64,000 bases of DNA, taken from assembly GCA_015062655.1 (NCBI GenBank), contig SUUG01000018.1, forward strand, positions 186,001 to 250,000, in the 5' to 3' direction. The notes under the pieces were generated by a model. It did no database searches and was not told where the DNA came from. It was given only the letters and a program-made list of their open reading frames with translations. The DNA comes from Coriobacteriaceae bacterium. GTDB taxonomy: Bacteria > Actinomycetota > Coriobacteriia > Coriobacteriales > Coriobacteriaceae. Positions 1 through 64,000 of the stretch are shown in pieces (the stretch's first letter is position 1; each line of letters opens with the position of its first letter). The position numbers and the translations under genes were made by a program.

Positions 1-791
1 AGCACGTTCATGTCGCCAGCGAGCTCGGTCACAACGGTGGGATCGGCGATGTAGGCCGCTACGACCGTCACGAGATAGAAGAACGCCATGGTCAGACCCG
101 TGGAGATCGTGGTGTCGCGCAGGAAGGCGTACTGTTCAGGAACTTCGATCTTCTCGGTGTTGTTAGACTCAGCCTCATTCTTGAAGAGCGAGCCCACCGC
201 CGCGGAGATGTAGTAAGCGAGGGACCCGAAGTGGCCCATCGCGATGCCGTCGCCCTCGGTCACCCGGTCGGTGAAATGCTGGCCCACGGCCGGAAGGATG
301 GCGCTCACAAGACCCAGGAACAAGCCACCGATGATGCAGAGCTGCGCGCCCTCGAAGCCCGAGGCCTGGAGCACAGCCGAGAAGAGGCATGCCATGAACA
401 TGCTGTGATGCCCGGTCAGGAAGATGTACTTGAACTTGGTGAAGCGCGCCACGATGATGTTCACCACATAGCCGAGGATAAGAATCACCATCGTCTGGAC
501 CCCGAGCACGCTCTGCGCCATAGAGACGACGACCTCGTTGTTGGGCACGACGCCCGTGATGTGGAAGCCCGTCTCGATGAAGGTGCCGAGCGGCGCGAGG
601 TTGGTCTGCACCACGCCGGCGCCGGCGGACAGCATCAAGTAGCCGAGGATCGGCTTCAAGGTGCCGGTCAGAATCTTATGACCCGGGCGCCGCAGAGCCA
701 CGAGCCCCACGAAGGCGAACAGACCCATGATCCAAGCGGGCTGGGTCAGGATGGACTGGAAGAACTCAAGAACAGGCAGCACCACGTTCAT
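1..791 (-). CDS. ulaA: PTS ascorbate-type transporter subunit IIC (3' end outside window)
   Basis: Membrane permease of a PTS of the UlaA/SgaT family, which moves a sugar acid or polyol across the membrane while the IIB partner phosphorylates it. About 263 N-terminal residues are visible; the family is about 450 long, so the C-terminal part lies beyond base 1. The translation is strongly hydrophobic and matches E. coli UlaA in several places, including LTGHHSMFMA (E. coli LTGHIMFQQ) and the EGDGIAMGHFGS segment. ATG at 791 follows a GGGGAG ribosome site. It is the last visible gene of the operon aldolase-IIA-IIB-IIC, 67 bases after IIB. The family is clear, but L-ascorbate as substrate is not established: no UlaD/UlaE/UlaF-type enzymes are seen, and an aldolase is there instead. 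Confidence 0.88.
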   Translation of the reverse strand, partial: MNVVLPVLEFFQSILTQPAWIMGLFAFVGLVALRRPGHKILTGTLKPILGYLMLSAGAGVVQTNLAPLGTFIETGFHITGVVPNNEVVVSMAQSVLGVQTMVILILGYVVNIIVARFTKFKYIFLTGHHSMFMACLFSAVLQASGFEGAQLCIIGGLFLGLVSAILPAVGQHFTDRVTEGDGIAMGHFGSLAYYISAAVGSLFKNEAESNNTEKIEVPEQYAFLRDTTISTGLTMAFFYLVTVVAAYIADPTVVTELAGDMNV

Positions 792-858
792 GGTCACTCC
801 CCTTTCAATGCGCAGGTGCCGGGTGTTCCGGCGCCCTTTTCCAAAATTACAGCGGTTG

Positions 859-1134
859 TCAGGCGTTTGCAGCGGCAGCCTTGATGGCCTCGAGGGCGTC
901 CTCGCGGATCTTCTTGGCGTTCACATAGCTGCGAACGATGACCACGTTGCCTGAGAGCTCGGGGGCGAGCTCCTTCACGGTCACGAACAGGTCGGGCTTG
1001 GCGGAAGAGGCGGCGTTCAGGTCCATGGATTCAACGTCGGCCTTGATGCCCTCGGCATCGCAGATCTCCTGGATCTTGCCGGCGAGCATGAGGCTCGAAC
1101 CGATGCCGTTGCCGCACACGGTGATGATATGCAT
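859..1134 (-). CDS. ulaB: PTS ascorbate-type transporter subunit IIB
   Basis: Small cytoplasmic phosphocarrier, 91 residues, the usual length for a stand-alone UlaB/SgaB IIB. The N-terminus MHIITVCGNGIGSS carries the P-loop-like motif with the phosphorylated cysteine at residue 7. It receives phosphate from the IIA protein just upstream and passes it to the substrate bound by the IIC protein. The reading frame is open further upstream, but ATG at 1134 is chosen because AAAGGAG precedes it by 6 bases and the IIB fold starts at that residue. It lies 68 bases after IIA and 67 bases before IIC in one transcription direction. Confidence 0.9.
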   Translation of the reverse strand: MHIITVCGNGIGSSLMLAGKIQEICDAEGIKADVESMDLNAASSAKPDLFVTVKELAPELSGNVVIVRSYVNAKKIREDALEAIKAAAANA

Positions 1135-1202
1135 TGCGACTCCTTTGAAAACGTTGCTTGCATGATCGAAACGGACTGAGACAGGATATCCCCACGCCTC
1201 TC

Positions 1203-1655
1203 TCACGAGGAGAAAAACGACCCCATGACGGTGAGGATCTCCTCGGAGCTCTCGCAACCCATGAGCTTTGCGACCGCGTCCTCGTCATCGAACATCTGCG
1301 ACAGCTCCGTGAGCCCCGCGAGATGGGCCGTGGGATCGGGGGCGCAGATGCCAATGAGGACCCCGACCGGGTCGAACTCCTCATGGCCGAAGGGGACGGG
1401 ATCGGCAAGGGTGACCACGCAGATGGCCGGGCGGGAGACGTTGCCCGCGGCCTGCGCATGGGGCATCGCGATGCCCTCCTCGAGGACCATGTAGGGTCCG
1501 AACTTCTCGACGGAGGCGATCATCGACGCCGTATAGCTCGGATCGCAGGCACCGGCGCCCTCAAGAAGGCTGCCGGCAAGCCGGATCGCATCCTGCCAGC
1601 CATCCGCGTGGGCACGGCAGAGCACGAGATCGGAGGTGAGTTCATCCATCAGCAT
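1203..1655 (-). CDS. ulaC: PTS fructose/mannitol/ascorbate-class subunit IIA
   Basis: Cytoplasmic EIIA of the PTS_EIIA type-2 family, 150 residues. The phosphorylatable histidine lies in GIAMPHAQ, near residue 65. It takes phosphate from HPr and donates it to the IIB protein encoded next. ATG at 1655 has AAGGGG 7 bases upstream and starts 10 bases after the aldolase stop, so the two genes are probably translationally linked. A second ATG two codons later is also possible. The gene order IIA-IIB-IIC resembles ula-type operons of Gram-positive gut bacteria, but the true sugar is unknown. Confidence 0.85.
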   Translation of the reverse strand: MLMDELTSDLVLCRAHADGWQDAIRLAGSLLEGAGACDPSYTASMIASVEKFGPYMVLEEGIAMPHAQAAGNVSRPAICVVTLADPVPFGHEEFDPVGVLIGICAPDPTAHLAGLTELSQMFDDEDAVAKLMGCESSEEILTVMGSFFSS

Positions 1656-1665
1656 GCGAGGCCCC

Positions 1666-2370
1666 TTACGGCAGGATCTTGAAGCCGAGGGCCTGGATGT
1701 CACGGGCGAAGCCGCGCACGGTGTCGCGCGAGTACTCGAGCAGGTCGCGGCCCACGTTCTTGCGCTTGGCGAGGATGGAGTTGGGCACGGTGATGATCTG
1801 GCAGCCGATCTTCTCGGCCTGGTAGATGTTCAGCAGCTCGCGCGTGCTCGCCCACAGGATCTCGCAGGCGGCCTTGGGCGCCGCGTAGGCGATGGCGTCC
1901 TCCATGATCGGCATCGGATCCACGCCGGTGTCGGCGATGCGGCCGGCGAAGATCGAGATGATGGACGGCGTCTGGTCGCTCACGGCATCGATGAACTCGT
2001 GGTTCTGCTCGACGGTGAAGAGCGTGGTGACGTTGATCTTGACGCCGTCGGCCGAGAGCCGGCGCACGAGCTCGGAGGTTGAGGTGCCGTCGGTGGTCAT
2101 CGCCGGGATCTTGACGTAGACGTTGTCGGCCCAGGTGGCGATCTCGCGGGCCTCGGCCTCCATGGACTCGAGGTCGTCGGCGAACACCTCGAACGAGACG
2201 GGCAGATCGGTGATCTCGCCGAGCACCTCGCGGGCGAAGGCGCGGTAGTCCGTCACGCCGCCCGCCTTCATGAGCGACGGGTTGGTGGTGAAGCCCTGGA
2301 CGTCGCCCTCCCGGTACATCTCGAGCATGCCCTCGAGGTCGGCGCCGTCTGCGAAAACCTTGATCGCCAT
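1666..2370 (-). CDS. Transaldolase-like / fructose-6-phosphate aldolase family protein
   Basis: Class I aldolase of the small transaldolase/FSA (TalC) family, 234 residues, slightly longer than the roughly 220 of FSA. Diagnostic segments are GFTTNPSLMKAGG near the N-terminus and the Schiff-base lysine in VYVKIPAM, near residue 87. Such enzymes cleave or form ketose phosphates, for example fructose 6-phosphate to dihydroxyacetone and glyceraldehyde 3-phosphate, or transfer a dihydroxyacetone unit. Start at ATG 2370 follows AAAGGAGGG. It is the first gene of the PTS operon, so it probably processes the phosphorylated import product. Whether it is an aldolase or a transaldolase cannot be decided from the motifs. 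Confidence 0.82.
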   Translation of the reverse strand: MAIKVFADGADLEGMLEMYREGDVQGFTTNPSLMKAGGVTDYRAFAREVLGEITDLPVSFEVFADDLESMEAEAREIATWADNVYVKIPAMTTDGTSTSELVRRLSADGVKINVTTLFTVEQNHEFIDAVSDQTPSIISIFAGRIADTGVDPMPIMEDAIAYAAPKAACEILWASTRELLNIYQAEKIGCQIITVPNSILAKRKNVGRDLLEYSRDTVRGFARDIQALGFKILP

Positions 2371-2661
2371 GAAACCCTCCTTTGCTTTCAGCTTCTGACA
2401 ATAATTATGTTTATAAGTTATTTCATAAGTTTTGACAAGTGGGATGTTTCCGCGGCGGCAAGCGGTTGGTTTTCGGGCGCGAGCGGTTTTGGAAGATTGA
2501 AACCACCGCTACTATGAACTGCTGTTCAAAGGATCGAGAGCCGTGTGACCTCGCCTTTTCCACCCTGAAACCCCCCGTTTACCCCGCCCCACCCGCTCGC
2601 TTCGAAGCCCGCTATATACTTTGTTTCGAAACTTATCTATAGTGAGAGCATAGGAAACCTC
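2371..2661. promoter_or_regulatory. Divergent promoter region between PTS operon and DeoR regulator, with repeated AAACTTAT half-sites
   Basis: This 291-bp spacer is much more AT-rich at both ends than its surroundings. ATAAGTT-type boxes occur at 2413-2419 and 2425-2433, close to the PTS operon start. The same word in opposite orientation, AAACTTAT, occurs at 2629-2636 just before the regulator. Such paired sites are what one expects for a DeoR-family repressor controlling itself and the divergent operon. The half-sites are seen directly; the binding is inferred. Confidence 0.5.
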
Positions 2662-3458
<797 letters not shown>

Positions 3459-3462
<4 letters not shown>

Positions 3463-4583
3463 GTCCAAAGACCGGCGTGCGCACCCGCGGACGGAGCCGC
3501 GCCGGAACCCTCGAAGTAGTGGAACTTGTTCGTCGAGAACGAGAACGTCACGGTGAAGCCCGCGCCCTCGGCGGAGGCCGCCTCCACCTCGACGCCCATC
3601 TTGTCGCAGAGGCGCTTGACCAGGTAGAGGCCGATGCCCGTGGAGCGCTTGCCCTCGCGGCCGATCTCGCCGGTGAAGCCCTTGTCGAAGACGCGCGGCA
3701 CGTCCGCCGCGGACACGCCGCGGCCGTTGTCGGCAACCGAGAGCTCGATGCGCTCGCTCGCCGTGCCCTCGTCCACCAGGCGCCCCTCGAACCGGATCGA
3801 GGCGCCCTCGGGCCGCGCGTACTTCACGCCGTTCTGGATCACCTGGCTCAAGATGAACTGCAGCCATTTCTCGTCGGTGAACACGGCGAGGTCGAGGCCG
3901 TCTCCGAGCACCGGGGACACGTGGGCCGAGATGAGCAGTCGAGCGTTGTCGCGCAGCGATGACGTCACCAGCTCGCGCAGGCGGTGGGTGCGGATCAGGT
4001 AGTCGCGGTCGACGGCCTCGGAGCGCGCGTAGAAGAGGGCCTGCTCGATATAGCCCTCGGTGCGGTCGAGCACGTCAGCGAGGCCCGTCACGCGGGCGCG
4101 CATCGCCTCGGGGTCAAGCTCGGCGTCGGCGGCCGAGAGTTCGGCGTCCAGGTTCTCGAGCATGAGGTGCGCGGCTGCGAGCGGGCTCTTCGCCTCGTGG
4201 ACCCAAGTCTCGATGTACTCGCGGTACTCCTGCATCCGGCGGTTCGTGTCGGCCACGCGGTCGTTGGCGGCCTTGGTGATCATGCGGAGCGTGTCGAAGG
4301 CGATCTGCCCCTCGAGGTAATCCGGCCTATCGACGAGGTCCGTGGACCACAGGACCCGGTTTGGGTCGGCCGCGTAGCCTATGAGGTCGCGTGTGAACTC
4401 GCGCCGGCGGCCGTACTCGATCGCCGCCACGACGCCCACCGAGACGGCTCCGACGCCTACGACCAGCAGCGCCACCGCCCATCCCGCACCCGCGACGCGC
4501 AAGATCAGCCAGATTAGCAGAAGCGTCACCGCCGCGATGGAAAGCGAGAGGACGGCGTCTCGAAGATAGCGGACGGGGCCCAT
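3459..4583 (-). CDS. Intramembrane-sensing histidine kinase, BceS-like
   Basis: Sensor kinase of 374 residues. Two transmembrane helices at about 8-30 and 35-55 with almost no extracellular loop are the hallmark of intramembrane sensors. The phosphoacceptor histidine is in YIETWVHEAKSPLAA, near residue 149, very like the WVHEIKTP of BceS/VanS-type kinases. N box (ILSQVIQNGVKYA), G1 (DNGRGV) and G2 (STGIGLYLVKRL) are all present, so it should be active. BceS kinases normally work with a neighbouring BceAB-type antibiotic-efflux ABC transporter. None is beside it here, so its stimulus may come from a transporter elsewhere. The response regulator ends only 2 bases upstream. Confidence 0.86.
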
Positions 4584-4585
4584 GG

Positions 4586-5257
4586 CTACACCGCGTACCC
4601 GCGGCCGCGATGCGTGGTGAGGTAGCCGGTCACACCGATCTTCTCAAGGGTGCCGCGCAGGCGGTTGATGTTGACGGTCAGGGTGTTGTCATCCACGAAG
4701 GCCTCGGAATCCCAGAGGTCGCGCATGATGGCCTCGCGCGAGACGATCGTGCCGGCACGCGAGATGAGCAGCGACAGGATGCGCATCTCGTTCTTGGTGA
4801 GCTCCACCTGCCGTCCGTTGGCGTAGGCGATGGAGCGCGCCGGGTCGATCTCGACGCCGTTATGGGAGAGGGTCGCGGGGACCTTGCTGCCGGCGGCGCG
4901 GCGGAGCAGGGCCTGGATGCGGGCCACGAGGACGCGCGTGCTGTAGGGCTTCGAGATGAAGTCGTCGGCGCCGAGGTTCATGCTCATGACCTCATCGATC
5001 TCCGTGACGCGGGAGGTCAAGACCACGATGGGAACGTTGCTCTCAGCGCGGACCTCGCGGCAGATGAACTGGCCGTCCGTGCCCGGCAGGGTGAGGTCGA
5101 GCAGGACGAGCGCCGGGGCGGCGGCCAAGATCTCCTCCGTCACATGCTCGAAGGAGATAGAGGCGGCCGTATCGAACCCGCTACGCTCGAGCGCGGCGAT
5201 GAGCTCGCCTCGGATAGCGGCATCGTCCTCGACGATGTAGATCAGCGGCTGCGGCAT
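4586..5257 (-). CDS. OmpR/BceR-family response regulator
   Basis: Response regulator of 223 residues: receiver domain (acidic residues in VEDDAA, phosphoacceptor aspartate in LLDLTLPGTDG near residue 51, lysine in ISKPYS) followed by an OmpR-type winged helix (about 125-223, with VDDNTLTVNINRLR and RGRGYAV). It pairs with the kinase gene that follows after 2 bases. ATG at 5257 is chosen because GGAGGA precedes it and MPQPLIYIVEDD is the normal receiver start; the frame is open further upstream. The target genes cannot be read from the window. Confidence 0.88.
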   Translation of the reverse strand: MPQPLIYIVEDDAAIRGELIAALERSGFDTAASISFEHVTEEILAAAPALVLLDLTLPGTDGQFICREVRAESNVPIVVLTSRVTEIDEVMSMNLGADDFISKPYSTRVLVARIQALLRRAAGSKVPATLSHNGVEIDPARSIAYANGRQVELTKNEMRILSLLISRAGTIVSREAIMRDLWDSEAFVDDNTLTVNINRLRGTLEKIGVTGYLTTHRGRGYAV

Positions 5258-5403
5258 GATTCCTCCTTCACATTCCCCCTGCATTATGCCATCGCCGCGC
5301 GGCGGGCGTGTGAATCCCGGCGTACCTTGCAGGGATGTAAGCGGGGCGGAGGGGCTCGGAGGGCCACCGGAGGGGCTCGAATCGCATAACGATCGCCGCC
5401 CAT

Positions 5404-5584
5404 GGACAAAAATGACGTTAGTCGGTATTTCTGAGGCGGCTCGGAGCGCGGATCACGGCTTCCTCCCTCTACATGTGGCAGAATAGATTACCATTAGTTC
5501 AATTATGTACTTTAAAATGGAGCACAGGAACGCACCGGACGCCTGAACCCATGCCGAAAATACCGACTAACGTCATTTTTGTCC
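5404..5584. repeat. MITE-like element with perfect 27-bp inverted repeats
   Basis: Bases 5404-5430 and 5558-5584 are exact reverse complements (GACAAAAATGACGTTAGTC forms the core), separated by 127 bp of AT-richer sequence without a coding frame. The element fills the middle of a 450-bp spacer between the response regulator and an unknown gene. Structure and size resemble a miniature inverted-repeat element; a large regulatory hairpin is the alternative. The remaining spacer (5258-5403 and 5585-5707) shows no gene. Confidence 0.6.
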
Positions 5585-5707
5585 CGAGTCGCCAGAATTC
5601 ATGTCGCATCGTGCGCATCTGACACGAAAATCGGCTTGCGCACTCGATGCGCGCAATGAAACGGGCCCCGGTTGGGGGCCCGCGACGTTCGGATCTGCGC
5701 GTCAAGG

Positions 5708-6409
5708 CTACTGGGCCTTCGCGCGAAGGCCCTCGTAGCCGGTGGCGCAGAGCGTGATGAAGGCGTCGTCGGCATCCGCTTCGGCGACGACGCCGTGCTC
5801 GTCGGACACGAGGAACCAGGCGCCACCCTCCGGAAGCGCGTCCGGCAGGTTGGCACGCGCCCAGGTGAGCCCGCGCGTGTCGGCAAGCTGCTCAATGAGG
5901 GTGAGCGTGCCCGCGGGCGCCGCCCCTTCAGCATGGAAGACGGTGAGCTCGGAGCCTGCGATGCGGCAGAGCGCCTCGGGCGCCACACCGGCCTCGCCCT
6001 CCTCGGCGGCGGCCATGCGGGCGCGTGCCTCGAGCCCAGCCAGCGAGGTGTCGGCCAGCCCCTCGTAGGGCCCCACCGACATCGCAGCATTGCCGTTCAC
6101 ATCGATCACGAGCATGAGGACACCGTCGCGTTCGGCGTAATCCCCCTCGGCAAGCGACCACTCGATGTGCTGCTTCGCCCAGGAGACCAGGTTCCGCGAG
6201 ATCGGCTCCCCCATCACACGGCGGCGCGAGAGCGCGCGGATGTGCCGGTTCAGGAGAGGCACGTGCTTGCCGGCCATGCGCCAGCGGCACACGAGCGCGG
6301 GGCGGTCCAGATCGAAGGGCTCCATCCCCCGCTCCCGGGCGGCACAGAACTCCTCGTACGCGCGCCGGTCGTCGTCGTTGTCGAACAGCGCGCTCAGCTC
6401 GCTTTCCAT
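5708..6409 (-). CDS. Hypothetical protein, no recognised family
   Basis: Acidic cytoplasmic-looking protein of 233 residues, no signal peptide or membrane segment. The N-terminal third carries several Arg/His-rich helices (KHVPLLNRHIRALSRRR), the middle contains MLVIDVNGNAAMSVGPYEG and the C-terminus is alanine/glutamate-rich. A GAGGAGGGG ribosome site precedes ATG 6409. It follows purH by 64 bases in the same direction and may be co-transcribed with it, but I do not recognise a domain and give no function. Confidence 0.7.
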   Translation of the reverse strand: MESELSALFDNDDDRRAYEEFCAARERGMEPFDLDRPALVCRWRMAGKHVPLLNRHIRALSRRRVMGEPISRNLVSWAKQHIEWSLAEGDYAERDGVLMLVIDVNGNAAMSVGPYEGLADTSLAGLEARARMAAAEEGEAGVAPEALCRIAGSELTVFHAEGAAPAGTLTLIEQLADTRGLTWARANLPDALPEGGAWFLVSDEHGVVAEADADDAFITLCATGYEGLRAKAQ

Positions 6410-6473
6410 GACCCCTCCTCATACGCGAGCGCGGGCGGGCGGCCCGCACCCCATGAACCGAGCTGCTTGAAAA

Positions 6474-8192
6474 CTAGTGCCTGAAGTGGCGCGTCCCGGT
6501 GAAGACCATCGCGATGCCGTGCTCGTCGCAGGCTGCGATGCACTCGTCGTCGCGCTTGGATCCGCCCGGCTGGATGATCGCCGTCACGCCGTGCTCGGCG
6601 AACGTGTCCACGTTGTCGCGGAACGGGAAGAACGCGTCGCTCGCGCAGACGAAGCCGCCGGCCTCGACCCCGATACGCTCGCAGGCCTCCTCGGCGCGCT
6701 GGCAGGCCAGCAGCGAGGAGTCCACGCGGTTCGGCTGGCCCGGGCCCATGCCGAGGCCGGCGCCGTCCTTGGCGATCAGGATCGCGTTGCTCTTCACGCC
6801 CTTGCACACGCGCCAGGCGAAGAGCAGGTCGGTCATCTCGGCCTCGGTGGGCTGGCGCTTCGTGGGCACCGTGAAGCTGGCCGGGTCCTCCTCGACGCGA
6901 TCGACGGTCTGCACGAGCATGCCGCCGTCGACGGAGCGGTACTCGAGCGCCGTGGGCGCGTCGATGCCGCCCGTGGCGAGCACGCGCAGGTTCGTGCGGC
7001 GCGCGAGGCGCTCGAGCGCCTCGGCGGTGTAGGACGGGGCGATCAGAACCTCCACGAACTGCTTGTTCTGGTCGGCGAAGTGCTCGACGAGCTCGAGCGG
7101 GACCTCGCGGTTGCAGGCGATGATACCGCCGAAGGCGCTCTTGGGATCGCACGCGAAGGCACGGTCGTAGGCCTCGGTGACGTCGGCCGCCACGGCGCTG
7201 CCGCAGGGGTTCTGGTGCTTCAGGATCACGCAGGCCGGCCCATCGAACTCGCGCACGAGATTCCAGGCGGCGTCGGTGTCGAGCAGGTTGTTGTAGGAAA
7301 GCTCCTTGCCCTGGAGCTGGCGGGCGTTCACGAGGGAGTGCTCGGGGGCGCCGGGGGTGCGGTAGAAGGCAGCGGTCTGGTGCGGGTTCTCGCCGTAGCG
7401 GAGGTCCTGCTGCTTCATCAGGGGGACCGCCATGAAGGACTCGGGCTCCTCGGCCCACGCCTCGGCGTTCACGGCCATGCCCTCGAGCACCTCGCGCTGC
7501 GCGGCCTCGTCCTCGGGGTCGACCTCCACGAGCGGCGAGAGGGCCACGCCTGCCAGGCCGCGATCCTGCGGGAGGTTGCCGGTGGCCGCGAGCTGGTCGG
7601 CGAGCCAGCCGGAGATCGCGCTGTCGTAGGCCGCGGTGCGCGCGTACACCTTGTACTGCAGGCCGCGACGGGTCTCGGCCGTGGTGGCGCCGTCGTGCTC
7701 GGCCATCTCGGCGAGGACGACCTGGTAATCCGACGGGTCCATGACCACGGTCACGGCGTCGGCGTTCTTGGCGGCGGAGCGGAGCATGGAGGGGCCGCCG
7801 ATGTCGATGTGCTCGATCGCATCGGCGAAGGTGACGTCCGGGGAGGCCACGGTCTTCTCGAACTCGTAGAGGTTCACGACGACGAGGTCGATGAGGCGGA
7901 TGCCGTGCTCCTCGGCCTCGGCCATGTGCCCGGGCAGGTCGCGGCGGGCGAGCAGCCCTCCGTGCACCAGCGGATGCAGGGTCTTCACGCGGCCGTCCAT
8001 CATCTCGGGGAACCCGGTGAACTCCTCGATCGGCGTCACGGGCACGCCGCCCGCCACGAGCGCCGCCGCAGTGCCGCCCGTCGAGATGATCTCGACACCG
8101 TAGGTGTCCGCCAAGGCGCGCGCGAATTCGACCACGCCCGTCTTGTCCGTCACCGAGATCAACGCCCGTTCGATCTTCCTATCCCGCGACAT
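6474..8192 (-). CDS. purH: Bifunctional AICAR formyltransferase / IMP cyclohydrolase
   Basis: Catalyses the last two steps of purine synthesis: formylation of AICAR with 10-formyl-THF, then cyclisation to IMP. 572 residues, a little longer than the usual 510-530. The N-terminal MGS-like cyclohydrolase domain (about 8-145) has ALISVTDKTG, ISTGGT and DGRVKTLHP. The C-terminal transformylase has the catalytic Lys-His in ILKHQNPCGSA near residue 325 and PGGSKRDDE near the end. Start ATG 8192 follows AAGGAGG. The 10-formyl-THF donor links it to glyA-dependent one-carbon supply elsewhere in the window. Confidence 0.96.
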   Translation of the reverse strand: MSRDRKIERALISVTDKTGVVEFARALADTYGVEIISTGGTAAALVAGGVPVTPIEEFTGFPEMMDGRVKTLHPLVHGGLLARRDLPGHMAEAEEHGIRLIDLVVVNLYEFEKTVASPDVTFADAIEHIDIGGPSMLRSAAKNADAVTVVMDPSDYQVVLAEMAEHDGATTAETRRGLQYKVYARTAAYDSAISGWLADQLAATGNLPQDRGLAGVALSPLVEVDPEDEAAQREVLEGMAVNAEAWAEEPESFMAVPLMKQQDLRYGENPHQTAAFYRTPGAPEHSLVNARQLQGKELSYNNLLDTDAAWNLVREFDGPACVILKHQNPCGSAVAADVTEAYDRAFACDPKSAFGGIIACNREVPLELVEHFADQNKQFVEVLIAPSYTAEALERLARRTNLRVLATGGIDAPTALEYRSVDGGMLVQTVDRVEEDPASFTVPTKRQPTEAEMTDLLFAWRVCKGVKSNAILIAKDGAGLGMGPGQPNRVDSSLLACQRAEEACERIGVEAGGFVCASDAFFPFRDNVDTFAEHGVTAIIQPGGSKRDDECIAACDEHGIAMVFTGTRHFRH

Positions 8193-8360
8193 AGACCCTC
8201 CTTGGGGTACGGCTTGCCGGAACGCCCGAATGCTTCACCGGCATGACGCCCTTAAATGTAGCGCACTTGCCCGAGCGAAGAGCGCCACGCGCGGGGCTCC
8301 GGCGGGAAAGCACACGCGGGCGGGGCGCACGGCCCGGCGAGCAGCCGGCCGCGGGCGCCG

Positions 8361-10268
8361 CTAGAACGTGCCGCCGCCCCCGCCGCCGACACCGGCCCCG
8401 CCGCCTCCCGAGAACCCGCCGCCGAAGCCGCTGCCCGAGCTGCTCGAGCTGCCCGCGAGCTCGGAGAGGGACAGCGGGCTCACCGCGCTGAGCTCCGAGG
8501 CCGGCGAGCCGAGCGACCCGTGGCTCGTCACCCACCACCAGGACGGGTAGTAGTATCCGCCCGCGTAGCCCTCCTCGAAGCGGCGCGGCGTGGCCGCCGC
8601 CAGCTCCTCGAGCACGCGGTCGGAGACACCGAGCGCCACGGCCAGCACGAGCAGCTTGTTCCACAGCACCACATCGCCCGGGACCGCCTCGCCGAGGCGG
8701 GTGAAGTCCTCGAGCCAGCGCTTGAGGGCCAGGCAGCGGGCATGCAACTCCGCCCCCTCCTGCGTGTAGCGGCGGAAGGAGCAGCCGACCACCATCCCCG
8801 CGATGCACAGCGGGATCCCGGCGAGCGGCAGGAGGCTCCCGGTGAAGCCGGTCGCGGCCGCGGTGAGCGCGTACCAGATGAGCATGAACAAGATAAGCCC
8901 GCCGATGAGGATCGCCGCCACCCCGGCCCCCACACCGGTGCTCGCCACGAGGCCGCGGGCCTCATAGCGCGCTTTCACCGCCACCTCAAAGGACTCCCAC
9001 CGGGCCGCGTAGCCCTCCGGGTCGTCCTTGGCGCCATCGGTCATCTCGCTGAACGTCACCTGCGCGCGGTCCGAGAAATACACCTCGAGCGCCTTTCGGT
9101 CGATATCGTCCTCAAGCGCGGCACTCCTCGCGGGGTCGACCGCGAGCAGGTAGTCTTCCTCGATCTTGTCGCCGAACAGCCCGCGACGGGTCCGGCTCGT
9201 CTTCGAGATGGCCACGGCCTTGTCATCCGTGAGCTTCATGAGGGTCGAGACGATCGCCTCGTTGCCCACGCGGCCATCGTGCATGAACGCCGCGATCACC
9301 GCCGGGTGGTCGGCGGACGGGACGTCGCGGAAGTAGGTGTCGTCGAAGGCGGCCTTGGCCTTCTTGCCACGCGTGAGCTTCAGGAAGCCCACGATCGCGA
9401 GGAAGGCCGCCGGAAGCCCGATGCTCGCGGCGCTCGCGGCTCCGGTGGCCATCCGGGCTCTCTCACGGCGGCTGTTCGCCTCATCGGCCCAGGCCTGCTC
9501 CTCGGAGAGGATCTGGGGAAGGCGGCTCTCAGACGAGGCAGCAAGGCCGGGGACCCAGGCGGCCGGGAAGGCGATGCGCGCCTCGGCGAAGGTGCCCGGC
9601 CCGACCTCGGGAACCGTGTAGGTGACCGAGTTCGCGCCCGCGGCGAGCGAGACGTTGCCGTTGAGCGGGCCGTGCCCCCAGGCGCGCAGGTTCGCGTCGT
9701 CCGACCCCGTGGTGGCGGCCACGCCGGAGGCCGCGGCGCCTGCGAAGGTCACGGTGAGCGACACGTTCTCAGAGGGAGCGTCCCAGCCGTCGCCCACGTA
9801 CTTCCAGTAGAGCTCGGCGGTGTCGGCCCAGCCCATGACGGCGCCGTCGAGCACGTAGCTGAGGGTGAAGGTCACCTGGTCCCCGTCCTTGTGCGGTGCG
9901 AAGACCTTGACCGTGAGGACGCCGTCCTCTTCGGTGACGCTGTAGACGCCGCGGTCGCCGCTGAGCGCGTCGTCCTCGCGCCGGTACTCCCGGGTCTCGA
10001 CGCCGCCCGCCTCCGTCATGCCGGTGACAGAGACCGCCGACGTCCTCCCCTGCTGGTTGGTCCCGAGCGGGATTGTCCAGAACACGCCGTTGACGTCGTT
10101 TTCAAAGGTGAAGGTGCGCTCCTCGGTCACCTGGACGGTGCCGTCGGGCTCGACCGTGGCCTCGATGCCCACCGAGCGCATCGAGAAGCCGTCGGCCCAG
10201 GCGGCGGCCGGGACGAGGACGAGGGCGGCGATAAGCGATATGAGCGCGGCGAGGCGACGGGTTGGCAT
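8361..10268 (-). CDS. DUF2207 domain-containing membrane protein
   Basis: Predicted membrane protein of 635 residues. Signal-peptide-like N-terminus (residues 1-25, ending AAAWADG), then a large extracellular DUF2207 region (about 26-240, with FTFENDVNGVFWTIPLG). A transmembrane helix lies near 280-300, followed by a cytoplasmic stretch, two more helices near 450-495, and a C-terminal tail almost entirely Gly/Ser with an FGGGFSGGGG pattern. This layout is typical of DUF2207 proteins of Gram-positive bacteria, whose function is unknown. It stands alone between gluQ and purH. The glycine tail ends at the stop codon at 8361. Confidence 0.85.
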   Translation of the reverse strand: MPTRRLAALISLIAALVLVPAAAWADGFSMRSVGIEATVEPDGTVQVTEERTFTFENDVNGVFWTIPLGTNQQGRTSAVSVTGMTEAGGVETREYRREDDALSGDRGVYSVTEEDGVLTVKVFAPHKDGDQVTFTLSYVLDGAVMGWADTAELYWKYVGDGWDAPSENVSLTVTFAGAAASGVAATTGSDDANLRAWGHGPLNGNVSLAAGANSVTYTVPEVGPGTFAEARIAFPAAWVPGLAASSESRLPQILSEEQAWADEANSRRERARMATGAASAASIGLPAAFLAIVGFLKLTRGKKAKAAFDDTYFRDVPSADHPAVIAAFMHDGRVGNEAIVSTLMKLTDDKAVAISKTSRTRRGLFGDKIEEDYLLAVDPARSAALEDDIDRKALEVYFSDRAQVTFSEMTDGAKDDPEGYAARWESFEVAVKARYEARGLVASTGVGAGVAAILIGGLILFMLIWYALTAAATGFTGSLLPLAGIPLCIAGMVVGCSFRRYTQEGAELHARCLALKRWLEDFTRLGEAVPGDVVLWNKLLVLAVALGVSDRVLEELAAATPRRFEEGYAGGYYYPSWWWVTSHGSLGSPASELSAVSPLSLSELAGSSSSSGSGFGGGFSGGGGAGVGGGGGGTF

Positions 10269-10345
10269 GGGGGACCCTTCGGTTGGAGACGGTTCTTTCC
10301 ATTGTAGCCCTCAGCGGGGCGGGCAGGCCGGTCGGGCCGCCGAGG

Positions 10346-11311
10346 TTAACGAGGGGAGCGGGCGGCGGGCGCGGGGACGATGTCCTCGCGATGGGCGCGG
10401 ACGAGGTCCCAGTTGAACCCGTCGGCGAGGCGCTCGGCGCTGACGGGGTCGGCGGCCGGGGCGAGGCCCGCCGCGAAGGCGAGGTGCCCGAGCAGGCGCT
10501 CGGCGGTGCCGAAGCGGGCGCGGAGCTCCCCCATGTCGAGATCGCGGTCGCGCTTGGAGAGGCGGCGGCCGTCGGGTGCTGTGAGCAGGGGGACGTGCGC
10601 ATAGGCGGGATGCGCGAGGCCGAGGAGGTCTTGCAGGTAGAGCTGACGCGGCACCGAATCGAGGAGATCCCGGCCGCGGACGACCTCGGTGACGCCCATC
10701 TCGGCGTCGTCGACCACGACCGCGAGCTGGTAGGCGAAGACGCCGTCGGACCGGCGAACGAGAAAGTCGCCGCAGGCGGTGGCGAGCTCCTGTCGGTGCG
10801 CCCCGAAGGTGCGGTCGGTGAAGGCGTAGGCGCCGGCCGGATCGCCCGGCTCGGGCACGCGCAGGCGCCAGGCGGGCGGGCGGCCGGCGGAGCGCTCGGC
10901 CACCTGATCGGGGCTGAGGCCGCGGCAGGTGCCCGGGTAGAGCGGGGTGCCGTCGCTCGCGTGCGGCGCCGAGGCGGCATGGAGCTCGGCGCGCGTGCAG
11001 AAGCAGGGGTAGGTAAGGCCGCGCTCGCGCAGGCGGCAGACGGCCTCCTCGTACAGGTCGAGGCGGTCGTGCTGGTAGACGGCCTCGCCATCCCAGAGGA
11101 GCCCAAGCCAGCGCAGGTCGTCCATCAGCAGCTCCGTCCACGGGCCGCTCTTGGCGCGGGGGTCGAGGTCCTCGACGCGCATGACGACGCGTCCGCCCCG
11201 GGAGCGGGCGGAAAGCCAGGCCAGCAGGGCGGCGTACACGTTCCCCAGGTGCATGCGACCCGAGGGGGACGGCGCGAAGCGGCCGGTGGGGATCTGGGGA
11301 TTCTCGATCAT
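10346..11311 (-). CDS. gluQ: Glutamyl-Q tRNA(Asp) synthetase
   Basis: Truncated GluRS paralogue that attaches glutamate to queuosine in tRNA(Asp), 321 residues with no anticodon-binding domain, as expected. Class I signatures: RFAPSPSGRMHLGN (HIGH region, residues 11-24) and LSKRDRDLD (KMSKS equivalent, near 255). The zinc-type motif is CFCTRAEL...YPGTCR. Queuosine-modified tRNA is therefore implied, although no queuosine biosynthesis gene is in the window. Transcribed alone; DUF2207 gene follows after 77 bases. Confidence 0.93.
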   Translation of the reverse strand: MIENPQIPTGRFAPSPSGRMHLGNVYAALLAWLSARSRGGRVVMRVEDLDPRAKSGPWTELLMDDLRWLGLLWDGEAVYQHDRLDLYEEAVCRLRERGLTYPCFCTRAELHAASAPHASDGTPLYPGTCRGLSPDQVAERSAGRPPAWRLRVPEPGDPAGAYAFTDRTFGAHRQELATACGDFLVRRSDGVFAYQLAVVVDDAEMGVTEVVRGRDLLDSVPRQLYLQDLLGLAHPAYAHVPLLTAPDGRRLSKRDRDLDMGELRARFGTAERLLGHLAFAAGLAPAADPVSAERLADGFNWDLVRAHREDIVPAPAARSPR

Positions 11312-11343
11312 GCGACGAGTATAGCGCGGCCGCGCGGCATAGA

Positions 11344-11371
11344 GAAAACCCCGGGGCGCGAAGCCCCGGGG
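11344..11371 (-). terminator. Rho-independent terminator after ferritin gene
   Basis: On the minus strand a CCCCGGGGC/GCCCCGGGG hairpin is followed by TTTTCT. It lies 30 bases after the ferritin stop. Confidence 0.8.
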
Positions 11372-11400
11372 CCCTTAAGGAAAGGCGTGTTCTGCCGCTG

Positions 11401-11919
11401 TTACAGCGGAAGCGCGGTGAGCTGCTTGTAGGTGCGAGCCTGGTACTCGCGGTCGAGCCCGAAGAGGCCCTTGGGATCGCCGCCGAAGAGCTCCATGTCG
11501 GTGATCATATCGCGGGCATTGGTCTCCTCCTCGCCCTGCTCCTGGACGAACCAGTCGAGCATCCTCATGGTGCGGATATCGTGCACGGAGTGGGCGACGT
11601 GCACGCAGTTGTGGATGCACTCGGTGACGTGCTCCTCGTGCGCGAGGCCGGCCTTCAGGGCCGCGAGATCGTTCTCGAAGTGTACCGTCGGCTTGGCGAT
11701 GGCCTCGAGCGTGGGGGTGTAGTCGTTATCGAGCAGGTAGCGGCGGATCGCCATGGCGTGGTCGAGCTCCTCCTTCGTCTGGATCATGTACCAGTTGGCG
11801 AAGCCCTTGAGGCCGCGGTCCTCGAAGTAGTCCGCGATCGCGAGGTAGAAGTAGGAGGAGAACAGCTCCTCGTTGATCTGCTTCTCAAGGATCTCAGAGA
11901 CCTTCTCGTTCACTGCCAT
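11401..11919 (-). CDS. ftnA: Ferritin
   Basis: Non-haem iron-storage ferritin, 172 residues, normal for bacterial Ftn. Four-helix bundle with ferroxidase ligands visible as E in NEELFSSYFY (near 17), EELDHA (Glu/His near 50-53) and EQGEEE (near 127-132). Oxidises and stores Fe(II) in a 24-mer. The frame is open far upstream, but ATG 11919 is the standard ferritin start (MAVNEKVSEIL) and has AAAGAGGG upstream. Monocistronic with its own terminator. A long 5' spacer holds a dispersed palindromic repeat. Confidence 0.93.
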   Translation of the reverse strand: MAVNEKVSEILEKQINEELFSSYFYLAIADYFEDRGLKGFANWYMIQTKEELDHAMAIRRYLLDNDYTPTLEAIAKPTVHFENDLAALKAGLAHEEHVTECIHNCVHVAHSVHDIRTMRMLDWFVQEQGEEETNARDMITDMELFGGDPKGLFGLDREYQARTYKQLTALPL

Positions 11920-12052
11920 GGCGAATACCCTCTTTCTATCGAGACGAGCGCTCCCTGCGCTGTCGCTTGCTTTAGTTGTTATACCCCGTTTGAAGGTCTT
12001 ATGCTGCGCGATCATTTTCCACACGTATCCGCGCCCCATCCGCGCGCCTCTG

Positions 12053-12116
12053 ATGCCGAGCGTTCGTAACTCGGCAAAATAAGCCGCCAAAACGCCGAAT
12101 TACGAACGCTCAGCAT
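12053..12116. repeat. Dispersed palindromic repeat, copy 1
   Basis: Arms ATGCCGAGCGTTCGTAA and TTACGAACGCTCAGCAT (one mismatch) enclose a 30-bp centre. It sits between the ferritin promoter and tRNA-Arg. It belongs to the family seen at eight other places in this window. Confidence 0.85.
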
Positions 12117-12154
12117 GTGGCGGGGGCCTGAGGAGGGGGATGTGAAGGAGATTC

Positions 12155-12185
12155 AAAAAAACCGGGCAGCCGAAGCCACCCGGTC
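12155..12185 (-). terminator. Rho-independent terminator after tRNA-Arg
   Basis: On the minus strand GACCGGGTGGC TTCG GCTGCCCGGT is followed by TTTTTTT, 12 bases after the tRNA CCA end. Confidence 0.88.
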
Positions 12186-12196
12186 TTGCGATCAAC

Positions 12197-12273
12197 TGGT
12201 GCGGCGTACAGGATTCGAACCTGTGACGTTCTGATTCGTAGTCAGACCCTCTATCCAGCTGAGGTAACGCCGC
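12197..12273 (-). tRNA. tRNA-Arg (anticodon ACG)
   Basis: 77 nt including encoded CCA. Acceptor GCGGCGT pairs with ACGCCGC. The anticodon stem TCTGA/TCAGA holds the loop CTACGAA, so the anticodon is ACG (read as ICG). The T arm GGTTCGAATCC is canonical. A terminator follows directly. Confidence 0.95.
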
Positions 12274-12456
12274 AATGCAAGAGATATAATGGCATTGCGC
12301 CCCCACCCCGTCAAGCATCTTTTTTCTTTTTTGAGAAGTTTCCCCGCGAAACCGCATCGCGGCCGCGTGCGCCGCCGATTCACGGCGCATCCCTGCCGGC
12401 TTTCGGGAACAATAGGGGCCAGGCACCCATCGAGACCGAAACCGCGAGGACGCAGC

Positions 12457-14886
12457 ATGCCCGAGGCATCCATCATCAAGCTCCCCCTCCTCTCCCGCCG
12501 ACGGCGCCTGCCGCGCCTCGTCGGCCAGCCGGAAGGGACGAGCTACGGCATCGTCCAGCGCTCCTGCCCCGAGCCCGCCTCCTCACGCGGTTACGTGGTC
12601 GAGCACCTTCCCCGGTCGCGCGCGCGCCTGCTCGCCTGCATCACCGACGACGGCCGCGTGTTCCGGGTTGACGGCCCCCTCACCGCGCTCCCCGACCGCA
12701 CCGCCGACCTCTCGATCGCCACCGAGGACCGTCCCGACCGCGGGGGCATCTTCGTCCAGGACGACATCGGCCGGCCCCGGCGCGTGGGCTCGTTCACGGG
12801 GACGGCATCGGGCCTGCTCACCGCCGAGGGCGACGACGCCCTGCCGGGACAGCGCGGCCTGCCTTACCGGGACTTCCTCGCCGTGCTCTACCTGAGGTTC
12901 TTCGTCTTCGCCGACACCGCGCCCGCGGAGGGCGACGAGAACGAGGGCGCCGAGGACGCCACCATCCGCGCAAGCATCGACCTCGAGCCGCTTGACGATC
13001 CGGTCGAGCTGTTCGAGGGGTTCCGCTCCCTCCCACTCGCCGACGCCATCGAGACGCTTCTGTTCCGCATCAGCGCGAAGGAGGATCCAAGCGGCATCGA
13101 GCGGTACGCCCAGCGCCTGCTCGCCCCCTTCGACCTCGACCGGCTGCGGGAGATAACCCTTCGCGGCGAGGTCGGTCTGGCGCGCATCGAGCGCACGGAC
13201 AGCTTCTACATCATCTTCGACCGCAAGGGCTCCGATGATTCCGACATGGCGTTCATGCTCGCCATCGAGACGGCCATGAACCGCCTTTCGCGCATCCTCG
13301 ACTTCCTCGGCGCGGGTTTGGAGCCGCTATCCTCCTCCCCCACCGAGGCCGGCTGCTCGCTCATAGATCAGCGGGTCCTGCGGGGCGCCGGATCCCAGGC
13401 ACCCGCGGTGTTCAGCCTGGCGCAGCAACCGAACGCCTGGAGCAACCCGGGGTCCGTGACATGCGAGCCGGGCGGGGAATGGGACGTGCGCACGCGCATG
13501 GCGCACCTGCTTGAGGGGCTTGATCTCACAGCGAGCCTCGAGTGCATCTTCCGTTACGACGCGTCGAGGCACGCCATCGGCATCGAGTTCGCCGCCCCGA
13601 CCGCCGCCTGCCTGCCGCGCGAGGTCTACGACGCCCGCGCCGGCGCGTGGCGCGCGATCGAGGCCGAGGTCGCCGCCGACATGGCCGAGGAGCTCTCCTG
13701 CCGCATGGCGCTCGCCCTTGCCGCAGCCGGTTTCGCGGCGGGCCTCGCCATCCGCCGCTGCACGGTGCGCATGCGGCCGCTCGACGGCGGGGCGCCTCGG
13801 TCGCTCGCGTTCTCCCGCGCCCCGTTCCTGGCGAGCCAGCTCGGCCTGGCCCGCTCGCTGGACCGGCGAGGCCTCGCCTCCCGCTTCCTCGCGAGCTCCC
13901 TGCAAGCCTGCGCCGTGTCCGAGGACGATGAGGCGAACGAGATCTTCCGACAGCCCGACCGCGGCCCCTACGTCGATCCGCGCCACGATCACCGAGCGCT
14001 TCCCGTGGCGCTCAGGGACATGCTGCTCGCCGACACCGCCGACGAGCTCGAGGTCATGGAGCCCGATGACGACCCCCATATGCTGCGCCTTGCCCGCTTG
14101 CGCGAGGTGGCCGCACGGGACCTTGAGGAAGCCGCGGAAGGGCTCCTGACGATGATCGAAGAGCTCCAGGCCTCCTGCGCCGCCGCCGAGGCCCTCTCCG
14201 ATCGGCCCGTGGTCAGCCGCTACGCGGACGGGTACTTCGCGCGGATGCTCATGGGCCTCGACGAGGAGGACCGCGACCGCCGCATCCTGCGCGTGCCCGA
14301 TGCGCTCTACTACGCGCAGCTTGAGGTGGCCACGATGCTCTCCCGTAGCGAGCGGTTCGAGGAGGCCGTCATCGAGACGAGGCGCCTGCTCGACATGGCG
14401 CCCACCTCGAGCGGCGCCCATTTCGCCCTGATCAACGCCCTTGCACGCCTGGAGCGCTACGACGAGGTCATCGAGGTCGCGCGGCACGGCCTCGCCTGCG
14501 CGTTCGAGCGCGATGCCGCGGAGTACTTCTTCTACCGCATGGCCTTCGCCTACTGGCATCGCGGGGATCGGGAGACGGGACTTGCCTGCTACCGTATGGT
14601 GCCAGCGCGCAGCGGACTGGGCGAGGCGGCGCGGATGGAGATGCGCCGGCTCATGGCTGAGATGGGCCGTGCCGAGGAGCCCAGCGAGGCCTGGGCGAGG
14701 GAGCGGCTGTCGCTCATGGAGATCAGCGCGCCGCCCACCGATCGGGTTCTGCGGTTCCTCTCCGACGCCGCCGTGCGCCTCTGCGATGCGGGGTTCCTGT
14801 TCCTTGCGGCGCGCTGCTGCTTCGAGATGTGGCGGGTGCGAAACGACGACGAGATCGGGATGGTCTGCAAATCACTCAACTGGTAG
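12457..14886 (+). CDS. TPR-containing hypothetical protein
   Basis: Large cytoplasmic protein of 809 residues without signal peptide. Most of it matches nothing I recognise. From about residue 610 to 720 there are two or three tetratricopeptide-like helices (YYAQLEVATMLSRSERFEEAV, HFALINALARLERYDEVIEV, YFFYRMAFAYWHRGDRETGL), suggesting a protein-protein interaction role. ATG 12457 is chosen because GCGAGGAC precedes it. The open frame extends 56 codons upstream but would overlap the tRNA-Arg leader and shows atypical composition. Monocistronic, followed by tRNA-Ser. Confidence 0.8.
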   Translation: MPEASIIKLPLLSRRRRLPRLVGQPEGTSYGIVQRSCPEPASSRGYVVEHLPRSRARLLACITDDGRVFRVDGPLTALPDRTADLSIATEDRPDRGGIFVQDDIGRPRRVGSFTGTASGLLTAEGDDALPGQRGLPYRDFLAVLYLRFFVFADTAPAEGDENEGAEDATIRASIDLEPLDDPVELFEGFRSLPLADAIETLLFRISAKEDPSGIERYAQRLLAPFDLDRLREITLRGEVGLARIERTDSFYIIFDRKGSDDSDMAFMLAIETAMNRLSRILDFLGAGLEPLSSSPTEAGCSLIDQRVLRGAGSQAPAVFSLAQQPNAWSNPGSVTCEPGGEWDVRTRMAHLLEGLDLTASLECIFRYDASRHAIGIEFAAPTAACLPREVYDARAGAWRAIEAEVAADMAEELSCRMALALAAAGFAAGLAIRRCTVRMRPLDGGAPRSLAFSRAPFLASQLGLARSLDRRGLASRFLASSLQACAVSEDDEANEIFRQPDRGPYVDPRHDHRALPVALRDMLLADTADELEVMEPDDDPHMLRLARLREVAARDLEEAAEGLLTMIEELQASCAAAEALSDRPVVSRYADGYFARMLMGLDEEDRDRRILRVPDALYYAQLEVATMLSRSERFEEAVIETRRLLDMAPTSSGAHFALINALARLERYDEVIEVARHGLACAFERDAAEYFFYRMAFAYWHRGDRETGLACYRMVPARSGLGEAARMEMRRLMAEMGRAEEPSEAWARERLSLMEISAPPTDRVLRFLSDAAVRLCDAGFLFLAARCCFEMWRVRNDDEIGMVCKSLNW

Positions 14887-14963
14887 CTGGGAGAAGTTTC
14901 GTGAGTTGGAGACGGGCGCTTGTCTCTCCGGTGTCATCTGGGTTATGATGCTTGAGCTGTCAC

Positions 14964-15054
14964 GGAGAGCTGACCGAGAGGCCGAAGGTGCTCGCCTGCT
15001 AAGCGAGTATTCCCCACAAGGGAATCTGGGGTTCGAATCCCCAGCTCTCCGCCA
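14964..15054 (+). tRNA. tRNA-Ser (anticodon GCT)
   Basis: 91 nt with encoded CCA and a long variable arm (TATTCCCCACAAGGGAAT region). Acceptor GGAGAGC/GCTCTCC. Anticodon stem CTCGC/GCGAG encloses CTGCTAA, so the anticodon is GCT, reading AGC/AGU. Confidence 0.95.
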
Positions 15055-15064
15055 GTGAATCGCC

Positions 15065-15097
15065 CGGCTCCCATCCACTCAGGATGGGAGCCGTTTT
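15065..15097 (+). terminator. Terminator after tRNA-Ser
   Basis: CGGCTCCCATCC/GGATGGGAGCCG hairpin with a 5-base loop followed by TTTT, 11 bases after the tRNA. Confidence 0.85.
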
Positions 15098-15203
15098 GGT
15101 TTCTTTGAGTTCGATGGATCCGAGCGCGGCCCTCCATGCTCCAAGTGGCTCCTGCTCCAGCACGAAAGCGCTGTCTTGCATCTGCGGCAAAAGAAGCCTC
15201 CTA

Positions 15204-16367
15204 TCACACACGCTCGGTGAGCTTGCTCACGATGGGGGCGGGGATGTGGCAGGCGAGGTTCTTGCAGGCGTAGTTGTTCATAAAGGGAAACGCGCGCATG
15301 CGAAACGCCAGGTTGCGCTGAAGGGGTTTCAATGAGCGCTCGTAGCGGGCGAGCGCATCTGAGGCGACACGCGAACCCGCCTTGACCGATTCCGCGACGG
15401 CGGCCCCGGCCATGCGCCCTGAATTCAGGGCGAAGGAGATGCCCTCCCCCGAGGTGCAGGAGAGGAACCCTCCGCCCTCGCCAGCGAGCAGGATGCGCCC
15501 CTGGCCGGCGACGAGGTCCGCCGGCCGCGTGAGATGCGCCGCGATCCAGGTTTCGCGCTTGACGGCCTCGCCGAACGGGTAGATGCCGCGCAGGATCGCG
15601 AGCACCTCCTCGTGCTTGCGGGCGCACTCCCGCGTTCCCGGGTAGAAGATGGACCCGATGATGGCGACCTCGCCCTTGGGGATGATGTAGCCGATGCCGT
15701 AATCACGCGAAAACCGGCGCGAGTAGATGCAATCGAAATAGGGCTCGAGCGCGCCCGGCTCGATGCGCACGTACTCTTGAACGGAGATGTAGCGGTTGAA
15801 CGGCCGAAGCTGCAAGCGCTCGCGCACCGTGGCACGCGGGCCGTCCGCGGCGATGAGATGGCGGCATGAGATGTCTCTCCGGGCAGCCGGCCCGCCGGCC
15901 GTGGACGCGGCCCGAACCGTGACACCCACCGGAGACTGGGAGATCTCGGCGAGCCTCACCTGCGCCGCCACGTCGACGTTCGCCGGGAGCAGGCTCAGCA
16001 GCCAGGCGTCGAACATGCCCCGATCCACGTTCAGGAAACGCACATCCGTGGGCTTTCTCACCTCGCGGTCCATGTGGTAGTAGCGAAATGCGATCCACCG
16101 CGGATCGAGAACCATCTCCTCCGGCACGCCACCGAAGCGCTCGAGCGCGGCGAGGGAGTACTTGTTGAGCATGCCCCCGCAGCTCTTCTCGCGCGGCAGC
16201 GAGAAGGCCTCGAGGACCAGCACGCGATCGCAGGCGCTCGCGGCCTCGATGGCGGCCATGATGCCCGCAGGGCCCGCTCCCACCACAACCGTGTCATAGG
16301 TGGGGGCAAGACCCTCCACCGTGACCGGCCGATACCGTGTTGACCACCCTGCGCTCACCATGACCAT
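15204..16367 (-). CDS. Geranylgeranyl reductase-family FAD-dependent oxidoreductase
   Basis: Flavoprotein of 387 residues. The N-terminal FAD dinucleotide motif is VVVGAGPAGIMAA (about 27-39), the second FAD motif RILLAGEGGGFLSCTSGEGI lies near 280, and there is a family-typical CGGMLNKYSL after the first helix. Members reduce isoprenoid double bonds or act as quinone-linked dehydrogenases. The partner is not visible, as neighbours are a tRNA and an unknown gene. The last 40 residues are cysteine- and hydrophobic-rich, suggesting membrane association. Start ATG 16367; ATG 16361 is equally possible. Substrate unknown. Confidence 0.82.
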   Translation of the reverse strand: MVMVSAGWSTRYRPVTVEGLAPTYDTVVVGAGPAGIMAAIEAASACDRVLVLEAFSLPREKSCGGMLNKYSLAALERFGGVPEEMVLDPRWIAFRYYHMDREVRKPTDVRFLNVDRGMFDAWLLSLLPANVDVAAQVRLAEISQSPVGVTVRAASTAGGPAARRDISCRHLIAADGPRATVRERLQLRPFNRYISVQEYVRIEPGALEPYFDCIYSRRFSRDYGIGYIIPKGEVAIIGSIFYPGTRECARKHEEVLAILRGIYPFGEAVKRETWIAAHLTRPADLVAGQGRILLAGEGGGFLSCTSGEGISFALNSGRMAGAAVAESVKAGSRVASDALARYERSLKPLQRNLAFRMRAFPFMNNYACKNLACHIPAPIVSKLTERV

Positions 16368-16430
16368 CCCCGCCCTCGCTCGTTCGCCTGCCAGTATAGC
16401 GCCGACCGGGACCGAGCCGGTGCGCCGCGG

Positions 16431-16778
16431 CTATCGGACGATGGGGCGCTCGCGCACCTCGTAGGGGACGCCGAGCTCGCGCAGGAGCGCGTGGATCTGC
16501 GAGCAGACGTCATAGCCCAGGTAGGAGGCGCCGATCAGGCACGGGAGCTGGGCGGGCTCGACGGCTCCGAAATGGGCTGCGAGGGCGACGGCACCCGATG
16601 CCCCCACCTCGGTGACGACCCGGTGCGGCGACTCCTCGAAGCACCACTGCGTGAGCGCCCCTGCGCTCACCTGCTCGATCAGCAGGTGGCCCGCCTCGGT
16701 CACATAGCACTCGATCTTGAGGGACTCATCGTTCTCGTGGCTCTCGAAAAGCACCTCGGCGGTCTTGAACAACTCCAT
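16431..16778 (-). CDS. Hypothetical protein downstream of an SOS-like palindrome
   Basis: 115-residue soluble protein with no recognised domain. It is rich in acidic residues at the start (ESHENDESLKIECY) and ends in a basic RERPIVR tail. GAAAGGGGAG precedes ATG 16778, a strong ribosome site. It has its own promoter region after mupG, containing a GAACATATGTTC palindrome, so it may be separately regulated. No function is proposed. Confidence 0.75.
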   Translation of the reverse strand: MELFKTAEVLFESHENDESLKIECYVTEAGHLLIEQVSAGALTQWCFEESPHRVVTEVGASGAVALAAHFGAVEPAQLPCLIGASYLGYDVCSQIHALLRELGVPYEVRERPIVR

Positions 16779-16821
16779 GTCGACTCCCCTTTCTCATCAT
16801 CGGCTGTTGGTTATGATGATA

Positions 16822-16855
16822 CCATAAAAACAGAACATATGTTCGTATTTTATGG
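16822..16855. promoter_or_regulatory. 34-bp palindrome with LexA-type core GAACATATGTTC
   Basis: The inner box 16832-16845 reads AGAACATATGTTCG, one base from the Gram-positive/actinobacterial LexA consensus CGAAC-N4-GTTCG. Outer arms CCATAAAA/TTTTATGG extend the symmetry to 34 bp with three mismatched central pairs. It lies 44-77 bases before the 115-residue gene. LexA binding is inferred; another dimeric regulator could explain the longer symmetry. Confidence 0.5.
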
Positions 16856-16865
16856 GGAGCTTGGG

Positions 16866-17927
16866 TCATTCAGCGCGAAATCTCAGTCCAAAGCCCCGGC
16901 GCGCGAGATCCACGAGCTCGAGGTCCTCGGGAATCACCTGGCCAATCACATTCTGCCGCTCGTCTCCGTCCAAATCGGCGCGGGCGATCTCAATCTCCCC
17001 CTCATAACGCAGGTACCCCGTGTTCGCGATCGAGATGCTGCCCCGGCGGCGCGCCCGGCCCGCGCCGGCATCGGGGGCGACGGGCGCCTCGGGGCGGAGT
17101 GCCGCCCGCGACTCCTGCGAGCGGAACAGCAACGTGCTCGAGTCGGGTCGATCATGGTGGACCTGCCCGAAAAGGTGGCGGTAGCCCTCCTCGAGACGGC
17201 AGCGGATATCGACGTAGCCGACTGCCACCTGGCTCAGGGCCTCCCAACCGGAGGCGGTGAGGTCGACGTCGCCCACCAGCACCCCGTCGCACCCTCCGGA
17301 GATCCCGAGCTCGAGCATGTTCCGTGCGATCTCAGTGCGGCGGGCGCGGTGCTCCTCGATCGTCGGCAGCCCCTCGTGAAGCGGGCCGCGGAGCGCCCCG
17401 TCGCCGGGAACGAAGCCCAGGACCTCGACCCCCTGCGTGGAGAGCAGGTCGTTCATGCGACGGACCTCTTCGAGATCGAGGCCCGTCCCCGGTTTGGGAT
17501 AGTAGTTATGGCAGGCGGTGAAGCGGGCGAGGTCCGCGCCGGCGGCGCGCCATGACGCGATGTCCGCCTTCGTGACGGTCGAGGCGTTGCACACGACGTG
17601 GAAGGTGCGGGCGAGGGAGGCCGTCTCGGCCGCCGTGAACCCGTAATCGAGGCGGAGGTGCGTGACGCCGAGGTCGGCCAGGCCCTCAAGGGACTCGCAG
17701 CCGAGCTTGGCGCAGGTCTCCGGCCCCACGTCGACGATGGCGCCGATCCCCGCCTCGCGGAGCATGCCGAGCAGGTGGCGGGCATCGCCCGCGAGGGCGG
17801 CGCCGTCCTCCTCCGGGATGTGCATCGAGGTGAACGCGTAATCGACCCCGGCTTGCGCGGCGCGCGCGATGACGCGCTCGCTCACCGCGATTCCGCTTCC
17901 GAAGTAGATCGAGATCCCTGTCCTCAT
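16866..17927 (-). CDS. mupG: 6-phospho-N-acetylmuramidase
   Basis: DUF871/GH170 protein, 353 residues, normal length. It hydrolyses the disaccharide MurNAc-6-phosphate-GlcNAc in the cytoplasm, giving MurNAc-6P and GlcNAc. N-terminal TIM-barrel start GISIYFGSGI, TSMHIPEE, VDVGPETCAKLG, LRLDYGF and the HNYYPKPGTGLD segment are characteristic, with the C-terminal cyclophilin-like domain following. ATG 17927 follows GGGGAGG. It is the last gene of murR-murQ-murP-mupG, whose co-occurrence supports the assignment. Confidence 0.88.
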   Translation of the reverse strand: MRTGISIYFGSGIAVSERVIARAAQAGVDYAFTSMHIPEEDGAALAGDARHLLGMLREAGIGAIVDVGPETCAKLGCESLEGLADLGVTHLRLDYGFTAAETASLARTFHVVCNASTVTKADIASWRAAGADLARFTACHNYYPKPGTGLDLEEVRRMNDLLSTQGVEVLGFVPGDGALRGPLHEGLPTIEEHRARRTEIARNMLELGISGGCDGVLVGDVDLTASGWEALSQVAVGYVDIRCRLEEGYRHLFGQVHHDRPDSSTLLFRSQESRAALRPEAPVAPDAGAGRARRRGSISIANTGYLRYEGEIEIARADLDGDERQNVIGQVIPEDLELVDLARRGFGLRFRAE

Positions 17928-18009
17928 CCATCCTCCCCTTCCATACGCCGCGGCCCCACGGAGCGATCCGGGGGCCGCTGGCGTCGCACCTCACCGCCGA
18001 CTTGCGGCG

Positions 18010-19440
18010 CTACTCGCCGTAGAACTCGTTGATGCGATCCTCATCGACTCCGAAGAACCAGGTGAGGATGAATCCGCCGGCATAGGCCGCGAGCATCGCG
18101 ATCACGTAGAAGAGCTGCTGCCCGGGAACGACGATCAAAAGGCCGAAAAGGCCCGAGACGCCCTGGGAGACCGTCCCCACGTGGAAGAGGGCGGCGAGGA
18201 TGCCTCCGAAGCCGGCCCCGAGGCACGCGGTCACGAAGGGGCGCATCAGCGGCAGGGTCACGGCGTACATGAGCGGCTCGCCCACGCCGAGGATGCCCAC
18301 CGGGATCGACTCGGAGATGAACTTCTTGAGGCGGCGGTTGCGCGTCTTGAAGTAGAGCGCGAGGCCGGCGCCCACTTGCCCTCCACCGGCCATCATCAGG
18401 ATCGGAAGCAGGTAGTTCACGCCCTCCGTGGCCCCATTCGGATCGTTCAGCAGGGCGTGGATCGGGGTGAGGGCCTGGTGCAGGCCGACAGCCACGAGAG
18501 GCAGGAAGCCCGCGGAGAGGGTGTAGCCGCCCACGACCCCCAGCTGCTCGTACACGAAGCTCAGCACCGTGAAGATGCCCGTGGTGAGCCATGCGCCGAG
18601 GGGCTGGATCACCAGCATCATCGCGAGGGCACCGATCAGGAGAACCAGGAGCGGGCTGATGAACGTGTCGAGCATATCGGGCATGACCTTGCGGATCTGG
18701 CGCTCGAGCACCGCGAAGAACGCGCCGGCGATGAGCGCGGCGATCATGCCGCCCGCTGCCGGGTTATACGCGGCGTTCGTGAGCGGGAGCAGAATCGCCT
18801 GGGCCGGATCGGCCGCTCCAGGGGCGAGCAACGGCATGCCGGCGTTCGCGATGCACATGGCGCCCGCGATGCCGCCGAGCGAGGCGGAGCCGCCGAACTC
18901 GCGCGCGGCGTTGTAGCCCACCAGGATCGGCAGGTAGGCGAAGAGGGCCCAGCCCATCGAGCGGATTCCCTGATACCACCAGACATCGGCGAAGGCATTG
19001 CCCGAGGCCACGTTGATCACGTTGCAGATGCCGTTGATGAGGCCCGCTGCGATGATGCCCGGCAGCAGGGCGACGAAGATGTTCGCGATCTTCTTCAGGA
19101 AGGCCTGCACGGGCTTCTGGCTGTACTTCGCCTTCTGAGCCGCCTTGTTCTCCGCGGCCGCCTGGACGACGTCATCGTCCGCCACGCCCTTCGCGAGCCC
19201 CGTGAGCTTCGCGAATTCCTCAAGGACCTTGTTGACCTTGCCGGGTCCGAGCACGATCTGCATCGTCTCGTCCTCGACCACACCCATCACGCCGTCGAGC
19301 GCTTTGATGCCCTCGACGTCCACCAGCTTCGCATCGCGCGTTCCCACGCGCAGCCGCGTCATGCAGGCCGCGTTCGATGTCACGTTCCCGCGTCCTCCCA
19401 GCAACTCGAGCAGCTGCCGACTGAGCTCCCTATCGTTCAT
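18010..19440 (-). CDS. murP: PTS MurNAc transporter, EIIBC (MurP)
   Basis: 476 residues. An EIIB domain (1-85) has the phosphorylated cysteine 26 in NAACMTRLRV, joined by a short linker to a glucose-superfamily EIIC domain with about ten membrane helices (PGIIAAGLINGICNV, LPILVGYNAAREFGG, GEPLMYAV). No EIIA domain is present, so a general glucose-type IIA encoded elsewhere must phosphorylate it. The product would be MurNAc-6P. ATG 19440 has AAAGGAAG just upstream; GTG 19458 in the same frame lacks one. Specificity is inferred from the murQ/mupG neighbours. Confidence 0.88.
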   Translation of the reverse strand: MNDRELSRQLLELLGGRGNVTSNAACMTRLRVGTRDAKLVDVEGIKALDGVMGVVEDETMQIVLGPGKVNKVLEEFAKLTGLAKGVADDDVVQAAAENKAAQKAKYSQKPVQAFLKKIANIFVALLPGIIAAGLINGICNVINVASGNAFADVWWYQGIRSMGWALFAYLPILVGYNAAREFGGSASLGGIAGAMCIANAGMPLLAPGAADPAQAILLPLTNAAYNPAAGGMIAALIAGAFFAVLERQIRKVMPDMLDTFISPLLVLLIGALAMMLVIQPLGAWLTTGIFTVLSFVYEQLGVVGGYTLSAGFLPLVAVGLHQALTPIHALLNDPNGATEGVNYLLPILMMAGGGQVGAGLALYFKTRNRRLKKFISESIPVGILGVGEPLMYAVTLPLMRPFVTACLGAGFGGILAALFHVGTVSQGVSGLFGLLIVVPGQQLFYVIAMLAAYAGGFILTWFFGVDEDRINEFYGE

Positions 19441-19509
19441 CTTTCTTCCTTTCCCCACCGAGCCGGTGGAACCGATATAACCGCGCCGCCTGCGGGCGGC
19501 GGAGCTACC

Positions 19510-20412
19510 TCAATGGCCGGCGGCGAGCGCGGCCCTCACATGGCCCTTCGACGCCTCGAGCGCGCGGCGGGCCCGCTTTGCGTCCATGCCGCCGAGCACC
19601 ATGACGACCGCTGTCTTGACATGGCCTGCGGCCTCCTGAAGCGCGTCGACGGCGGTTGCGCGGTCGCAGCCCGTCGCCTCCATCACGATGTTCTGGCCGC
19701 GGACGGTCAGCTTCTCGTTCGTCTGCTGAACGTCGACCATCAGGTTCTGGTACGCCTTGCCGAGCCCCACCATCGTCGCGGTGGAGATCATGTTGAGCAC
19801 GAGTTTCTGAACGGTTCCCGCCTTCAACCTCGTGGAACCCGTGAGGACCTCGGGGCCAGGGACCGCCTCGATCGCGAGGTCCGCCTCGGCGCCGATCGCG
19901 GAGTTCCGGTTGCAGGCGATCGCCACGGTCTTGCAGCCGCGGGATCGGGCATGGCGAAGGCCGTGCACCACATACGGGGTGCGTCCGCTCGCCGCGAGCC
20001 CCACAACGATATCGGCTGCGCCGAGCCCGATGGCATCGAGCTCTTCGGCGGCCAGCGTCTCGCTGTCCTCGGCCCCCTCGACGGCCGTGAGCAGGGCACC
20101 CTCCCCGCCGGCGATCAGGCCGACCACGAGATCGGGCGACACGCCGAACGTGGGCGGGCACTCCGCGGCGTCGAGCACGCCGAGACGGCCGCTCGTCCCC
20201 GCGCCGAGGTAGATGAGGCGCCCACCCGCCCGCAGCGCCTCGGTGGCCCATGTGATCGCCCGCGCCACGGCGGGCAGCACCTCGGTGATCGACTGCACCG
20301 CGCGCGCGTCCTCCCGGTTCATCACCCGGGCGATCTCGAGCGGCGTCATCTCATCGAGGTCCACGGTCTCCGGATTCCGGGACTCCGTGGACAGGCCGGT
20401 CAGGTCAATCAT
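19510..20412 (-). CDS. murQ: N-acetylmuramic acid 6-phosphate etherase
   Basis: SIS-domain lyase of 300 residues that splits MurNAc-6P into GlcNAc-6P and D-lactate. Motifs: IYLGAGTSGRLGVLDAAECPPTFG (about 67-90, with the catalytic Glu in AEC), GLAASGRTPYV (SIS), and LTGSTRLKAGTVQKL. Its start ATG overlaps the murR stop by four bases (ATGA), so the two are translationally coupled. GlcNAc-6P can go to NagA. The released D-lactate is worth noting because the window also carries a Lar nickel-cofactor system. Confidence 0.95.
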   Translation of the reverse strand: MIDLTGLSTESRNPETVDLDEMTPLEIARVMNREDARAVQSITEVLPAVARAITWATEALRAGGRLIYLGAGTSGRLGVLDAAECPPTFGVSPDLVVGLIAGGEGALLTAVEGAEDSETLAAEELDAIGLGAADIVVGLAASGRTPYVVHGLRHARSRGCKTVAIACNRNSAIGAEADLAIEAVPGPEVLTGSTRLKAGTVQKLVLNMISTATMVGLGKAYQNLMVDVQQTNEKLTVRGQNIVMEATGCDRATAVDALQEAAGHVKTAVVMVLGGMDAKRARRALEASKGHVRAALAAGH

Positions 20413-21272
20413 CTGTTTTCGCCTTTCGGTCGCTTTTCATCGTAGTTCTGCAGCATCGTCTTCGCGCAGCGGTCGTAATCGCGCGCGACGTAGAGGGCGT
20501 ACAGGGCGTCCACGACGGCGAGCTGCGACATGCGCGAGGCCATGGCCCCGCTCCGCACCAGGGGCTCGCTCGTCGCGAGGCCGAGCACCCAGTCCGCCTG
20601 CTCGGCAAGCTCGCTGCCCACGATGCGCGTCACGGCGATCAGCCGGGCTCCCCGCTGGCGAACGAGGCGTGCCACCTCCACCATCTCACGTGTCAGGCCT
20701 GAATAGCTGAACACGAGGGCGAGGTCGTCGGCGTGGATGTTGCGCGCGCAGAGCATCTGGCTGTGCCAGTCCTCGTAGACGTGACACTGCTTGTCGACGC
20801 GGTTCAGCTTGAGCTCGAGATCGCGGGCCACGAGCAGCGACGCCCCGACCCCGAACAGGTTCACGACGCGGGCCGAGGCGATGGCCGCCACGCAGTCCTC
20901 GAGGACGCCGGGGTCCAACAGCCGTTCTAGCGCCTCCAATGAGCGAATATCGCTCTGCACCACCTTCCGAAGGATCCGGTCCGCCCCATCGGCGGAGGAG
21001 ATGTCCTCGATCGCCATGTCGTTCGCATCCTCCATGGACGCGAGCTCGTAGACCAGCTCGCGCTGGAACTCCTTGTAGCCGCTGCATCCGAGCTTCCGGC
21101 AGAACCGCACGACCGTGGAGGCCGAGGCATGGCTCATGTCAGCGAGGTCGCGGATCGTGCAGGCCACCGCAGCCCGAGGATCGCGGCTGATGTTCTCAGC
21201 GAGGCTCCGCACGGCAGGGCACGTGCTCTGGCTCAGCTCCTTGATCCGCAGCAACAGGCCTCTCATCAGCAT
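20409..21272 (-). CDS. murR: RpiR/MurR-family transcriptional regulator
   Basis: 287 residues: N-terminal RpiR helix-turn-helix (about 28-85, with IRDLADMSHASASTVVRFCRKLG) and C-terminal SIS domain (about 125-260, NLFGVGASLLVARDL and SYSGLTREMVEVA) that senses a sugar phosphate, in MurR typically MurNAc-6P. ATG 21272 follows GGAGGG by 6 bases; the frame is open 18 codons further. First gene of the MurNAc operon, so it is likely autoregulated. A near-perfect inverted repeat lies 73 bases upstream. Confidence 0.87.
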   Translation of the reverse strand: MLMRGLLLRIKELSQSTCPAVRSLAENISRDPRAAVACTIRDLADMSHASASTVVRFCRKLGCSGYKEFQRELVYELASMEDANDMAIEDISSADGADRILRKVVQSDIRSLEALERLLDPGVLEDCVAAIASARVVNLFGVGASLLVARDLELKLNRVDKQCHVYEDWHSQMLCARNIHADDLALVFSYSGLTREMVEVARLVRQRGARLIAVTRIVGSELAEQADWVLGLATSEPLVRSGAMASRMSQLAVVDALYALYVARDYDRCAKTMLQNYDEKRPKGENR

Positions 21273-21344
21273 CACCGCCCTCCATTCGCCTTCATTTAAC
21301 ACGCGCTGCACAAATATGTCATGCAATGGAGCAAACTGTAGTAC

Positions 21345-21365
21345 TTTGTTTCACCGATGAACAAA
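21345..21365. promoter_or_regulatory. Candidate MurR operator
   Basis: TTTGTTTCA (21345-21353) and TGAACAAA (21358-21365) are inverted copies around CCGA with a one-base gap. They lie upstream of murR in the only non-coding stretch of that operon. Binding is inferred. Confidence 0.45.
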
Positions 21366-21470
21366 ATCACAGCGGCGCTCGACCGCTGAGCGGCCAAAAC
21401 CAACCGTTGACGCGATATCAGGCCCCAGTTGTGCCACGTTCCGCGCACGGGATCGAGAGGGCCTTGCCCC

Positions 21471-23086
21471 CTACGCAGCCTTCCCCAGCATGCCGAACAT
21501 GATCGCCGCGGCGATGAGGAGCGCCAGGCAGGCCGCTGCGGGGCCGGCGAACGACAGCACGCCCGCGGCCACCGCGGTTCCCAAGACGCCCGCCGCCGTG
21601 GAGGGACGGCGCCGCGCCGCCGGAACCTCGATCGCGTCGAGGGTCGCCGCCAACGAGAAGCAGACGATGAGCAGAAGGCCGCAGGCGACGGCGGGGGGCG
21701 CTCGCCGTGCCCGGGACCGCGAGCGCCCCCGCGGCGAGATACAGCATGAAGAGCGCGACGGCCGCCCCCGTCGGCACCAGCCCGTCGAGAAGCGCCAGGG
21801 AGCGCGTGGAGAACGGCAGGGCGTCGCGCACGAGCCGTACGCGCATGTCCTCGCGAAACGCGCCGGCGAGTTCGGCCACCGCCCCGTGAGACATGATGCA
21901 GAGCAGCCCCCACACGAGGAGTGTGACCGGATGCGGGCCTCCCGTCAGCGCGACCGACCCCAGGGGCGCGAGCACCAGCCCAACGGTCAGGAGCCTGCTC
22001 GCATCGCGCCACCGCCTCAGATGCGTGACGGCGGATCGGGAGACGGGCGCCGCCCAGCCCTCGCCGATCGCGGGCACCAGCCTCAGCGGTCGGTGGCGGG
22101 CCATGCGGTAGCGACGGCGCAGGTCGCGGTAGACGGTCGGCGCGGTGAGCGCGAGGTGCCGGACGCCATGCAGCGTGGCGAAGGCCCCGCTCTCCTCGAT
22201 CGCCCGGATGAGATCGGCCCGGCGCGCGACGAGGACGAGGATGCCGAGCATGCCGATGAGGAGGACGGCGAGACCCCCGGCGAGGAAGGGTGCGAGAGCG
22301 GAGAGCGCGGCGGGGTCCACGGGAGGGGTAGGAGGCCGCACGCCCCCTCCGAACGCCGCCGAAGCAGCCGGGGCGAGCGCCCCCAGCGAAGCCGCCGCCA
22401 CGGCGGCGCCCAGGCAGACGCGAAGCGCCCGCCGGCGGCGCGTTGCCCGCAAGCCCAGGCAGCCAACGGCATCGGCGGCAACTACGGCCACCGCGCCCGC
22501 AAGCCCGTCAAGCGCCGCGACGGCCCCCGCGTGCAACCCCGTACCGGCCGCTGCCAGACCCGATCCCGCCATGAAGGCCGCGAGCGCCGAGGCCGAGCCC
22601 CAGCCGAGCGCGGGCCCCGCCGCGCCCGTCAACGCGAGCTCGGAGCCCGCGAACGCGCCCGATGCGATATGCCCCGCATCGGGGGCCGTCAGCTTGAGCG
22701 GCGAGGAGCGCAGGCCCGCGAGCGCGCGGGCCGCGAACAGCGCGACCGGCGCCTATGAGCAGGAAGGAGAAGAGGGGCACCAGAACGGGCCCGAGCAGTC
22801 TGAAGGATTCCTCGACGCGCGCGAGGAGCATGGCCCAGGCCGCGAGGGCGCTCCCGCCCGCTATGAGGACGAGGTACATCTGGTAGATCCGCTCCAGGAG
22901 GTCGGCGCGCTCGGCGAGATCGGTGCCGAAGGCGTACCCCCACCAGGCGAGCTCGGTCCTGAGATGGCGGAGGCGCAGCCGCATGAGCTGGCCCAGATGC
23001 CCGGCGTCGAGCATCGGCTCCGCTGCGAACCGCGGCGCCGGGACACCGGCCGCGCGCTTGGAGCGCCCCCTAGAGCCCATCGTCAT
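21471..23086 (-). pseudogene. ABC transporter permease, two frameshifts
   Basis: Read across three frames, this stretch encodes one hydrophobic protein of about 535 residues with many membrane helices. It starts near 23086 (MTMGSRGR) and overlaps the ATPase stop. The first frame runs to FSFLLIGA near 22757, where one base appears to be missing (GGCGCCGGTC). The sense continues in a second frame (APVALFAARALAGL onward) to about 21700, where a run of six C/G shifts it again. The tail (about 21690-21471) ends in FGMLGKAA. Both breaks are at G/C runs, so sequencing error is as likely as true decay. Partner of the intact ATPase; substrate unknown. Confidence 0.7.
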
Positions 23087-23783
23087 CGACCTCGCGCGCC
23101 GTTCCGCCCGCGAGCTCGTACACCACCGCCGGCTCAACCCCGGGCAGGCCGTGATGACAGCTCATGAGCACCGCCGTGCCCGATGCGGCCGCGTCGCGCA
23201 CGAGCTCGCCCAAGAGCTCCCGCGACGTCGGGTCCAACGGGCCCGTCGCCTCATCGAGGAGGAGGATCCGAGGGTGGACTGAGAAGGCGATCGTGAGGGC
23301 GAGCTTCTGGCGCATGCCTCGAGAGAACGCCGAGGGATAGGCGTCACAGGCGTCACGGATTCCAAACCGGTCGAGCAGGTCATCCACCTCGCGCCGACGA
23401 TCCGCTGCGGCGCGGTTCGCGCGGAGCACGAAGTCAAGGTGCTCCCGCGCCGTGAGATCGTCGTAGAAGGCGGGGACGTCGGCGACGAAGGCCACCTGGC
23501 GCCGCAGATCGCCCCGTATCCCCGTCATGCGCTCACCGGCGACGCGGATCTCACCGGCCGCCGGGCTCATCCACCCGGCGAGGCATTTGAGCAGGGTCGT
23601 CTTGCCCGCCCCGTTCGGGCCCACGAGGAAGGCCACGTCGCCCTCGTAGAGAGCCACGTCAACGTGGTCCCACACGGGCACGCCCCCGTAGCCGAACGAG
23701 AGGTCGTAGGCATCGAGCAGAGGCACCGGACCAGTGGCGGCCTGAGCGTCCGCCGGGGCGCGCCGAGGGTCCTGATCGGTCAT
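23070..23783 (-). CDS. ABC transporter ATP-binding protein
   Basis: ATPase subunit of 237 residues with Walker A GPNGAGKTT (about 55-63), Q-loop region, signature FSRGMRQKL, Walker B ILLLDEATGPLD and a switch histidine in MSCHHG. The aromatic-rich N-terminus and the CcmA-like layout suggest an exporter or bacteriocin/peptide type of transporter. The permease gene follows with overlapping ends but is broken by two frameshifts. If those are real, this ATPase lacks its partner. Confidence 0.85.
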   Translation of the reverse strand: MTDQDPRRAPADAQAATGPVPLLDAYDLSFGYGGVPVWDHVDVALYEGDVAFLVGPNGAGKTTLLKCLAGWMSPAAGEIRVAGERMTGIRGDLRRQVAFVADVPAFYDDLTAREHLDFVLRANRAAADRRREVDDLLDRFGIRDACDAYPSAFSRGMRQKLALTIAFSVHPRILLLDEATGPLDPTSRELLGELVRDAAASGTAVLMSCHHGLPGVEPAVVYELAGGTAREVDDDGL

Positions 23784-23879
23784 GACGGCCTCCTTCCGCG
23801 CAGAGTCAAACGGGCCGTCGCAGGGCGGGCCTCCCGAGATGCCGCCCGGGAACCGTAACCGCCCCGGAAATCGAAGCCC

Positions 23880-25169
23880 TCACGCCTCGGGGACGATCCT
23901 ATCGCAGCCCATATAGGGGCGCAGGACCTCGGGCACCGTGACGGTTCCGTCCTCGTTCTGGTAGTTCTCGAGGATGGCGGCCATCGTGCGGCCCGCGGGC
24001 AAGCCGGAGCCGTTCAGCGTGTGCAGGAAGCGCGAGCCCTTGAAGCTCTCGGGGTCGCGGTACTTGATGTTGGCGCGGCGCGCCTGGAAGTCGCCGCAGT
24101 TGGAGCACGAGGAGATCTCCTTGTACGCGTCGTAGCTCGGCAGCCACACCTCGACGTCGTAGGTCTGGCGGGCGGAGAAGCCGAGGTCGCCCGTGCACAG
24201 CGAGATCACGCGGTAGGGCAGGCCCAGCTGCTGCAGCAGGTACTCGGCCTCAGCCGTCATGCTCTCGAGCTCCTCGTCGGACTGCTCGGGCGTGGCGAAC
24301 TTCACCATCTCCACCTTGTCGAACTGGTGCTGGCGGATGATGCCGCGCGTGTCGCGACCGGCCGAACCCGCCTCCTCGCGGAAGCAGGGCGTGAAGGCCG
24401 TGTAGCGGCGCGGCAGGCTCTCGGCCTCGAGGACCTCGCCGGCGTGCAGGTTCGTGAGGACCACCTCGGCCGTGGGGATCAGGAAGTTGTCGCCGCTCAC
24501 ATGGTAGGCGTCGTCTTCGAACTTCGGGAGCTGGCCCGTGCCGTACATGGTCTGGCGCTTGACGACGATGGGCGGCCACCACTCCTTGAAGCCGCGGCTC
24601 GCGTGCGTGTCGAGGAAGTAGTTGATGAGGGCGCGCTCGAGGCGGGCGCCGGCGCCCCCGAGCACGGTGAAGCGGCTGCCCGAGAGCTTGTTGCCGCGCT
24701 CGAAATCGAGGATGTCGAGGTCGGTGCCAAGATCCCAGTGGGCCTTCGGCTCGAAGCCCTCAGCGGCGAAGTCGCGCGGCACGCCCCAGCGGCGGCGCTC
24801 GGGGTTCTCGGACTCATCGGCGCCCACGGGCGTGGCCTCGCCGGGGATGTTCGGGAGGTGCGCCATGAAGGTCTCGAGCTCGGCCTCGAGCGAGCCGCGG
24901 CGCTCGGAGAGCCCCTCGATCTGCTCGTTCACCTGGCGCACGGCCTCCTTGGCGTCCTCGGCCTCGTCTTTCTTCCCCTCGCGCATGAGCGCGCCGATCT
25001 TCTTGGACTCGGCGTTGCGCGTGGCCTGGAGCTCCTCGACCTCGGCGATAACGGAGCGGCGCTCGCCATCGAGCTCGAAAAACCGCTCGCGGTCCCACGA
25101 GGTCTGGCGATTGGCCATGGCGGCGTCGACCGCGTCGGGGTTCTCACGGACGAATTTGATGTCGAGCAT
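23880..25169 (-). CDS. serS: Seryl-tRNA synthetase
   Basis: Class II synthetase, 429 residues. The N-terminal helical coiled-coil arm (about 30-105) binds the long variable arm of tRNA-Ser. The catalytic core has motif 2 FREEAGSAGRDTRGIIRQHQF and motif 3 near NGSGLPAGRTMAAILENYQ. Start ATG 25169 agrees with the canonical MLDIKFVRENP. The 89-bp leader is too short for a T-box and shows none. Confidence 0.97.
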   Translation of the reverse strand: MLDIKFVRENPDAVDAAMANRQTSWDRERFFELDGERRSVIAEVEELQATRNAESKKIGALMREGKKDEAEDAKEAVRQVNEQIEGLSERRGSLEAELETFMAHLPNIPGEATPVGADESENPERRRWGVPRDFAAEGFEPKAHWDLGTDLDILDFERGNKLSGSRFTVLGGAGARLERALINYFLDTHASRGFKEWWPPIVVKRQTMYGTGQLPKFEDDAYHVSGDNFLIPTAEVVLTNLHAGEVLEAESLPRRYTAFTPCFREEAGSAGRDTRGIIRQHQFDKVEMVKFATPEQSDEELESMTAEAEYLLQQLGLPYRVISLCTGDLGFSARQTYDVEVWLPSYDAYKEISSCSNCGDFQARRANIKYRDPESFKGSRFLHTLNGSGLPAGRTMAAILENYQNEDGTVTVPEVLRPYMGCDRIVPEA

Positions 25170-25258
25170 GCGGGCCTCCGGTTCATGCGCTCTGATCTAC
25201 TTTGGCCAGTATATACTTGTGGGGACCAAGACCATAGGTTCGAAACCGAGAAGGCAAG

Positions 25259-25432
25259 ATGGACGCTCTCTTCAGCTTTTTGTTCGACACCCGCGAGGGA
25301 CTCGCCGTCCTGTTCGTGAGCGGCATCGTGATCTTCGCCCTCGCCGCCTTCGTGCTGGAGCGGCGCACGCACAGGCTCTACGTCGACCGCGGTCCCCGTG
25401 AGGACGGCGAGGACGACGGCTTTTGGGACTAG
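25259..25432 (+). CDS. Small single-pass membrane protein
   Basis: 57 residues, too short for many gene callers. An amphipathic start (MDALFSFLFDTREG) leads into one clear transmembrane helix (about 15-34, LAVLFVSGIVIFALAAFVL), a basic stop-transfer ERRTHRL and an acidic tail ending DGFWD. GAGAAGG precedes ATG 25259. It is divergent from serS and convergent with the next gene. Codon use and amphipathicity look genuine. Function unknown. Confidence 0.6.
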   Translation: MDALFSFLFDTREGLAVLFVSGIVIFALAAFVLERRTHRLYVDRGPREDGEDDGFWD

Positions 25433-25469
25433 CCTCCGCCGCAGCATCGGACCCGGGCCCCGCCGCTGC

Positions 25470-26435
25470 TTAGACCAGCGCGTACCCGAGCTGCTCGGCC
25501 GCCGCCGACACGTCGGGCTCCCACGCCCCGTCCTTCAAAACGAATTGCAGGCTCGCCGACTTGTACACCTCGGTAGAGGTCACCGAAGCGAGCGTCTCCT
25601 CGAACAGCTGCGCGACTGCCGCGCGCTGCTCGTCGGACAAGGTGGACGTGCCGACGAACGCGTCGATACCCTGCTCGTGGAAGTAGGGGAGCGTTCGATC
25701 GAGGAGCTCCTCGATGAGTTGGAAGGTGTCCCGCGCGGTCACATCGAAGTAGGCGTATGCCTCAGCCGGGATGCCGTCGTAGGGGCTGTAGACGTAGATG
25801 CCGGTGATCTCGTAGCTGGATCCCTCGAAGGCCCAGGTCAAAAACGCGTTGATATCAATGCCGAGCTCATCTGCGCTGTAGCCGAGCGCCGACTCGACCC
25901 GCTCCGCGAACTGGCTGGAGACCGCTTCGACCACCTGGTCGCTCTCAGCCATGCCATCGAGGAAGGCGGTCATCTCCTCGCGGACCCGCCCCCTCTCGGC
26001 GTCCTCGTCGAAGTCGTCGGGGCTGACCTGAGAATCGGACCCGGCCACACCCTCGAGTACGGTGGGCGGCTCCTCCGCGATCAGCGTGTCCATGAGGACC
26101 CCGACGCGCCAGCCCTCCGTGATCAGCAACCAAATAGCGAGGATGATAAGGCCGACGATGAGGCAGCCACCGCATCCCATCCGGGCTTTCGGAGCCGGCT
26201 CCCCGGCGCCGCCCGCGGCGCCGGACGGGGTCGCCGTGCGCCTCGACCGCCCGGCGCGCCCGCGACGACCTCGCCCTTGCTGGGGATGCGGGGGCCTGTA
26301 GGCGTCGGGCACCTCTTCCGGCGCCCGGTAGCCGCCGGCGGGCTCGCGCTCCTCCAAAACCTGCGAGGGCTCGTCCCACGGCAGGACGGGCTCGCCGGCG
26401 TTGAACGGGTCGATATTCGATTCACGTCGGGCCAT
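25470..26435 (-). CDS. Hypothetical single-pass membrane protein
   Basis: 321 residues: a 75-residue Pro/Arg/Gly-rich disordered cytoplasmic N-terminus, a CGGC motif and a transmembrane helix at about 88-106 (LIVGLIILAIWLLI), then an acidic extracellular domain of about 210 residues that I cannot assign. ATG 26435 follows GAAGGGGA. It starts 34 bases after the SPFH gene stop and is probably co-transcribed with it. Confidence 0.75.
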   Translation of the reverse strand: MARRESNIDPFNAGEPVLPWDEPSQVLEEREPAGGYRAPEEVPDAYRPPHPQQGRGRRGRAGRSRRTATPSGAAGGAGEPAPKARMGCGGCLIVGLIILAIWLLITEGWRVGVLMDTLIAEEPPTVLEGVAGSDSQVSPDDFDEDAERGRVREEMTAFLDGMAESDQVVEAVSSQFAERVESALGYSADELGIDINAFLTWAFEGSSYEITGIYVYSPYDGIPAEAYAYFDVTARDTFQLIEELLDRTLPYFHEQGIDAFVGTSTLSDEQRAAVAQLFEETLASVTSTEVYKSASLQFVLKDGAWEPDVSAAAEQLGYALV

Positions 26436-26469
26436 CGCGGTCCCCTTCGCTCGGTACGGGCGCCAGCTG

Positions 26470-27444
26470 CTACTTCTGCGGCTTCACCGACGGGGCCTGG
26501 ATGCTCCCGCCCACCTGCTCGGCGGTGATGATCTGCTCGAACATGCTCGTCGAGTCGCGGAAGTCGGTGGGCAGCACGACGGTGGCCGCCTTGCCGCTCT
26601 TCGCGAACTCGTTCATCATCTCGGTCCACTGCGTGAACATGAAGAGCTGGTTGGCCTCGTCGTTGCCGACGCCCGTCTCCTGGATGGTCTCAAGCGAGTC
26701 CTTGATGCCGATCGCGATGGCCTTGCGCTGGTTCGCGATACCCTCGCCGGCCTTCTCCATGGCCTCGGCCTCGGCCTTGGCCTCGGTCACGCGGCGGATG
26801 CGGTCGGCCTCGGCGAGGTCCTGCGCGGCGGCCTTGGTGCGCTGGGCCGCGTTGATCTGGTTCATGGAGTCCTCGACCTCGGCGGGGAGCGCGATCTTGG
26901 TGATCAGCGTCGAGACGAGCGTGAAGCCGTAGGCGGCCATCTGCTCGGAGACCGTGGCGTTCACGTCCTTGGCGATGTCATCCTTCTTGGCGAAGACCTC
27001 ATCGAGCGTATAGACGGGGATCGAGGAGCGCAGCGCGTCGGTGATGAAGTCGCGCATCTGGGCGACCGGCTGCTGGAGCATGTAGTAGCTCTTGTAGACG
27101 CCCGAGTCCTCCGGGCCGGCGCCCATCTCGTAGCTCACGTGGTACTGGGCGGAGACCTCGAGGCCGATGGTGACGTTGTCCTCGGTCTTCACGTCGATAT
27201 CGAAGCCGTTCTTCATCGTGCGGAGGCTCACCGTGGCCGCCCGGCGGTCGATGATGGGGATCTTGACATGGAAGCCCGCAGGGACGATGCGGCTGAACTT
27301 GCCGAGCCGCTCGATGATCACCGCATGCTGTTGCTTGACCACGAAGAACGAGTTCAGCCCCACGATGACCAGGATGAAGATCACAAGGATGGGGACGACG
27401 AGACCGACGGTTGAGAAGGGGCTGGGCTCTAGCAGGTCAAACAC
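26470..27444 (-). CDS. SPFH/stomatin-family membrane protein (QmcA-like)
   Basis: 324 residues: N-terminal membrane helix (about 12-32), then the band-7/SPFH domain (about 33-200, with VVKQQHAVIIERLGKF and RDFITDALRSSIPVYTLDE) and an alanine/glutamate-rich coiled coil (about 205-260, DLAEADRIRRVTEAKAEAEAM). Such proteins oligomerise into membrane scaffolds and often modulate proteases. GTG at 27444 is the start, with AGGAGC upstream. The following gene encodes an unknown membrane protein in the same direction. Confidence 0.88.
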   Translation of the reverse strand: MFDLLEPSPFSTVGLVVPILVIFILVIVGLNSFFVVKQQHAVIIERLGKFSRIVPAGFHVKIPIIDRRAATVSLRTMKNGFDIDVKTEDNVTIGLEVSAQYHVSYEMGAGPEDSGVYKSYYMLQQPVAQMRDFITDALRSSIPVYTLDEVFAKKDDIAKDVNATVSEQMAAYGFTLVSTLITKIALPAEVEDSMNQINAAQRTKAAAQDLAEADRIRRVTEAKAEAEAMEKAGEGIANQRKAIAIGIKDSLETIQETGVGNDEANQLFMFTQWTEMMNEFAKSGKAATVVLPTDFRDSTSMFEQIITAEQVGGSIQAPSVKPQK

Positions 27445-27583
27445 GATAGCTCCTATCAGCGGTGGGGTATTTTTTATCAGTATATATCAGTATACTCAGA
27501 CGGCCGCGGGCCGCTGGCGCCAGTCTTTACGCAAACGTAATCTAACGTAGGGTGAACGGCGCGTTTCGCTTATCGTGGCGACA

Positions 27584-27731
27584 AAAAAGTCGATTGTAGG
27601 GGCTTTTTTCAAGATCTCCAAGTAGCCGGGCTTTTTCGTCGGTTTTTTGACCCCAAAAGACCAGGAAAGCACTTCGCTATAGTGGAGTGTACTGACCTGT
27701 TCCGGAAAAAAGCCCCTACAATCGACTTTTT
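27584..27731. repeat. Inverted-repeat element with perfect 27-bp arms
   Basis: Bases 27584-27610 and 27705-27731 are exact reverse complements (core AGTCGATTGTAGGGGC), 94 bp apart. Each arm carries a T-run, and the centre holds further T-rich, terminator-like words (GGGCTTTTTCG, GGTTTTTTGACC). It fills the 377-bp spacer between glyA and the SPFH gene. It could be a MITE remnant or a large bidirectional terminator/attenuator. Nothing else coding is seen in 27445-27821. Confidence 0.6.
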
Positions 27732-27821
27732 CGTTTTGAGCCTCGCCCAAACGGGACGCATCGCGTCCGAAACGGCAGCCCCGGGCGCGATGCCGATGAG
27801 AAACGCGGTGCCCGCGGCGTC

Positions 27822-29072
27822 CTACAGCGCCGGATACAGCGGATGCGCGGCGAGGAGCTCGTCCACGCGGGCGCGGACCTGGCCGAGGACGGCCTCGTCA
27901 TCGACCGCGAACGCGACCTTGGCGATGAGCTGGCCGATCTCATGGAACTCGTCGGCGCAGAACCCGCGCGTCGTGCCCGCCGCCGAGCCCACGCGGATGC
28001 CGCTCGTCACGAACGGGGACCGCGGCTCGCCGGGGATCGAGTTCTTGTTGACCGTGAGCCCCGCCTCATCGAGCAGGCGCTCCGCGTCTTTGCCGGTGAT
28101 GTCGGCCGGTGTGAGGTCCACCAGGCAGAGATGGTTATCCGTGCCGCCCGAGACAAGGCGCAGGCCTCCCTCAGCAAGCCCCTCCCCCATCGCCGCCGCG
28201 TTCTTCACGACGTCATCGATGTAGGTTGAGAACTCGGGGCGCAGCGCCTCGCCGAAGGCCACGGCCTTGCCGGCGATCACGTGCATGAGCGGGCCGCCTT
28301 GGGTCCCCGGGAACACGGCCTTGTTGATTGCGCGGTACAGTTCCTCGTCGTTGGTGAGGATGAAGCCGCCGCGGGGGCCGCGCAGCGTCTTGTGGCTTGT
28401 GGAGGTGACCACGTCGGCGTGCGGCACCGGCGAGGGGTGCGCGCCGGTTGCCACCAGGCCGGCGATATGGGCCATGTCCACCATGAGGCGGGCGCCCACG
28501 CCGTGCGCGATGGCGGCCATGCGCTCGAAGTCGATCGTGCGAGGATAGGCCGACGCGCCACCCACGATGAGGGCCGGGCGCTCCTTTTGGGCGAGGCGCT
28601 CGAGCTCGTCGTAGTCGATGGTCTCCGTCTCGAGGTCGAGGTCGTAGGGCACGAAGCGGTAGAGCTTGCCCGAGAAATTGACCGGGCTGCCGTGCGTGAG
28701 ATGTCCGCCCTGGTCGAGGCTCATGCCGAGCACCGTGTCGCCGGGGTTGATGAGGGAGGCGTAGGCCGCGAGGTTGGCGTTGGCGCCGCAATGGGGCTGG
28801 ACGTTCGCGAAGGAGCAGCCGAAGAGCTCGCAGGCCCGCTCGCGGGCGAGGTCCTCGACGATGTCGACCTTCTCGCACCCGCCGTAATACCGATGGCGCG
28901 GATAGCCCTCGGCGTACTTGTTCGTGAGCACGCTGCCCACGGCCTCGAGCACCGCGGGGCTCACGATGTTCTCGGAGGCGATGAGCTCGATGGTGTCGCG
29001 CTGGCGCTCGAGCTCCTGATCGAGCGCGGACGCGACGGCGGGGTCCTCCTGGCGAAGCTGTTCAAGGGTCAT
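27822..29072 (-). CDS. glyA: Serine hydroxymethyltransferase
   Basis: PLP enzyme of 416 residues converting serine and THF to glycine and 5,10-methylene-THF. The PLP lysine lies in [16 protein letters not shown] (near 225). [26 protein letters not shown] and GANANLA segments are canonical. ATG 29072 follows GAGGAGGAT. The 200-bp leader before it holds no riboswitch I recognise. Supplies one-carbon units used by PurH. Confidence 0.97.
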
Positions 29073-29242
29073 GTGGGATCCTCCTCATATGGTTGCGCGG
29101 GTAAGACAGCCCGCAGAGCTCACTATGCCCGGTGGAGCGAAGATGCGCCATGGCATTTCGGCGGAAGGCGGGGTGGCGTCGCGGGCCCGCAGGTCATCGG
29201 CGCATCTGGGGCGGGCGGACCTGTCATCCGAAACAGTTCCGA

Positions 29243-29272
29243 AAAAAGAAAGCTCCCCGAAGGGAGCTTCAA
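29243..29272 (-). terminator. Terminator after tRNA-Leu(CAG)
   Basis: On the minus strand GAAGCTCCC TTCG GGGAGCTTTC is followed by TTTTTT, starting 8 bases after the tRNA end. Confidence 0.9.
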
Positions 29273-29279
29273 GATTCAA

Positions 29280-29366
29280 TGGTGCGGGCGAAAGGACTTG
29301 AACCTTCACGAGCCGGAGCTCATATGGACCTGAACCATACGCGTCTGCCAATTCCGCCACGCCCGC
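29280..29366 (-). tRNA. tRNA-Leu (anticodon CAG)
   Basis: 87 nt with encoded CCA and a long variable arm. Acceptor GCGGGCG/CGCCCGC. Anticodon stem TATGG/CCATA encloses TTCAGGT, giving CAG. Confidence 0.95.
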
Positions 29367-29424
29367 AAGCACAGGAAACTATACACTACCCTGCACCGGT
29401 TGGCTAGAGAAAAATCGTGCGCGG

Positions 29425-29487
29425 TGCCGGGCGTTCGTAATTCGGCGTTTTTGCCAACTAAAATGGCGTATTACGAACGCTCGGCAT
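29425..29487. repeat. Dispersed palindromic repeat, copy 2
   Basis: Arms GCGTTCGTAATTCGGC-like on the left and ATTACGAACGCTCGGCAT on the right around a short centre. Its right-hand part forms the 3' end of a truncated PTS IIB reading frame on the minus strand. Confidence 0.85.
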
Positions 29488-29586
29488 CATGCAGCGACGG
29501 GAAGGGGAGCGGTCGACGGCACCGTCGGCTCGGCCGGCGCTCGACGTCGCGACGCCCGATCCGCAGGCGAGGACGATCTTCTTCAT
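29458..29586 (-). pseudogene. Truncated PTS galactitol-type IIB fragment
   Basis: A 42-codon frame begins MKKIVLACGSGVATS, the exact style of the N-terminus and active-site cysteine loop of GatB-family IIB proteins (which are about 95 residues). A strong AGGAGAAGG ribosome site precedes ATG 29586. After about residue 16 the similarity stops; the frame runs through unrelated sequence into the palindromic repeat and terminates. This looks like the 5' remnant of a lost PTS gene, cut near the repeat. No IIA or IIC partner is nearby. Confidence 0.55.
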
Positions 29587-29698
29587 ATCCTTCTCCTCTC
29601 GAGCTCACATCAACCGGCCCCAGTGTACACCGCATCGCGCGGGCCGACGACGCGGCGCCTGCGCGCGCTCCCGGACGCCGTGGTAGACTGGATGCTCT

Positions 29699-29783
29699 GG
29701 GGGCGTGGCGGAATTGGCATACGCAGGAGACTTAAAATCTTCGGCCTTCGGGATTGTGGGTTCGAGTCCCACCGCCCCTACCA
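29699..29783 (+). tRNA. tRNA-Leu (anticodon TAA)
   Basis: 85 nt with encoded CCA. Acceptor GGGGGCG/CGCCCCT has one G-U pair. Anticodon stem GGAGA/TCTTC encloses CTTAAAA, giving TAA, with a long variable arm. A TAGACT -10-like box lies just upstream (29684-29689). Confidence 0.95.
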
Positions 29784-29835
29784 GCATGGCTCAATCGAAT
29801 ACCCACGCAACGCGAACCAGGCGGTGAAGCAGCGC

Positions 29836-30834
29836 CTATGAGAGCTCAGGAACCCACCCGATACTCGTCGCGCCGCGCTCGAGCGTCTCAGTCATCGTAA
29901 CCGCCATGCCGGTGAGCAGCCCGTTCTCGCTGACCGTCAGCTCCTCGTAGCCGCCGGCGCGCAAAAGCTCCCGTATCACGACGGCACCCGCGAGGATCAC
30001 CGGGGCCCGCTTGGGCTGCACCCCCGGCAGCTCAGCGATCTGATCGGCCGTGCATCCTTCCATGAGCGCGATCATCGCCTCCACATCTCCTTGCGTCAGG
30101 GAGGCGAGGTGCACGCGCGCGGAGTCGTAGACGGCCATGCGCTCCCGCATCGCGACCAGCGTCGTGACGGTTCCGCCCACGGCGATCAGCCGATCGGGGG
30201 CGGGGTGTGCGCAACCGACGCGGCCCCAATACCGCCCGAAAGCCTCCGCCGCGAACGAGGAGGCGCGGTCCAGCCGCTGGGCGTCAGGGGGCGACGGCAG
30301 CAGGAAGCGGTCCGTCACCCGCCGGCACCCGATGTCGAGCGATTCGACCGCATCGAGGCGCAAGCAGCCCGGCTCCCCCGTCTCCGGCGCCGGATCGAGG
30401 CGACCGCAGGCGATCTCCGTGGAGCCGCCGCCGGAGTCGGCCACGGCGATGCGCTGCCCGGGGAAGTCGTGGGCGACACCGAAGAAGGTGAGCCGCGCCT
30501 CGACCTCGCCGGGGATGACGATCGGGCATAGGCCGAGGTCGGCGAGGCCCGCGAGCAGCACGCCGCCGTTCTCCGCGTCACGCGCCGCGCTCGTGAGCGT
30601 CGTGCAGGTGCCGTCGGGCGCGAACGCCGAGGCCTCGGCCGCGAACTCCCGGCAGGCGGCGAGGACGCGCTCGATCGCGGCGTCTGAGAGCCGACTCGTC
30701 GCATCAACCCCCTCACCCAGATCGGTGATGACCGTGCGCTTCTTGTGCGAGGTCACCGCCCCGTCGCGAACGACCGCGAGCGCGAGGCGGGAGGAGACGG
30801 TTCCGATGTCGATGGCGGCGACGCGGGCGACCAT
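29836..30834 (-). CDS. Ppx/GppA-family exopolyphosphatase / pppGpp phosphohydrolase
   Basis: 332 residues, a single Ppx/GppA actin-fold unit. Phosphate-1 motif RVAAIDIGTVSSRLALA (about 3-19), SAARDAENG (Ppx glutamate region) and phosphate-2 motif VADSGGGSTEIACG. It hydrolyses terminal phosphates of polyphosphate or pppGpp; the short form lacks the HD-like C-terminal domain. ATG 30834 is one base after the stop of the DivIC-like gene, so the two are co-transcribed. Confidence 0.88.
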   Translation of the reverse strand: MVARVAAIDIGTVSSRLALAVVRDGAVTSHKKRTVITDLGEGVDATSRLSDAAIERVLAACREFAAEASAFAPDGTCTTLTSAARDAENGGVLLAGLADLGLCPIVIPGEVEARLTFFGVAHDFPGQRIAVADSGGGSTEIACGRLDPAPETGEPGCLRLDAVESLDIGCRRVTDRFLLPSPPDAQRLDRASSFAAEAFGRYWGRVGCAHPAPDRLIAVGGTVTTLVAMRERMAVYDSARVHLASLTQGDVEAMIALMEGCTADQIAELPGVQPKRAPVILAGAVVIRELLRAGGYEELTVSENGLLTGMAVTMTETLERGATSIGWVPELS

Positions 30835-30835
30835 C

Positions 30836-31828
30836 CTACGCGCCCGCCGATCCCGGATCACCAGTGGAGACCACCGCCTGGCCCTCGGGGCCCCGGAACA
30901 GGAACAGCCCATCGAGCACCTTGAGATACCAGGGGGAGTCATCGTAGACCTCGGCCATCGCCTGCTCGACCTCCGCGGAGGAGCGGGGGTCGCCGGTCGA
31001 TGCGCCGGCGTCGGCGGCGGCACCGGCCTGCGGGCCCTTTGAGGCCGAGGTCACATCCGCGCTCGCGCCGGCGTCTGCGACAGGGCCTTCGCCAGAGGAG
31101 CCTACAGGGGCATCGGCGGCAGCGCCGGCCTCATCCTCGGTCTTGACGACCGGGTCGCCGTTCTCGTCCGTGCCCGTGACGACGATGCGGCGCTCGCCCT
31201 GCTCGACCATGCCGAGCTCCTTGCGCGCCGCGTCCTCCAGCCCCTCATTCGACGTGTACGACTCAACCTGCTTCTCCAGCCGCTCGTTGTAGCGCTCGCG
31301 GATGGCCAGCTGCTCGGTGAGGATCCCCTGTGTGCGGCGGGCGATGTAGAGGTCACGGACCGGGAAGTAGAGACCGAGGGCGACCGCCGCGATCACCGCC
31401 GCGTAGAACGCGAAGCGGAAAGGACCCGTGAGCAGGGCGTGGACGGCTTGGATCGCGCGGTTGTCGTTCGCGTAGCGCATGAAGGCCGCGGAGCGGTCGG
31501 AGCGGGGTTTCTGGCCGGAGGGCGGCTTGCGGTCGGAGCGAGACTTGCGGTCGGAGCGCTCAACCCGCGCGCCCGACGCCGTGCGATCCGCCGATCGACC
31601 GCGCCGGGTCTCGGCGGTGCGGGAGGATCGGGAGGCAGAGGCGGCTTTCGCCGCGCGCTCCCCCTTAGAGGCGCCCGAGGCCGCGGCGCGAGGACGGCGC
31701 AGGCGGCGGGAGGCTTCGGAGAGGTCGCTCGTGGCAGCCGCGGACGAACCCGCCCGGCCGGCTTTGGCCGTGCGGCCCGCCGTGCCGTCATGCACGGAGA
31801 AATCCCTGTTGTTTTGAGTGCTCACCAT
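30836..31828 (-). CDS. Septum formation initiator (FtsB/DivIC-family) protein
   Basis: 330 residues, unusually long for DivIC (about 110-130). A 110-residue Arg/Ser/Ala-rich, very basic disordered cytoplasmic N-terminus precedes one membrane helix (about 135-155, FRFAFYAAVIAAVALGLYF). A coiled coil follows (about 160-200, ILTEQLAIRERYNERLEKQVE) with the DivIC signature EDAARKELGMVEQGE, then an acidic, Ala/Asp-rich extracellular tail. It probably helps assemble the division septum with FtsL/FtsQ homologues. It precedes a Ppx/GppA gene and lies downstream of eno, an order common in actinobacteria. Confidence 0.85.
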   Translation of the reverse strand: MVSTQNNRDFSVHDGTAGRTAKAGRAGSSAAATSDLSEASRRLRRPRAAASGASKGERAAKAASASRSSRTAETRRGRSADRTASGARVERSDRKSRSDRKPPSGQKPRSDRSAAFMRYANDNRAIQAVHALLTGPFRFAFYAAVIAAVALGLYFPVRDLYIARRTQGILTEQLAIRERYNERLEKQVESYTSNEGLEDAARKELGMVEQGERRIVVTGTDENGDPVVKTEDEAGAAADAPVGSSGEGPVADAGASADVTSASKGPQAGAAADAGASTGDPRSSAEVEQAMAEVYDDSPWYLKVLDGLFLFRGPEGQAVVSTGDPGSAGA

Positions 31829-32266
31829 ATGCGCCTTGTATGTTTTGAATGCGGTCGCGCTTGCTCGAACAGCTTACCACAAGGTCAGACGGGGCCTTCG
31901 AATCCCCACGGGGCAACGGGGGCAACGGGCACGCAGGGGTTCGTGGCCGCCATGCAGCGCAGGGCCCGCGAGGGCTTTGCAAACGCCGTGCGGGGCGGGA
32001 CCCGTGCGAGCTTCGCGGACGCCGTGTGGCGCAGCTCCGCAAGCGGCCTTTCGAACGTCGCGAGATCGCGCCCCGCATGCGGCCCTCGGTCACACCCGCC
32101 GCTGGCTAGGCCGAGGGCGCCGCACCGCACCCCGCTCCCACCTCTCGGTACCGCAAGGCGACCGAAAACGCAGAGGACCCCGGCACCCACCCGCAGCGCG
32201 ATCGCGAAACCGCGCGAGGGATGAGTGCCGGGGTCCCCGTTAGGAGTCACATGCCCCGCGTGCTAC
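31829..32266. other. Intergenic region with degenerate 36-bp tandem units
   Basis: 438 bp between eno and the DivIC-like gene. Around 31965-32065 a 36-bp unit recurs about three times in degenerate form (GCTTTGCAAACGCCGTGCGG, then GCTTCGCGGACGCCGTGTGG). No ribosome site or start fits it, so it may be a decayed coding repeat. The part next to eno carries its terminator-like hairpin. The side next to the DivIC-like gene holds that gene's promoter region. Confidence 0.5.
32175..32236 (-). terminator. Terminator-like hairpin after eno
   Basis: GGACCCCGGCAC (32175-32186) pairs with GTGCCGGGGTCC (32225-32236) across a 38-base loop that itself contains CGCGATCGCG. There is no U-run, so termination efficiency is uncertain. 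Confidence 0.45.
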
Positions 32267-33993
<1,727 letters not shown>

Positions 33994-34515
33994 ATGCCGA
34001 GCGTTCGCAATACGGCCTTTTCCGCGCCAAAAGCGGCGATCACGAACGCTCGGCATACGGGCGGGAGGAGGGCGAGGGGCAGGTGCGGAGGGTGGCGAGG
34101 AGCGGGCGGGCGGCGCGTGGGCGAGGGGGGGGGCGAGGGCGGGCGGCTCGTGGGCGAAACGCTCGGGGCGACGGGGCCGGCGGGCGAGGACGCGGCAGAC
34201 GTCGGCATGCGCGGGGCGGCCGCGCGCCGCTGCCGCACGCGGGGCGACCCATCGCGTCGCGTTTCGGCGGAAGTGCATCGATTCGGCGTCGAGATGTCGC
34301 GGAAGTGCTCGATCGATGCACTTGCGGGAAAAGGCGACGCGCCCTGGCCTGCGGTTCCATCGAGCCACTCCGCGGGGACGGGTTTCGGCGGTGCACTTCC
34401 GCCGAAACGCGACATAACCCCGCCCTCAGACCGCGCGCCCCCGACCCGCCGATGCCGAGCGTTCGCAATTCGGCCTTTTTCCGCGCCAAAAGCGGCGATC
34501 ACGAACGCTCGGCAT
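33994..34515. repeat. Half-kilobase non-coding repeat block, copy A, bounded by palindromic repeats (copies 3 and 4)
   Basis: Palindromic repeat copies at 33994-34056 and 34452-34515 flank about 400 bp that recurs almost unchanged at 44058-44549. Inside, GTCGCGTTTCGGCGGAAGTGCA-type sequence (34256-34277) has an exact 22-bp inverted copy at 34392-34413, and a smaller imperfect hairpin (GAAGTGCTCGAT/ATCGATGCACTT) lies between them. Frames are open here only because of the GC content. It looks like a structured, non-coding mobile or RNA-encoding unit. Confidence 0.7.
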
Positions 34516-34883
34516 ATGGGCGTTGCGAACGCTCGGCATACGGACGTGCGGATGATGAGGTGGGTGATTGGCCGGGCGCGTCTGCATGGCGGCCCCCGCG
34601 TTCTGGAATTGCAGAAATGTACGAATTCGCCGTTTCAAACATGCGGAAATGTACGATTCGCCCATCTCCGTCAAAATGGACGCTTCTTGACCTGCGGTTT
34701 TCCGCACATCCGCACCGGACCCGCATTCGCCCGTACAAAAGAGTCAAACCGGTGCGCTGCGCCATGGGCTCCAAGCAGGCCGGAGGAGGGAAACCGGGGA
34801 GAGTTGCCGGCTCAGGGCCTCTGACCAGGCGATCTGCACCTGCCCCACTACGCGATACCGCGCGCGGCCGCACGGCGGCGACC
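34516..34883. other. Intergenic region with half repeat and short direct repeats
   Basis: A lone right arm of the palindromic repeat (CGAACGCTCGGCAT) is at 34526-34539. Two near-copies of GAAATGTACGA(A)TTCGCC follow around 34613-34632 and 34646-34662. No coding potential is supported before larC ends at 34884. Confidence 0.45.
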
Positions 34884-36368
34884 TCAATCGCAGCCCGCCT
34901 CGACCGCGCGGCGCACCGCGGCGAGCGGCAGCCCCTCGCGGCGGGCGATCGCGGCCAGGTCGTCGTGCTCGGGTTTCGCGCGCTCGCTCCCGTCCGGCAG
35001 CGTCACGACCTTCACCCGCACCGGCCCGAACGGCGTCTCGACCGACGCCTCCCGGCGCGCGAGCACGACGCGCTCCATCAGCTGGCGCCGCACGCCGATT
35101 GTGGGCGTCTCGGTGAGCACGACCTCCTCGAGCCGCGTGGCATCCGCAGCCAGGCAGATCACCTGCAGCTGGTATGCCGGCCTCCCCTTCTTGGTGTAGA
35201 TCGGCAGCCAGTGAACCTCGCGCGCGCCGGCCTCGAGCAGGCGATCGGCCGCGTAGGCGAGCTCTTCGGCCGTGGCATCATCGATATCGCACTCGAGCTT
35301 CGCGACCAGGCGCTCGTCACGCACAGCGACCCCGTCACCAACATCCTCGATGAGCGACGCCCGCACGAGCGAGGGCACCGCATAGCGCCGCTTGCCCGCT
35401 CCCACGCCCGCGGCGCGGATGAGATAGCGCGGCGGCAGCGCGAACGACGGCTCGAGCGCGGCCACGATCGCGGCTCCCGTGGGGGTGACGAGTTCGCCCT
35501 CGACATCCACGTGGGCGAACGGAACCCCCTGCTGCAGGCAGACGTTGCGCACCGCCGGCACCGGCACGGGGATGATCCCGTGCTGGCAGCGCACCGTGCC
35601 GCACCCGTCCGGCAGCGGCGTGGCGAAGATCCGCTCGGGGGCGAGGTCATCGACGAGCACGGCTGCGGCCACGATGTCGACGATCGAATCCACGGCCCCG
35701 ACCTCGTGGAACCCCACTTCCTCGGGCGCCGTCCCGTGCGCGGCGCCCTCGGCCTCGGCGAGGATCGAGAACGCCTTGTGCGCGAGGGCGCGAGCGCCGT
35801 CCGTGAGGTCGGCGGCGTCGATGATCGCGGCGATGTCGGCGAGGCGGCGGTGCGCGTGACCTCCGTGTTCGTGGACGCCGTGCGCGTGACCTCCGTGCGC
35901 GTGGGCCCCATGCCCATGCGCCGCCCCCTCATGATGACCGGGGCCGCCGTGGTGCACGTCGGGCACGTCGGAGGCACCGCACGCACCCCCGGCCCCGTGG
36001 GCCCCAGACACCTCCTCGCAGCACGGCAGCACGGCCCCGCCACCGGTCACATCGTCACCATCCGCCGGCAGGGCCCCAGCCGCCGCCCCTTCTCCTCCCG
36101 CAGGCGCAGCCGCGATCACCGCGTACCCGTGCAAGTAGGCCATATCGTGATCGCGGTTCACCCCAGCCCGCCGGCGCACGTCGAAATCGCAGGCAGAGAC
36201 CCCCGACACCTCGGCGCGGCTCACGGCGATGTCGAACTCGTCGACCATCGGCAGGCTCGCGAGCGCGAGACGCAGCCGCTCCTCGCTCGCCCCGAGGTCG
36301 AGCAGGGCGGCCACGATCATGTCCCCGCTCGCGCCAAACGAGCAATCCAGATACAGGCTTCCCGCCAT
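34884..36368 (-). CDS. larC: Nickel-pincer cofactor nickel insertase LarC
   Basis: 494 residues. LarC (DUF111) inserts nickel into the pyridinium-3,5-bisthiocarboxylate mononucleotide in a CTP-dependent reaction, giving the NPN cofactor. The N-terminus LYLDCSFGASGDM is diagnostic. A His-rich linker at about 139-173 holds 14 histidines and probably collects nickel. The C-terminal part has the LETNIDD-like LECDIDDATAEEL and ETPTIGVRRQ segments. In Lactiplantibacillus plantarum larC is read through a programmed frameshift; here it is one continuous frame. ATG 36368 with AGGGGG upstream is preferred over the TTG two codons earlier. It starts 10 bases after larB. Confidence 0.93.
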   Translation of the reverse strand: MAGSLYLDCSFGASGDMIVAALLDLGASEERLRLALASLPMVDEFDIAVSRAEVSGVSACDFDVRRRAGVNRDHDMAYLHGYAVIAAAPAGGEGAAAGALPADGDDVTGGGAVLPCCEEVSGAHGAGGACGASDVPDVHHGGPGHHEGAAHGHGAHAHGGHAHGVHEHGGHAHRRLADIAAIIDAADLTDGARALAHKAFSILAEAEGAAHGTAPEEVGFHEVGAVDSIVDIVAAAVLVDDLAPERIFATPLPDGCGTVRCQHGIIPVPVPAVRNVCLQQGVPFAHVDVEGELVTPTGAAIVAALEPSFALPPRYLIRAAGVGAGKRRYAVPSLVRASLIEDVGDGVAVRDERLVAKLECDIDDATAEELAYAADRLLEAGAREVHWLPIYTKKGRPAYQLQVICLAADATRLEEVVLTETPTIGVRRQLMERVVLARREASVETPFGPVRVKVVTLPDGSERAKPEHDDLAAIARREGLPLAAVRRAVEAGCD

Positions 36369-36378
36369 GCGCAACCCC

Positions 36379-37146
36379 CTAGGAGAGATGGTTGATCAGC
36401 GACGCCTGGAACGCCGCACCGAACCCGTTGTCGATGTTCACCACGGAGACGCCGCTCGCGCAGCTGTTGAGCATCGCGAGGAGCGCCGTCACCCCGCCGA
36501 AGCTCGCCCCGTAGCCCACGCTCGTGGGCACAGCGATGACCGGGCACGAGGCCAGGCCCGCCACCACGCTCGCGAGCGCCCCCTCCATGCCGGCGACCGC
36601 GATGACCACGCGCGCACGGCTCACGGCGTCCACCTGGGAGAGCAGGCGATGGATGCCGGCGACGCCCACATCGTACAGGAGCTCGACCCTGTTGCCGAGG
36701 AACTCGGCCGTCAACGCCGCCTCCTCCGCCACCGGCAGGTCGCTCGTGCCCGCGCAGGCCACGAGGATCGTGCCCGCGCCGTCCTCGGGCTTCATGCCGC
36801 CCAGGATGCCCAGCCGAGCCGACGGGCGCACGTCGAAGGCCGCGGCGCGCTCGGCGGGCAGCAGCGCCCGGACGGCCTCGGCCTTCTCGGGGTCGAGTCG
36901 CGTGATGAGGACCCGCTCCTGACCGGCCTCGCACATGGCCCCCAGGATGCCCGCGATCTGCTCGGGCGTCTTCCCCTCGCCGTACACCACCTCGGACGCG
37001 CCCGTGCGCATGCCGCGGTCGGTGTCCACGCGGGCGTAGCCCAGATCGCTCACGGCCGACGTCTGCAGGCGCCGCACCAGCTCATCGGGGGCAAGCGTCC
37101 CCGCGGCGACCTGCTCGGCCAGCCGCAATGCCTCGGATCTCTCCAT
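36379..37146 (-). CDS. larB: Nickel-pincer cofactor biosynthesis carboxylase/hydrolase LarB
   Basis: 255 residues, normal for LarB. It carboxylates C5 of nicotinic acid adenine dinucleotide and releases AMP, the first step to NPN. The C-terminal AIR-carboxylase-like domain has GMKPEDGAGTILVACAGTSDLPVAEEA, VPTSVGYGASFGG and the conserved cysteine near 229 in MLNSCASGV. The N-terminal SEVVYGEGKT segment is family-typical. Start ATG 37146 has GGAGGA just upstream. larC follows 10 bases on; larE is divergent 130 bases away. Confidence 0.95.
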   Translation of the reverse strand: MERSEALRLAEQVAAGTLAPDELVRRLQTSAVSDLGYARVDTDRGMRTGASEVVYGEGKTPEQIAGILGAMCEAGQERVLITRLDPEKAEAVRALLPAERAAAFDVRPSARLGILGGMKPEDGAGTILVACAGTSDLPVAEEAALTAEFLGNRVELLYDVGVAGIHRLLSQVDAVSRARVVIAVAGMEGALASVVAGLASCPVIAVPTSVGYGASFGGVTALLAMLNSCASGVSVVNIDNGFGAAFQASLINHLS

Positions 37147-37276
37147 GGTCCTCCTTCTGCTCCTCCGTATCTTCCCATAAATGATGGCACCGTGTCGCTT
37201 CGACGTGCGCGAAACGGATGCGGGCGGGTAGGATGGACAACGTGCACGAAGACGCCCCGTTCAGGGAGAGGATTCC

Positions 37277-38173
37277 ATGTCTCAGACCACCCAGCCCGCC
37301 GGTGCCCCCCGCGCGGCGGCCCCCGACGTCAACGATGCCGGCTTCCAGCAGAAGCTCGCCGACCTCGAGGACCTCCTCCGCTCGTACGGCTCGATCGCCA
37401 TCGCCTGCTCCGGCGGGGTCGACAGCTCGTTTTTGGCCGCTGTCTGCGACCGCTGCATGCCCGACCGCACGGTGCTCGTGCACGTGCGGTCGGCGATGGT
37501 GCCTGCCGTGGAGCGCCGCGGCTTCGAGGACCTGCGCGGGCGCCTGAGCCTTCCGGCCATCGAGATCGAGGAGGACGCCTTCGACGACCCGCAGGTGACA
37601 AAAAACAGCCCGCATCGCTGCTATTTCTGCAAGTTCACCGAGTTCGGCGGCGTGATCGACGTCGCACGCGAGCGCGGCATCGAGACCGTGATCGACGGCA
37701 GCCACAGCGAAGACGAGGGCGACTATCGCCCCGGCCTCAAGGCGACGGCCGAGCTCGGCGTGCGATCGCCGCTGCGCGAGGCCGGCTGGACCAAAGCCGA
37801 GGAGCGCGCATGGCTCGAGGCCTGGGGCATGCCGGCGGCCAAGCAGGCGTCGAGCGCGTGCCTGGCGTCGCGCATCCCCTACGGCGAAAAGATCACGCGC
37901 GAGAAGGTCGAGCTTGTGGCGAGGTGCGAGTCCTACCTCGAGGAGCTGGGGTTCTCGGTGGTGCGCGTGCGGCTGTCGAACTTCCGCGCCGCGATCGAGG
38001 TGGGGCCCGATGAGCGCGCCCGGCTCTTCGACGTGGACCTGCTCGACCGGATCGACGCGGCGTTTCGCGAGCTCGGCTGCAAGGACGTGCTCGTGCGCGC
38101 CCGCGGCTACAGCCAAGGCAGCATGAACAGTGCCCTCAGCGCGGAGACGATCGCCGCCTCGACGCTGACCTAG
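37277..38173 (+). CDS. larE: ATP-dependent sulfur transferase LarE, three-cysteine type
   Basis: 298 residues. PP-loop ATP pyrophosphatase (SGGVDSS at 45-51) that adenylates the pyridinium carboxylates and converts them to thiocarboxylates. Cys195 in SSACLASRIPYG matches the sacrificial cysteine of L. plantarum LarE. Two more cysteines (115 and 118, HRCYFCKF) make this the three-cysteine class, which in Thermotoga uses a [4Fe-4S] cluster as sulfur carrier instead of destroying its own cysteine. ATG 37277 follows AGGGAGAGG. It is divergent from larB, so all three cofactor genes could share one control region. Confidence 0.93.
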   Translation: MSQTTQPAGAPRAAAPDVNDAGFQQKLADLEDLLRSYGSIAIACSGGVDSSFLAAVCDRCMPDRTVLVHVRSAMVPAVERRGFEDLRGRLSLPAIEIEEDAFDDPQVTKNSPHRCYFCKFTEFGGVIDVARERGIETVIDGSHSEDEGDYRPGLKATAELGVRSPLREAGWTKAEERAWLEAWGMPAAKQASSACLASRIPYGEKITREKVELVARCESYLEELGFSVVRVRLSNFRAAIEVGPDERARLFDVDLLDRIDAAFRELGCKDVLVRARGYSQGSMNSALSAETIAASTLT

Positions 38174-38225
38174 GGGCGGGGCGGACGGCCCCGCCGTCGC
38201 CCGTCGCCACCCGCGCTTTCACCGG

Positions 38226-38288
38226 ATGCCGAGCGTTCGTAATACAGCGTTTTCGCCGCGTTTTATGCCGAGTTACGAACGCTCGGCG
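38226..38288. repeat. Dispersed palindromic repeat, copy 5
   Basis: Arms ATGCCGAGCGTTCGTAAT and GTTACGAACGCTCGGCGT between the convergent larE and mazG genes, where it may act as a bidirectional terminator. Confidence 0.85.
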
Positions 38289-38330
38289 TCAGCGCTCGGC
38301 GTCAGGGCTCGGCATCAGCGCTCGGCGTCC
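38283..38330. repeat. 12-bp tandem repeat, four units
   Basis: The word GCTCGGCGTCAG recurs four times with small changes, continuing the right arm of the adjacent palindromic repeat into the 3' end of mazG. The mazG stop codon at 38315 lies inside it, so the last residues (DAER) of MazG are encoded by repeat sequence. Confidence 0.75.
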
Positions 38331-39178
38331 GAGGGCTGCGGCTCCACGCGCTTGGCGGCGTCCCAAAGGTCGTTCAGCTCCGATGTCGAGTGGTCCTCGA
38401 TCGGCCGGCCCTCCCGCGCGGCCTCGTCCTCCATCGCCGCCCACCGGCGCCGGAACTTGCGCGTGCTCGCCCGCAGCGCGCTCTCGGCGTCGATGCCCTC
38501 CTTGCGCGCGACGTTGACCAGCGCGAAGAGCAAATCGCCGAACTCCATCTCCCGCGCCTCGCTGCCCGGCTCCTCGCGCTCGAACTCGGCGCGCTCCTCG
38601 GCGACCTGAGTCCAGACCTCCTCGACGCGCTCCCATTCGAACCCTGCCGACGCCGCCTTCCGCGACACCTTCTGCGCCTGCATGAGCGCCGGGAGGCCCT
38701 GCGGCACGTCGTCGAGCAGGCCCGCCGGGGCCGCGTTGCCCGGGGCCGCGTCGCGCGCCTCCTTCTCCGCGAGCTTCACCTGATCCCAGACGGCGAGGGC
38801 CTCCCCGGCGTCGGCGGCCGGCACCTTGCCGAACACGTGCGGGTGCCGCCTGATCAGCTTCTCGTTGATTCCCGCGACCACGTCGGCGCAGGTGAACTCC
38901 CCCGCATCTGCCGCGATCTGCGCGTGGAGCACCACCTGCATGAGGACGTCGCCGAGCTCCTCGGCCAGATGCCCCGCACCGCCGGCCTCGATGCAGTCGA
39001 CGGCCTCGTAGGCCTCCTCGATCATGTTCTTCGCGATGCTCGCATGCGTCTGCTTGCGGTCCCACGGGCAGCCGTCGGGCTGACGCAGGCGCCAGATCGT
39101 GTTCACGAGCTCCTGGAACGCCTCCGCGGCGTCCACGGGCGCGGAGGCGGGGGTGCGCTCAACGGCCATGGCCCTCAC
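38315..39178 (-). CDS. mazG: Nucleoside triphosphate pyrophosphohydrolase MazG
   Basis: 287 residues with two MazG-type domains. The N-terminal one has LRQPDGCPWDRKQTH, EEAYEAVDCI and HLAEELGDVLMQV, the Mg-binding EExxE...ExxD pattern. The second repeats it more weakly (ERAEFEREEPGSEAREMEFGDLLFA). It hydrolyses NTPs to NMPs and pyrophosphate, clearing abnormal nucleotides. GTG 39178 overlaps the preceding phosphoesterase stop; ATG 39169 is an alternative start. The C-terminus runs into a tandem repeat. Confidence 0.92.
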   Translation of the reverse strand: MRAMAVERTPASAPVDAAEAFQELVNTIWRLRQPDGCPWDRKQTHASIAKNMIEEAYEAVDCIEAGGAGHLAEELGDVLMQVVLHAQIAADAGEFTCADVVAGINEKLIRRHPHVFGKVPAADAGEALAVWDQVKLAEKEARDAAPGNAAPAGLLDDVPQGLPALMQAQKVSRKAASAGFEWERVEEVWTQVAEERAEFEREEPGSEAREMEFGDLLFALVNVARKEGIDAESALRASTRKFRRRWAAMEDEAAREGRPIEDHSTSELNDLWDAAKRVEPQPSDAER

Positions 39179-39732
39179 ATCCCTTCCGTGAGGACGATAT
39201 GGCGGAAGGCGCCGTCCTCGTACACGCCGCAGCTGTTCGAGCCGTCTTTTGGGATGGACACGCTCCCGGGGTTGAACGCCCAGATCCCGGGATGGGCGTC
39301 GCAGGCCTGGTTCACCTTCACGTGCGTGTGCCCGAAAACCACGGCCGCGCCCGGCGCCAGATGCGGCAGCCGGTCGACGCTGTTGTGGAACCCGGCGCCG
39401 AACACGTGGCCGTGCGTGAGGAGGATCTCGCGGCCGCGGGCGTCGACGATCTGGGCGAAATCGGCCATGAGCGGGAAATCGAGGACCATCTGATCGACCT
39501 CGGAGTCGCAGTTCCCGCGCACCGCCGTGAGCGGGATGCTAGACGCGAGGTCGTTCAGCAGCGGGATCACGCGGCTGGGATCGTACTCGCGCGGCAGGTT
39601 GTTGCGCGGGCCGTGGTAGAGCAGGTCTCCGAGGAGCGCGATGCGGTCGGGTCGCTCCCGCTCGACGGCGGTCATGAGGCGCTCGGCCCAAAAAGCCGAG
39701 CCGTGGATATCCGAGGCGATGAGAATCTTCAT
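39175..39732 (-). CDS. YfcE/MJ0936-family metallophosphoesterase
   Basis: 185 residues, all five metallophosphoesterase motifs: DIHGS (8-12), GDLLYHGPRN, GNCD, LTHGH and GHTH. Cytoplasmic phosphodiesterase of YfcE type with two metals; the natural substrate of this family is uncertain. ATG 39732 is chosen because MKILIASDIHG is the standard start and GGAAAG precedes it. Overlaps mazG by the ATGTGA junction, suggesting a two-gene operon. Confidence 0.88.
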   Translation of the reverse strand: MKILIASDIHGSAFWAERLMTAVERERPDRIALLGDLLYHGPRNNLPREYDPSRVIPLLNDLASSIPLTAVRGNCDSEVDQMVLDFPLMADFAQIVDARGREILLTHGHVFGAGFHNSVDRLPHLAPGAAVVFGHTHVKVNQACDAHPGIWAFNPGSVSIPKDGSNSCGVYEDGAFRHIVLTEGM

Positions 39733-39809
39733 GGGCTTCCTTTCCGTCGCGGGACCGGTGCGCGGCCCCGGACCCATCCTAGCGCACAGGGCTCCCCCAA
39801 ACGCAAGAC

Positions 39810-39845
39810 GCCTCCCGTCCCTGGCTGCACACGGGGACGGGAGGC
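39810..39845 (-). terminator. Hairpin after GH20 gene
   Basis: GCCTCCCGTCCC/GGGACGGGAGGC stem of 12 bp with a 12-base loop, 45-80 bases after the hexosaminidase stop on the minus strand. Confidence 0.7.
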
Positions 39846-39889
39846 TCAGAGGATGGGTCATCGGTCCGGATGCCCGGGCCGCTGATACC

Positions 39890-42800
39890 TTAGCGGTTGG
39901 CGCGGCGGCGGATCGTCACCGCAGCGCAGATCGAGGCGGCGGAGGCCACGGCGGCCACGCCAATAAGGATGAGGGAGGCGTCTCCGGTCTTGGGGAGCGC
40001 GGAGCGGACGGGCTTGCGCGGGCCGCGCGTCTTGGGCGCGGTGGACTTGGTCGTCTCATCCGAGGTCGGGGCCTTGGTGCTGTCAGAGTCCGCGGGGTCG
40101 CGGTCGTCCTGATCGCCCGTGGTGCCGGGGCCCTTCGGGTCCTCGGAGCCGGTGCCGGGGTTCTCGGGGTCGACGCTCCTCACGCGCACCGTGAAGTCGT
40201 GGACGTTCGTCGTGCCCGTGTATGCTCCTGTGCCGCGTGCGACCACGGTGGCCGGGCCCTCGTCGGTGTTGCCGTCGTACTCGAGGGTGTAATCCTCCCC
40301 GTAGGTGAGGACCGTGCCGGAAGAGGCGTCAGCCGCGCGGAAGGCCGCGCCCTCGCCCGCGAGCGTGACCGTGAGCTGGCCGGGCTCGAACGTCGCCGGG
40401 TGCTCGGCGTTGACGGCATCCACCTCGAGCACCGCGGGGCCGGTGAGCGTCGCCGCCGAGAGATTGATCGGCTCCGGCTCGGGCTCGGGCGCAGGAGCCA
40501 CCGTGACCGTGACCTTATCGCTCACCGTCTGGCCGGACGCCGTGAACGTCACAGTGCCCCCGTGCGTGCCTTCCCCGGGCAGCTCCGCCAAGACGAGCTC
40601 CCAGATGCCGTTCTGAGCGCGATTGTTGTTGTTATCCGGATTCGGAGCCCGATAGGGCCTGTCCTGCTTGACCGTGAGGTCAGACGTGGTCCCGTCATCC
40701 CAGGTGATCGTTGCGGACACCGCGTCAGCCGCGGTCATCGGCAGGTAGCCGTAGGCAACCGTCAGGCCGCCCTCGTCGCCGACCTGCGCCGTGGCGTCGG
40801 TGGCGGCGAGCACCGCCTTGTTCACCAGGCCGTCCTCCGCGTAGAAGTCGGCCCCGTGCAGGGTGAGCGCGGGCACCGTGGCGGCGAGGCGACGCTTGAG
40901 ATCGGCGAGCTTGCCGGTGCGGCGCGCCTGCGGGGTCCACGCGACCTCGGCGAGCGCCATGGCGCGCGGGTAGGACGGCATGAAGAAGTCCTGGATACCG
41001 CGGACGTGCTCGTTCCACATCGCGCCCTCGACGCCGCGCATCGCGGCCTCCTCGACGCCCATCATCGCCACGGGGTCGTAATCGTAGAAGCCGGAGAGGT
41101 TCGCGTTCCCCGCCCAGGTGGCGCCCCAGATCGACGCGCCGGCCTTTTGCGGGAAGTACGCCTGCGCGGCCTTGGAGAAGATCACCTTCGCGCCCTTGGT
41201 GCGGGTGGCCTCGACCGTCTGCCTCATATCCGAGGTCCAGTACTGGATGGTGTCGTTCTCCTTGATCTCACCGCCGCCCGTGGGCCACTCGTTCCATCCG
41301 ATGGGAGTGAGCCCCTTGCCGCGCAGCATCTCGCCCGCCTTGGTGAGGAAGCGGCCGGCAGCGCCGGGGTGCTTTTTGTCCATCACATGCGTCTCGTCGC
41401 CTCCCATGTGGAAGTAGCCGGAGCCCGTGATCTGGGACACCTGATCCACCACATGGTTGAGGAAGGTCCAGGTCGCGTCGCTCGTGGGGTCGAGGTAGGA
41501 GTTGCCCACGTCGCCCGTGCTCTGCGTCGGCGCCGTGATGTAGCGCGTCGGGTCGGTGATCGCCTCGCCCGTGGCCGGGTCGACCGTCCCGTTATGGGAG
41601 GAGCCCGCGGTGTTCAGCTCGGGGATCGCGTGCAGGATGGCCTGGGAGTGCCCGGGCATGTCGATCTCGGGGACGACCTTGATATGGTGCTCCGCCGCAT
41701 GGGCGACGATCGCACGGAGGTCATCTTGGGTGTAGTACCCGGGGATGCCGGGGTTGGCCTGCTGCTTGGTGGTTCCCATCGCCGTCTTGCTCGAAATCGC
41801 GGTGAGGCGCGTGTAGTCGATGGTGTCGCCCTCGGCGCGGCCCTCGTTGGTGATCTCGATGCGCCAGCCCTGGTCGTCGGCCAGGTGCAGGTGCAGGTAG
41901 GAGAGCTTGTACATCGCCATGACGTCGATGGCCTGCTTGACCTCGTCCACCGTGAAGAACGAGCGGGCGGGGTCGAGCATGATGCCGCGGTACTCGAAGC
42001 GCGGCGCGTCCTCGATGGCGAGCGCCGGCACCGTCCACGGGCCGTTCGTGACGAAGGAGGCCACCGAGAAGGGGCCGAAGAGCTGGTAGATGGTCTGGGC
42101 ACCATTGAACAGGCCATGCGCGGAGTGGGCTGTGAGGCTCATGCCCGCGTTCGTGACCTCGATCGCGTACGCCTCGCTCGCAGCGTCGGGGGCGACGATG
42201 GAGAGCGTGATGTCAGCCACGTCGTCAGAGGAGGACGCGACGACCGGGAGCTTGTAGCCGGTGGAGGCGCGCAGCGTCGCGGCGAGCTTCTCGGCCTCGG
42301 CGGCCGCCTCTCCGGAAGCGACGATCTCGGATGCGGGATCGAGCGTGAAGCCCTCGCCCTCGCCCGGCGTGTAGGTCGCCGGAGCCGGGACGACCGCCGG
42401 CAGGTCGGACGCCGTCATCGGGGGCTTGGCCTCCCAGGCGCCGTGGATCTCGACCTCCCAGATACCCACCGACCACTGGCTGTTGCGCGCCGTCACGTGC
42501 ACGCGCACATGGCGGGCCACCGCGCCGGAGAGGTCCGTCTTGACCGTCTCGGAGGGGCTGGTCTGCTTCACCGCGGGCGCGGCGGGGGTCCACACGACGC
42601 CGTCGTCCGACGTCTCGATCGTGTAGCTCGTGCCGTACTGCTTGCCCCAAGTGACCGTCACGTCGTCGATCTTGGCGCGGGCGCCCAGGTCGACGGCGAG
42701 CCAGACCTCGTCGGCCTTGTCAGCCGACCAACGGCTCGCATCCGGGGCGCGGAAGTTGGCCCCCGCCTCGCGGAAGGCGCGGTCGCCGCCGACGTTGCCG

Positions 42801-42997
42801 TCGATCGCGAGCTCGGGACCCCATTGGCCGGGGAGCTCCTGCCCCGAGGCCGTGGCCGTGGCGGCCTCGGTCACCAGGTTCTGACTGCCGCCTTCTGCCC
42901 GGGCGCTTGGGATGAACCCGGGTAGGGAGAGGATCAGGACGCCCAGCAGGGCGGCGACCACCCCCAGGATTGATCGGCGGATCGAGAGATGCCTCAT
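39890..42997 (-). CDS. Cell-wall-anchored GH20 beta-N-acetylhexosaminidase
   Basis: 1035 residues, secreted and wall-bound. Signal peptide 1-34 (cleavage near SARA-EGG). An F5/8 type C-like carbohydrate module (about 50-185) and a GH20b domain (about 195-320) precede the GH20 catalytic barrel (about 325-700) with the Asp-Glu pair in GYFHMGGDETH near 533-534. After Ig-like domains and an acidic Asp/Thr-rich spacer comes the sortase signal LPKTG at 1001-1005, a membrane helix and RRRANR. It releases terminal GlcNAc/GalNAc from mucin-type or peptidoglycan glycans. ATG 42997 follows GGAAGGAG. No sortase is in the window. Promoter palindromes suggest LacI-type control. Confidence 0.92.
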   Translation of the reverse strand: MRHLSIRRSILGVVAALLGVLILSLPGFIPSARAEGGSQNLVTEAATATASGQELPGQWGPELAIDGNVGGDRAFREAGANFRAPDASRWSADKADEVWLAVDLGARAKIDDVTVTWGKQYGTSYTIETSDDGVVWTPAAPAVKQTSPSETVKTDLSGAVARHVRVHVTARNSQWSVGIWEVEIHGAWEAKPPMTASDLPAVVPAPATYTPGEGEGFTLDPASEIVASGEAAAEAEKLAATLRASTGYKLPVVASSSDDVADITLSIVAPDAASEAYAIEVTNAGMSLTAHSAHGLFNGAQTIYQLFGPFSVASFVTNGPWTVPALAIEDAPRFEYRGIMLDPARSFFTVDEVKQAIDVMAMYKLSYLHLHLADDQGWRIEITNEGRAEGDTIDYTRLTAISSKTAMGTTKQQANPGIPGYYTQDDLRAIVAHAAEHHIKVVPEIDMPGHSQAILHAIPELNTAGSSHNGTVDPATGEAITDPTRYITAPTQSTGDVGNSYLDPTSDATWTFLNHVVDQVSQITGSGYFHMGGDETHVMDKKHPGAAGRFLTKAGEMLRGKGLTPIGWNEWPTGGGEIKENDTIQYWTSDMRQTVEATRTKGAKVIFSKAAQAYFPQKAGASIWGATWAGNANLSGFYDYDPVAMMGVEEAAMRGVEGAMWNEHVRGIQDFFMPSYPRAMALAEVAWTPQARRTGKLADLKRRLAATVPALTLHGADFYAEDGLVNKAVLAATDATAQVGDEGGLTVAYGYLPMTAADAVSATITWDDGTTSDLTVKQDRPYRAPNPDNNNNRAQNGIWELVLAELPGEGTHGGTVTFTASGQTVSDKVTVTVAPAPEPEPEPINLSAATLTGPAVLEVDAVNAEHPATFEPGQLTVTLAGEGAAFRAADASSGTVLTYGEDYTLEYDGNTDEGPATVVARGTGAYTGTTNVHDFTVRVRSVDPENPGTGSEDPKGPGTTGDQDDRDPADSDSTKAPTSDETTKSTAPKTRGPRKPVRSALPKTGDASLILIGVAAVASAASICAAVTIRRRANR

Positions 42998-43050
42998 GCG
43001 CGGCTCCTTCCAGACGTGCGGGCAAACAGCGGACCAGTGGTTGTCGTCAT

Positions 43051-43130
43051 GGACAATGAACACGTATTCCGAAAAATTCTCCTCATACGTGTTGCTATTG
43101 TCCGGTGGCTTCACTTAATCGGTTAAGTAA
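43051..43130. promoter_or_regulatory. Palindromes upstream of GH20 gene, including a LacI-like operator
   Basis: An ACTTAATCGGTTAAGT palindrome with CG centre (43113-43128) matches the operator pair beside the lacI gene at 54 kb in 15 of 20 aligned bases. Between it and the gene, 43051-43067 and 43085-43103 form a long imperfect inverted repeat (GGACAAT...ATTGTCC, AACACGTAT/ATACGTGTT). The first is a candidate operator, the second a possible leader hairpin. Confidence 0.5.
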
Positions 43131-43533
43131 TCAGCGGTTTTCTCGGCAGGAGGTACGAAAACCCCGGTGATCGGCATGGGCGTATAACAATGGTATCGGC
43201 ATGTTGAGGCCCGCGCGGCGCGAGGGGGGCGGGGTTGGCATTCTGCGCCCGTGCGGTATGCGGGGAGAAGCGGCGCCGGCGATGCGGCGGCGGCGCGGCG
43301 GGCAGAGACTCGATGGCGGTGCGGTGGCCCGCCGCGGAGCGGTCGGCGGTTCGATGACGGCGTGGCGTGGTGACAAGATGCAAGCGACAACGGACCGGGG
43401 CGTTGAGCTCATCGGCAACGGTGTGGCGAATGGCGATGCGGTGCCCCGGGTATTCTGCGCCCGTGCGGTATGCGTGCCGAAATGGCGTCTCAGACGGCAC
43501 CGCCCCCTACCGCCCGGTTTTCTCACGCGTGCG
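43131..43533. other. Repeat-rich intergenic region
   Basis: No gene supported. A 22-bp direct repeat (TTCTGCGCCCGTGCGGTATG core) occurs at 43241-43262 and 43453-43474, with a weaker third relative near 43521. GTGCCG/CGGCAC near 43473-43501 could form a hairpin. Confidence 0.5.
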
Positions 43534-43905
43534 CTATGCGGAACGCGCCTCCCGATCGACCAGGTGCGCCGCGGCGGCGATGCCCACCGTGACGAGCGCT
43601 GCCGCGCAGACCGCGAAGAGCCCCATCCCCGACCGGATCGCGAGCGCGACGTTCGCGGCGCTCAACAGGAGTCCGAGGATGATGAGGGGAAGGAGCCTCA
43701 CCGCCCATGAGGGGACCACGGCGATCTTGATGCCGAAGCCACCGAGGATGACGCCGACCAGGATCTGCACAGCCATGGCTGCGAGCTGCAGCGTCTCGGG
43801 TGCGTTCCCTCCCGCGAGGAGCACGATGAGCGTCGCGACGAGGTTCGCCGCCCCCACGAGCGAGAGCGCCGAAAGCATGCGCAGGCCTTTTTGAGCTGAT
43901 GACAT
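43534..43905 (-). CDS. Small four-helix membrane protein
   Basis: 123 residues with four predicted membrane helices (about 8-30, 38-60, 66-86, 93-113) and short loops, ending in a basic DREARSA tail. No family recognised. ATG 43905 is chosen for its GGGGGAG ribosome site; the frame is open upstream. It stands alone between two repeat-rich spacers. Function unknown. Confidence 0.65.
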   Translation of the reverse strand: MSSAQKGLRMLSALSLVGAANLVATLIVLLAGGNAPETLQLAAMAVQILVGVILGGFGIKIAVVPSWAVRLLPLIILGLLLSAANVALAIRSGMGLFAVCAAALVTVGIAAAAHLVDREARSA

Positions 43906-44057
43906 GGACGCTCCCCCACAAGACGACATCGGAACGTTTTCCATTGTACCTACGACGGCCTCGATCGCATGCCCCGCCTCCGGCCCGCCGACGCCGAGCA
44001 CTCCCGCGGCAGGCGCGGCGGCCTATGCCGTCCGTCACCGCCGCGCCCGCGGCGGCC

Positions 44058-44549
44058 CATGCCGAGCGTTCGCAATACGGCCTTTTTCCGCGCCAGAAGC
44101 GGCGATCACGAACGCTCGGCACAAGGGCGGGCTGGGAGCGAGGGGCAGGTGCGGAGGGTGGCGAGGAGCGGGCGGTCGGCTCGTGGGCGAAGCGTTCGGG
44201 GCGGCGGGGCCGGCGGGCGAGGACGCGGCAGACGTCGGCATGCGCGGGGCGGCCGCGCGCCGCTGCCGCACGCGGGGCGACCCATCGCGTCGCGTTTCGG
44301 CGGAAGTGCATCGATTCGGCGTCGAGATATCGCGGAAGTGCTCGATCTATGCACCTGCGGGAAAAGGCGACGCGCCCTGACCCGCGGTCTCATCGGGCCG
44401 CTCCGCGGAGACGGGTTTCGGCGGCGCACTTCCGCCAGAACTCGACATAATCCCGCCCGCGAGCCGCGCGCTTCCCGACCCGCCGATGCCGAGCGTTCGC
44501 AATTCGGCCTTTTTCCGCGCCAAAAGCGGCGATCACGAACGCTCGGCAT
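44058..44549. repeat. Half-kilobase non-coding repeat block, copy B, bounded by palindromic repeats (copies 6 and 7)
   Basis: Palindromic repeat copies at 44058-44121 and 44486-44549 flank a segment nearly identical to 33994-34515, including the GGCGACCCATCGCGTCGCGT and AAGGCGACGCGCCCTG words. Copy B is about 30 bp shorter because a G-rich expansion present in copy A is missing. The internal 22-bp inverted repeat of copy A is degenerate here, so copy B looks older or more decayed. Confidence 0.7.
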
Positions 44550-44820
44550 CTGGCGCGCGGCGGCGAGCGGGGCTCGGCCGGGGCGCGGTGGGCGGGCGAA
44601 CAGAGCGGACAGGCAGCGATGCGCGGATGCGGCTGGCGGCAGGCGACGTGGGGAGGGGCATCTGGCGGGCGGCGGAGAGTGGGGAGGCGACGTGGGTGCG
44701 AGTGCGGAGGGTCGCGACTCGTGGGCGAAGCGGAAACGCGCCGGCGTCCGATACGGTCCGCGACGAGCAGGCGTCGGCATCGTCTGCTAGGCTAGGTTCT
44801 TCGAGACGAAAGGAGGCCGG
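44550..44820. other. GC-rich intergenic region
   Basis: About 270 bp upstream of the YgbA-like gene. The only feature is a TAGGCT/AAAGGAGG-containing stretch just before that gene (44786-44818), its probable promoter end and ribosome site. Confidence 0.4.
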
Positions 44821-45174
44821 ATGGTCCAAACGGCGGACAGCCCGCGCGCCGCTCGGAGGCGCGAGCGGGAGCAGACGGTCATCTCGCAGATGATCGCCCT
44901 CTACTGCGCCGGCCATCACGATGCCGGATCGCGCCGTGAGCGGGCGCACTGCGGTGAGCCTGTCTGCCCCGCCTGCGCTGCCCTCGACGAGGCCGCCGTC
45001 CGCCACACCGCTCGCTGCCGCCGCATGGAGACGAAGACCTCCTGCCGCGCCTGCGAGCACCACTGCTATCCACCTGCAGAAGCTGAGCAGATCCGCGCCG
45101 TCATGCGCTACGCCGGGCCGAGGATGCTGCTGCGCCACCCCGTCGCGGCCATGCGCCACCTGCTGGGTCGATAG
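44821..45174 (+). CDS. Nitrous oxide-stimulated promoter family protein (YgbA-like)
   Basis: 117 residues. The cysteine/histidine pattern of the family is complete: MIALYCAGHH, CPACAAL, CRACEHHCYPPAEAEQIRAVMRYAGPRML and the C-terminal HPVAAMRHLLG. YgbA-type proteins are small, cysteine-rich and in enterobacteria are linked to nitric-oxide stress. The role here is unknown. GAAAGGAGG precedes ATG 44821. Isolated gene. Confidence 0.88.
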   Translation: MVQTADSPRAARRREREQTVISQMIALYCAGHHDAGSRRERAHCGEPVCPACAALDEAAVRHTARCRRMETKTSCRACEHHCYPPAEAEQIRAVMRYAGPRMLLRHPVAAMRHLLGR

Positions 45175-45327
45175 ACCACGGACGGCGCCCATCGCAGCGG
45201 GGGCCATCGGTGACGCCTGACCGCGCAAGGCCCTGCGCAGGACCCTGCGTCCTCTTATGCGATGAGGCATCGCGCCCTCGCACTCGATAGCCCCCCCCCG
45301 ACAGCCCCATGCTTGATGAGAGAGAGT

Positions 45328-45493
45328 GGGTCGGTCTGACAGAAGTCCCCGTCGTGCACGTGCACAGCGGGGACTTCTGGCATTCAACACGCGCAAAAGC
45401 GCAATCTGGCTATCTTTGTTTAGGCAAACACCCATTTATTGACGCGTGAGGAGATCCGCCCGTTCACAGCGGGGACATCTGTCAGACCGACCC
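45328..45493. repeat. MITE-like element with long terminal inverted repeats
   Basis: GGGTCGGTCTGACAG (45328-45342) is exactly inverted at 45479-45493, and the match continues with few mismatches to about 32 bp per side. The left end also contains its own hairpin (AGAAGTCCCCG/CGGGGACTTCT). The centre is AT-rich (CTATCTTTGTTTAGGC) with no open frame of note. It fills most of the 393-bp spacer between the YgbA-like and ArsC-like genes, where no gene is seen. Confidence 0.6.
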
Positions 45494-45567
45494 CCTGCCG
45501 GAAGCGAAGACGGAGCGTCCCAACGCGTGCTCAGCAGCAATCGCGCCGCAAACGGACCCGCGCCCGC

Positions 45568-45939
45568 TTACAGCAGCGTCTCCTCCCAGGCCGCCTCCTT
45601 GAAGCCCACGAGCACGGTCTTCCCGCCGTCGACGATGACGAGCGGCCGCTTCACGAGCATGCCGTCGGTGGCGAGGAGCGCGAACGCGTCCTCGTCGGAC
45701 ATGCCGGCGTCGAGCTGGGCCTTCACGTTGAGCTCGCGGTACTTCATGCCGCTCGTGTTGAAGAAGCGCCGCAGCGGCAGCCCCGAGGCCTCCTGCCAGG
45801 AGGCGAGCTCGTCGGCGGTGGGGTTCTCCTCCACGATGTGGCGATCCGTGTAGGAGATGCCGTGCTCGTCGAGCCACTTCTTCGCCTTCTTGCAGGTGGA
45901 GCACTTGGGGTATTCGATGAACAGGATGGATGCGCTCAT
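45568..45939 (-). CDS. ArsC/Spx-family thioredoxin-fold protein
   Basis: 123 residues, typical length. N-terminal FIEYPKCSTCKKAKKWLDE contains the CxxC pair (Cys13, Cys16). The C-terminal RPLVIVDGGKTVLVGFKEAAW gives the arginine/proline region of the ArsC-like fold. Members are arsenate-reductase-like or Spx-like regulators; no ars genes are nearby, so a true arsenate role is unproven. ATG 45939 with AAAGGAAG upstream is preferred over the start six codons earlier. Confidence 0.87.
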   Translation of the reverse strand: MSASILFIEYPKCSTCKKAKKWLDEHGISYTDRHIVEENPTADELASWQEASGLPLRRFFNTSGMKYRELNVKAQLDAGMSDEDAFALLATDGMLVKRPLVIVDGGKTVLVGFKEAAWEETLL

Positions 45940-46009
45940 GGTGTCTTCCTTTCTCATACGGGCGCCGCAGATGGCCCGAGCCGGGGTGGCCGAACCGGGC
46001 GGGAAAGAA

Positions 46010-46246
46010 TCAGGCCAGGCGGAAGGCCGCGCCCGTGGCGTCGAACTCCGTCCGCATGCCCCGCACGAGGAAGGCCGCCGTCACGGCCTCCTGCACGCGC
46101 TCGAGCTCGACGCACGGATCCGGCTCCACCCACAAGGACTGCGCCCCGCAGGCGTCGCTCAGATGCACATGGGCATTGATGCCCGCTGCCTGGAGCTCGT
46201 CGTTCACCTCTGCTACCTGGAAGGGCGTCACGATCGGGCGCGCCAT
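46010..46246 (-). CDS. Small conserved protein, RDAC-like family
   Basis: 78 residues. VAEVNDELQAAGINAHVHLSDACGAQSLWVE resembles a short family with a (R/S)DACG(A)QS core seen in Gram-positive gut bacteria. I name it from memory of that core and am not certain. ATG 46246 follows GGCAGGTGG; the longer open frame upstream lacks a ribosome site. Located before the ArsC-like gene in the same direction, 70 bases apart. Function unknown. Confidence 0.6.
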   Translation of the reverse strand: MARPIVTPFQVAEVNDELQAAGINAHVHLSDACGAQSLWVEPDPCVELERVQEAVTAAFLVRGMRTEFDATGAAFRLA

Positions 46247-46607
46247 GGGAACCACCTGCCTCATCTTGATGCCATGACCAACGCGCCGCGAACCGAGGCC
46301 GCGGGCGCCGCATGAGCCTATGGTACCCGACCGCGGGCGTCTGAGAACCAATCGCAGCCGAGCGGCCGTCACCATGATGCCGAGCGTTCGTAATACGCCA
46401 TTTTCGCAGTAAAAAAGGCCGAATTACGAACGCTCGGCATCGGGAGCGCATGGGACGGGGCACCGCGCGAGCACCGCAGGCGCAAGCGCGCGCCAGCGTC
46501 CACGCCGTGCGTCAGGCACAAGCGCGCCGGCCGCCGGATGCACGCAGGCACGAGCGCCGCTCGCACGCCCGCCGGCCGCACGCCGCACGCCGGCCGCGCG
46601 CCGCCGG
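46247..46607. other. Intergenic region with palindromic repeat and low-complexity stretch
   Basis: Apart from the palindromic repeat copy 8, bases 46465-46605 consist of degenerate GCACGC/GCCGGCCGC words (CGCAGGCACAAGCGC, GCCGGCCGCACGCC) without coding character. Confidence 0.45.
46377..46440. repeat. Dispersed palindromic repeat, copy 8
   Basis: Arms ATGCCGAGCGTTCGTAAT and ATTACGAACGCTCGGCAT, perfect over 17-18 bp; the cleanest copy in the window. Confidence 0.9.
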
Positions 46608-46910
46608 TCAGTCGCTGAAGACGCCCTTGATCTGCTCGATCACGGCCCCGGCATCCATATGGGCGAACGCGTTGAAGTCGATGACCTCGACCCGGGTCTC
46701 GGGATACAGTGCGCGGATGAGCTCGAGCTCGAACCTCACCTGAGGCGTGAGGAGCAAAAGCTCCGCGCCCGTGCGGTTCTCCTTCGCCTGCGCCACCGAC
46801 CACGCGCTCACGCGGGCCCCGTAGCCCTCTTCGTCGATCGCGGCCTGAATCTTCTCGGCGAACAGGTGCGTCGAGGTCCCCGCCGCGCACAGCATGACAA
46901 CGGTATGCAT
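46608..46910 (-). CDS. PTS lactose/cellobiose-family subunit IIB
   Basis: 100 residues, normal for a stand-alone CelA/LacB-type IIB. Phosphorylated cysteine 8 in VVMLCAAGTSTHLF. It needs a IIA and a IIC of the same family, neither of which is in the window. It is the last gene of the fba-pfk-tpi-larA-like-pgi operon, 31 bases after pgi, suggesting that the pathway substrate enters as a sugar phosphate by a PTS whose other parts lie elsewhere. An alternative is a regulatory phosphocarrier role. Confidence 0.87.
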   Translation of the reverse strand: MHTVVMLCAAGTSTHLFAEKIQAAIDEEGYGARVSAWSVAQAKENRTGAELLLLTPQVRFELELIRALYPETRVEVIDFNAFAHMDAGAVIEQIKGVFSD

Positions 46911-46941
46911 AGCCAGTCCTTTCCTTCGGGTAGCGTCCCCG

Positions 46942-48216
46942 CTACCGGGCTCCCTTTCCGAGAGCGCGAAACATCAGCGCCTTGTACGCCTCGACCCCGG
47001 GCTGGTCGAAGGGGTTGACCCCGAGCAGCCGCCCCGAGACCGTGCAGGCGAAGGCGAACCAATAGAACAACATGCCGAGATGGCGTTCGTCAAGCCGGTC
47101 AATCTCGAGGGTCAGGCACGGGAGCACCTCGGCGTGGGCCGCGCGGGTCGCGCGGAAGCTCGCCTTGTTGATGTCCCAGAAGTCCACCCCGTCGAGGTAG
47201 CCGAAGCCGTCCGCCACATCCGTGCCACCGAGCACGAGCGAGTCGCCCGGCCCGGGCCCCGCCACATCGAGGAAGGTCTCGAACAGCAGGTGCGTGCCGT
47301 CCTGCACGAACTGGCCGAGGCTGTGGAGCTCCTCGCTATACTCAGCGGCCGAGGGGAAGAGCCCCCGCCCGTCCTTGCCCTCGCTCTCGGCGAAGAGCTG
47401 CTCGAACCACTTCGAGAACCAGCGGAACCGCGGCTCGAAGAAGCCCAGCAGCTCCATGCGGTACCCGCGCTCCCACAGGATGTTGCGGCAGGCGGCGTAG
47501 CGGTAGGCCTCGTTCTCGAGCGGGCCGTCCCCGCGGCAGGCGCGCTCCGCCTCGCGGGCGCCGTCGACGAGCGCGCGGATGTCCACCCCGCCCACGGCGA
47601 GCGGGAGCAGGTGCACCTCGGTCAGGGCCGTGAAGCGCCCTCCCACGTCCGTGGCGAACGGCACGAAGGTGTAGCCCTCATCGCGGCAGAGGTCCTCGAG
47701 CGGGCTGCCGATCGTGCCGGTGCAGACGATCCGGCGCGCGGCCTCCTCGGCCCCGTAGCGCTCGACCAGGTACTGCCGCAGCAGGCGAAACGACGAGCCC
47801 GGCTCGAGAGTCTCGAAGTTCTTCGCCACGCAGTCGATCACCACGTCGTGCCCCTCGAGGGACGCGATCACGCGGTTGAGCTCCCAGGCCGACAGCGTGT
47901 TGCCGGCGAAGACCACCCGCGCGCCGACCTCGGGCGCGAGCGCCGCCAGGGCCGCGCGCGTGGCGTTGTTGGAGCCACCGACGCCGATGAGCACGAAGGT
48001 GTCGGCGCAGGCGCGGATGCGCTCGGCAAGGGCGCAGGTCCGCTCGAGCACCTCATCGCCCGCCCAAGCGCTAACCGAGAGCCAGCCGAGCGAGTCAGCG
48101 AAGCCCTCCTCCCCCTCCTGGCAGCGGGCGAGCACGTCGGCGTGCGCGCGCCGGTAGTCATCGAGCTCGGCGGGGCTCACGAACCCTTCCGCGAACTCGG
48201 TGTTGAACCGAAGCAT
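46942..48216 (-). CDS. Glucose-6-phosphate isomerase family protein (divergent)
   Basis: 424 residues, a little shorter than Bacillus-type PGI (about 450). Family landmarks are present: TDVGGRFTALTEVHLLP, FPSAAEYSEELHSLGQFVQDG and the C-terminal NPFDQPGVEAYK with the catalytic lysine. The normally invariant GIGGSYLGAR loop reads GVGGSNNATRA (78-88), a change at the sugar-phosphate site. It probably interconverts an aldose-6-phosphate and a ketose-6-phosphate, but perhaps not glucose-6P. It starts 9 bases after the LarA-like gene. Confidence 0.85.
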   Translation of the reverse strand: MLRFNTEFAEGFVSPAELDDYRRAHADVLARCQEGEEGFADSLGWLSVSAWAGDEVLERTCALAERIRACADTFVLIGVGGSNNATRAALAALAPEVGARVVFAGNTLSAWELNRVIASLEGHDVVIDCVAKNFETLEPGSSFRLLRQYLVERYGAEEAARRIVCTGTIGSPLEDLCRDEGYTFVPFATDVGGRFTALTEVHLLPLAVGGVDIRALVDGAREAERACRGDGPLENEAYRYAACRNILWERGYRMELLGFFEPRFRWFSKWFEQLFAESEGKDGRGLFPSAAEYSEELHSLGQFVQDGTHLLFETFLDVAGPGPGDSLVLGGTDVADGFGYLDGVDFWDINKASFRATRAAHAEVLPCLTLEIDRLDERHLGMLFYWFAFACTVSGRLLGVNPFDQPGVEAYKALMFRALGKGAR

Positions 48217-48225
48217 CGGACGCTC

Positions 48226-49722
48226 CTAGCAGCCGCAGGGATGCGCCGGCGCGTCATCGCGGAAATGGCTATTCTGCGCCGGGTCCTTCATGCACAGGTG
48301 CGGCACGGCGCTCACGTAGGCGCCCGGGAGCGCGAGGATGTTGGGGTCGCCGTCGGTGTACTTGCGCGTGGCGTCGGCGATGGCCTCCTCGAAGGTCGAC
48401 CGGGTCTTGAGGCCCATCGTGCGCGCGATGCCCGGCTGGCGCGCCCCGACGATGTAGGTCGCCGAGAGGTACTTCTCCGCGAGGTTGCCGCAGCTCATCA
48501 TCGAGAAGCCGTGGAAGGGGTGGAAGGCCCCGGCGAAGCGGTACTTGCGGATGTACTCCTCGTTCGTGGCGAAGTACTCGCCGTACTTGATCATGTCGTT
48601 CAAGGTGTTCATCTGGTCGGACTGCCACAGCTCCCACTGCTCGCGCAGGTAGGGCCAGCGCTCGTCGTGGAACCACCCGTCGCAGGCGCTCGCGATCACG
48701 AAGACCGCGTGATCGGAGAGGATGCGCTTGTGGCGGATGACCATAGCCGACACCGCCTGCATCATCATGATGGGGTTCGTGCCCATGCCGTCGCCGTAGT
48801 GGAAGTTCGTGGGCATGCCCATGACCACGATGTCGTACTTCTTCTCGGCCCAGTGCACGTAGGTGCGCGCGTCGGCCGTCTTCCACGCCACGGGCTGCAT
48901 CTCATGCGCCCAGCCGGAGTTGATCTCAATCTGGCGGCTCCAGGTGTCGAGCACCGCGTCCACGCAGAAGAACTTCTTCCCCATCTTCTCTTCCATGTAC
49001 ATGCCCTGGGAGTCGAACTTCGAGCGCATGAGGCTCGAGGTCGAGACCGGCACGAAGTCGGGTCGGCTCATGACGCGCGGCACGTGGTGGGCGCCGATGG
49101 AGCGCCAGTGCGTGATGCCCGTGGCGCAGTGCTTGTAGCCGCCCGAGTAGCCGCCGTAGGGGTTGCCCTGCGTGTGCCCGATGAGGATCGCGATGTCGGC
49201 CTCGTAGACGCGCTTGTTCATGATGACGTGGTCGCCCTGCTCGGTGAAGCCGAGGTCGACGAGGTCGTCGTAGTTCTCGGAGTCGTGGGCGTCGATCTGG
49301 CCGCTCTCGTAGAACTCGTCGAAGAGCTCCGCGCCCAGGATCTTCTTGGCCTCCTCGGTGCTCGTGCGCGGGTGCAGGCCGTTGGAGAACAGCAGGAGCA
49401 CGTCGCTTTTGCGCACGCCGTGGGCCATGAGCTCGTCCAAGCAGGCGCGGATCGCCACCCGGCGGTGCGCCGTGGGCTGGGTGCCGCCCTTCACGATGTC
49501 GGGGATGATGAGCACCGCCGTGGCGCCCGGCCGGGCAAAGGAGGCCAGCGGCTCCATGCCGATGGGGTTCCTGATGCTCGCGAGGGTGGCCTCGTAGAGC
49601 GCGTCCCAGGTCTGCTCCAGGCACGGGGGGTCCGCCACCGTCTCACCCGTGACGAACACGTCGGTGCCCTCGGGCAGCTCGGCCGCCATCTTGCCGACCC
49701 CGTACTCGAATTCCAGCTTCAT
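48226..49722 (-). CDS. LarA-family nickel-pincer-dependent racemase/epimerase (DUF2088), substrate unknown
   Basis: 498 residues, longer than LarA (about 424). Residues tied to the NPN cofactor align with L. plantarum LarA: Lys197 in GYSGGYKH (LarA Lys184, covalent link), His213 16 residues later (LarA His200, nickel ligand) and His117 in SNGLHPR (LarA His108). The lactate-binding residues do not: the DHTRP segment reads PDIVKGGTQP (75-83) and Lys298 of QAVK becomes serine (MQAVSAM, Ser325). The C-terminal 70-90 residues are extra. So the cofactor site looks intact and the substrate is probably not lactate. The operon of sugar-phosphate enzymes suggests a sugar or sugar acid epimerase. larB, larC and larE in this window could supply the cofactor. 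Confidence 0.82.
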   Translation of the reverse strand: MKLEFEYGVGKMAAELPEGTDVFVTGETVADPPCLEQTWDALYEATLASIRNPIGMEPLASFARPGATAVLIIPDIVKGGTQPTAHRRVAIRACLDELMAHGVRKSDVLLLFSNGLHPRTSTEEAKKILGAELFDEFYESGQIDAHDSENYDDLVDLGFTEQGDHVIMNKRVYEADIAILIGHTQGNPYGGYSGGYKHCATGITHWRSIGAHHVPRVMSRPDFVPVSTSSLMRSKFDSQGMYMEEKMGKKFFCVDAVLDTWSRQIEINSGWAHEMQPVAWKTADARTYVHWAEKKYDIVVMGMPTNFHYGDGMGTNPIMMMQAVSAMVIRHKRILSDHAVFVIASACDGWFHDERWPYLREQWELWQSDQMNTLNDMIKYGEYFATNEEYIRKYRFAGAFHPFHGFSMMSCGNLAEKYLSATYIVGARQPGIARTMGLKTRSTFEEAIADATRKYTDGDPNILALPGAYVSAVPHLCMKDPAQNSHFRDDAPAHPCGC

Positions 49723-49761
49723 CTTCTCACTGCCTTTCCAAACCGCCCGCGGCGGCCTTGA

Positions 49762-50604
49762 TCACGCGTTCAGATACCGATCGACGATCTCCAGGTACTC
49801 ATCAGGGTAGAACCCGATCTCCCCCGCGAACCGGGTGAGCGCGATGAGGCCGCCGTCGATCTCGGTGATCCCGGCAAGCATCTTCGCGTTGTCGGCCTTG
49901 AGGCCGCCGCCGTAGACCACGTCCGCGCCGCCTGTGCGCTCCTTCACGAAGCGGGCGATCTTTTGGATGTAGGGGGCGTCGGCCGGCGTCTTGCCCGGCC
50001 CGATGCTCCACACCGGCTCGTAGGCGATGACGACCTGCGAGGCGTCCGCGCCGTCGAGGCCCGCGTCGAGCTGATGGCCGAGGACCTCCTCCCATGCGCC
50101 CTGCTCCTCGGCGTGCTCGCCGATGCACAAAAGCACCGAGAGCCCGGCCGCCTGGGCGGCGCGCACCTCGGCGCCGAGCAGCGCGTCGACAGTCTCGCGG
50201 GCGCGATCGGGCGCGACCCCGGCCGCATCGAGGACGGCGCGGAGGTTGCCGCGCTCCTCGCAGTGGCCGATGATCGCCGCGCCGCAGCCGATCTGCGCCA
50301 TGGCCGACGCGGGGCGCAGCGACGTCATCGCGCCGAAGTTCCCGCCCGGGGCCACGTCCTCGCGGTGGACGCCCTGCGGCCCGATCGCGAGGGGAGAATC
50401 AGGCCGGCGCGCGCCGAGAGCCGACGCGAGCTGGGACTCGGGCAGGAAGGCCGCGAACGAGGCGGCGCCCGTGTAGGGCTCGATCCCCTCCTGGATCGCC
50501 GAGACCACCGCGGCGCCCCAGTCGAGCGGTGCCGCGAGGCGGTTCACGCCGCCGCGCTCGGGCACGACGTCGAACCGCTTGAGGTTGAGGTAGATGTGCT
50601 TCAT
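49762..50604 (-). CDS. Triose-phosphate isomerase family protein (divergent)
   Basis: 280 residues. Catalytic trio conserved by position: Lys9 in LNLKRF (usual NWK), His114 in IIGHCEERG (usual GHSERR) and Glu196 in AYEPVWSIGPGKT. The phosphate loop YGGGLKADNAK is present. Altered flanking residues indicate a paralogue rather than the housekeeping enzyme; TPI-family members that isomerise tetrulose phosphates are known. ATG 50604 with GGGAG upstream. It lies 23 bases after pfk and 39 before the LarA-like gene. Confidence 0.85.
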   Translation of the reverse strand: MKHIYLNLKRFDVVPERGGVNRLAAPLDWGAAVVSAIQEGIEPYTGAASFAAFLPESQLASALGARRPDSPLAIGPQGVHREDVAPGGNFGAMTSLRPASAMAQIGCGAAIIGHCEERGNLRAVLDAAGVAPDRARETVDALLGAEVRAAQAAGLSVLLCIGEHAEEQGAWEEVLGHQLDAGLDGADASQVVIAYEPVWSIGPGKTPADAPYIQKIARFVKERTGGADVVYGGGLKADNAKMLAGITEIDGGLIALTRFAGEIGFYPDEYLEIVDRYLNA

Positions 50605-50627
50605 GCGCGCTCCCATCGAGAAGGCTC

Positions 50628-51794
50628 CTATACAAAGCTCACGAGACGCGGCAACGGCGCGCCGAGCAGCGGCCGGCACCAGGTGCGGAAGGCCTCGGTG
50701 ACCCCGTTGCCCCGCTCGTTGATGAACTCGTCGGGGACATGGCGCTCCTCGAGCATGACCTGCTCGAGCGGCAACAGCGTCGTCCGGACGGCGTACGTGC
50801 TCTCCGTGCGCTCGAAGCCCACCATCTTGCCCGACTCCCCCGCGAGCGCCGCGCGCACGGCCGCGCGCCCGGCGAGGACGGCCTCGTCGCGGTCGACCTC
50901 GCTTTGATAGGCGATGGAGGCCCGCCCCACGAGGCCCGGCTTCTCCGCGCGGGCCTTGTAGCCGAGCTCGCGCATGATGAGGCGGGCCAGGTGCGCCGAG
51001 ACGTCACCGAAGTAGGTGGCCCGCCCCACGGTCATGACCGGCTCGACGATCGGGTCGCCGGCGGCGTTTGTGAGGCCCTCGCTCGCCACGACCACACCCG
51101 AACCGGACCGGTCGATGAGCCGCTGCACGTCCTCGAGGAACGTCCCCTCATCGAAGGCGCGCTCAGGCAGGTAGATGAGGTCGGGCCCGTAGCCGGCGTC
51201 GGCGGCGAGCGACGAGGCGGCCGCGACCCAGCCCGACGAGCGGCCCATGAGCTCCACCACGGAGATGTGTATGGGGAGCCCCCGCACGTCGCAGCAGACC
51301 TCGGAGACCGCCTGGGCGGCGAAGCGGGCCGCGCTGCCGTAACCCGGGGCGTGATCGGTCACTGCGAGGTCGTTGTCCATGGTCTTCGGGATGCCGATGA
51401 CGCCCACCTCGACGCCGGCACGCTCACAGGCCGCGAAGAGGCGGCCGCAGGTGTCCATCGTGCCGTTGCCGCCGTTCATGAGCACCCAGCGCACGCGGTT
51501 GCGCGCGAGCGCACGGGCGAGTCGGTCGTAGCCCGCCTCATCGACGGCGTCGCGGCCGGTGCCGATCGCGGAGGACGGCGTGGCGGGAAGGAGCGCGAGC
51601 TGCGCCTCGGGCACCGCACCCAGATCGATGAAGTCTCCCGCCTCGAGCCCGGCGACCCCGAACCGGGCGCCGAGGACGCGCCCCACCGACGAGGACCCCC
51701 GTGCCTCGTCGACGGCCCCGAACAGCGAGGCATTGATCACGGCCGTCGGGCCGCCCCCGTGGATGATGAGGAGGCTGTCGGCGCCGGCGCCCAT
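50628..51794 (-). CDS. 6-phosphofructokinase family protein
   Basis: 388 residues, group II/III-like PFK. IIHGGGPTAVINAS at the N-terminus, GGNGTMDT (108-115) in place of GGDGS and PKTMDND (136-142) in place of PGTIDND. Glycine at the ATP/PPi-discriminating first position favours ATP, whereas lysine at the second is usual in PPi-using enzymes, so the phosphoryl donor is uncertain. SVVELMGRSSGWVA follows. Start ATG 51794 overlaps the fba stop by one base. It would form a ketose bisphosphate for the aldolase encoded just upstream. Confidence 0.87.
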   Translation of the reverse strand: MGAGADSLLIIHGGGPTAVINASLFGAVDEARGSSSVGRVLGARFGVAGLEAGDFIDLGAVPEAQLALLPATPSSAIGTGRDAVDEAGYDRLARALARNRVRWVLMNGGNGTMDTCGRLFAACERAGVEVGVIGIPKTMDNDLAVTDHAPGYGSAARFAAQAVSEVCCDVRGLPIHISVVELMGRSSGWVAAASSLAADAGYGPDLIYLPERAFDEGTFLEDVQRLIDRSGSGVVVASEGLTNAAGDPIVEPVMTVGRATYFGDVSAHLARLIMRELGYKARAEKPGLVGRASIAYQSEVDRDEAVLAGRAAVRAALAGESGKMVGFERTESTYAVRTTLLPLEQVMLEERHVPDEFINERGNGVTEAFRTWCRPLLGAPLPRLVSFV

Positions 51795-52951
51795 CACAGC
51801 CCCGCCGCCTCGTAGCGCTCGGCCATCTCGGCGAGGCCCGCCCGCTCCACAAGCGGGGCGCGGCCCACGCTGCCGAAGGTCACGACGAGCGAGCCCACGG
51901 CCTCCTTGACGCCGGCCTCGATCGCGGCCACAACGGCGGCGACGTCCTCGTCGGGCACCTCCCCGCGCATCACGGTCGGGTAGATCGGGGGCAAAAAGGC
52001 GCGCGGGTCGACCTGCGCGGGCTGCTGCTCGATGAGCTCGCCGACGGCGCCCACCGACGCGGAGCGCATGAGCTCGGGGCGGGAGCGGAAGAGCTCGCGG
52101 AGGTTGCGCGTGACCGCGAGGCGGATGTCCGTGTCGACGTTGATCTTGCTGATGCCGGCCGGTATCGCGGCCGTGAGCTCGGCGACCGGGATGCCGTGGG
52201 CGCCCGCGACCGAGCCGCCGAGCCGGTTGATCTCCTCCACCAGGTGGGCCGGGACGGTCGAGGAGCCGTGGCTCACGAGCGCGCACTCGATCCCGGCGTG
52301 GAGCAGGCACTCGCGGATCGCCGTGGGGATCTCCCGGCGCAGCTTGACGTCCTTCCCCTTCGCCGGGCCGTGCATGGTGCCGTAGCTGATCGCGAGCGCG
52401 TCGACCTTGGTGTCCCGGATGAACTCGACGGCGGCCAGCGGATCGGTGTAGGTGCTCGTGAGCGAGGAGACGTCGTCCTCCACGCCGGCGAGCACGCCGA
52501 GCTCGCCCTCGACCGAGACGCCGCGCGCATGCGCGTAGCGCACCACCTCGCGCGTCAGCTCCTTGTTCTCCTCGAAGGGAAGGGCCGAGCCGTCGATCAT
52601 CACCGAGGTGTAGCCGCCGTCGATGGCGGCAATGACGCTCTTGAGGTCGTGGCCGTGGTCGAGGTGGAGCACCACGGGCACCGGCGAGGCCTCAGCGAAG
52701 CGCCTGACGGCGGCGCCGATGTTCGCCGCACCGCGGATCTTGTCCTCGATCGTGCCGTTCGCGAAGTCGGCGCGGCCGCCCATGAAGGCATTGGCGAGGT
52801 CGGCCCCCTGCAAGATCGCGGGGCTGCGGAACATCTCGTGCACCTCGATGGCGGCCTTGGCCTGGCAGACCGCGTTCACGTTGAACGCGCCCTGGGCGTA
52901 GCCGTGGGCGCGGGCGGCGTCGAGAACCGGCTTCAAGGGGATGAGTGGCAT
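51794..52951 (-). CDS. Class II fructose/tagatose-bisphosphate aldolase family protein
   Basis: 385 residues. Zinc-site motif HLDHGHD (96-102), second zinc region EGELGVLAGVEDD, and SHGSSTVPAHLVEEINRLGG with KINVDTDIRLA for phosphate binding, as in the longer class IIB enzymes. It cleaves a ketose 1,6-bisphosphate to DHAP and an aldehyde phosphate. The C-terminal extension of roughly 60 residues after FLPPIYPTVM is unusual. ATG 52951 with AAGGAG upstream; 52 bases after lacI. Confidence 0.88.
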   Translation of the reverse strand: MPLIPLKPVLDAARAHGYAQGAFNVNAVCQAKAAIEVHEMFRSPAILQGADLANAFMGGRADFANGTIEDKIRGAANIGAAVRRFAEASPVPVVLHLDHGHDLKSVIAAIDGGYTSVMIDGSALPFEENKELTREVVRYAHARGVSVEGELGVLAGVEDDVSSLTSTYTDPLAAVEFIRDTKVDALAISYGTMHGPAKGKDVKLRREIPTAIRECLLHAGIECALVSHGSSTVPAHLVEEINRLGGSVAGAHGIPVAELTAAIPAGISKINVDTDIRLAVTRNLRELFRSRPELMRSASVGAVGELIEQQPAQVDPRAFLPPIYPTVMRGEVPDEDVAAVVAAIEAGVKEAVGSLVVTFGSVGRAPLVERAGLAEMAERYEAAGL

Positions 52952-53003
52952 GATCGGGCTCCTTCGGCTGGAAGCGGATAGATGCGGGCGCTCGGCCGGG
53001 CGG

Positions 53004-54041
53004 CTAAGCGCGGGAGACCTCGGTGAGGCGCATGATGCGCGAGCTCGGGGGGTTGCCTTCCATGAGCGAGAGGAGCTCCCGCGCGCAGACGGTCCCGACC
53101 TCGTAGTTGGGCAGGCGCATGTAGAAATCAGGATGGAAATGGCTCTCGCCGTTGTTCGCAAGCTCGGCGGTGACCAGGCGCTTGGAGGTGATGCGCTGCA
53201 GCGGATCCGTCCAGCCCGACCAGCTCGCCACCACGGCGTCGCCGTCCTCCAAGGGCTCGCAGGCCGCCCGCATCGCCTCGAGGAAGCGCTCGGTGAGCGC
53301 GTCTCCCTCCTCGGTGGTGCCCACGGAGTAGCGGAGGTCCCAGGTCTCGAGGTTCTGCAGGGTCACCGGCATGTCGGCCACGATCAGCTCGACGCCGGGG
53401 GCGGCGCCGAGCGCCCCGGTGACCCCGGCCAGGCGCTGGCGCTCCTGGGCGGTGCCGGTCTGCGGCTGCAGGTAGAGCACGCGCCGCGGGCCGCGCTCGA
53501 GCACCTCGGCCACAACATGCTGGGCGCTCCCGCGGTAGTCGAGGTCGACGGTGCTGTAGGTGTCCGACTCCTCGAGGCAGTCGTAGGAGACGAAGGGGAT
53601 CTTGCCGCGGCGGATCTGGTCGACGCTGTCCTTGCCCGGTCCGATGTTGTCGCGCCCGAGGAAGATGACGCCGTCCACGCGGCCCTCGCAGAAGGCGCCC
53701 ACGTAGTCGGTCATGCCATCCCGGCGCAGCCGGTTGGTGCACAGCAGCAGCGACATGTCCTGCTGCTCCAGGACGCTTTGGATGCCCCGGATGGTCTGGC
53801 TGAAGCGCGGGACCGCGAGGTTCTTCCGCGCGACCACGCCGATGGTGCCCGAGCGCTTGCTTCGAAGCGAGCGGGCGGCGCTCGAGGGGACGTAGTTCAG
53901 GTCGCGGGCGATGGTGAGGATGCGCTCGCGCGTGGCGGGGGCGATCTTCTGCCCCGGCGTGCGGTTGAACACGTAGGAGACGGTCGCCGTGGTCACATGC
54001 GCGGCAGCGGCGATGTCTTTGAGGGTTGCGCGCTTGCCCAT
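53004..54041 (-). CDS. LacI-family transcriptional regulator
   Basis: 345 residues: N-terminal LacI helix-turn-helix and hinge (ATLKDIAAAAHVTTATVSYVFN, about 5-26, and YVPSSAARSL), then a periplasmic-binding-protein-like effector domain. ATG 54041 follows AAGGGAAGG. First gene of the fba-pfk-tpi-larA-like-pgi-IIB run and divergent from the ABC importer. Matching palindromes with a CG centre lie 88 bp before its own start and 41 bp before the importer, so it probably controls both. Ligand unknown, presumably a sugar or sugar phosphate of this pathway. Confidence 0.9.
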   Translation of the reverse strand: MGKRATLKDIAAAAHVTTATVSYVFNRTPGQKIAPATRERILTIARDLNYVPSSAARSLRSKRSGTIGVVARKNLAVPRFSQTIRGIQSVLEQQDMSLLLCTNRLRRDGMTDYVGAFCEGRVDGVIFLGRDNIGPGKDSVDQIRRGKIPFVSYDCLEESDTYSTVDLDYRGSAQHVVAEVLERGPRRVLYLQPQTGTAQERQRLAGVTGALGAAPGVELIVADMPVTLQNLETWDLRYSVGTTEEGDALTERFLEAMRAACEPLEDGDAVVASWSGWTDPLQRITSKRLVTAELANNGESHFHPDFYMRLPNYEVGTVCARELLSLMEGNPPSSRIMRLTEVSRA

Positions 54042-54128
54042 GGACCTTCCCTTCCGTGCTCTCATGCGAGCCCGCGGCGCGGGCGTGTCTGACGTGCTCC
54101 GACGCGATACGTCGATGCGGCCATCATA

Positions 54129-54148
54129 TAACTTATACGTTTAAGTTA
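54129..54148. promoter_or_regulatory. LacI-type operator O1 (lacI side)
   Basis: TAACTTATACGTTTAAGTTA, a 20-bp palindrome with one mismatched pair and a CG centre, typical of LacI-family sites, 88 bp upstream of lacI. Confidence 0.75.
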
Positions 54149-54229
54149 CCAGTTCATTTTGCTGAACTCGGCGAACGGTATCGGGGTGGGTTTCCGTACC
54201 GTCCACGCTTCATTTTCGACCGTTTACGG

Positions 54230-54245
54230 AGTAACACGTTTTACT
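54230..54245. promoter_or_regulatory. Possible auxiliary operator, middle of lacI-ABC spacer
   Basis: AGTAACACGTTTTACT, palindromic around ACGT, shares 12 of 16 bases with the flanking operators. The rest of the 433-bp spacer is AT-rich and holds no gene. Confidence 0.4.
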
Positions 54246-54413
54246 AATTATGTAATACTTCATGCGACGGGGGCCGAAAAGAGCGTAATTTCAGCAGGTA
54301 AACAGCGTTTGCTTCACACGCTGGCCTTCGAGGGAAACCCCCGAATCCACTGCCTGACCGCCTGCGGAATGAGCGGAAACCCCGTCAGCTCGGTGTAATG
54401 TGTAGGCCGATCA

Positions 54414-54433
54414 TAACTTACACGTTTAAGTTA
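54414..54433. promoter_or_regulatory. LacI-type operator O2 (ABC importer side)
   Basis: TAACTTACACGTTTAAGTTA differs from O1 at one base only. It lies 41 bp before the permease start and 265 bp from O1, a spacing that would allow repression by looping. Confidence 0.75.
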
Positions 54434-54474
54434 TCTGCCGGCCTCCTGGAACCCTGCGAGAGAAAGGACCGCCC

Positions 54475-55257
54475 ATGCCGCAAGAACAGAAGGTCCCTCT
54501 GTGGTCGAGGATCCCCAATGGCGTGTGGGTGCTCGTGTCAGCGGCCTGCGCCGTCGCGCTCTGGCTCGTGGCATCCCACCAGCTGCCCGCCGTGTTCGCC
54601 CCGCCCCAGGAGGTGTGGGCGGCGCTCATCTCGAAGGCCGAGAGCGGCGTCTTGCTCCAGCACGTCTGGGCCTCGCTCTCCCGCGTGCTCGTGGGCTTCG
54701 GCCTGGCCTTTGTGACCTCGATCCCCGTCGCTTTCCTCATGGCGTGGTACGAGCCCTTCCGCCACGTGGTCGAGCCCTGGATCCAGTTCATCCGCAACAT
54801 CCCGCCGCTCGCCTACGTCTTCCTGCTCATCGCCTGGCTCGGCATCGGCCAGCAGAGCAAGATCGCCGTCATCTTCATCGCGGCTTTCCTCGTGATGGTC
54901 GTGACCATCTACCAGGGCGTCAAGGGCGTCGACGTGACGCTCATCAAGGCCGCCCGCGTGCTCGGCGCCCGCCAGCGCGACATCTTCTTCAAGGTCACGA
55001 TCCCCGCGTCCACCCCGTTCATCCTGGTGGCGGCCCGCCTCGGCCTGTCCACCTCCCTCACCACGCTCATGGCCTCCGAGATCGTCGGCGGCGACCGCGG
55101 CATCGGCATGATGATCCAGCAGGCGAGCGGTTACTACGAGATGGATGTGGTGCTGCTCGGCATCATCATGCTCGGCATCATCGGCATCTGCTTCGAGAAG
55201 ATCGTCCGCTACCTTGAGAGGAGGTTCACCGGATGGCAGGAGAGCGTGCAGCAGTAA
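54475..55257 (+). CDS. ABC importer permease, SsuC/TauC family
   Basis: 260 residues, six predicted membrane helices, with the EAA-like loop IKAARVLGARQRDIFFKVTIPASTP (about 160-185). The family carries sulfonates, taurine, nitrate, bicarbonate or thiamine-type precursors. GAGAAAGGACC precedes ATG 54475. The end overlaps the ATPase gene by 25 bases. Control by the adjacent LacI regulator is suggested by operator O2, which is unusual for this transporter class. Confidence 0.9.
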   Translation: MPQEQKVPLWSRIPNGVWVLVSAACAVALWLVASHQLPAVFAPPQEVWAALISKAESGVLLQHVWASLSRVLVGFGLAFVTSIPVAFLMAWYEPFRHVVEPWIQFIRNIPPLAYVFLLIAWLGIGQQSKIAVIFIAAFLVMVVTIYQGVKGVDVTLIKAARVLGARQRDIFFKVTIPASTPFILVAARLGLSTSLTTLMASEIVGGDRGIGMMIQQASGYYEMDVVLLGIIMLGIIGICFEKIVRYLERRFTGWQESVQQ

Positions 55258-56024
55258 AGGTCCACGTCGACCATGTGGTGAAGAAGTTCGAGACCCGTAA
55301 AGGTGAGATGACCGCGCTCAACGGCGTCGACCTCGACATCCATGAGAACGAGTTCATCACCGTGGTGGGCCCGTCCGGATGCGGCAAGTCCACGCTGCTG
55401 AACATCATCGGCGGCTTGGAGAAGCCCACCGAGGGGCGCGTGCTCGTGGACGGCCAGCCCGTCACGGGGCCCGGACCCGACCGCGGCATCGTGTTCCAGC
55501 AATACGCCCTGTTCCCTTGGCTCACCGTGGAGAAGAACGTCGAGTTCGGCCTCAAGCTCCAGGGCAAGTCCAAGGAGGAGGCGTCTGAGATCGCCCACAG
55601 GTACCTCAAGATGGTCGAGCTCGAGGACTTCGCCAAGCACTACCCCAAGGAGCTCTCGGGCGGCATGAAGCAGCGCGTCGCGATCGCGCGCGCCTACGCC
55701 ACGAACCCCAAGGTCCTGCTCATGGACGAGCCCTTCGGCGCCCTCGACGCGCAGACGCGCACCCAGCTTCAGCAGGAGCTGCTCACCACCTGGGAGAAGG
55801 AGCAGAAGACTTGCTTCTTCATCACCCACGACGTCGAGGAGGCCATCATCTTGGGACAGCGCGTCGTCATCATGTGCGCCCGCCCCGGCCGCGTGAAGGA
55901 CATCATCGACATCGACATCCCCTACCCCCGCGACCAGTCCACCAAGATGAGCCCGCGGTTCCTCGAGCTCAAAAACGAGATCTGGAGCCAGGTCTACCAG
56001 GAGTACCTGTCCGTGCGGAAATAA
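55233..56024 (+). CDS. ABC importer ATP-binding protein, SsuB/TauB family
   Basis: 263 residues. Walker A GPSGCGKST (about 46-54), Q-loop IVFQQYALFPWLTV, signature LSGGMKQRVAIARA, Walker B VLLMDEPFGALD and switch HD in FFITHDVEEA. The YALFPWLTV segment is characteristic of the nitrate/sulfonate/taurine group. It energises the permease and lipoprotein encoded on both sides. Confidence 0.93.
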   Translation: MAGERAAVKVHVDHVVKKFETRKGEMTALNGVDLDIHENEFITVVGPSGCGKSTLLNIIGGLEKPTEGRVLVDGQPVTGPGPDRGIVFQQYALFPWLTVEKNVEFGLKLQGKSKEEASEIAHRYLKMVELEDFAKHYPKELSGGMKQRVAIARAYATNPKVLLMDEPFGALDAQTRTQLQQELLTTWEKEQKTCFFITHDVEEAIILGQRVVIMCARPGRVKDIIDIDIPYPRDQSTKMSPRFLELKNEIWSQVYQEYLSVRK

Positions 56025-56093
56025 CCGCCGCGCGTTTCCCTGTTGGCAATCGCGTCCGATCCGCGGATGCAATGTAGCTTTAAGGAGAGCACC

Positions 56094-57173
56094 ATGTCCC
56101 GTATCAACGACCTCCCCCTCAGCCGTCGCGGATTCCTTGCTGGAATCGCCGGCCTCGGCCTCACCGCGGCCGGCCTGGCCGGCTGCACGAACGGCGGCGG
56201 CGCCTCCAAGGGCTCGGCCGCCGGCTCCGCGCCCGCCAAGAGCGCGTCCAAGTTCGAGCCCGTCACGCTCCGCGTGGCCTTCATGCCCAACCTCGGCTCT
56301 GCGAGCTCGCTGTTCACCGGCATCGAGCAGGGCTTCTTCGAGAAGATGGGGATCACGGTCGAGACCCAGCAGTTCCAGGGCGGCCCGGCTGAGATCACCG
56401 CCATGCAGTCCGGCGATATCGACATCGCCCAGATCGGCCACGGCGCGCACGCGCTGTGCATCGGCGGGGACGCCAAGGTCTTCGCCTTCGACCAGCTCTC
56501 GAAGGCCGACGCCGTCGTGGTGAACAAATCCAAGGTCGCCGATGCGAAGGCGCTCAAGGGCAAGAAGGTGGGCGTCGCCTCCGGCACCTCCTCCGAGATC
56601 ATCCTGAACCTGCTCCTGCGCGACGCCGGCCTCACCGAGTCCGACATCGAGAAGGTCGAGATGGACGTCTCCGGCATGACGACGGCCCTCATCGCCGGCC
56701 AGATCGACGCCGCCGCCACCTGGTCGCCCAACACCGTCACCATCGAGGAGAAGCTCGGCGACGACTACCTCGTCCTCGCCGACAACTCCGACTACGCCGA
56801 CGAGGTCGCCTTCCCCGGCAGCTTCGTGTGCCTGCCCGACTACGCCGACAAGAACGCCGAGGTCCTCGAGCGCTTCGCGGCCGCCATCAACATGGCCCAG
56901 GCCTACCGCGCCGAGCACATCGACGACGTGGCGAAGCTCCTCGCCAAGAAGCTCGACCTGCCCGAGGAGACGCTGCTGCAGTCCACAGGCGAGGGCGACT
57001 GGGAGGGTGCCGCCAAGGCCATCGGCGACATGGACACGATCAAGGGCTACTACGAGGCCCAGCAGAAGGTCTTCCTCGACAGCGGCAAGGTGGAGGCCGC
57101 CGTGCCGGTCGACGACTACGTGCTGTTCGACGTCATGGAGAAGGGCGCCACGCTCTACGACGAGAACAAGTAG
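56094..57173 (+). CDS. ABC importer substrate-binding lipoprotein, SsuA/TauA (NMT1-like) family
   Basis: 359 residues. TAT signal SRRGFLAG (Arg11-Arg12) combined with a lipobox LAGC, lipidated Cys31, then a Gly/Ser/Ala linker. The binding protein (about 52-340) has LRVAFMPNLGSAS, GIEQGFFEKMGI, LKGKKVGVASGTSSE and DAAATWSPN, all typical of the SsuA/TauA/NMT1 fold. The ligand cannot be read from sequence. ATG 56094 follows TAAGGAGA. A sulfonated, carboxylated or heterocyclic compound is expected for the family; a sugar is not. Confidence 0.9.
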   Translation: MSRINDLPLSRRGFLAGIAGLGLTAAGLAGCTNGGGASKGSAAGSAPAKSASKFEPVTLRVAFMPNLGSASSLFTGIEQGFFEKMGITVETQQFQGGPAEITAMQSGDIDIAQIGHGAHALCIGGDAKVFAFDQLSKADAVVVNKSKVADAKALKGKKVGVASGTSSEIILNLLLRDAGLTESDIEKVEMDVSGMTTALIAGQIDAAATWSPNTVTIEEKLGDDYLVLADNSDYADEVAFPGSFVCLPDYADKNAEVLERFAAAINMAQAYRAEHIDDVAKLLAKKLDLPEETLLQSTGEGDWEGAAKAIGDMDTIKGYYEAQQKVFLDSGKVEAAVPVDDYVLFDVMEKGATLYDENK

Positions 57174-57413
57174 CGAGCTGACCCCGCGCGCCGCCGCCTG
57201 CTGCCCCGGGCGGCGGCGCCCTCATGCGGGCCGCCCTCCCCGCCTTCATGCTGACCGTTCGTCTTTCGGCATTTTTCAGCCCGAGAATGGTGAAAGACGG
57301 CCTGTCAGCGCGAGATATTGGTGCCGACAGGCCGTCTCTTAGCGCCGGACCCCCTATCCGTGCTAAGAGACGGCCTGCCGGCACCGTAAGTCGCCAAGAG
57401 AATGGGAGACGCC
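57174..57413. promoter_or_regulatory. Leader region of nagB with mutually exclusive hairpins
   Basis: AGACGGCCTGTC (57295-57306) pairs with GACAGGCCGTCT (57326-57337). That second arm is also part of a 24-base arm (57320-57343) that pairs with 57362-57385 with one mismatch. A further GTCTTTC/GAAAGAC pair lies at 57261-57297. The two large hairpins cannot coexist, so this could be an attenuator or a repeat insertion between the importer and nagB. Confidence 0.5.
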
Positions 57414-58229
57414 ATGGAGTACTACCACATCGATGCCGAGCACCTCGGCGAGGACGCGCTCGTTCCGCTCTCCGTCCTGGGGAGCTCGGGCGAGATCTTC
57501 TACGAGCTCGCCCTCGAGATGATTCGCCAGATCCGCGCGGGCAACGAGGCGGGCCGCGACACCGTCATCATCTGCCCGGTGGGACCCGTGGGCCACTACC
57601 CCATCTTCGTGCGCCTTGTGAACGAGGAGCGCCTGTCGCTCAAGCGCTGCTGGTTCATCAACATGGACGAGTACCTCACCGACGAGGACGCGTGGATCGA
57701 CGCGGACGACGGCCTCTCCTTCCGCGGCTTCATGCAGCGCGAGGTGTACGGCAAGATCGACCCCGCGCTCCTCATGCCCGAGGAGCAGCGGATCTTCCCC
57801 GACCCCGCCGCGCCCGAGCGCGTGGGCGAGGTGATCGAGCGGCTGGGCGGCGTCGACCTCGTGATCGGCGGCATCGGGATCACCGGGCACCTCGCCTTCA
57901 ACGAGCCCGACGCGGCGCTCACGCCCGATCAGTTCGCCGACCTCCCCTGTCGCGTGCTCGACATCCACCCCGAGACCCTCGCCACCAACGGGGCCGCCGA
58001 CCTCGGCGGGGCCCTCGAGGACATGCCCCGCCGCTGCGTGACCGTCGGCATGCGCGAGATCCTCGGCGCGCGCCGGATCCGCCTCGGGGTCTTCCGCGAC
58101 TGGCACCGCGCCGCGGTGCGCCGCGCCGCGTACGGCGAGGTCACCTCGGCCTTCCCCGCGACCCTGCTCCAGCGCCACGCCGACGCCCTCATCTACGTGA
58201 ACGACGTCGCCGCGCGGCGCGCCTACTAG
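57414..58229 (+). CDS. NagB-family glucosamine-6-phosphate deaminase/isomerase-like protein (divergent)
   Basis: 271 residues. Asp85 of NMDEY and His159/Glu164 in GHLAFNEP are kept, but the catalytic Asp of the usual GxDGHIAFNEP is threonine (GITGHLAFNEP, Thr157), and the phosphate loop PTGGTP reads PVGPVGHYP. Fold and adjacency to nagA suggest a GlcN-6P deaminase, yet these changes could mean another sugar phosphate or loss of deaminase activity. ATG 57414 with GGGAG upstream is preferred; ATG 57402 is possible. nagA follows after 12 bases. Confidence 0.78.
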   Translation: MEYYHIDAEHLGEDALVPLSVLGSSGEIFYELALEMIRQIRAGNEAGRDTVIICPVGPVGHYPIFVRLVNEERLSLKRCWFINMDEYLTDEDAWIDADDGLSFRGFMQREVYGKIDPALLMPEEQRIFPDPAAPERVGEVIERLGGVDLVIGGIGITGHLAFNEPDAALTPDQFADLPCRVLDIHPETLATNGAADLGGALEDMPRRCVTVGMREILGARRIRLGVFRDWHRAAVRRAAYGEVTSAFPATLLQRHADALIYVNDVAARRAY

Positions 58230-58241
58230 GGGGCGAGGGCC

Positions 58242-59408
58242 ATGCAGAACCAGGCGTCGCTGTATCTGAAGGGCGGCTCGGTCGCGACACCCGCGGGGAC
58301 GGTATCCTGCGACGTCGTCATCGAGAACGGGAGCATCACGGGCCTGCCGCGGGCCTACGCGAACGTGCGGGGGCTTCCCGAGGTGGACGCCGCGGGGATG
58401 ACCGTCTTGCCGGGGTTCATCGACGTCCACACCCACGGGGCGGCGGGCGTCGACGTGAACGCCGCGGACGCCGAGGGACTGCGCCGCATCGGGCGTTTCT
58501 TCGCGAGCCAGGGCGTGACCGGCTGGCTGTGCTCGATCCTCACCGACACACCCGAGCAGACGCGCTGGTGCCTGCGGCAGGCGCGCGAGGTCATCGAGGG
58601 CGGACCCTACGACGGTGCGCCGCTGCTCGGCATCCACCTCGAGGGGCCGTGCCTGGCCTGCGAGTACAAGGGCGCCATGCCCGAGCACCTGCTCATGCAC
58701 GAGGCCGACTTCGAGCTGTTTCGCAGCTACCAGGAGGAGTCGGGCGGACACGTGCGCTACGTGACGCTCGCACCGGAGGTTCCCGGTGCGGAAGGGATGG
58801 TGCCCCAGCTCAACGCCATCGGCATCACGGCGGCGATCGGGCACAGCGGCGCGGGCTACGACTGCGCGCGGGCAAGCCTGGGAGCCGGGGCACGCGCGGC
58901 GACGCACCTCGGCAACGCGATGCGCCTCTTCCACCAGCACGACCCGGCGATCTTCGGCGCGGCGCTCGAGGGCGATGCGTTCGTCGAGGCCATCTGCGAC
59001 GGGCGACACCTGCATCCCGCGAGCGTGCGGCTCTACCTGAAGTGCAAGGGCTGGGACCACGTGGTGGCCGTCACGGACTCGATCATGGCGGCGGGGCTCC
59101 CCGACGGTTCGTACAAGCTGGGCGTGAACGACGTGGTGGTCGAGGATGGCGACGCGAAGCTCGCCGACACCGGCGTGCGCGCCGGCTCGACGCTCACGAT
59201 GGCGCAGGCGGTGCGGAACATCATGCGCTTCGCCGACGTGGGCGTGGACACGGCCGCACGGCTCGCCTCCGCGAACCCGGCAGCGCTGATCGGGCTGCCG
59301 CTCAAGGGGCGCATCGAGGTTGGCTGCGACGGCGACCTCGTGCTCATGGACGCCGGGCAGAACGTGGTGCGGACGATCGTCGGCGGCCGGACGGTGTACG
59401 AGGGCTAG
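58242..59408 (+). CDS. nagA: N-acetylglucosamine-6-phosphate deacetylase
   Basis: 388 residues, typical. Amidohydrolase motifs: metal site GFIDVHTHGAAGVDVN, LEGPCLACEYKGAMPEHL (glutamate ligand), GHSGAGYD, ATHLGNAMRLFHQ and the catalytic aspartate in VTDSIMAAG. Converts GlcNAc-6P from MurQ or PTS uptake to GlcN-6P and acetate. The usual KGAH reads KGAM and HLFNAM reads HLGNAM, small deviations that parallel the divergent NagB. Probably co-transcribed with it. Confidence 0.87.
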   Translation: MQNQASLYLKGGSVATPAGTVSCDVVIENGSITGLPRAYANVRGLPEVDAAGMTVLPGFIDVHTHGAAGVDVNAADAEGLRRIGRFFASQGVTGWLCSILTDTPEQTRWCLRQAREVIEGGPYDGAPLLGIHLEGPCLACEYKGAMPEHLLMHEADFELFRSYQEESGGHVRYVTLAPEVPGAEGMVPQLNAIGITAAIGHSGAGYDCARASLGAGARAATHLGNAMRLFHQHDPAIFGAALEGDAFVEAICDGRHLHPASVRLYLKCKGWDHVVAVTDSIMAAGLPDGSYKLGVNDVVVEDGDAKLADTGVRAGSTLTMAQAVRNIMRFADVGVDTAARLASANPAALIGLPLKGRIEVGCDGDLVLMDAGQNVVRTIVGGRTVYEG

Positions 59409-59426
59409 TTGCCCCGGTGCCCCCTG

Positions 59427-59489
59427 ATGCCGAGCGTGCATGATTACCGCTTTTCCGCGCTGGAAAGGCCGGGTTGCGCACGCTCGGCG
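59427..59489. repeat. Dispersed palindromic repeat, copy 9 (divergent)
   Basis: Arms ATGCCGAGCGTGCATGA and TTGCGCACGCTCGGC with compensating changes (GTTCG to GTGCA, CGAAC to GCGCAC), just after nagA. Two further hairpins follow: GCAGCAGCGCG/CGCGCTGCTGC (about 59493-59529) and GAAATGGCCG/CGGCCATTTC (about 59538-59576). Confidence 0.65.
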
Positions 59490-59805
59490 ACGCAGCAGCG
59501 CGCAAGGCGCAAGAGCCGCGCGCTGCTGCGTGCCGAAATGGCCGCAATGAACGAATCGTGCACGACGGCCATTTCAGTACGCGGGCAGACGCTGGGCCTG
59601 CGCGACTACCGTCGCCCCGTCCGCGCAGGAAGGCCCGACCGATTCGCCGCACCCGCGGGAGATCCTGTTATGCGCTGCTCCGCCCGTATCGGCCTCAACA
59701 TGCTAAGGTCACACTGTATGGAACGTCAATGGGCTCTTGCGGGCTGCACTGGGTCGTTAGCGATGCGTCTATCGGGATGCACGTCTGAAAGGAGGAGTTG
59801 AGGGC
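59490..59805. other. Intergenic region upstream of small hypothetical gene
   Basis: Holds the two hairpins noted with repeat copy 9. The last 100 bases contain AT-richer promoter-like words (AAGGTCACACTGTATGGAA) and a strong ribosome site AAAGGAGGAG before the next gene. No gene is supported. Confidence 0.4.
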
Positions 59806-60183
59806 ATGGACGATCAGTTCCCCCACTTTGACTGGATCGATCGGTTCACATGGGAGCTCAGGGCGTGCTCAACGGGTGTTTCCATCACCTTCAGCCGCAC
59901 GCCCTCGGATTTCCTGCGATATCTGGTGAGCTCCTTTATCGGCCAGCGAGTGGATTGCGAGGGTGCAACAGGGTCGGCGCGCTTCGACGACAGTTTTGGC
60001 AGCGAGCTCGGCCGCCTGTTCGAGAATGGCCTCATCTCGCCGCCGTCGTTGGCGAGGCTCACCGGATTCAGCGAATCGGAGATCAGGGACATCGCGTCGG
60101 GGAAGATGCGGGGGACATCCGAGTATGCGAAGGCGGCCACCCTCTTGGGGATAGTCGACCTTCTTTCCGGCGAGGAGTCCTGA
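59806..60183 (+). CDS. Hypothetical protein with possible C-terminal helix-turn-helix
   Basis: 125 residues. The N-terminal half is aromatic-rich (HFDWIDRFTWEL). The C-terminal half (about 70-120) reads ISPPSLARLTGFSESEIRDIASGKM, shaped like a Cro/XRE helix-turn-helix. AAAGGAGG precedes ATG 59806. A GGGCATCCG/CGGATGCCC hairpin follows at 60191-60213. Family not recognised; a regulator or antitoxin-like role is only a guess. Confidence 0.6.
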   Translation: MDDQFPHFDWIDRFTWELRACSTGVSITFSRTPSDFLRYLVSSFIGQRVDCEGATGSARFDDSFGSELGRLFENGLISPPSLARLTGFSESEIRDIASGKMRGTSEYAKAATLLGIVDLLSGEES

Positions 60184-60264
60184 GAACTGGGGGCATCCGG
60201 TTTTCGGATGCCCCGTCCGCCCGCGGCGCGGGGCGTCTCCTCAAGCGGCGCTCCTTGACCGCGC

Positions 60265-60278
60265 TATACTGGTGCGCA
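60265..60278 (+). promoter_or_regulatory. -10 box implying a leaderless mRNA
   Basis: TATACT at 60265-60270 ends 7 bases before the ATG of the Gx transporter. A transcript starting at the usual distance would begin at or next to the start codon, and no ribosome site is present. Confidence 0.45.
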
Positions 60279-60850
60279 TGAGAGACGAGCGCACACCGCA
60301 GACCCCCCTCGCCCCGGCGCAGCCCCCCGCCGCAGGCGGCCGGAACGCCTCCGCCGGACGGCGCGCCGCGCTCTACGGCGTGCTCGTCGCACTCGCCCTC
60401 GTCGCGGGATACGTTGAGATGCTCGTCCCCGTCCCCCTCGCCGTTCCCGGCGTGAAGCTCGGTCTCGGCAACATCGTGGTCCTCTTCGCCCTCGCCCGCC
60501 TCGGAGCTCGGCCCGCCTTCGCCGTCATGGCCGCGAAGGTGCTCGCCTCATCCATCCTGTTCGCAAACCCGCAGGTGCTCGCCTTCAGCGCCGCCGGCGG
60601 CGCGCTCTCATGGGCCGTCATGGCGCTCGCGTGGCGGAGCCGCTTCTTCTCGACGGTCGCCGTCTCGGTGCTCGGCGGCGTCTCGCATAACGCGGGGCAG
60701 CTCCTCATGGTGGCGATCGTCCTCACACCGCAGGTCGCGCTCGCCGTCGCCCCCGTGCTCGCGGTGACCGGCCTTGTGACCGGCGCCGCCATCGGCGTCG
60801 CCACGGCAGCGATCCTCGCCGCCCTGCCCCCGGAGGAAGCCCATGTCTGA
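60278..60850 (+). CDS. Gx transporter family membrane protein
   Basis: 190 residues. A 25-residue Pro/Ala-rich N-terminus is followed by five or six membrane helices, with family motifs VPVPLAVPGVKLGLGNIVVLFAL and GGVSHNAGQLLM. This family (formerly called heptaprenyl diphosphate synthase component I) is usually found beside ApbE and NusG-II domain proteins, as here with apbE overlapping by 8 bases. It may import a flavin-related or other small substrate for extracellular redox proteins. ATG 60278 preferred; GTG 60272 possible. Confidence 0.85.
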   Translation: MRDERTPQTPLAPAQPPAAGGRNASAGRRAALYGVLVALALVAGYVEMLVPVPLAVPGVKLGLGNIVVLFALARLGARPAFAVMAAKVLASSILFANPQVLAFSAAGGALSWAVMALAWRSRFFSTVAVSVLGGVSHNAGQLLMVAIVLTPQVALAVAPVLAVTGLVTGAAIGVATAAILAALPPEEAHV

Positions 60851-62024
60851 CGCCCTTGAGCCTCTGCCCTGCGACGCCCCCAAGGGGCAGTCGCCTGCAA
60901 ACCAGCTCTCCTCGCCGGACGAGCCGCACCAGGACAACACCGAGGTGGCCGCGGCGTCACCCGTGTCCGATGCGACCCGACGCCCCCTCATCACCCGCCG
61001 GCAAGCCCTCGTCGCCGCCGGCCTCGCAACCGGTGCGGGGCTCGCGGTCCTCACCGGGACCGGACCCGCCCTCGTGAACCTGGTGCAGGCCGCCCGACGG
61101 CCCCGGCCCGTCACCGGCTCGACCTTCGCCTTCGACACGTACTGCAGCTTCACGGTGTACGGGGACGATACGGCCCCGGCCAAGCTCTCCGCCGCCTGCG
61201 CTCGCTACGACGCGCTCTTCAACCTCTATGACGAGGGGAGCGACATCGCCCGCATCAACCGCGCCGGCGGGGCGCCGACCGTCGTCGATCCGGAGACCGC
61301 CGCGGTCATCGCCCGCGCACTCGAGCTCTCAACCCATCTCGACGGCCTCTTCGATATCAGCATCGGCGCCGTCTCGACGCTTTGGGACTTCCACACCGGA
61401 ATCCGGCCGAGCGACGAGGCGATCGCCGCCGCCCTCCCCCATGTGGGGTGGCGCGGCATCCATGTGGACGAGCCGGTCGCGACCGTCACCCTCGACGATC
61501 CGGCCGCCAAACTCGACCTCGGCGGCATCGCGAAGGGGTTCGTAGCCGATCGCCTCTGCGAGCTGATTCGGACGGAGACCGACGCGTCCGCGGCGGTGAT
61601 CTCCCTCGGCGGGAACATCGCCTACGTCGGCGGGAGACCCGACGGCTCGCCGTGGACCACGGGCATCCGCGACCCCAACGAACCGGGCGGCGACGCCACC
61701 GTCGGAACGGCCCGCACCGCGGGCGGCACCTTTGTGACCAGCGGCCTGTACGAGCGGACGTTCTCGGACGGCGGGGCCACGTACTGGCATATCCTTGATC
61801 CCAACACCGGCAGGCCCGTTCAGACCGACGTGGTGAGCGACACGGTCTTCGGGCCGTCCTCCACCGCGGCGGATGCGCTGTCCACGGCCCTTTTCGTCGC
61901 CGGCAGCGCGCGCGGGGCGAAACTCGTGGACAGCATCGGCGAAACCGCGGCCTACTTCATCCTCGCCGACGGCGACGTCGCCGAGAGCAGTCGATGGCAG
62001 GAGCTCACCGGCTTCGAGGCATGA
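60843..62024 (+). CDS. apbE: FAD:protein FMN transferase (ApbE)
   Basis: 393 residues. A 50-residue disordered N-terminus precedes a TAT-like ITRRQALVAAGLATGAGLAVL membrane segment (about 51-75) and the ApbE domain (about 90-390). Motifs: FDTYCSF, DLGGIAKGFVADR, SLGGNIAYVGGRPDG and HILDPNTGRPV. It attaches FMN covalently to extracytoplasmic flavoproteins such as Rnf/fumarate reductase-type reductases. Overlap with the Gx transporter gene indicates one operon. Confidence 0.93.
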   Translation: MSDALEPLPCDAPKGQSPANQLSSPDEPHQDNTEVAAASPVSDATRRPLITRRQALVAAGLATGAGLAVLTGTGPALVNLVQAARRPRPVTGSTFAFDTYCSFTVYGDDTAPAKLSAACARYDALFNLYDEGSDIARINRAGGAPTVVDPETAAVIARALELSTHLDGLFDISIGAVSTLWDFHTGIRPSDEAIAAALPHVGWRGIHVDEPVATVTLDDPAAKLDLGGIAKGFVADRLCELIRTETDASAAVISLGGNIAYVGGRPDGSPWTTGIRDPNEPGGDATVGTARTAGGTFVTSGLYERTFSDGGATYWHILDPNTGRPVQTDVVSDTVFGPSSTAADALSTALFVAGSARGAKLVDSIGETAAYFILADGDVAESSRWQELTGFEA

Positions 62025-62033
62025 GGGCCGGAT

Positions 62034-62068
62034 GGCCCCGTCCCCGTGCGGTCCACAGGGACGGGGCC
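62034..62068. terminator. Hairpin between convergent apbE and P-type ATPase
   Basis: GGCCCCGTCCC/GGGACGGGGCC stem (62034-62044, 62058-62068), 10 bases after apbE, serving both converging transcripts. No U-run. Confidence 0.65.
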
Positions 62069-62111
62069 GCAGGGCAGCCGGCCACATGGCCTGCCACCCG
62101 ACCCGTGCCGC

Positions 62112-64000
62112 CTAATAGGGGCGCGCGTTTCGCATGCTCAACGCGACCGTCGTGCCGTTGTGCACGAGCGCGCTCGCCTGCGGCGTGACAAGGCCCGTCA
62201 CACCTCCGGCCAGAAGAGCCGAGTTGATGGCGATAACCTGGTGGAACGAGGAGCCCATCCGCCGCACGAGGCCCTGCGAGAGCCGCCGCAGCGCCACGAG
62301 CGAGGCGAGGTCGCCTTCGGACAGCGTGATGTCGGCCACCTCCTTGGCGATCGCGGTGCCCGATCCCATCGCGATGCCCACGTCTGCCGCCGAGAGCGCC
62401 GGGGAATCGTTCACGCCGTCGCCGACCATGACCACGCGGCTGCCCCCGGCCCGCAGCTCCTCCACGATCGTGTGCTTGCACTCGGGCAGCAGGTTCGCGC
62501 GAAACTCGGTGATCCCGGCCGCGGTCGCCACGCGGGCCGCCGCGCGCTCGTTGTCCCCCGTGAGCATGACGAGCCGCCTGAACCCGAGCGCCCGGAGCTC
62601 GGCGAGGGCCTCGACGGCCCCCTCGCGCAGCGGGTCCTCGATACCGATCGCACCGCGCAGCTCACCGTCGACGGCCAGGTAGAGCGTCGAGAGCCCGTCC
62701 ATCGTCCGCGCGATCTCGGCCGCCGCGTCCTCAGGGATCGCCACGTGCTCATCCTGCACAACGAAGTGCTCGGAGCCGATCACCACGCGCGCGCCGTTGA
62801 GCGCGCTCGCGATGCCGTGCGCGACGATGTACTCCACCTCGGCGTGGCGCTCACGGTGCTTGAGCCCGGCCTCCGCCGCCGCGTTCACCACGGCGCGGGC
62901 CACGGGATGCGGGAAGTGCTCCTCCAGGCAGGCCGAGAACCGCAGCACCTCCTCGGTGGACCAGCCGTCGAAACCGAGGATCTCCCGCACCTTCGGCGTG
63001 GCGGCGGTGAGCGTGCCCGTCTTGTCGAAGACGATGGTGTCGGCCGTGGCGAAGGCCTCGAAATGCTTGGACCCCTTGACGATGAAGCCCTCCCGGGCGC
63101 TTTGGCTCATGGCCGTGAGCACCGAGATGGCCCCCGTCAGCTTGAGCGCGCAGGAGTAGTCGACCATGAGGGCGGCCGAGGTGCGCTCGAGGTTGCGCGT
63201 TGTGATCGCAATGATGCCCGCAAGCAGGAAGTTCCAGGGAACGATCTTGTCGGCGAGGCTCTCGCGGCGCGCGAGGGACGCCGCCTTCAGGCGCTCGGAC
63301 TGCTCCACGAGGCTCACGATCGAGCGGAGCTTCGTGTTCTCAGCCGCAGCGCGGACGCGCACATAGATCTCCCCGTCCTCGACCGCGGTGCCGGCGAAGA
63401 CATCGTCGCCCGCGCCGCGCTCGAGCGCGAGCGGCTCGCCGGTGAGCGTGGACTGGTTGACCATCGCGATGCCGTGCTCGACGCTACCGTCAACCGGGAC
63501 GGGCATACCCGTGCGCACGACGATGAGATCCCCTGCGACGAGGTCCTCCGCGCGCACGCGCCGCTCCTCGGCCCCGCGCTCGTCTGGATCCCCTCCGGGA
63601 ATGAGCTGCGCGAAGTCGGGCACCTCGAGCAGCGAGTAGATGAGCTCGTTCTGGGAGCTCACGCGCGTGTAGTCCTCGAGCAGGCCGCCGAGGCCCAGCA
63701 GGAGCATCGTGCCGGCCGCGGTTTTGAAGTCGCCCTTCGCGAAGGAGATCCCGATGGCGGAGGCGTCGAGCACGGGGACATCGAGACGGCCGGCGGCGAG
63801 CGAGCGGATCGCATCGACCAGGAATCCGCGGTAGCTCCAGACGGCGTAGGCCGCCGAGAGGGGGGCCGGCAGGAACCAGCGGCGAGCGAGGTGGGCGCCG
63901 ATCAGCCAGGCGACATCGGCCAGAAGGTTGTGGATGCGCGGCGCCGCGCTCCCGGGATGGGAGCGGCGCGCCTCCCCCACGGAGGCGGCATCGACCGCGG
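62112..64000 (-). CDS. P1B-type heavy-metal ATPase with non-canonical TM6 motif (5' end outside window)
   Basis: About 630 residues visible. The frame stays open to the window edge, so the N-terminal part, probably a metal-binding domain, is missing. Core motifs: TGEPLALERG (TGE), DKTGTLTA (phosphorylated aspartate), HPVARAV (HP), TGDN and GDGVNDSPALSAADVG. The metal-site helix that normally reads CPC/SPC is DYSCALKL, lacking the proline. The transported metal is therefore uncertain; Mn, Zn or Fe-type export are possibilities. GTG 63980 could be an internal start but has no good ribosome site. Confidence 0.88.
   Translation of the reverse strand, partial: AVDAASVGEARRSHPGSAAPRIHNLLADVAWLIGAHLARRWFLPAPLSAAYAVWSYRGFLVDAIRSLAAGRLDVPVLDASAIGISFAKGDFKTAAGTMLLLGLGGLLEDYTRVSSQNELIYSLLEVPDFAQLIPGGDPDERGAEERRVRAEDLVAGDLIVVRTGMPVPVDGSVEHGIAMVNQSTLTGEPLALERGAGDDVFAGTAVEDGEIYVRVRAAAENTKLRSIVSLVEQSERLKAASLARRESLADKIVPWNFLLAGIIAITTRNLERTSAALMVDYSCALKLTGAISVLTAMSQSAREGFIVKGSKHFEAFATADTIVFDKTGTLTAATPKVREILGFDGWSTEEVLRFSACLEEHFPHPVARAVVNAAAEAGLKHRERHAEVEYIVAHGIASALNGARVVIGSEHFVVQDEHVAIPEDAAAEIARTMDGLSTLYLAVDGELRGAIGIEDPLREGAVEALAELRALGFRRLVMLTGDNERAAARVATAAGITEFRANLLPECKHTIVEELRAGGSRVVMVGDGVNDSPALSAADVGIAMGSGTAIAKEVADITLSEGDLASLVALRRLSQGLVRRMGSSFHQVIAINSALLAGGVTGLVTPQASALVHNGTTVALSMRNARPY

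Follow-up and report, generated by a model that had tools for sequence, protein, structure and literature searches.

A taurine/sulfonate-type ABC importer very likely co-regulated with altered amino-sugar and glycolytic enzymes: a candidate route for a sulfated sugar in a gut-type Collinsella

The taurine/sulfonate-type importer analysed here very likely shares one regulator with a divergent operon of sugar enzymes, and an anionic sugar is supported as its ligand. In our preferred reading, which we hold to be moderately probable, GlcNAc-6-O-sulfate is imported intact and degraded with its sulfate kept as far as a triose, on which a TPI-like isomerase and the nickel-pincer enzyme LarA would act. 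In the window, the whole stretch of 64,000 nucleotides taken from contig SUUG01000018.1 of a gut-type Collinsella, we observe the gene content of both operons, a pair of operators and a GH20 motif, together with residue changes and a neighbourhood that are conserved at related loci. The NagA and NagB homologues, LarA accompanied by larBCE, and the GH20 with its BbhII-type 6-sulfate motif speak for GlcNAc-6-sulfate, an O-sulfated N-acetylhexosamine, rather than for a sulfonate, which is less well supported. A preliminary description of this DNA had proposed a sulfonated or otherwise anionic sugar on an Embden-Meyerhof-like route: the anionic sugar is supported by co-regulation, the conserved neighbourhood and the residue losses of four enzymes, whereas an O-sulfate is the more favoured version than the sulfonated one.

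The importer is encoded by three genes on one strand, overlapping or closely spaced, that lead into the nagB-like and then the nagA-like gene:

54475..55257, + strand, ABC permease of the TauC/SsuC type (TauC 154 bits, cut-off 342; BPD_transp_1)
55233..56024, + strand, ABC ATPase of the SaoA/NtrCD/TauB type (SaoA 270, ntrCD 263 and TauB 257 bits, under all three curated cut-offs of 360, 291.8 and 357)
56094..57173, + strand, substrate-binding lipoprotein with a TauA/SsuA fold (SsuA_fam TIGR01728 142.5 bits, cut-off 163.5)

This permease, ATPase and TauA-fold binding protein, with family scores that agree, confirm the SsuABC/TauABC type to which 54475-57173 had been assigned. The binding protein has a Tat/lipoprotein-type N-terminus (by eye) and matches Pfam NMT1 above the Pfam cut-off (74.8 bits); homologues of it are included in a 20-row alignment. 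Its predicted structure (pLDDT 86.7) has E. coli TauA as nearest match (Foldseek E 5.5e-19; VIA Z 29.4). Chains of SsuA, CmpA and NrtA score only some 2 Z units or less away from TauA, gaps so small that the fold comparison is not decisive for the ligand. Because every family score is below its curated equivalog cut-off, the importer class is right yet no ligand follows from it, and the choice of a ligand from the best family names was dropped. The three-gene make-up and the TauA fold are common to TauABC, SsuABC and the present importer, which differs from them in falling below all equivalog cut-offs and in adjoining amino-sugar genes. Sulfonates are the best-known substrates of the TauE and TauA families.

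The regulator gene and the two operators are placed as follows:

53004..54065, - strand, LacI-family regulator (PF00356; ATG at 54065 or 54041)
54129..54148, palindromic LacI-type operator beside lacI (exact TAACTTAnACGTTTAAGTTA)
54414..54433, palindromic LacI-type operator beside the importer (exact TAACTTAnACGTTTAAGTTA)

One TAACTTAnACGTTTAAGTTA palindrome thus stands in front of each divergent operon. With up to three mismatches it occurred 0 times in 100 shuffles of the sequence, and no further copy was found elsewhere in the 2.07 Mb genome. Similar operator pairs are present in three relatives (L023 and L024, from C. vaginalis and Olsenella, and L115 from genome G027, the last by eye). 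Since the near-identical pair is unique in the genome and recurs in these relatives, importer and LacI operon are very likely under one common regulator, as had been supposed, and on the evidence of the operators a mere chance adjacency was rejected. A sigma-70 scan of the region returned 0 sites (mean of 0.6 in shuffles), and terminator-like sites numbered 3 versus 2.1 in shuffles.

The two operons encode the following sugar enzymes:

57402..58229, + strand, NagB-like deaminase/isomerase with an altered phosphate loop (nagB 85.8 bits, cut-off 236.9)
58242..59408, + strand, NagA-like deacetylase with the phosphate-side Arg replaced by His (TIGR00221 255.4 bits, cut-off 225.65)
46942..48216, - strand, PGI-like isomerase with an altered phosphate loop (A131 and N133)
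49762..50604, - strand, TPI-like isomerase with the phosphate-side Ser replaced by Gly (PF00121 106 bits)
50628..51794, - strand, phosphofructokinase (PFK) of the PPi-type subfamily (PRK14072 363 bits, cut-off 273)
51794..52951, - strand, class II fructose-bisphosphate-type aldolase (FBA; PF01116 249 bits)

The NagA, NagB, PGI and TPI homologues retain their catalytic residues despite replacements at phosphate contacts, positions at which solved homologues carry the usual residues; for NagB, PGI and TPI these are presumably phosphate contacts, as assigned from the alignment. Residues were counted by alignment column among the best 80 of 209 related LarA loci, excluding TPI and NagB sequences under 240 residues, PGI under 380 and NagA under 330. 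V60 and W234 are present in 31/31 NagB-like members, A131 and N133 in 20/20 PGI-like members, G235 and P204 in 59/59 TPI-like members, and H233 in 34 of the 35 NagA-like members, the other one having Arg. The NagB-like protein (nearest PDB match 2bkv, 3.2e-17) has neither the NagB phosphate loop nor a score reaching the NCBIfam nagB cut-off. Its NagA-like neighbour (PDB match 2vhl, 7.7e-57) passes the NCBIfam nagA cut-off and lacks the invariant phosphate-side Arg, the role of which is treated in PMC6016474. Mycobacterial NagA deacetylates GlcNAc6S. The genome holds separate copies of PGI, TPI, PFK, NagA and NagB besides those of the cluster, which bears out the paralogy suggested earlier for PGI, TPI and PFK.

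The nickel-pincer enzyme and the genes for its cofactor are located as follows:

48226..49722, - strand, LarA-family nickel-pincer enzyme, His-to-Asn subfamily (9q3j 3.3e-216, 9q2u 8.5e-215)
34884..36374, - strand, larC, nickel-pincer cofactor synthesis (TIGR00299 187 bits, cut-off 90)
36379..37146, - strand, larB, nickel-pincer cofactor synthesis (NF033503 284 bits, cut-off 175)
37277..38173, + strand, larE, nickel-pincer cofactor synthesis (TIGR00268 242 bits, cut-off 150)

H117, N187, K197 and H213 occur in 81/81 LarA sequences, placing them in the His-to-Asn subfamily, in which one catalytic histidine is kept and Asn replaces the second. With larB, larC and larE all above their cut-offs, the host has the genes for cofactor synthesis, at 10-13 kb from larA; in G027, larB and larC come immediately after larA. 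A search of 43 genomes of the genus found the LarA cluster in just 3. LarA_Bw and LarA_Sp (9q3j, 9q2u) align over the full length and agree with it in the catalytic His, Asn, Lys and His. Their authors likewise saw glycolysis-like neighbours, mentioned possible sugar ABC transporters and left the substrate open (PMC12611868). The portion of that account drawn on here is without a sulfonate-type importer, a TauE exporter, a transaldolase swap or sulfate (PMC12611868).

Across phyla, the same enzymes recur at related LarA loci (the best 80 of 209, many of which end at contig edges). TPI is present at 40, FBA at 31, NagA at 28, PFK at 27 and NagB at 24 of the 49 loci whose flanks each span 7.5 kb or more; the full importer stands at 17 of them, in several families (ATPase and permease counts take in some other ABC genes), and PGI at 16. 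To call an importer of this kind unexpected beside a sugar pathway, as was done earlier, was therefore an overstatement. Only 22 of the best 80 of 209 loci have a PGI-like gene, and none was found after larA in G027. Four loci contain a transaldolase and lack PFK and FBA, as in sulfo-TAL (PMC11489063). A TauE/SafE exporter homologue accompanies 31 of the best 80 of 209 (tblastn; ORF clusters gave 25), and 5/5 representatives scanned exceed the Pfam cut-off; the single homologue in the genome of the window lies outside the cluster and shares 58% identity with its counterpart in the Olsenella cluster. Sulfatases occur in or near the cluster at L053, L067 and L073 (Pfam) and at L047 and L054 (eye or motif). 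Among nameable neighbours, no PTS part or sugar kinase was recognised by eye upstream of the NagA step, so the sugar should come in already charged. Some close LarA genes without hexose enzymes lie beside a 3-hydroxyisobutyrate-dehydrogenase-family gene, an importer and TauE, and others adjoin a split transketolase; the dehydrogenase-family gene is beside LarA in L055, L057 and L095.

A possible source of the sulfated sugar adjoins larBCE, outside both operons:

39890..43114, - strand, cell-surface GH20 with an F5/8 domain and an LPKTG end (BbhII-type YFPQ(X10)W motif)

Its best PDB matches are 7wdt (1.4e-118), which we take to be BbhII, and 6yxz. With the 6-sulfo-GlcNAcase BbhII it shares the YFPQ(X10)W motif and the F5/8 (CBM32-like) domain; WAG follows the motif where BbhII has WAC. 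In BbhII, the Q and W of this motif recognise the 6-sulfate (PMC11659886), and the motif recurs in the GH20 copies of G025 and G027. The window GH20 is a candidate 6-sulfo-GlcNAcase. It is absent from C. vaginalis (G065) although the LarA cluster is present there, and G025 has it without LarA. Its presence in only 2/3 LarA-positive versus 1/22 LarA-negative genomes, the latter selected by us out of 40 (Fisher p 0.029), led us to reject it as a strict LarA partner; no homologue was found at the other loci (best 80 of 209). The window yielded no plausible sulfatase motif, the one match, in another frame of larC, being discarded. B. bifidum is described in a review as freeing GlcNAc-6-sulfate that it does not assimilate.

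Along the preferred route, either the surface GH20 or other degraders of mucin would free GlcNAc-6-O-sulfate outside the cell and the importer would take it up, the sulfate standing in for the usual 6-phosphate inside. The NagA-like enzyme would take acetate off GlcNAc-6-sulfate and the NagB-like enzyme ammonia, giving fructose-6-sulfate, which PFK would phosphorylate at C1 and the aldolase would split into DHAP, bound for glycolysis, and glyceraldehyde-3-sulfate, to be handled first by the TPI-like enzyme and next by LarA. Through a TauE/SafE exporter, sulfur would exit in the form of sulfate or of a small sulfated product, and a single LacI repressor would govern both divergent operons. For this model we infer the ligand, each reaction, and the parts that LarA, export and the PGI homologue would play. 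According to an old report, one Pseudomonas breaks glucose-6-sulfate down to glycerate-3-sulfate. It is conceivable, if unlikely, that the LarA subfamily is a nickel-pincer desulfating enzyme acting on dihydroxyacetone sulfate, the product of the TPI-like enzyme. Very tentatively, hydride from the C1 alcohol might be returned to C3 as sulfate departs, and doubtful candidates for the products are free sulfate and either methylglyoxal or, once this is hydrated, lactate. As sulfate would depart without a proton, one base would be enough, which would account for the loss of the second histidine.

The sulfo-EMP scheme proceeds through an isomerase, a C1 kinase and an aldolase. In sulfoglycolysis (sulfo-EMP, sulfo-TAL, sulfo-TK), the sulfo group replaces the 6-phosphate, as likewise proposed here, and the steps are alike: after an isomerase comes a C1 kinase with an aldolase, for which a transaldolase or a transketolase may substitute, and some systems have a TauE-type exporter (PMC11489063). 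PFK and FBA in the window are homologues that would provide the C1 kinase and aldolase, the alternative to a transaldolase. What sets the present system apart from sulfoglycolysis is the entry through NagA and NagB homologues, the anion-type ABC importer, a TPI homologue of its own and the nickel-pincer enzyme. Among the scanned proteins of both operons, YihQ, YihS, YihV, YihT and YihU were not called, nor was any sulfoquinovosidase or SQ-specific isomerase, kinase, aldolase or reductase; sulfoquinovose itself, already disfavoured in the preliminary description, was rejected. GlcNAc-6-sulfate, the predicted substrate here, is also that of the Bifidobacterium breve ats2 cluster, which relies on an intracellular sulfatase (PMC9599254, PMC7326374, PMC9239261), whose maturase belongs to the same cluster, whereas our motif scan of the window found no plausible sulfatase of that type. 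No account of a sulfate-retaining breakdown of GlcNAc-6-sulfate was found in the open-access papers searched.

A true sulfonate at C6 (a 6-deoxy-6-sulfo hexosamine or a sulfoquinovose-like sugar), taken along the same route to a sulfolactaldehyde triose for the TPI-like enzyme and LarA, would suit the TauA/SsuA-type importer and the TauE/SafE exporter. The transaldolase and split-transketolase variants resemble sulfo-TAL and sulfo-TK, and LarA loci with the dehydrogenase or split transketolase and no hexose enzymes are a better fit to a sulfonate (C3-SO3). The L057 dehydrogenase matches 3-sulfolactaldehyde reductase 6sm7 (3.9e-35), but tartronate semialdehyde reductase slightly better (2e-36). 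We nevertheless judge this reading unlikely: the NagA and NagB homologues would require an N-acetyl sulfo-hexosamine, for which we know of no gut source, the GH20 motif indicates an O-sulfate, and sulfatases stand in or near the five clusters named above. It is also improbable that the importer is a mere neighbour whose ligand, for instance a sulfonate, a nitrate-like ion or a vitamin precursor, has nothing to do with the pathway. Its family covers a wide range of ligands, its scores stay under every equivalog cut-off, and thiamin-precursor and nitrate binders are among its structural neighbours; against this stand the shared operators unique in the genome, the whole importer at well-flanked LarA loci of several families, and its run into nagB-nagA on one strand.

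The residue data show the loss of phosphate contacts alone, not what replaces the phosphate, and TauA binds 2-aminoethylphosphonate too (title of 6ssy). Both points speak for some other charge already present at C6, a phosphodiester or phosphonate substituent to which the enzymes would be tuned, a case made quite improbable by TauE/SafE, by the sulfatases close to certain clusters and by the sulfate motif of the GH20. An ordinary GlcNAc pathway, with the usual 6-phosphates and residue changes due to drift, would agree with the homology of all enzymes to the usual set and with the nagA score of the NagA-like protein. We give it hardly any weight: the NagB, PGI and TPI changes are fixed across phyla in all members counted among the best 80 of 209 loci, separate normal copies are kept in the genome, no PTS or kinase was recognised, and the nagB score is well under its cut-off.

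If the sulfate-retaining route is correct, Coriobacteriia and gut Firmicutes would carry out a glycolysis on an amino sugar of host mucus that bears sulfate instead of phosphate, as an alternative to the sulfatase route of B. breve. It would explain the bacterial use of GlcNAc-6-sulfate released by B. bifidum and would offer a first substrate setting for an orphan organonickel enzyme class having solved structures. In gut-type Collinsella, the nickel enzyme LarA would gain a job.

The preliminary description had pointed to a sulfonate-type importer beside LacI-controlled paralogous glycolytic genes, and this observation stands: TauABC/SsuABC-type genes lie at 54475-57173 in the 2.07 Mb Collinsella-type genome, whose nearest named relative, judged by LarA among the matches listed, is Collinsella vaginalis (93%). 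The main features are the following.

39890-43114, surface GH20, located between larCBE and the LarA operon
54475-57173, + strand, permease, ATPase and substrate-binding lipoprotein of the TauABC/SsuABC family, from family profile scores
Opposite strand to the importer, lacI, aldolase, PFK, TPI-like, LarA and PGI-like genes, in that order

Because all importer scores fall below the curated cut-offs, the profiles make the TauABC/SsuABC class sure and do not fix the ligand; the closest structural match to the predicted binding-protein model is TauA. The nagB-like gene starts 228 bases past the importer, also on the + strand, and is separated by 12 bases from the nagA-like gene. Downstream of nagA, 60272-62024 holds heptaprenyl diphosphate synthase component I-like and ApbE-like genes.

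The palindrome TAACTTAnACGTTTAAGTTA precedes each divergent operon (54129-54148 and 54414-54433); it appeared in none of 100 shuffles with up to three mismatches allowed, and the rest of the genome holds no further copy. At equivalent positions, the C. vaginalis locus L023 carries two sites of the form ACTTAAnCGTATAAGT. Palindrome pairs also occur in the Olsenella locus L024 (one site found by pattern, one by eye) and in genome G027, one of those searched within the genus (both by eye). We infer that LacI binds the pair. L024 also has two tandem lacI-like genes (2718-5080, about 50% identity to the window lacI), and in C. vaginalis (L117, 8365-11837) the lacI, PFK and TPI genes are split into swapped segments, through rearrangement or assembly error.

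The genome has separate, higher-scoring TPI, PGI, NagA, NagB and PFK genes. Read against the first four of these, the cluster members keep their catalytic residues and change others: in the TPI loop, Ser to Gly and Thr to Pro (59/59 each) and Ser to Cys (54/59); in the NagB loop, Thr to Val and Lys to Trp (31/31 each); in PGI, Ser to Ala and Thr to Asn (20/20 each); in NagA, Arg to His (34/35). Aligned solved homologues show the usual residues there, and the TPI, NagB and PGI positions are presumably phosphate-touching sites. The NagA Arg is called invariant in PMC6016474, where a mycobacterial NagA is inactive once it is lost and the mycobacterial enzymes also take GlcNAc6S with a 7-fold higher Km. 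These residues suggest that the group at C6 is not phosphate and, TPI being changed too, it should be carried through to the triose. Inspection by eye of the locus neighbours that could be named revealed neither a PTS component nor a sugar kinase that would act ahead of NagA.

The best 80 of 209 LarA loci come from Coriobacteriia, Lachnospiraceae, Oscillospiraceae, Epulopiscium, spirochaetes, Paenibacillus and others. Counts in the 49 of these with at least 7.5 kb on either side of LarA are given below.

Genes beside LarA in the 49 well-flanked loci
TPI-like: 40
Aldolase: 31
NagA: 28
PFK: 27
NagB: 24
PGI: 16
Importer permease: 21
Importer binding protein: 19
All three importer parts: 17

Within the best 80, the TPI gene ends at most 200 bases from larA in 57/62 cases. 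Four loci (L031, L032, L034, L037) have a transaldolase, tested with Pfam TAL_FSA on L032, without PFK or aldolase and with importer and NagB. A TauE/SafE homologue accompanies 31 of the 80, downstream of PGI in C. vaginalis and Olsenella, and all five representatives tested exceed the Pfam cut-off; the window genome has one TauE gene on a different contig, 58% identical to the Olsenella copy. Eleven of the 80 (e.g. L031, 14463-16334) encode a protein with DUF4838, about 620 residues long, which is perhaps the glycosidase of the Firmicutes clusters.

The closest solved relatives of the window GH20 are the hexosaminidases 7wdt and 6yxz, which we take to be BbhII. The 39890-43114 copy carries YFPQKAGASIWGATWAG at the BbhII-type motif, and YFPQ(X10)W is kept in the copies of G025 and G027; the genome has one other GH20. 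In BbhII, according to PMC11659886, Q and W of YFPQ(X10)WAC recognise the 6-sulfate. Because of this motif and the sulfatases in or close to L053, L067 and L073, an O-sulfate is favoured. Against it, the GH20 lies outside both operons, is absent from C. vaginalis, which has the LarA cluster, and is present in G025, which lacks LarA. At 33992-34603, 38225-38290, 44058-44637, 46376-46449 and 59426-59491, a dispersed palindromic element (about 66-74 bases, GCCGAGCGTTCG at its ends) and a 300-base duplicate (34120 and 44153, 91%) flank the LarA operon, the GH20 and the genes for cofactor synthesis.

The window LarA matches 9q3j and 9q2u (E < 1e-210), whose signature His, Asn, Lys, His is kept in 81/81 LarA sequences. 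For this subfamily the authors of PMC12611868 report no racemisation of lactate and a substrate not yet known, and its glycolysis-like neighbours lead them to suggest a role in carbohydrate metabolism. With larB, larC and larE all in the window, and larB and larC directly after larA in G027, the supply of cofactor is linked to the locus. The LarA step would most simply act on the sulfated triose that aldolase and TPI-like enzyme produce; only in the bold case would LarA be a hydride-shuttle desulfation enzyme. Pointing away from this, some very close LarA genes have no hexose enzymes beside them, and should LarA catalyse a single reaction in all loci, their shared substrate could instead be a C3 sulfonate. 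L085 has importer genes and TauE only; L055 (9020-11491), L057 (9035-16852) and L095 (9031-12929) have a 3-hydroxyisobutyrate-dehydrogenase-family gene, with a TauE exporter in the latter two, and possibly form a stand-alone C3 module. L058 (2578-4379), L064 (5295-7961) and L068 (4868-9131), also in this group, carry class II aldolase-like genes and a split transketolase and resemble a transketolase variant of the route.

The earlier proposal of an anionic sugar is supported, and we hold GlcNAc-6-O-sulfate, with confidence a little beyond even, to be the best single ligand. In its working the window system is like sulfoglycolysis, although it does not belong to the sulfoquinovose pathways.
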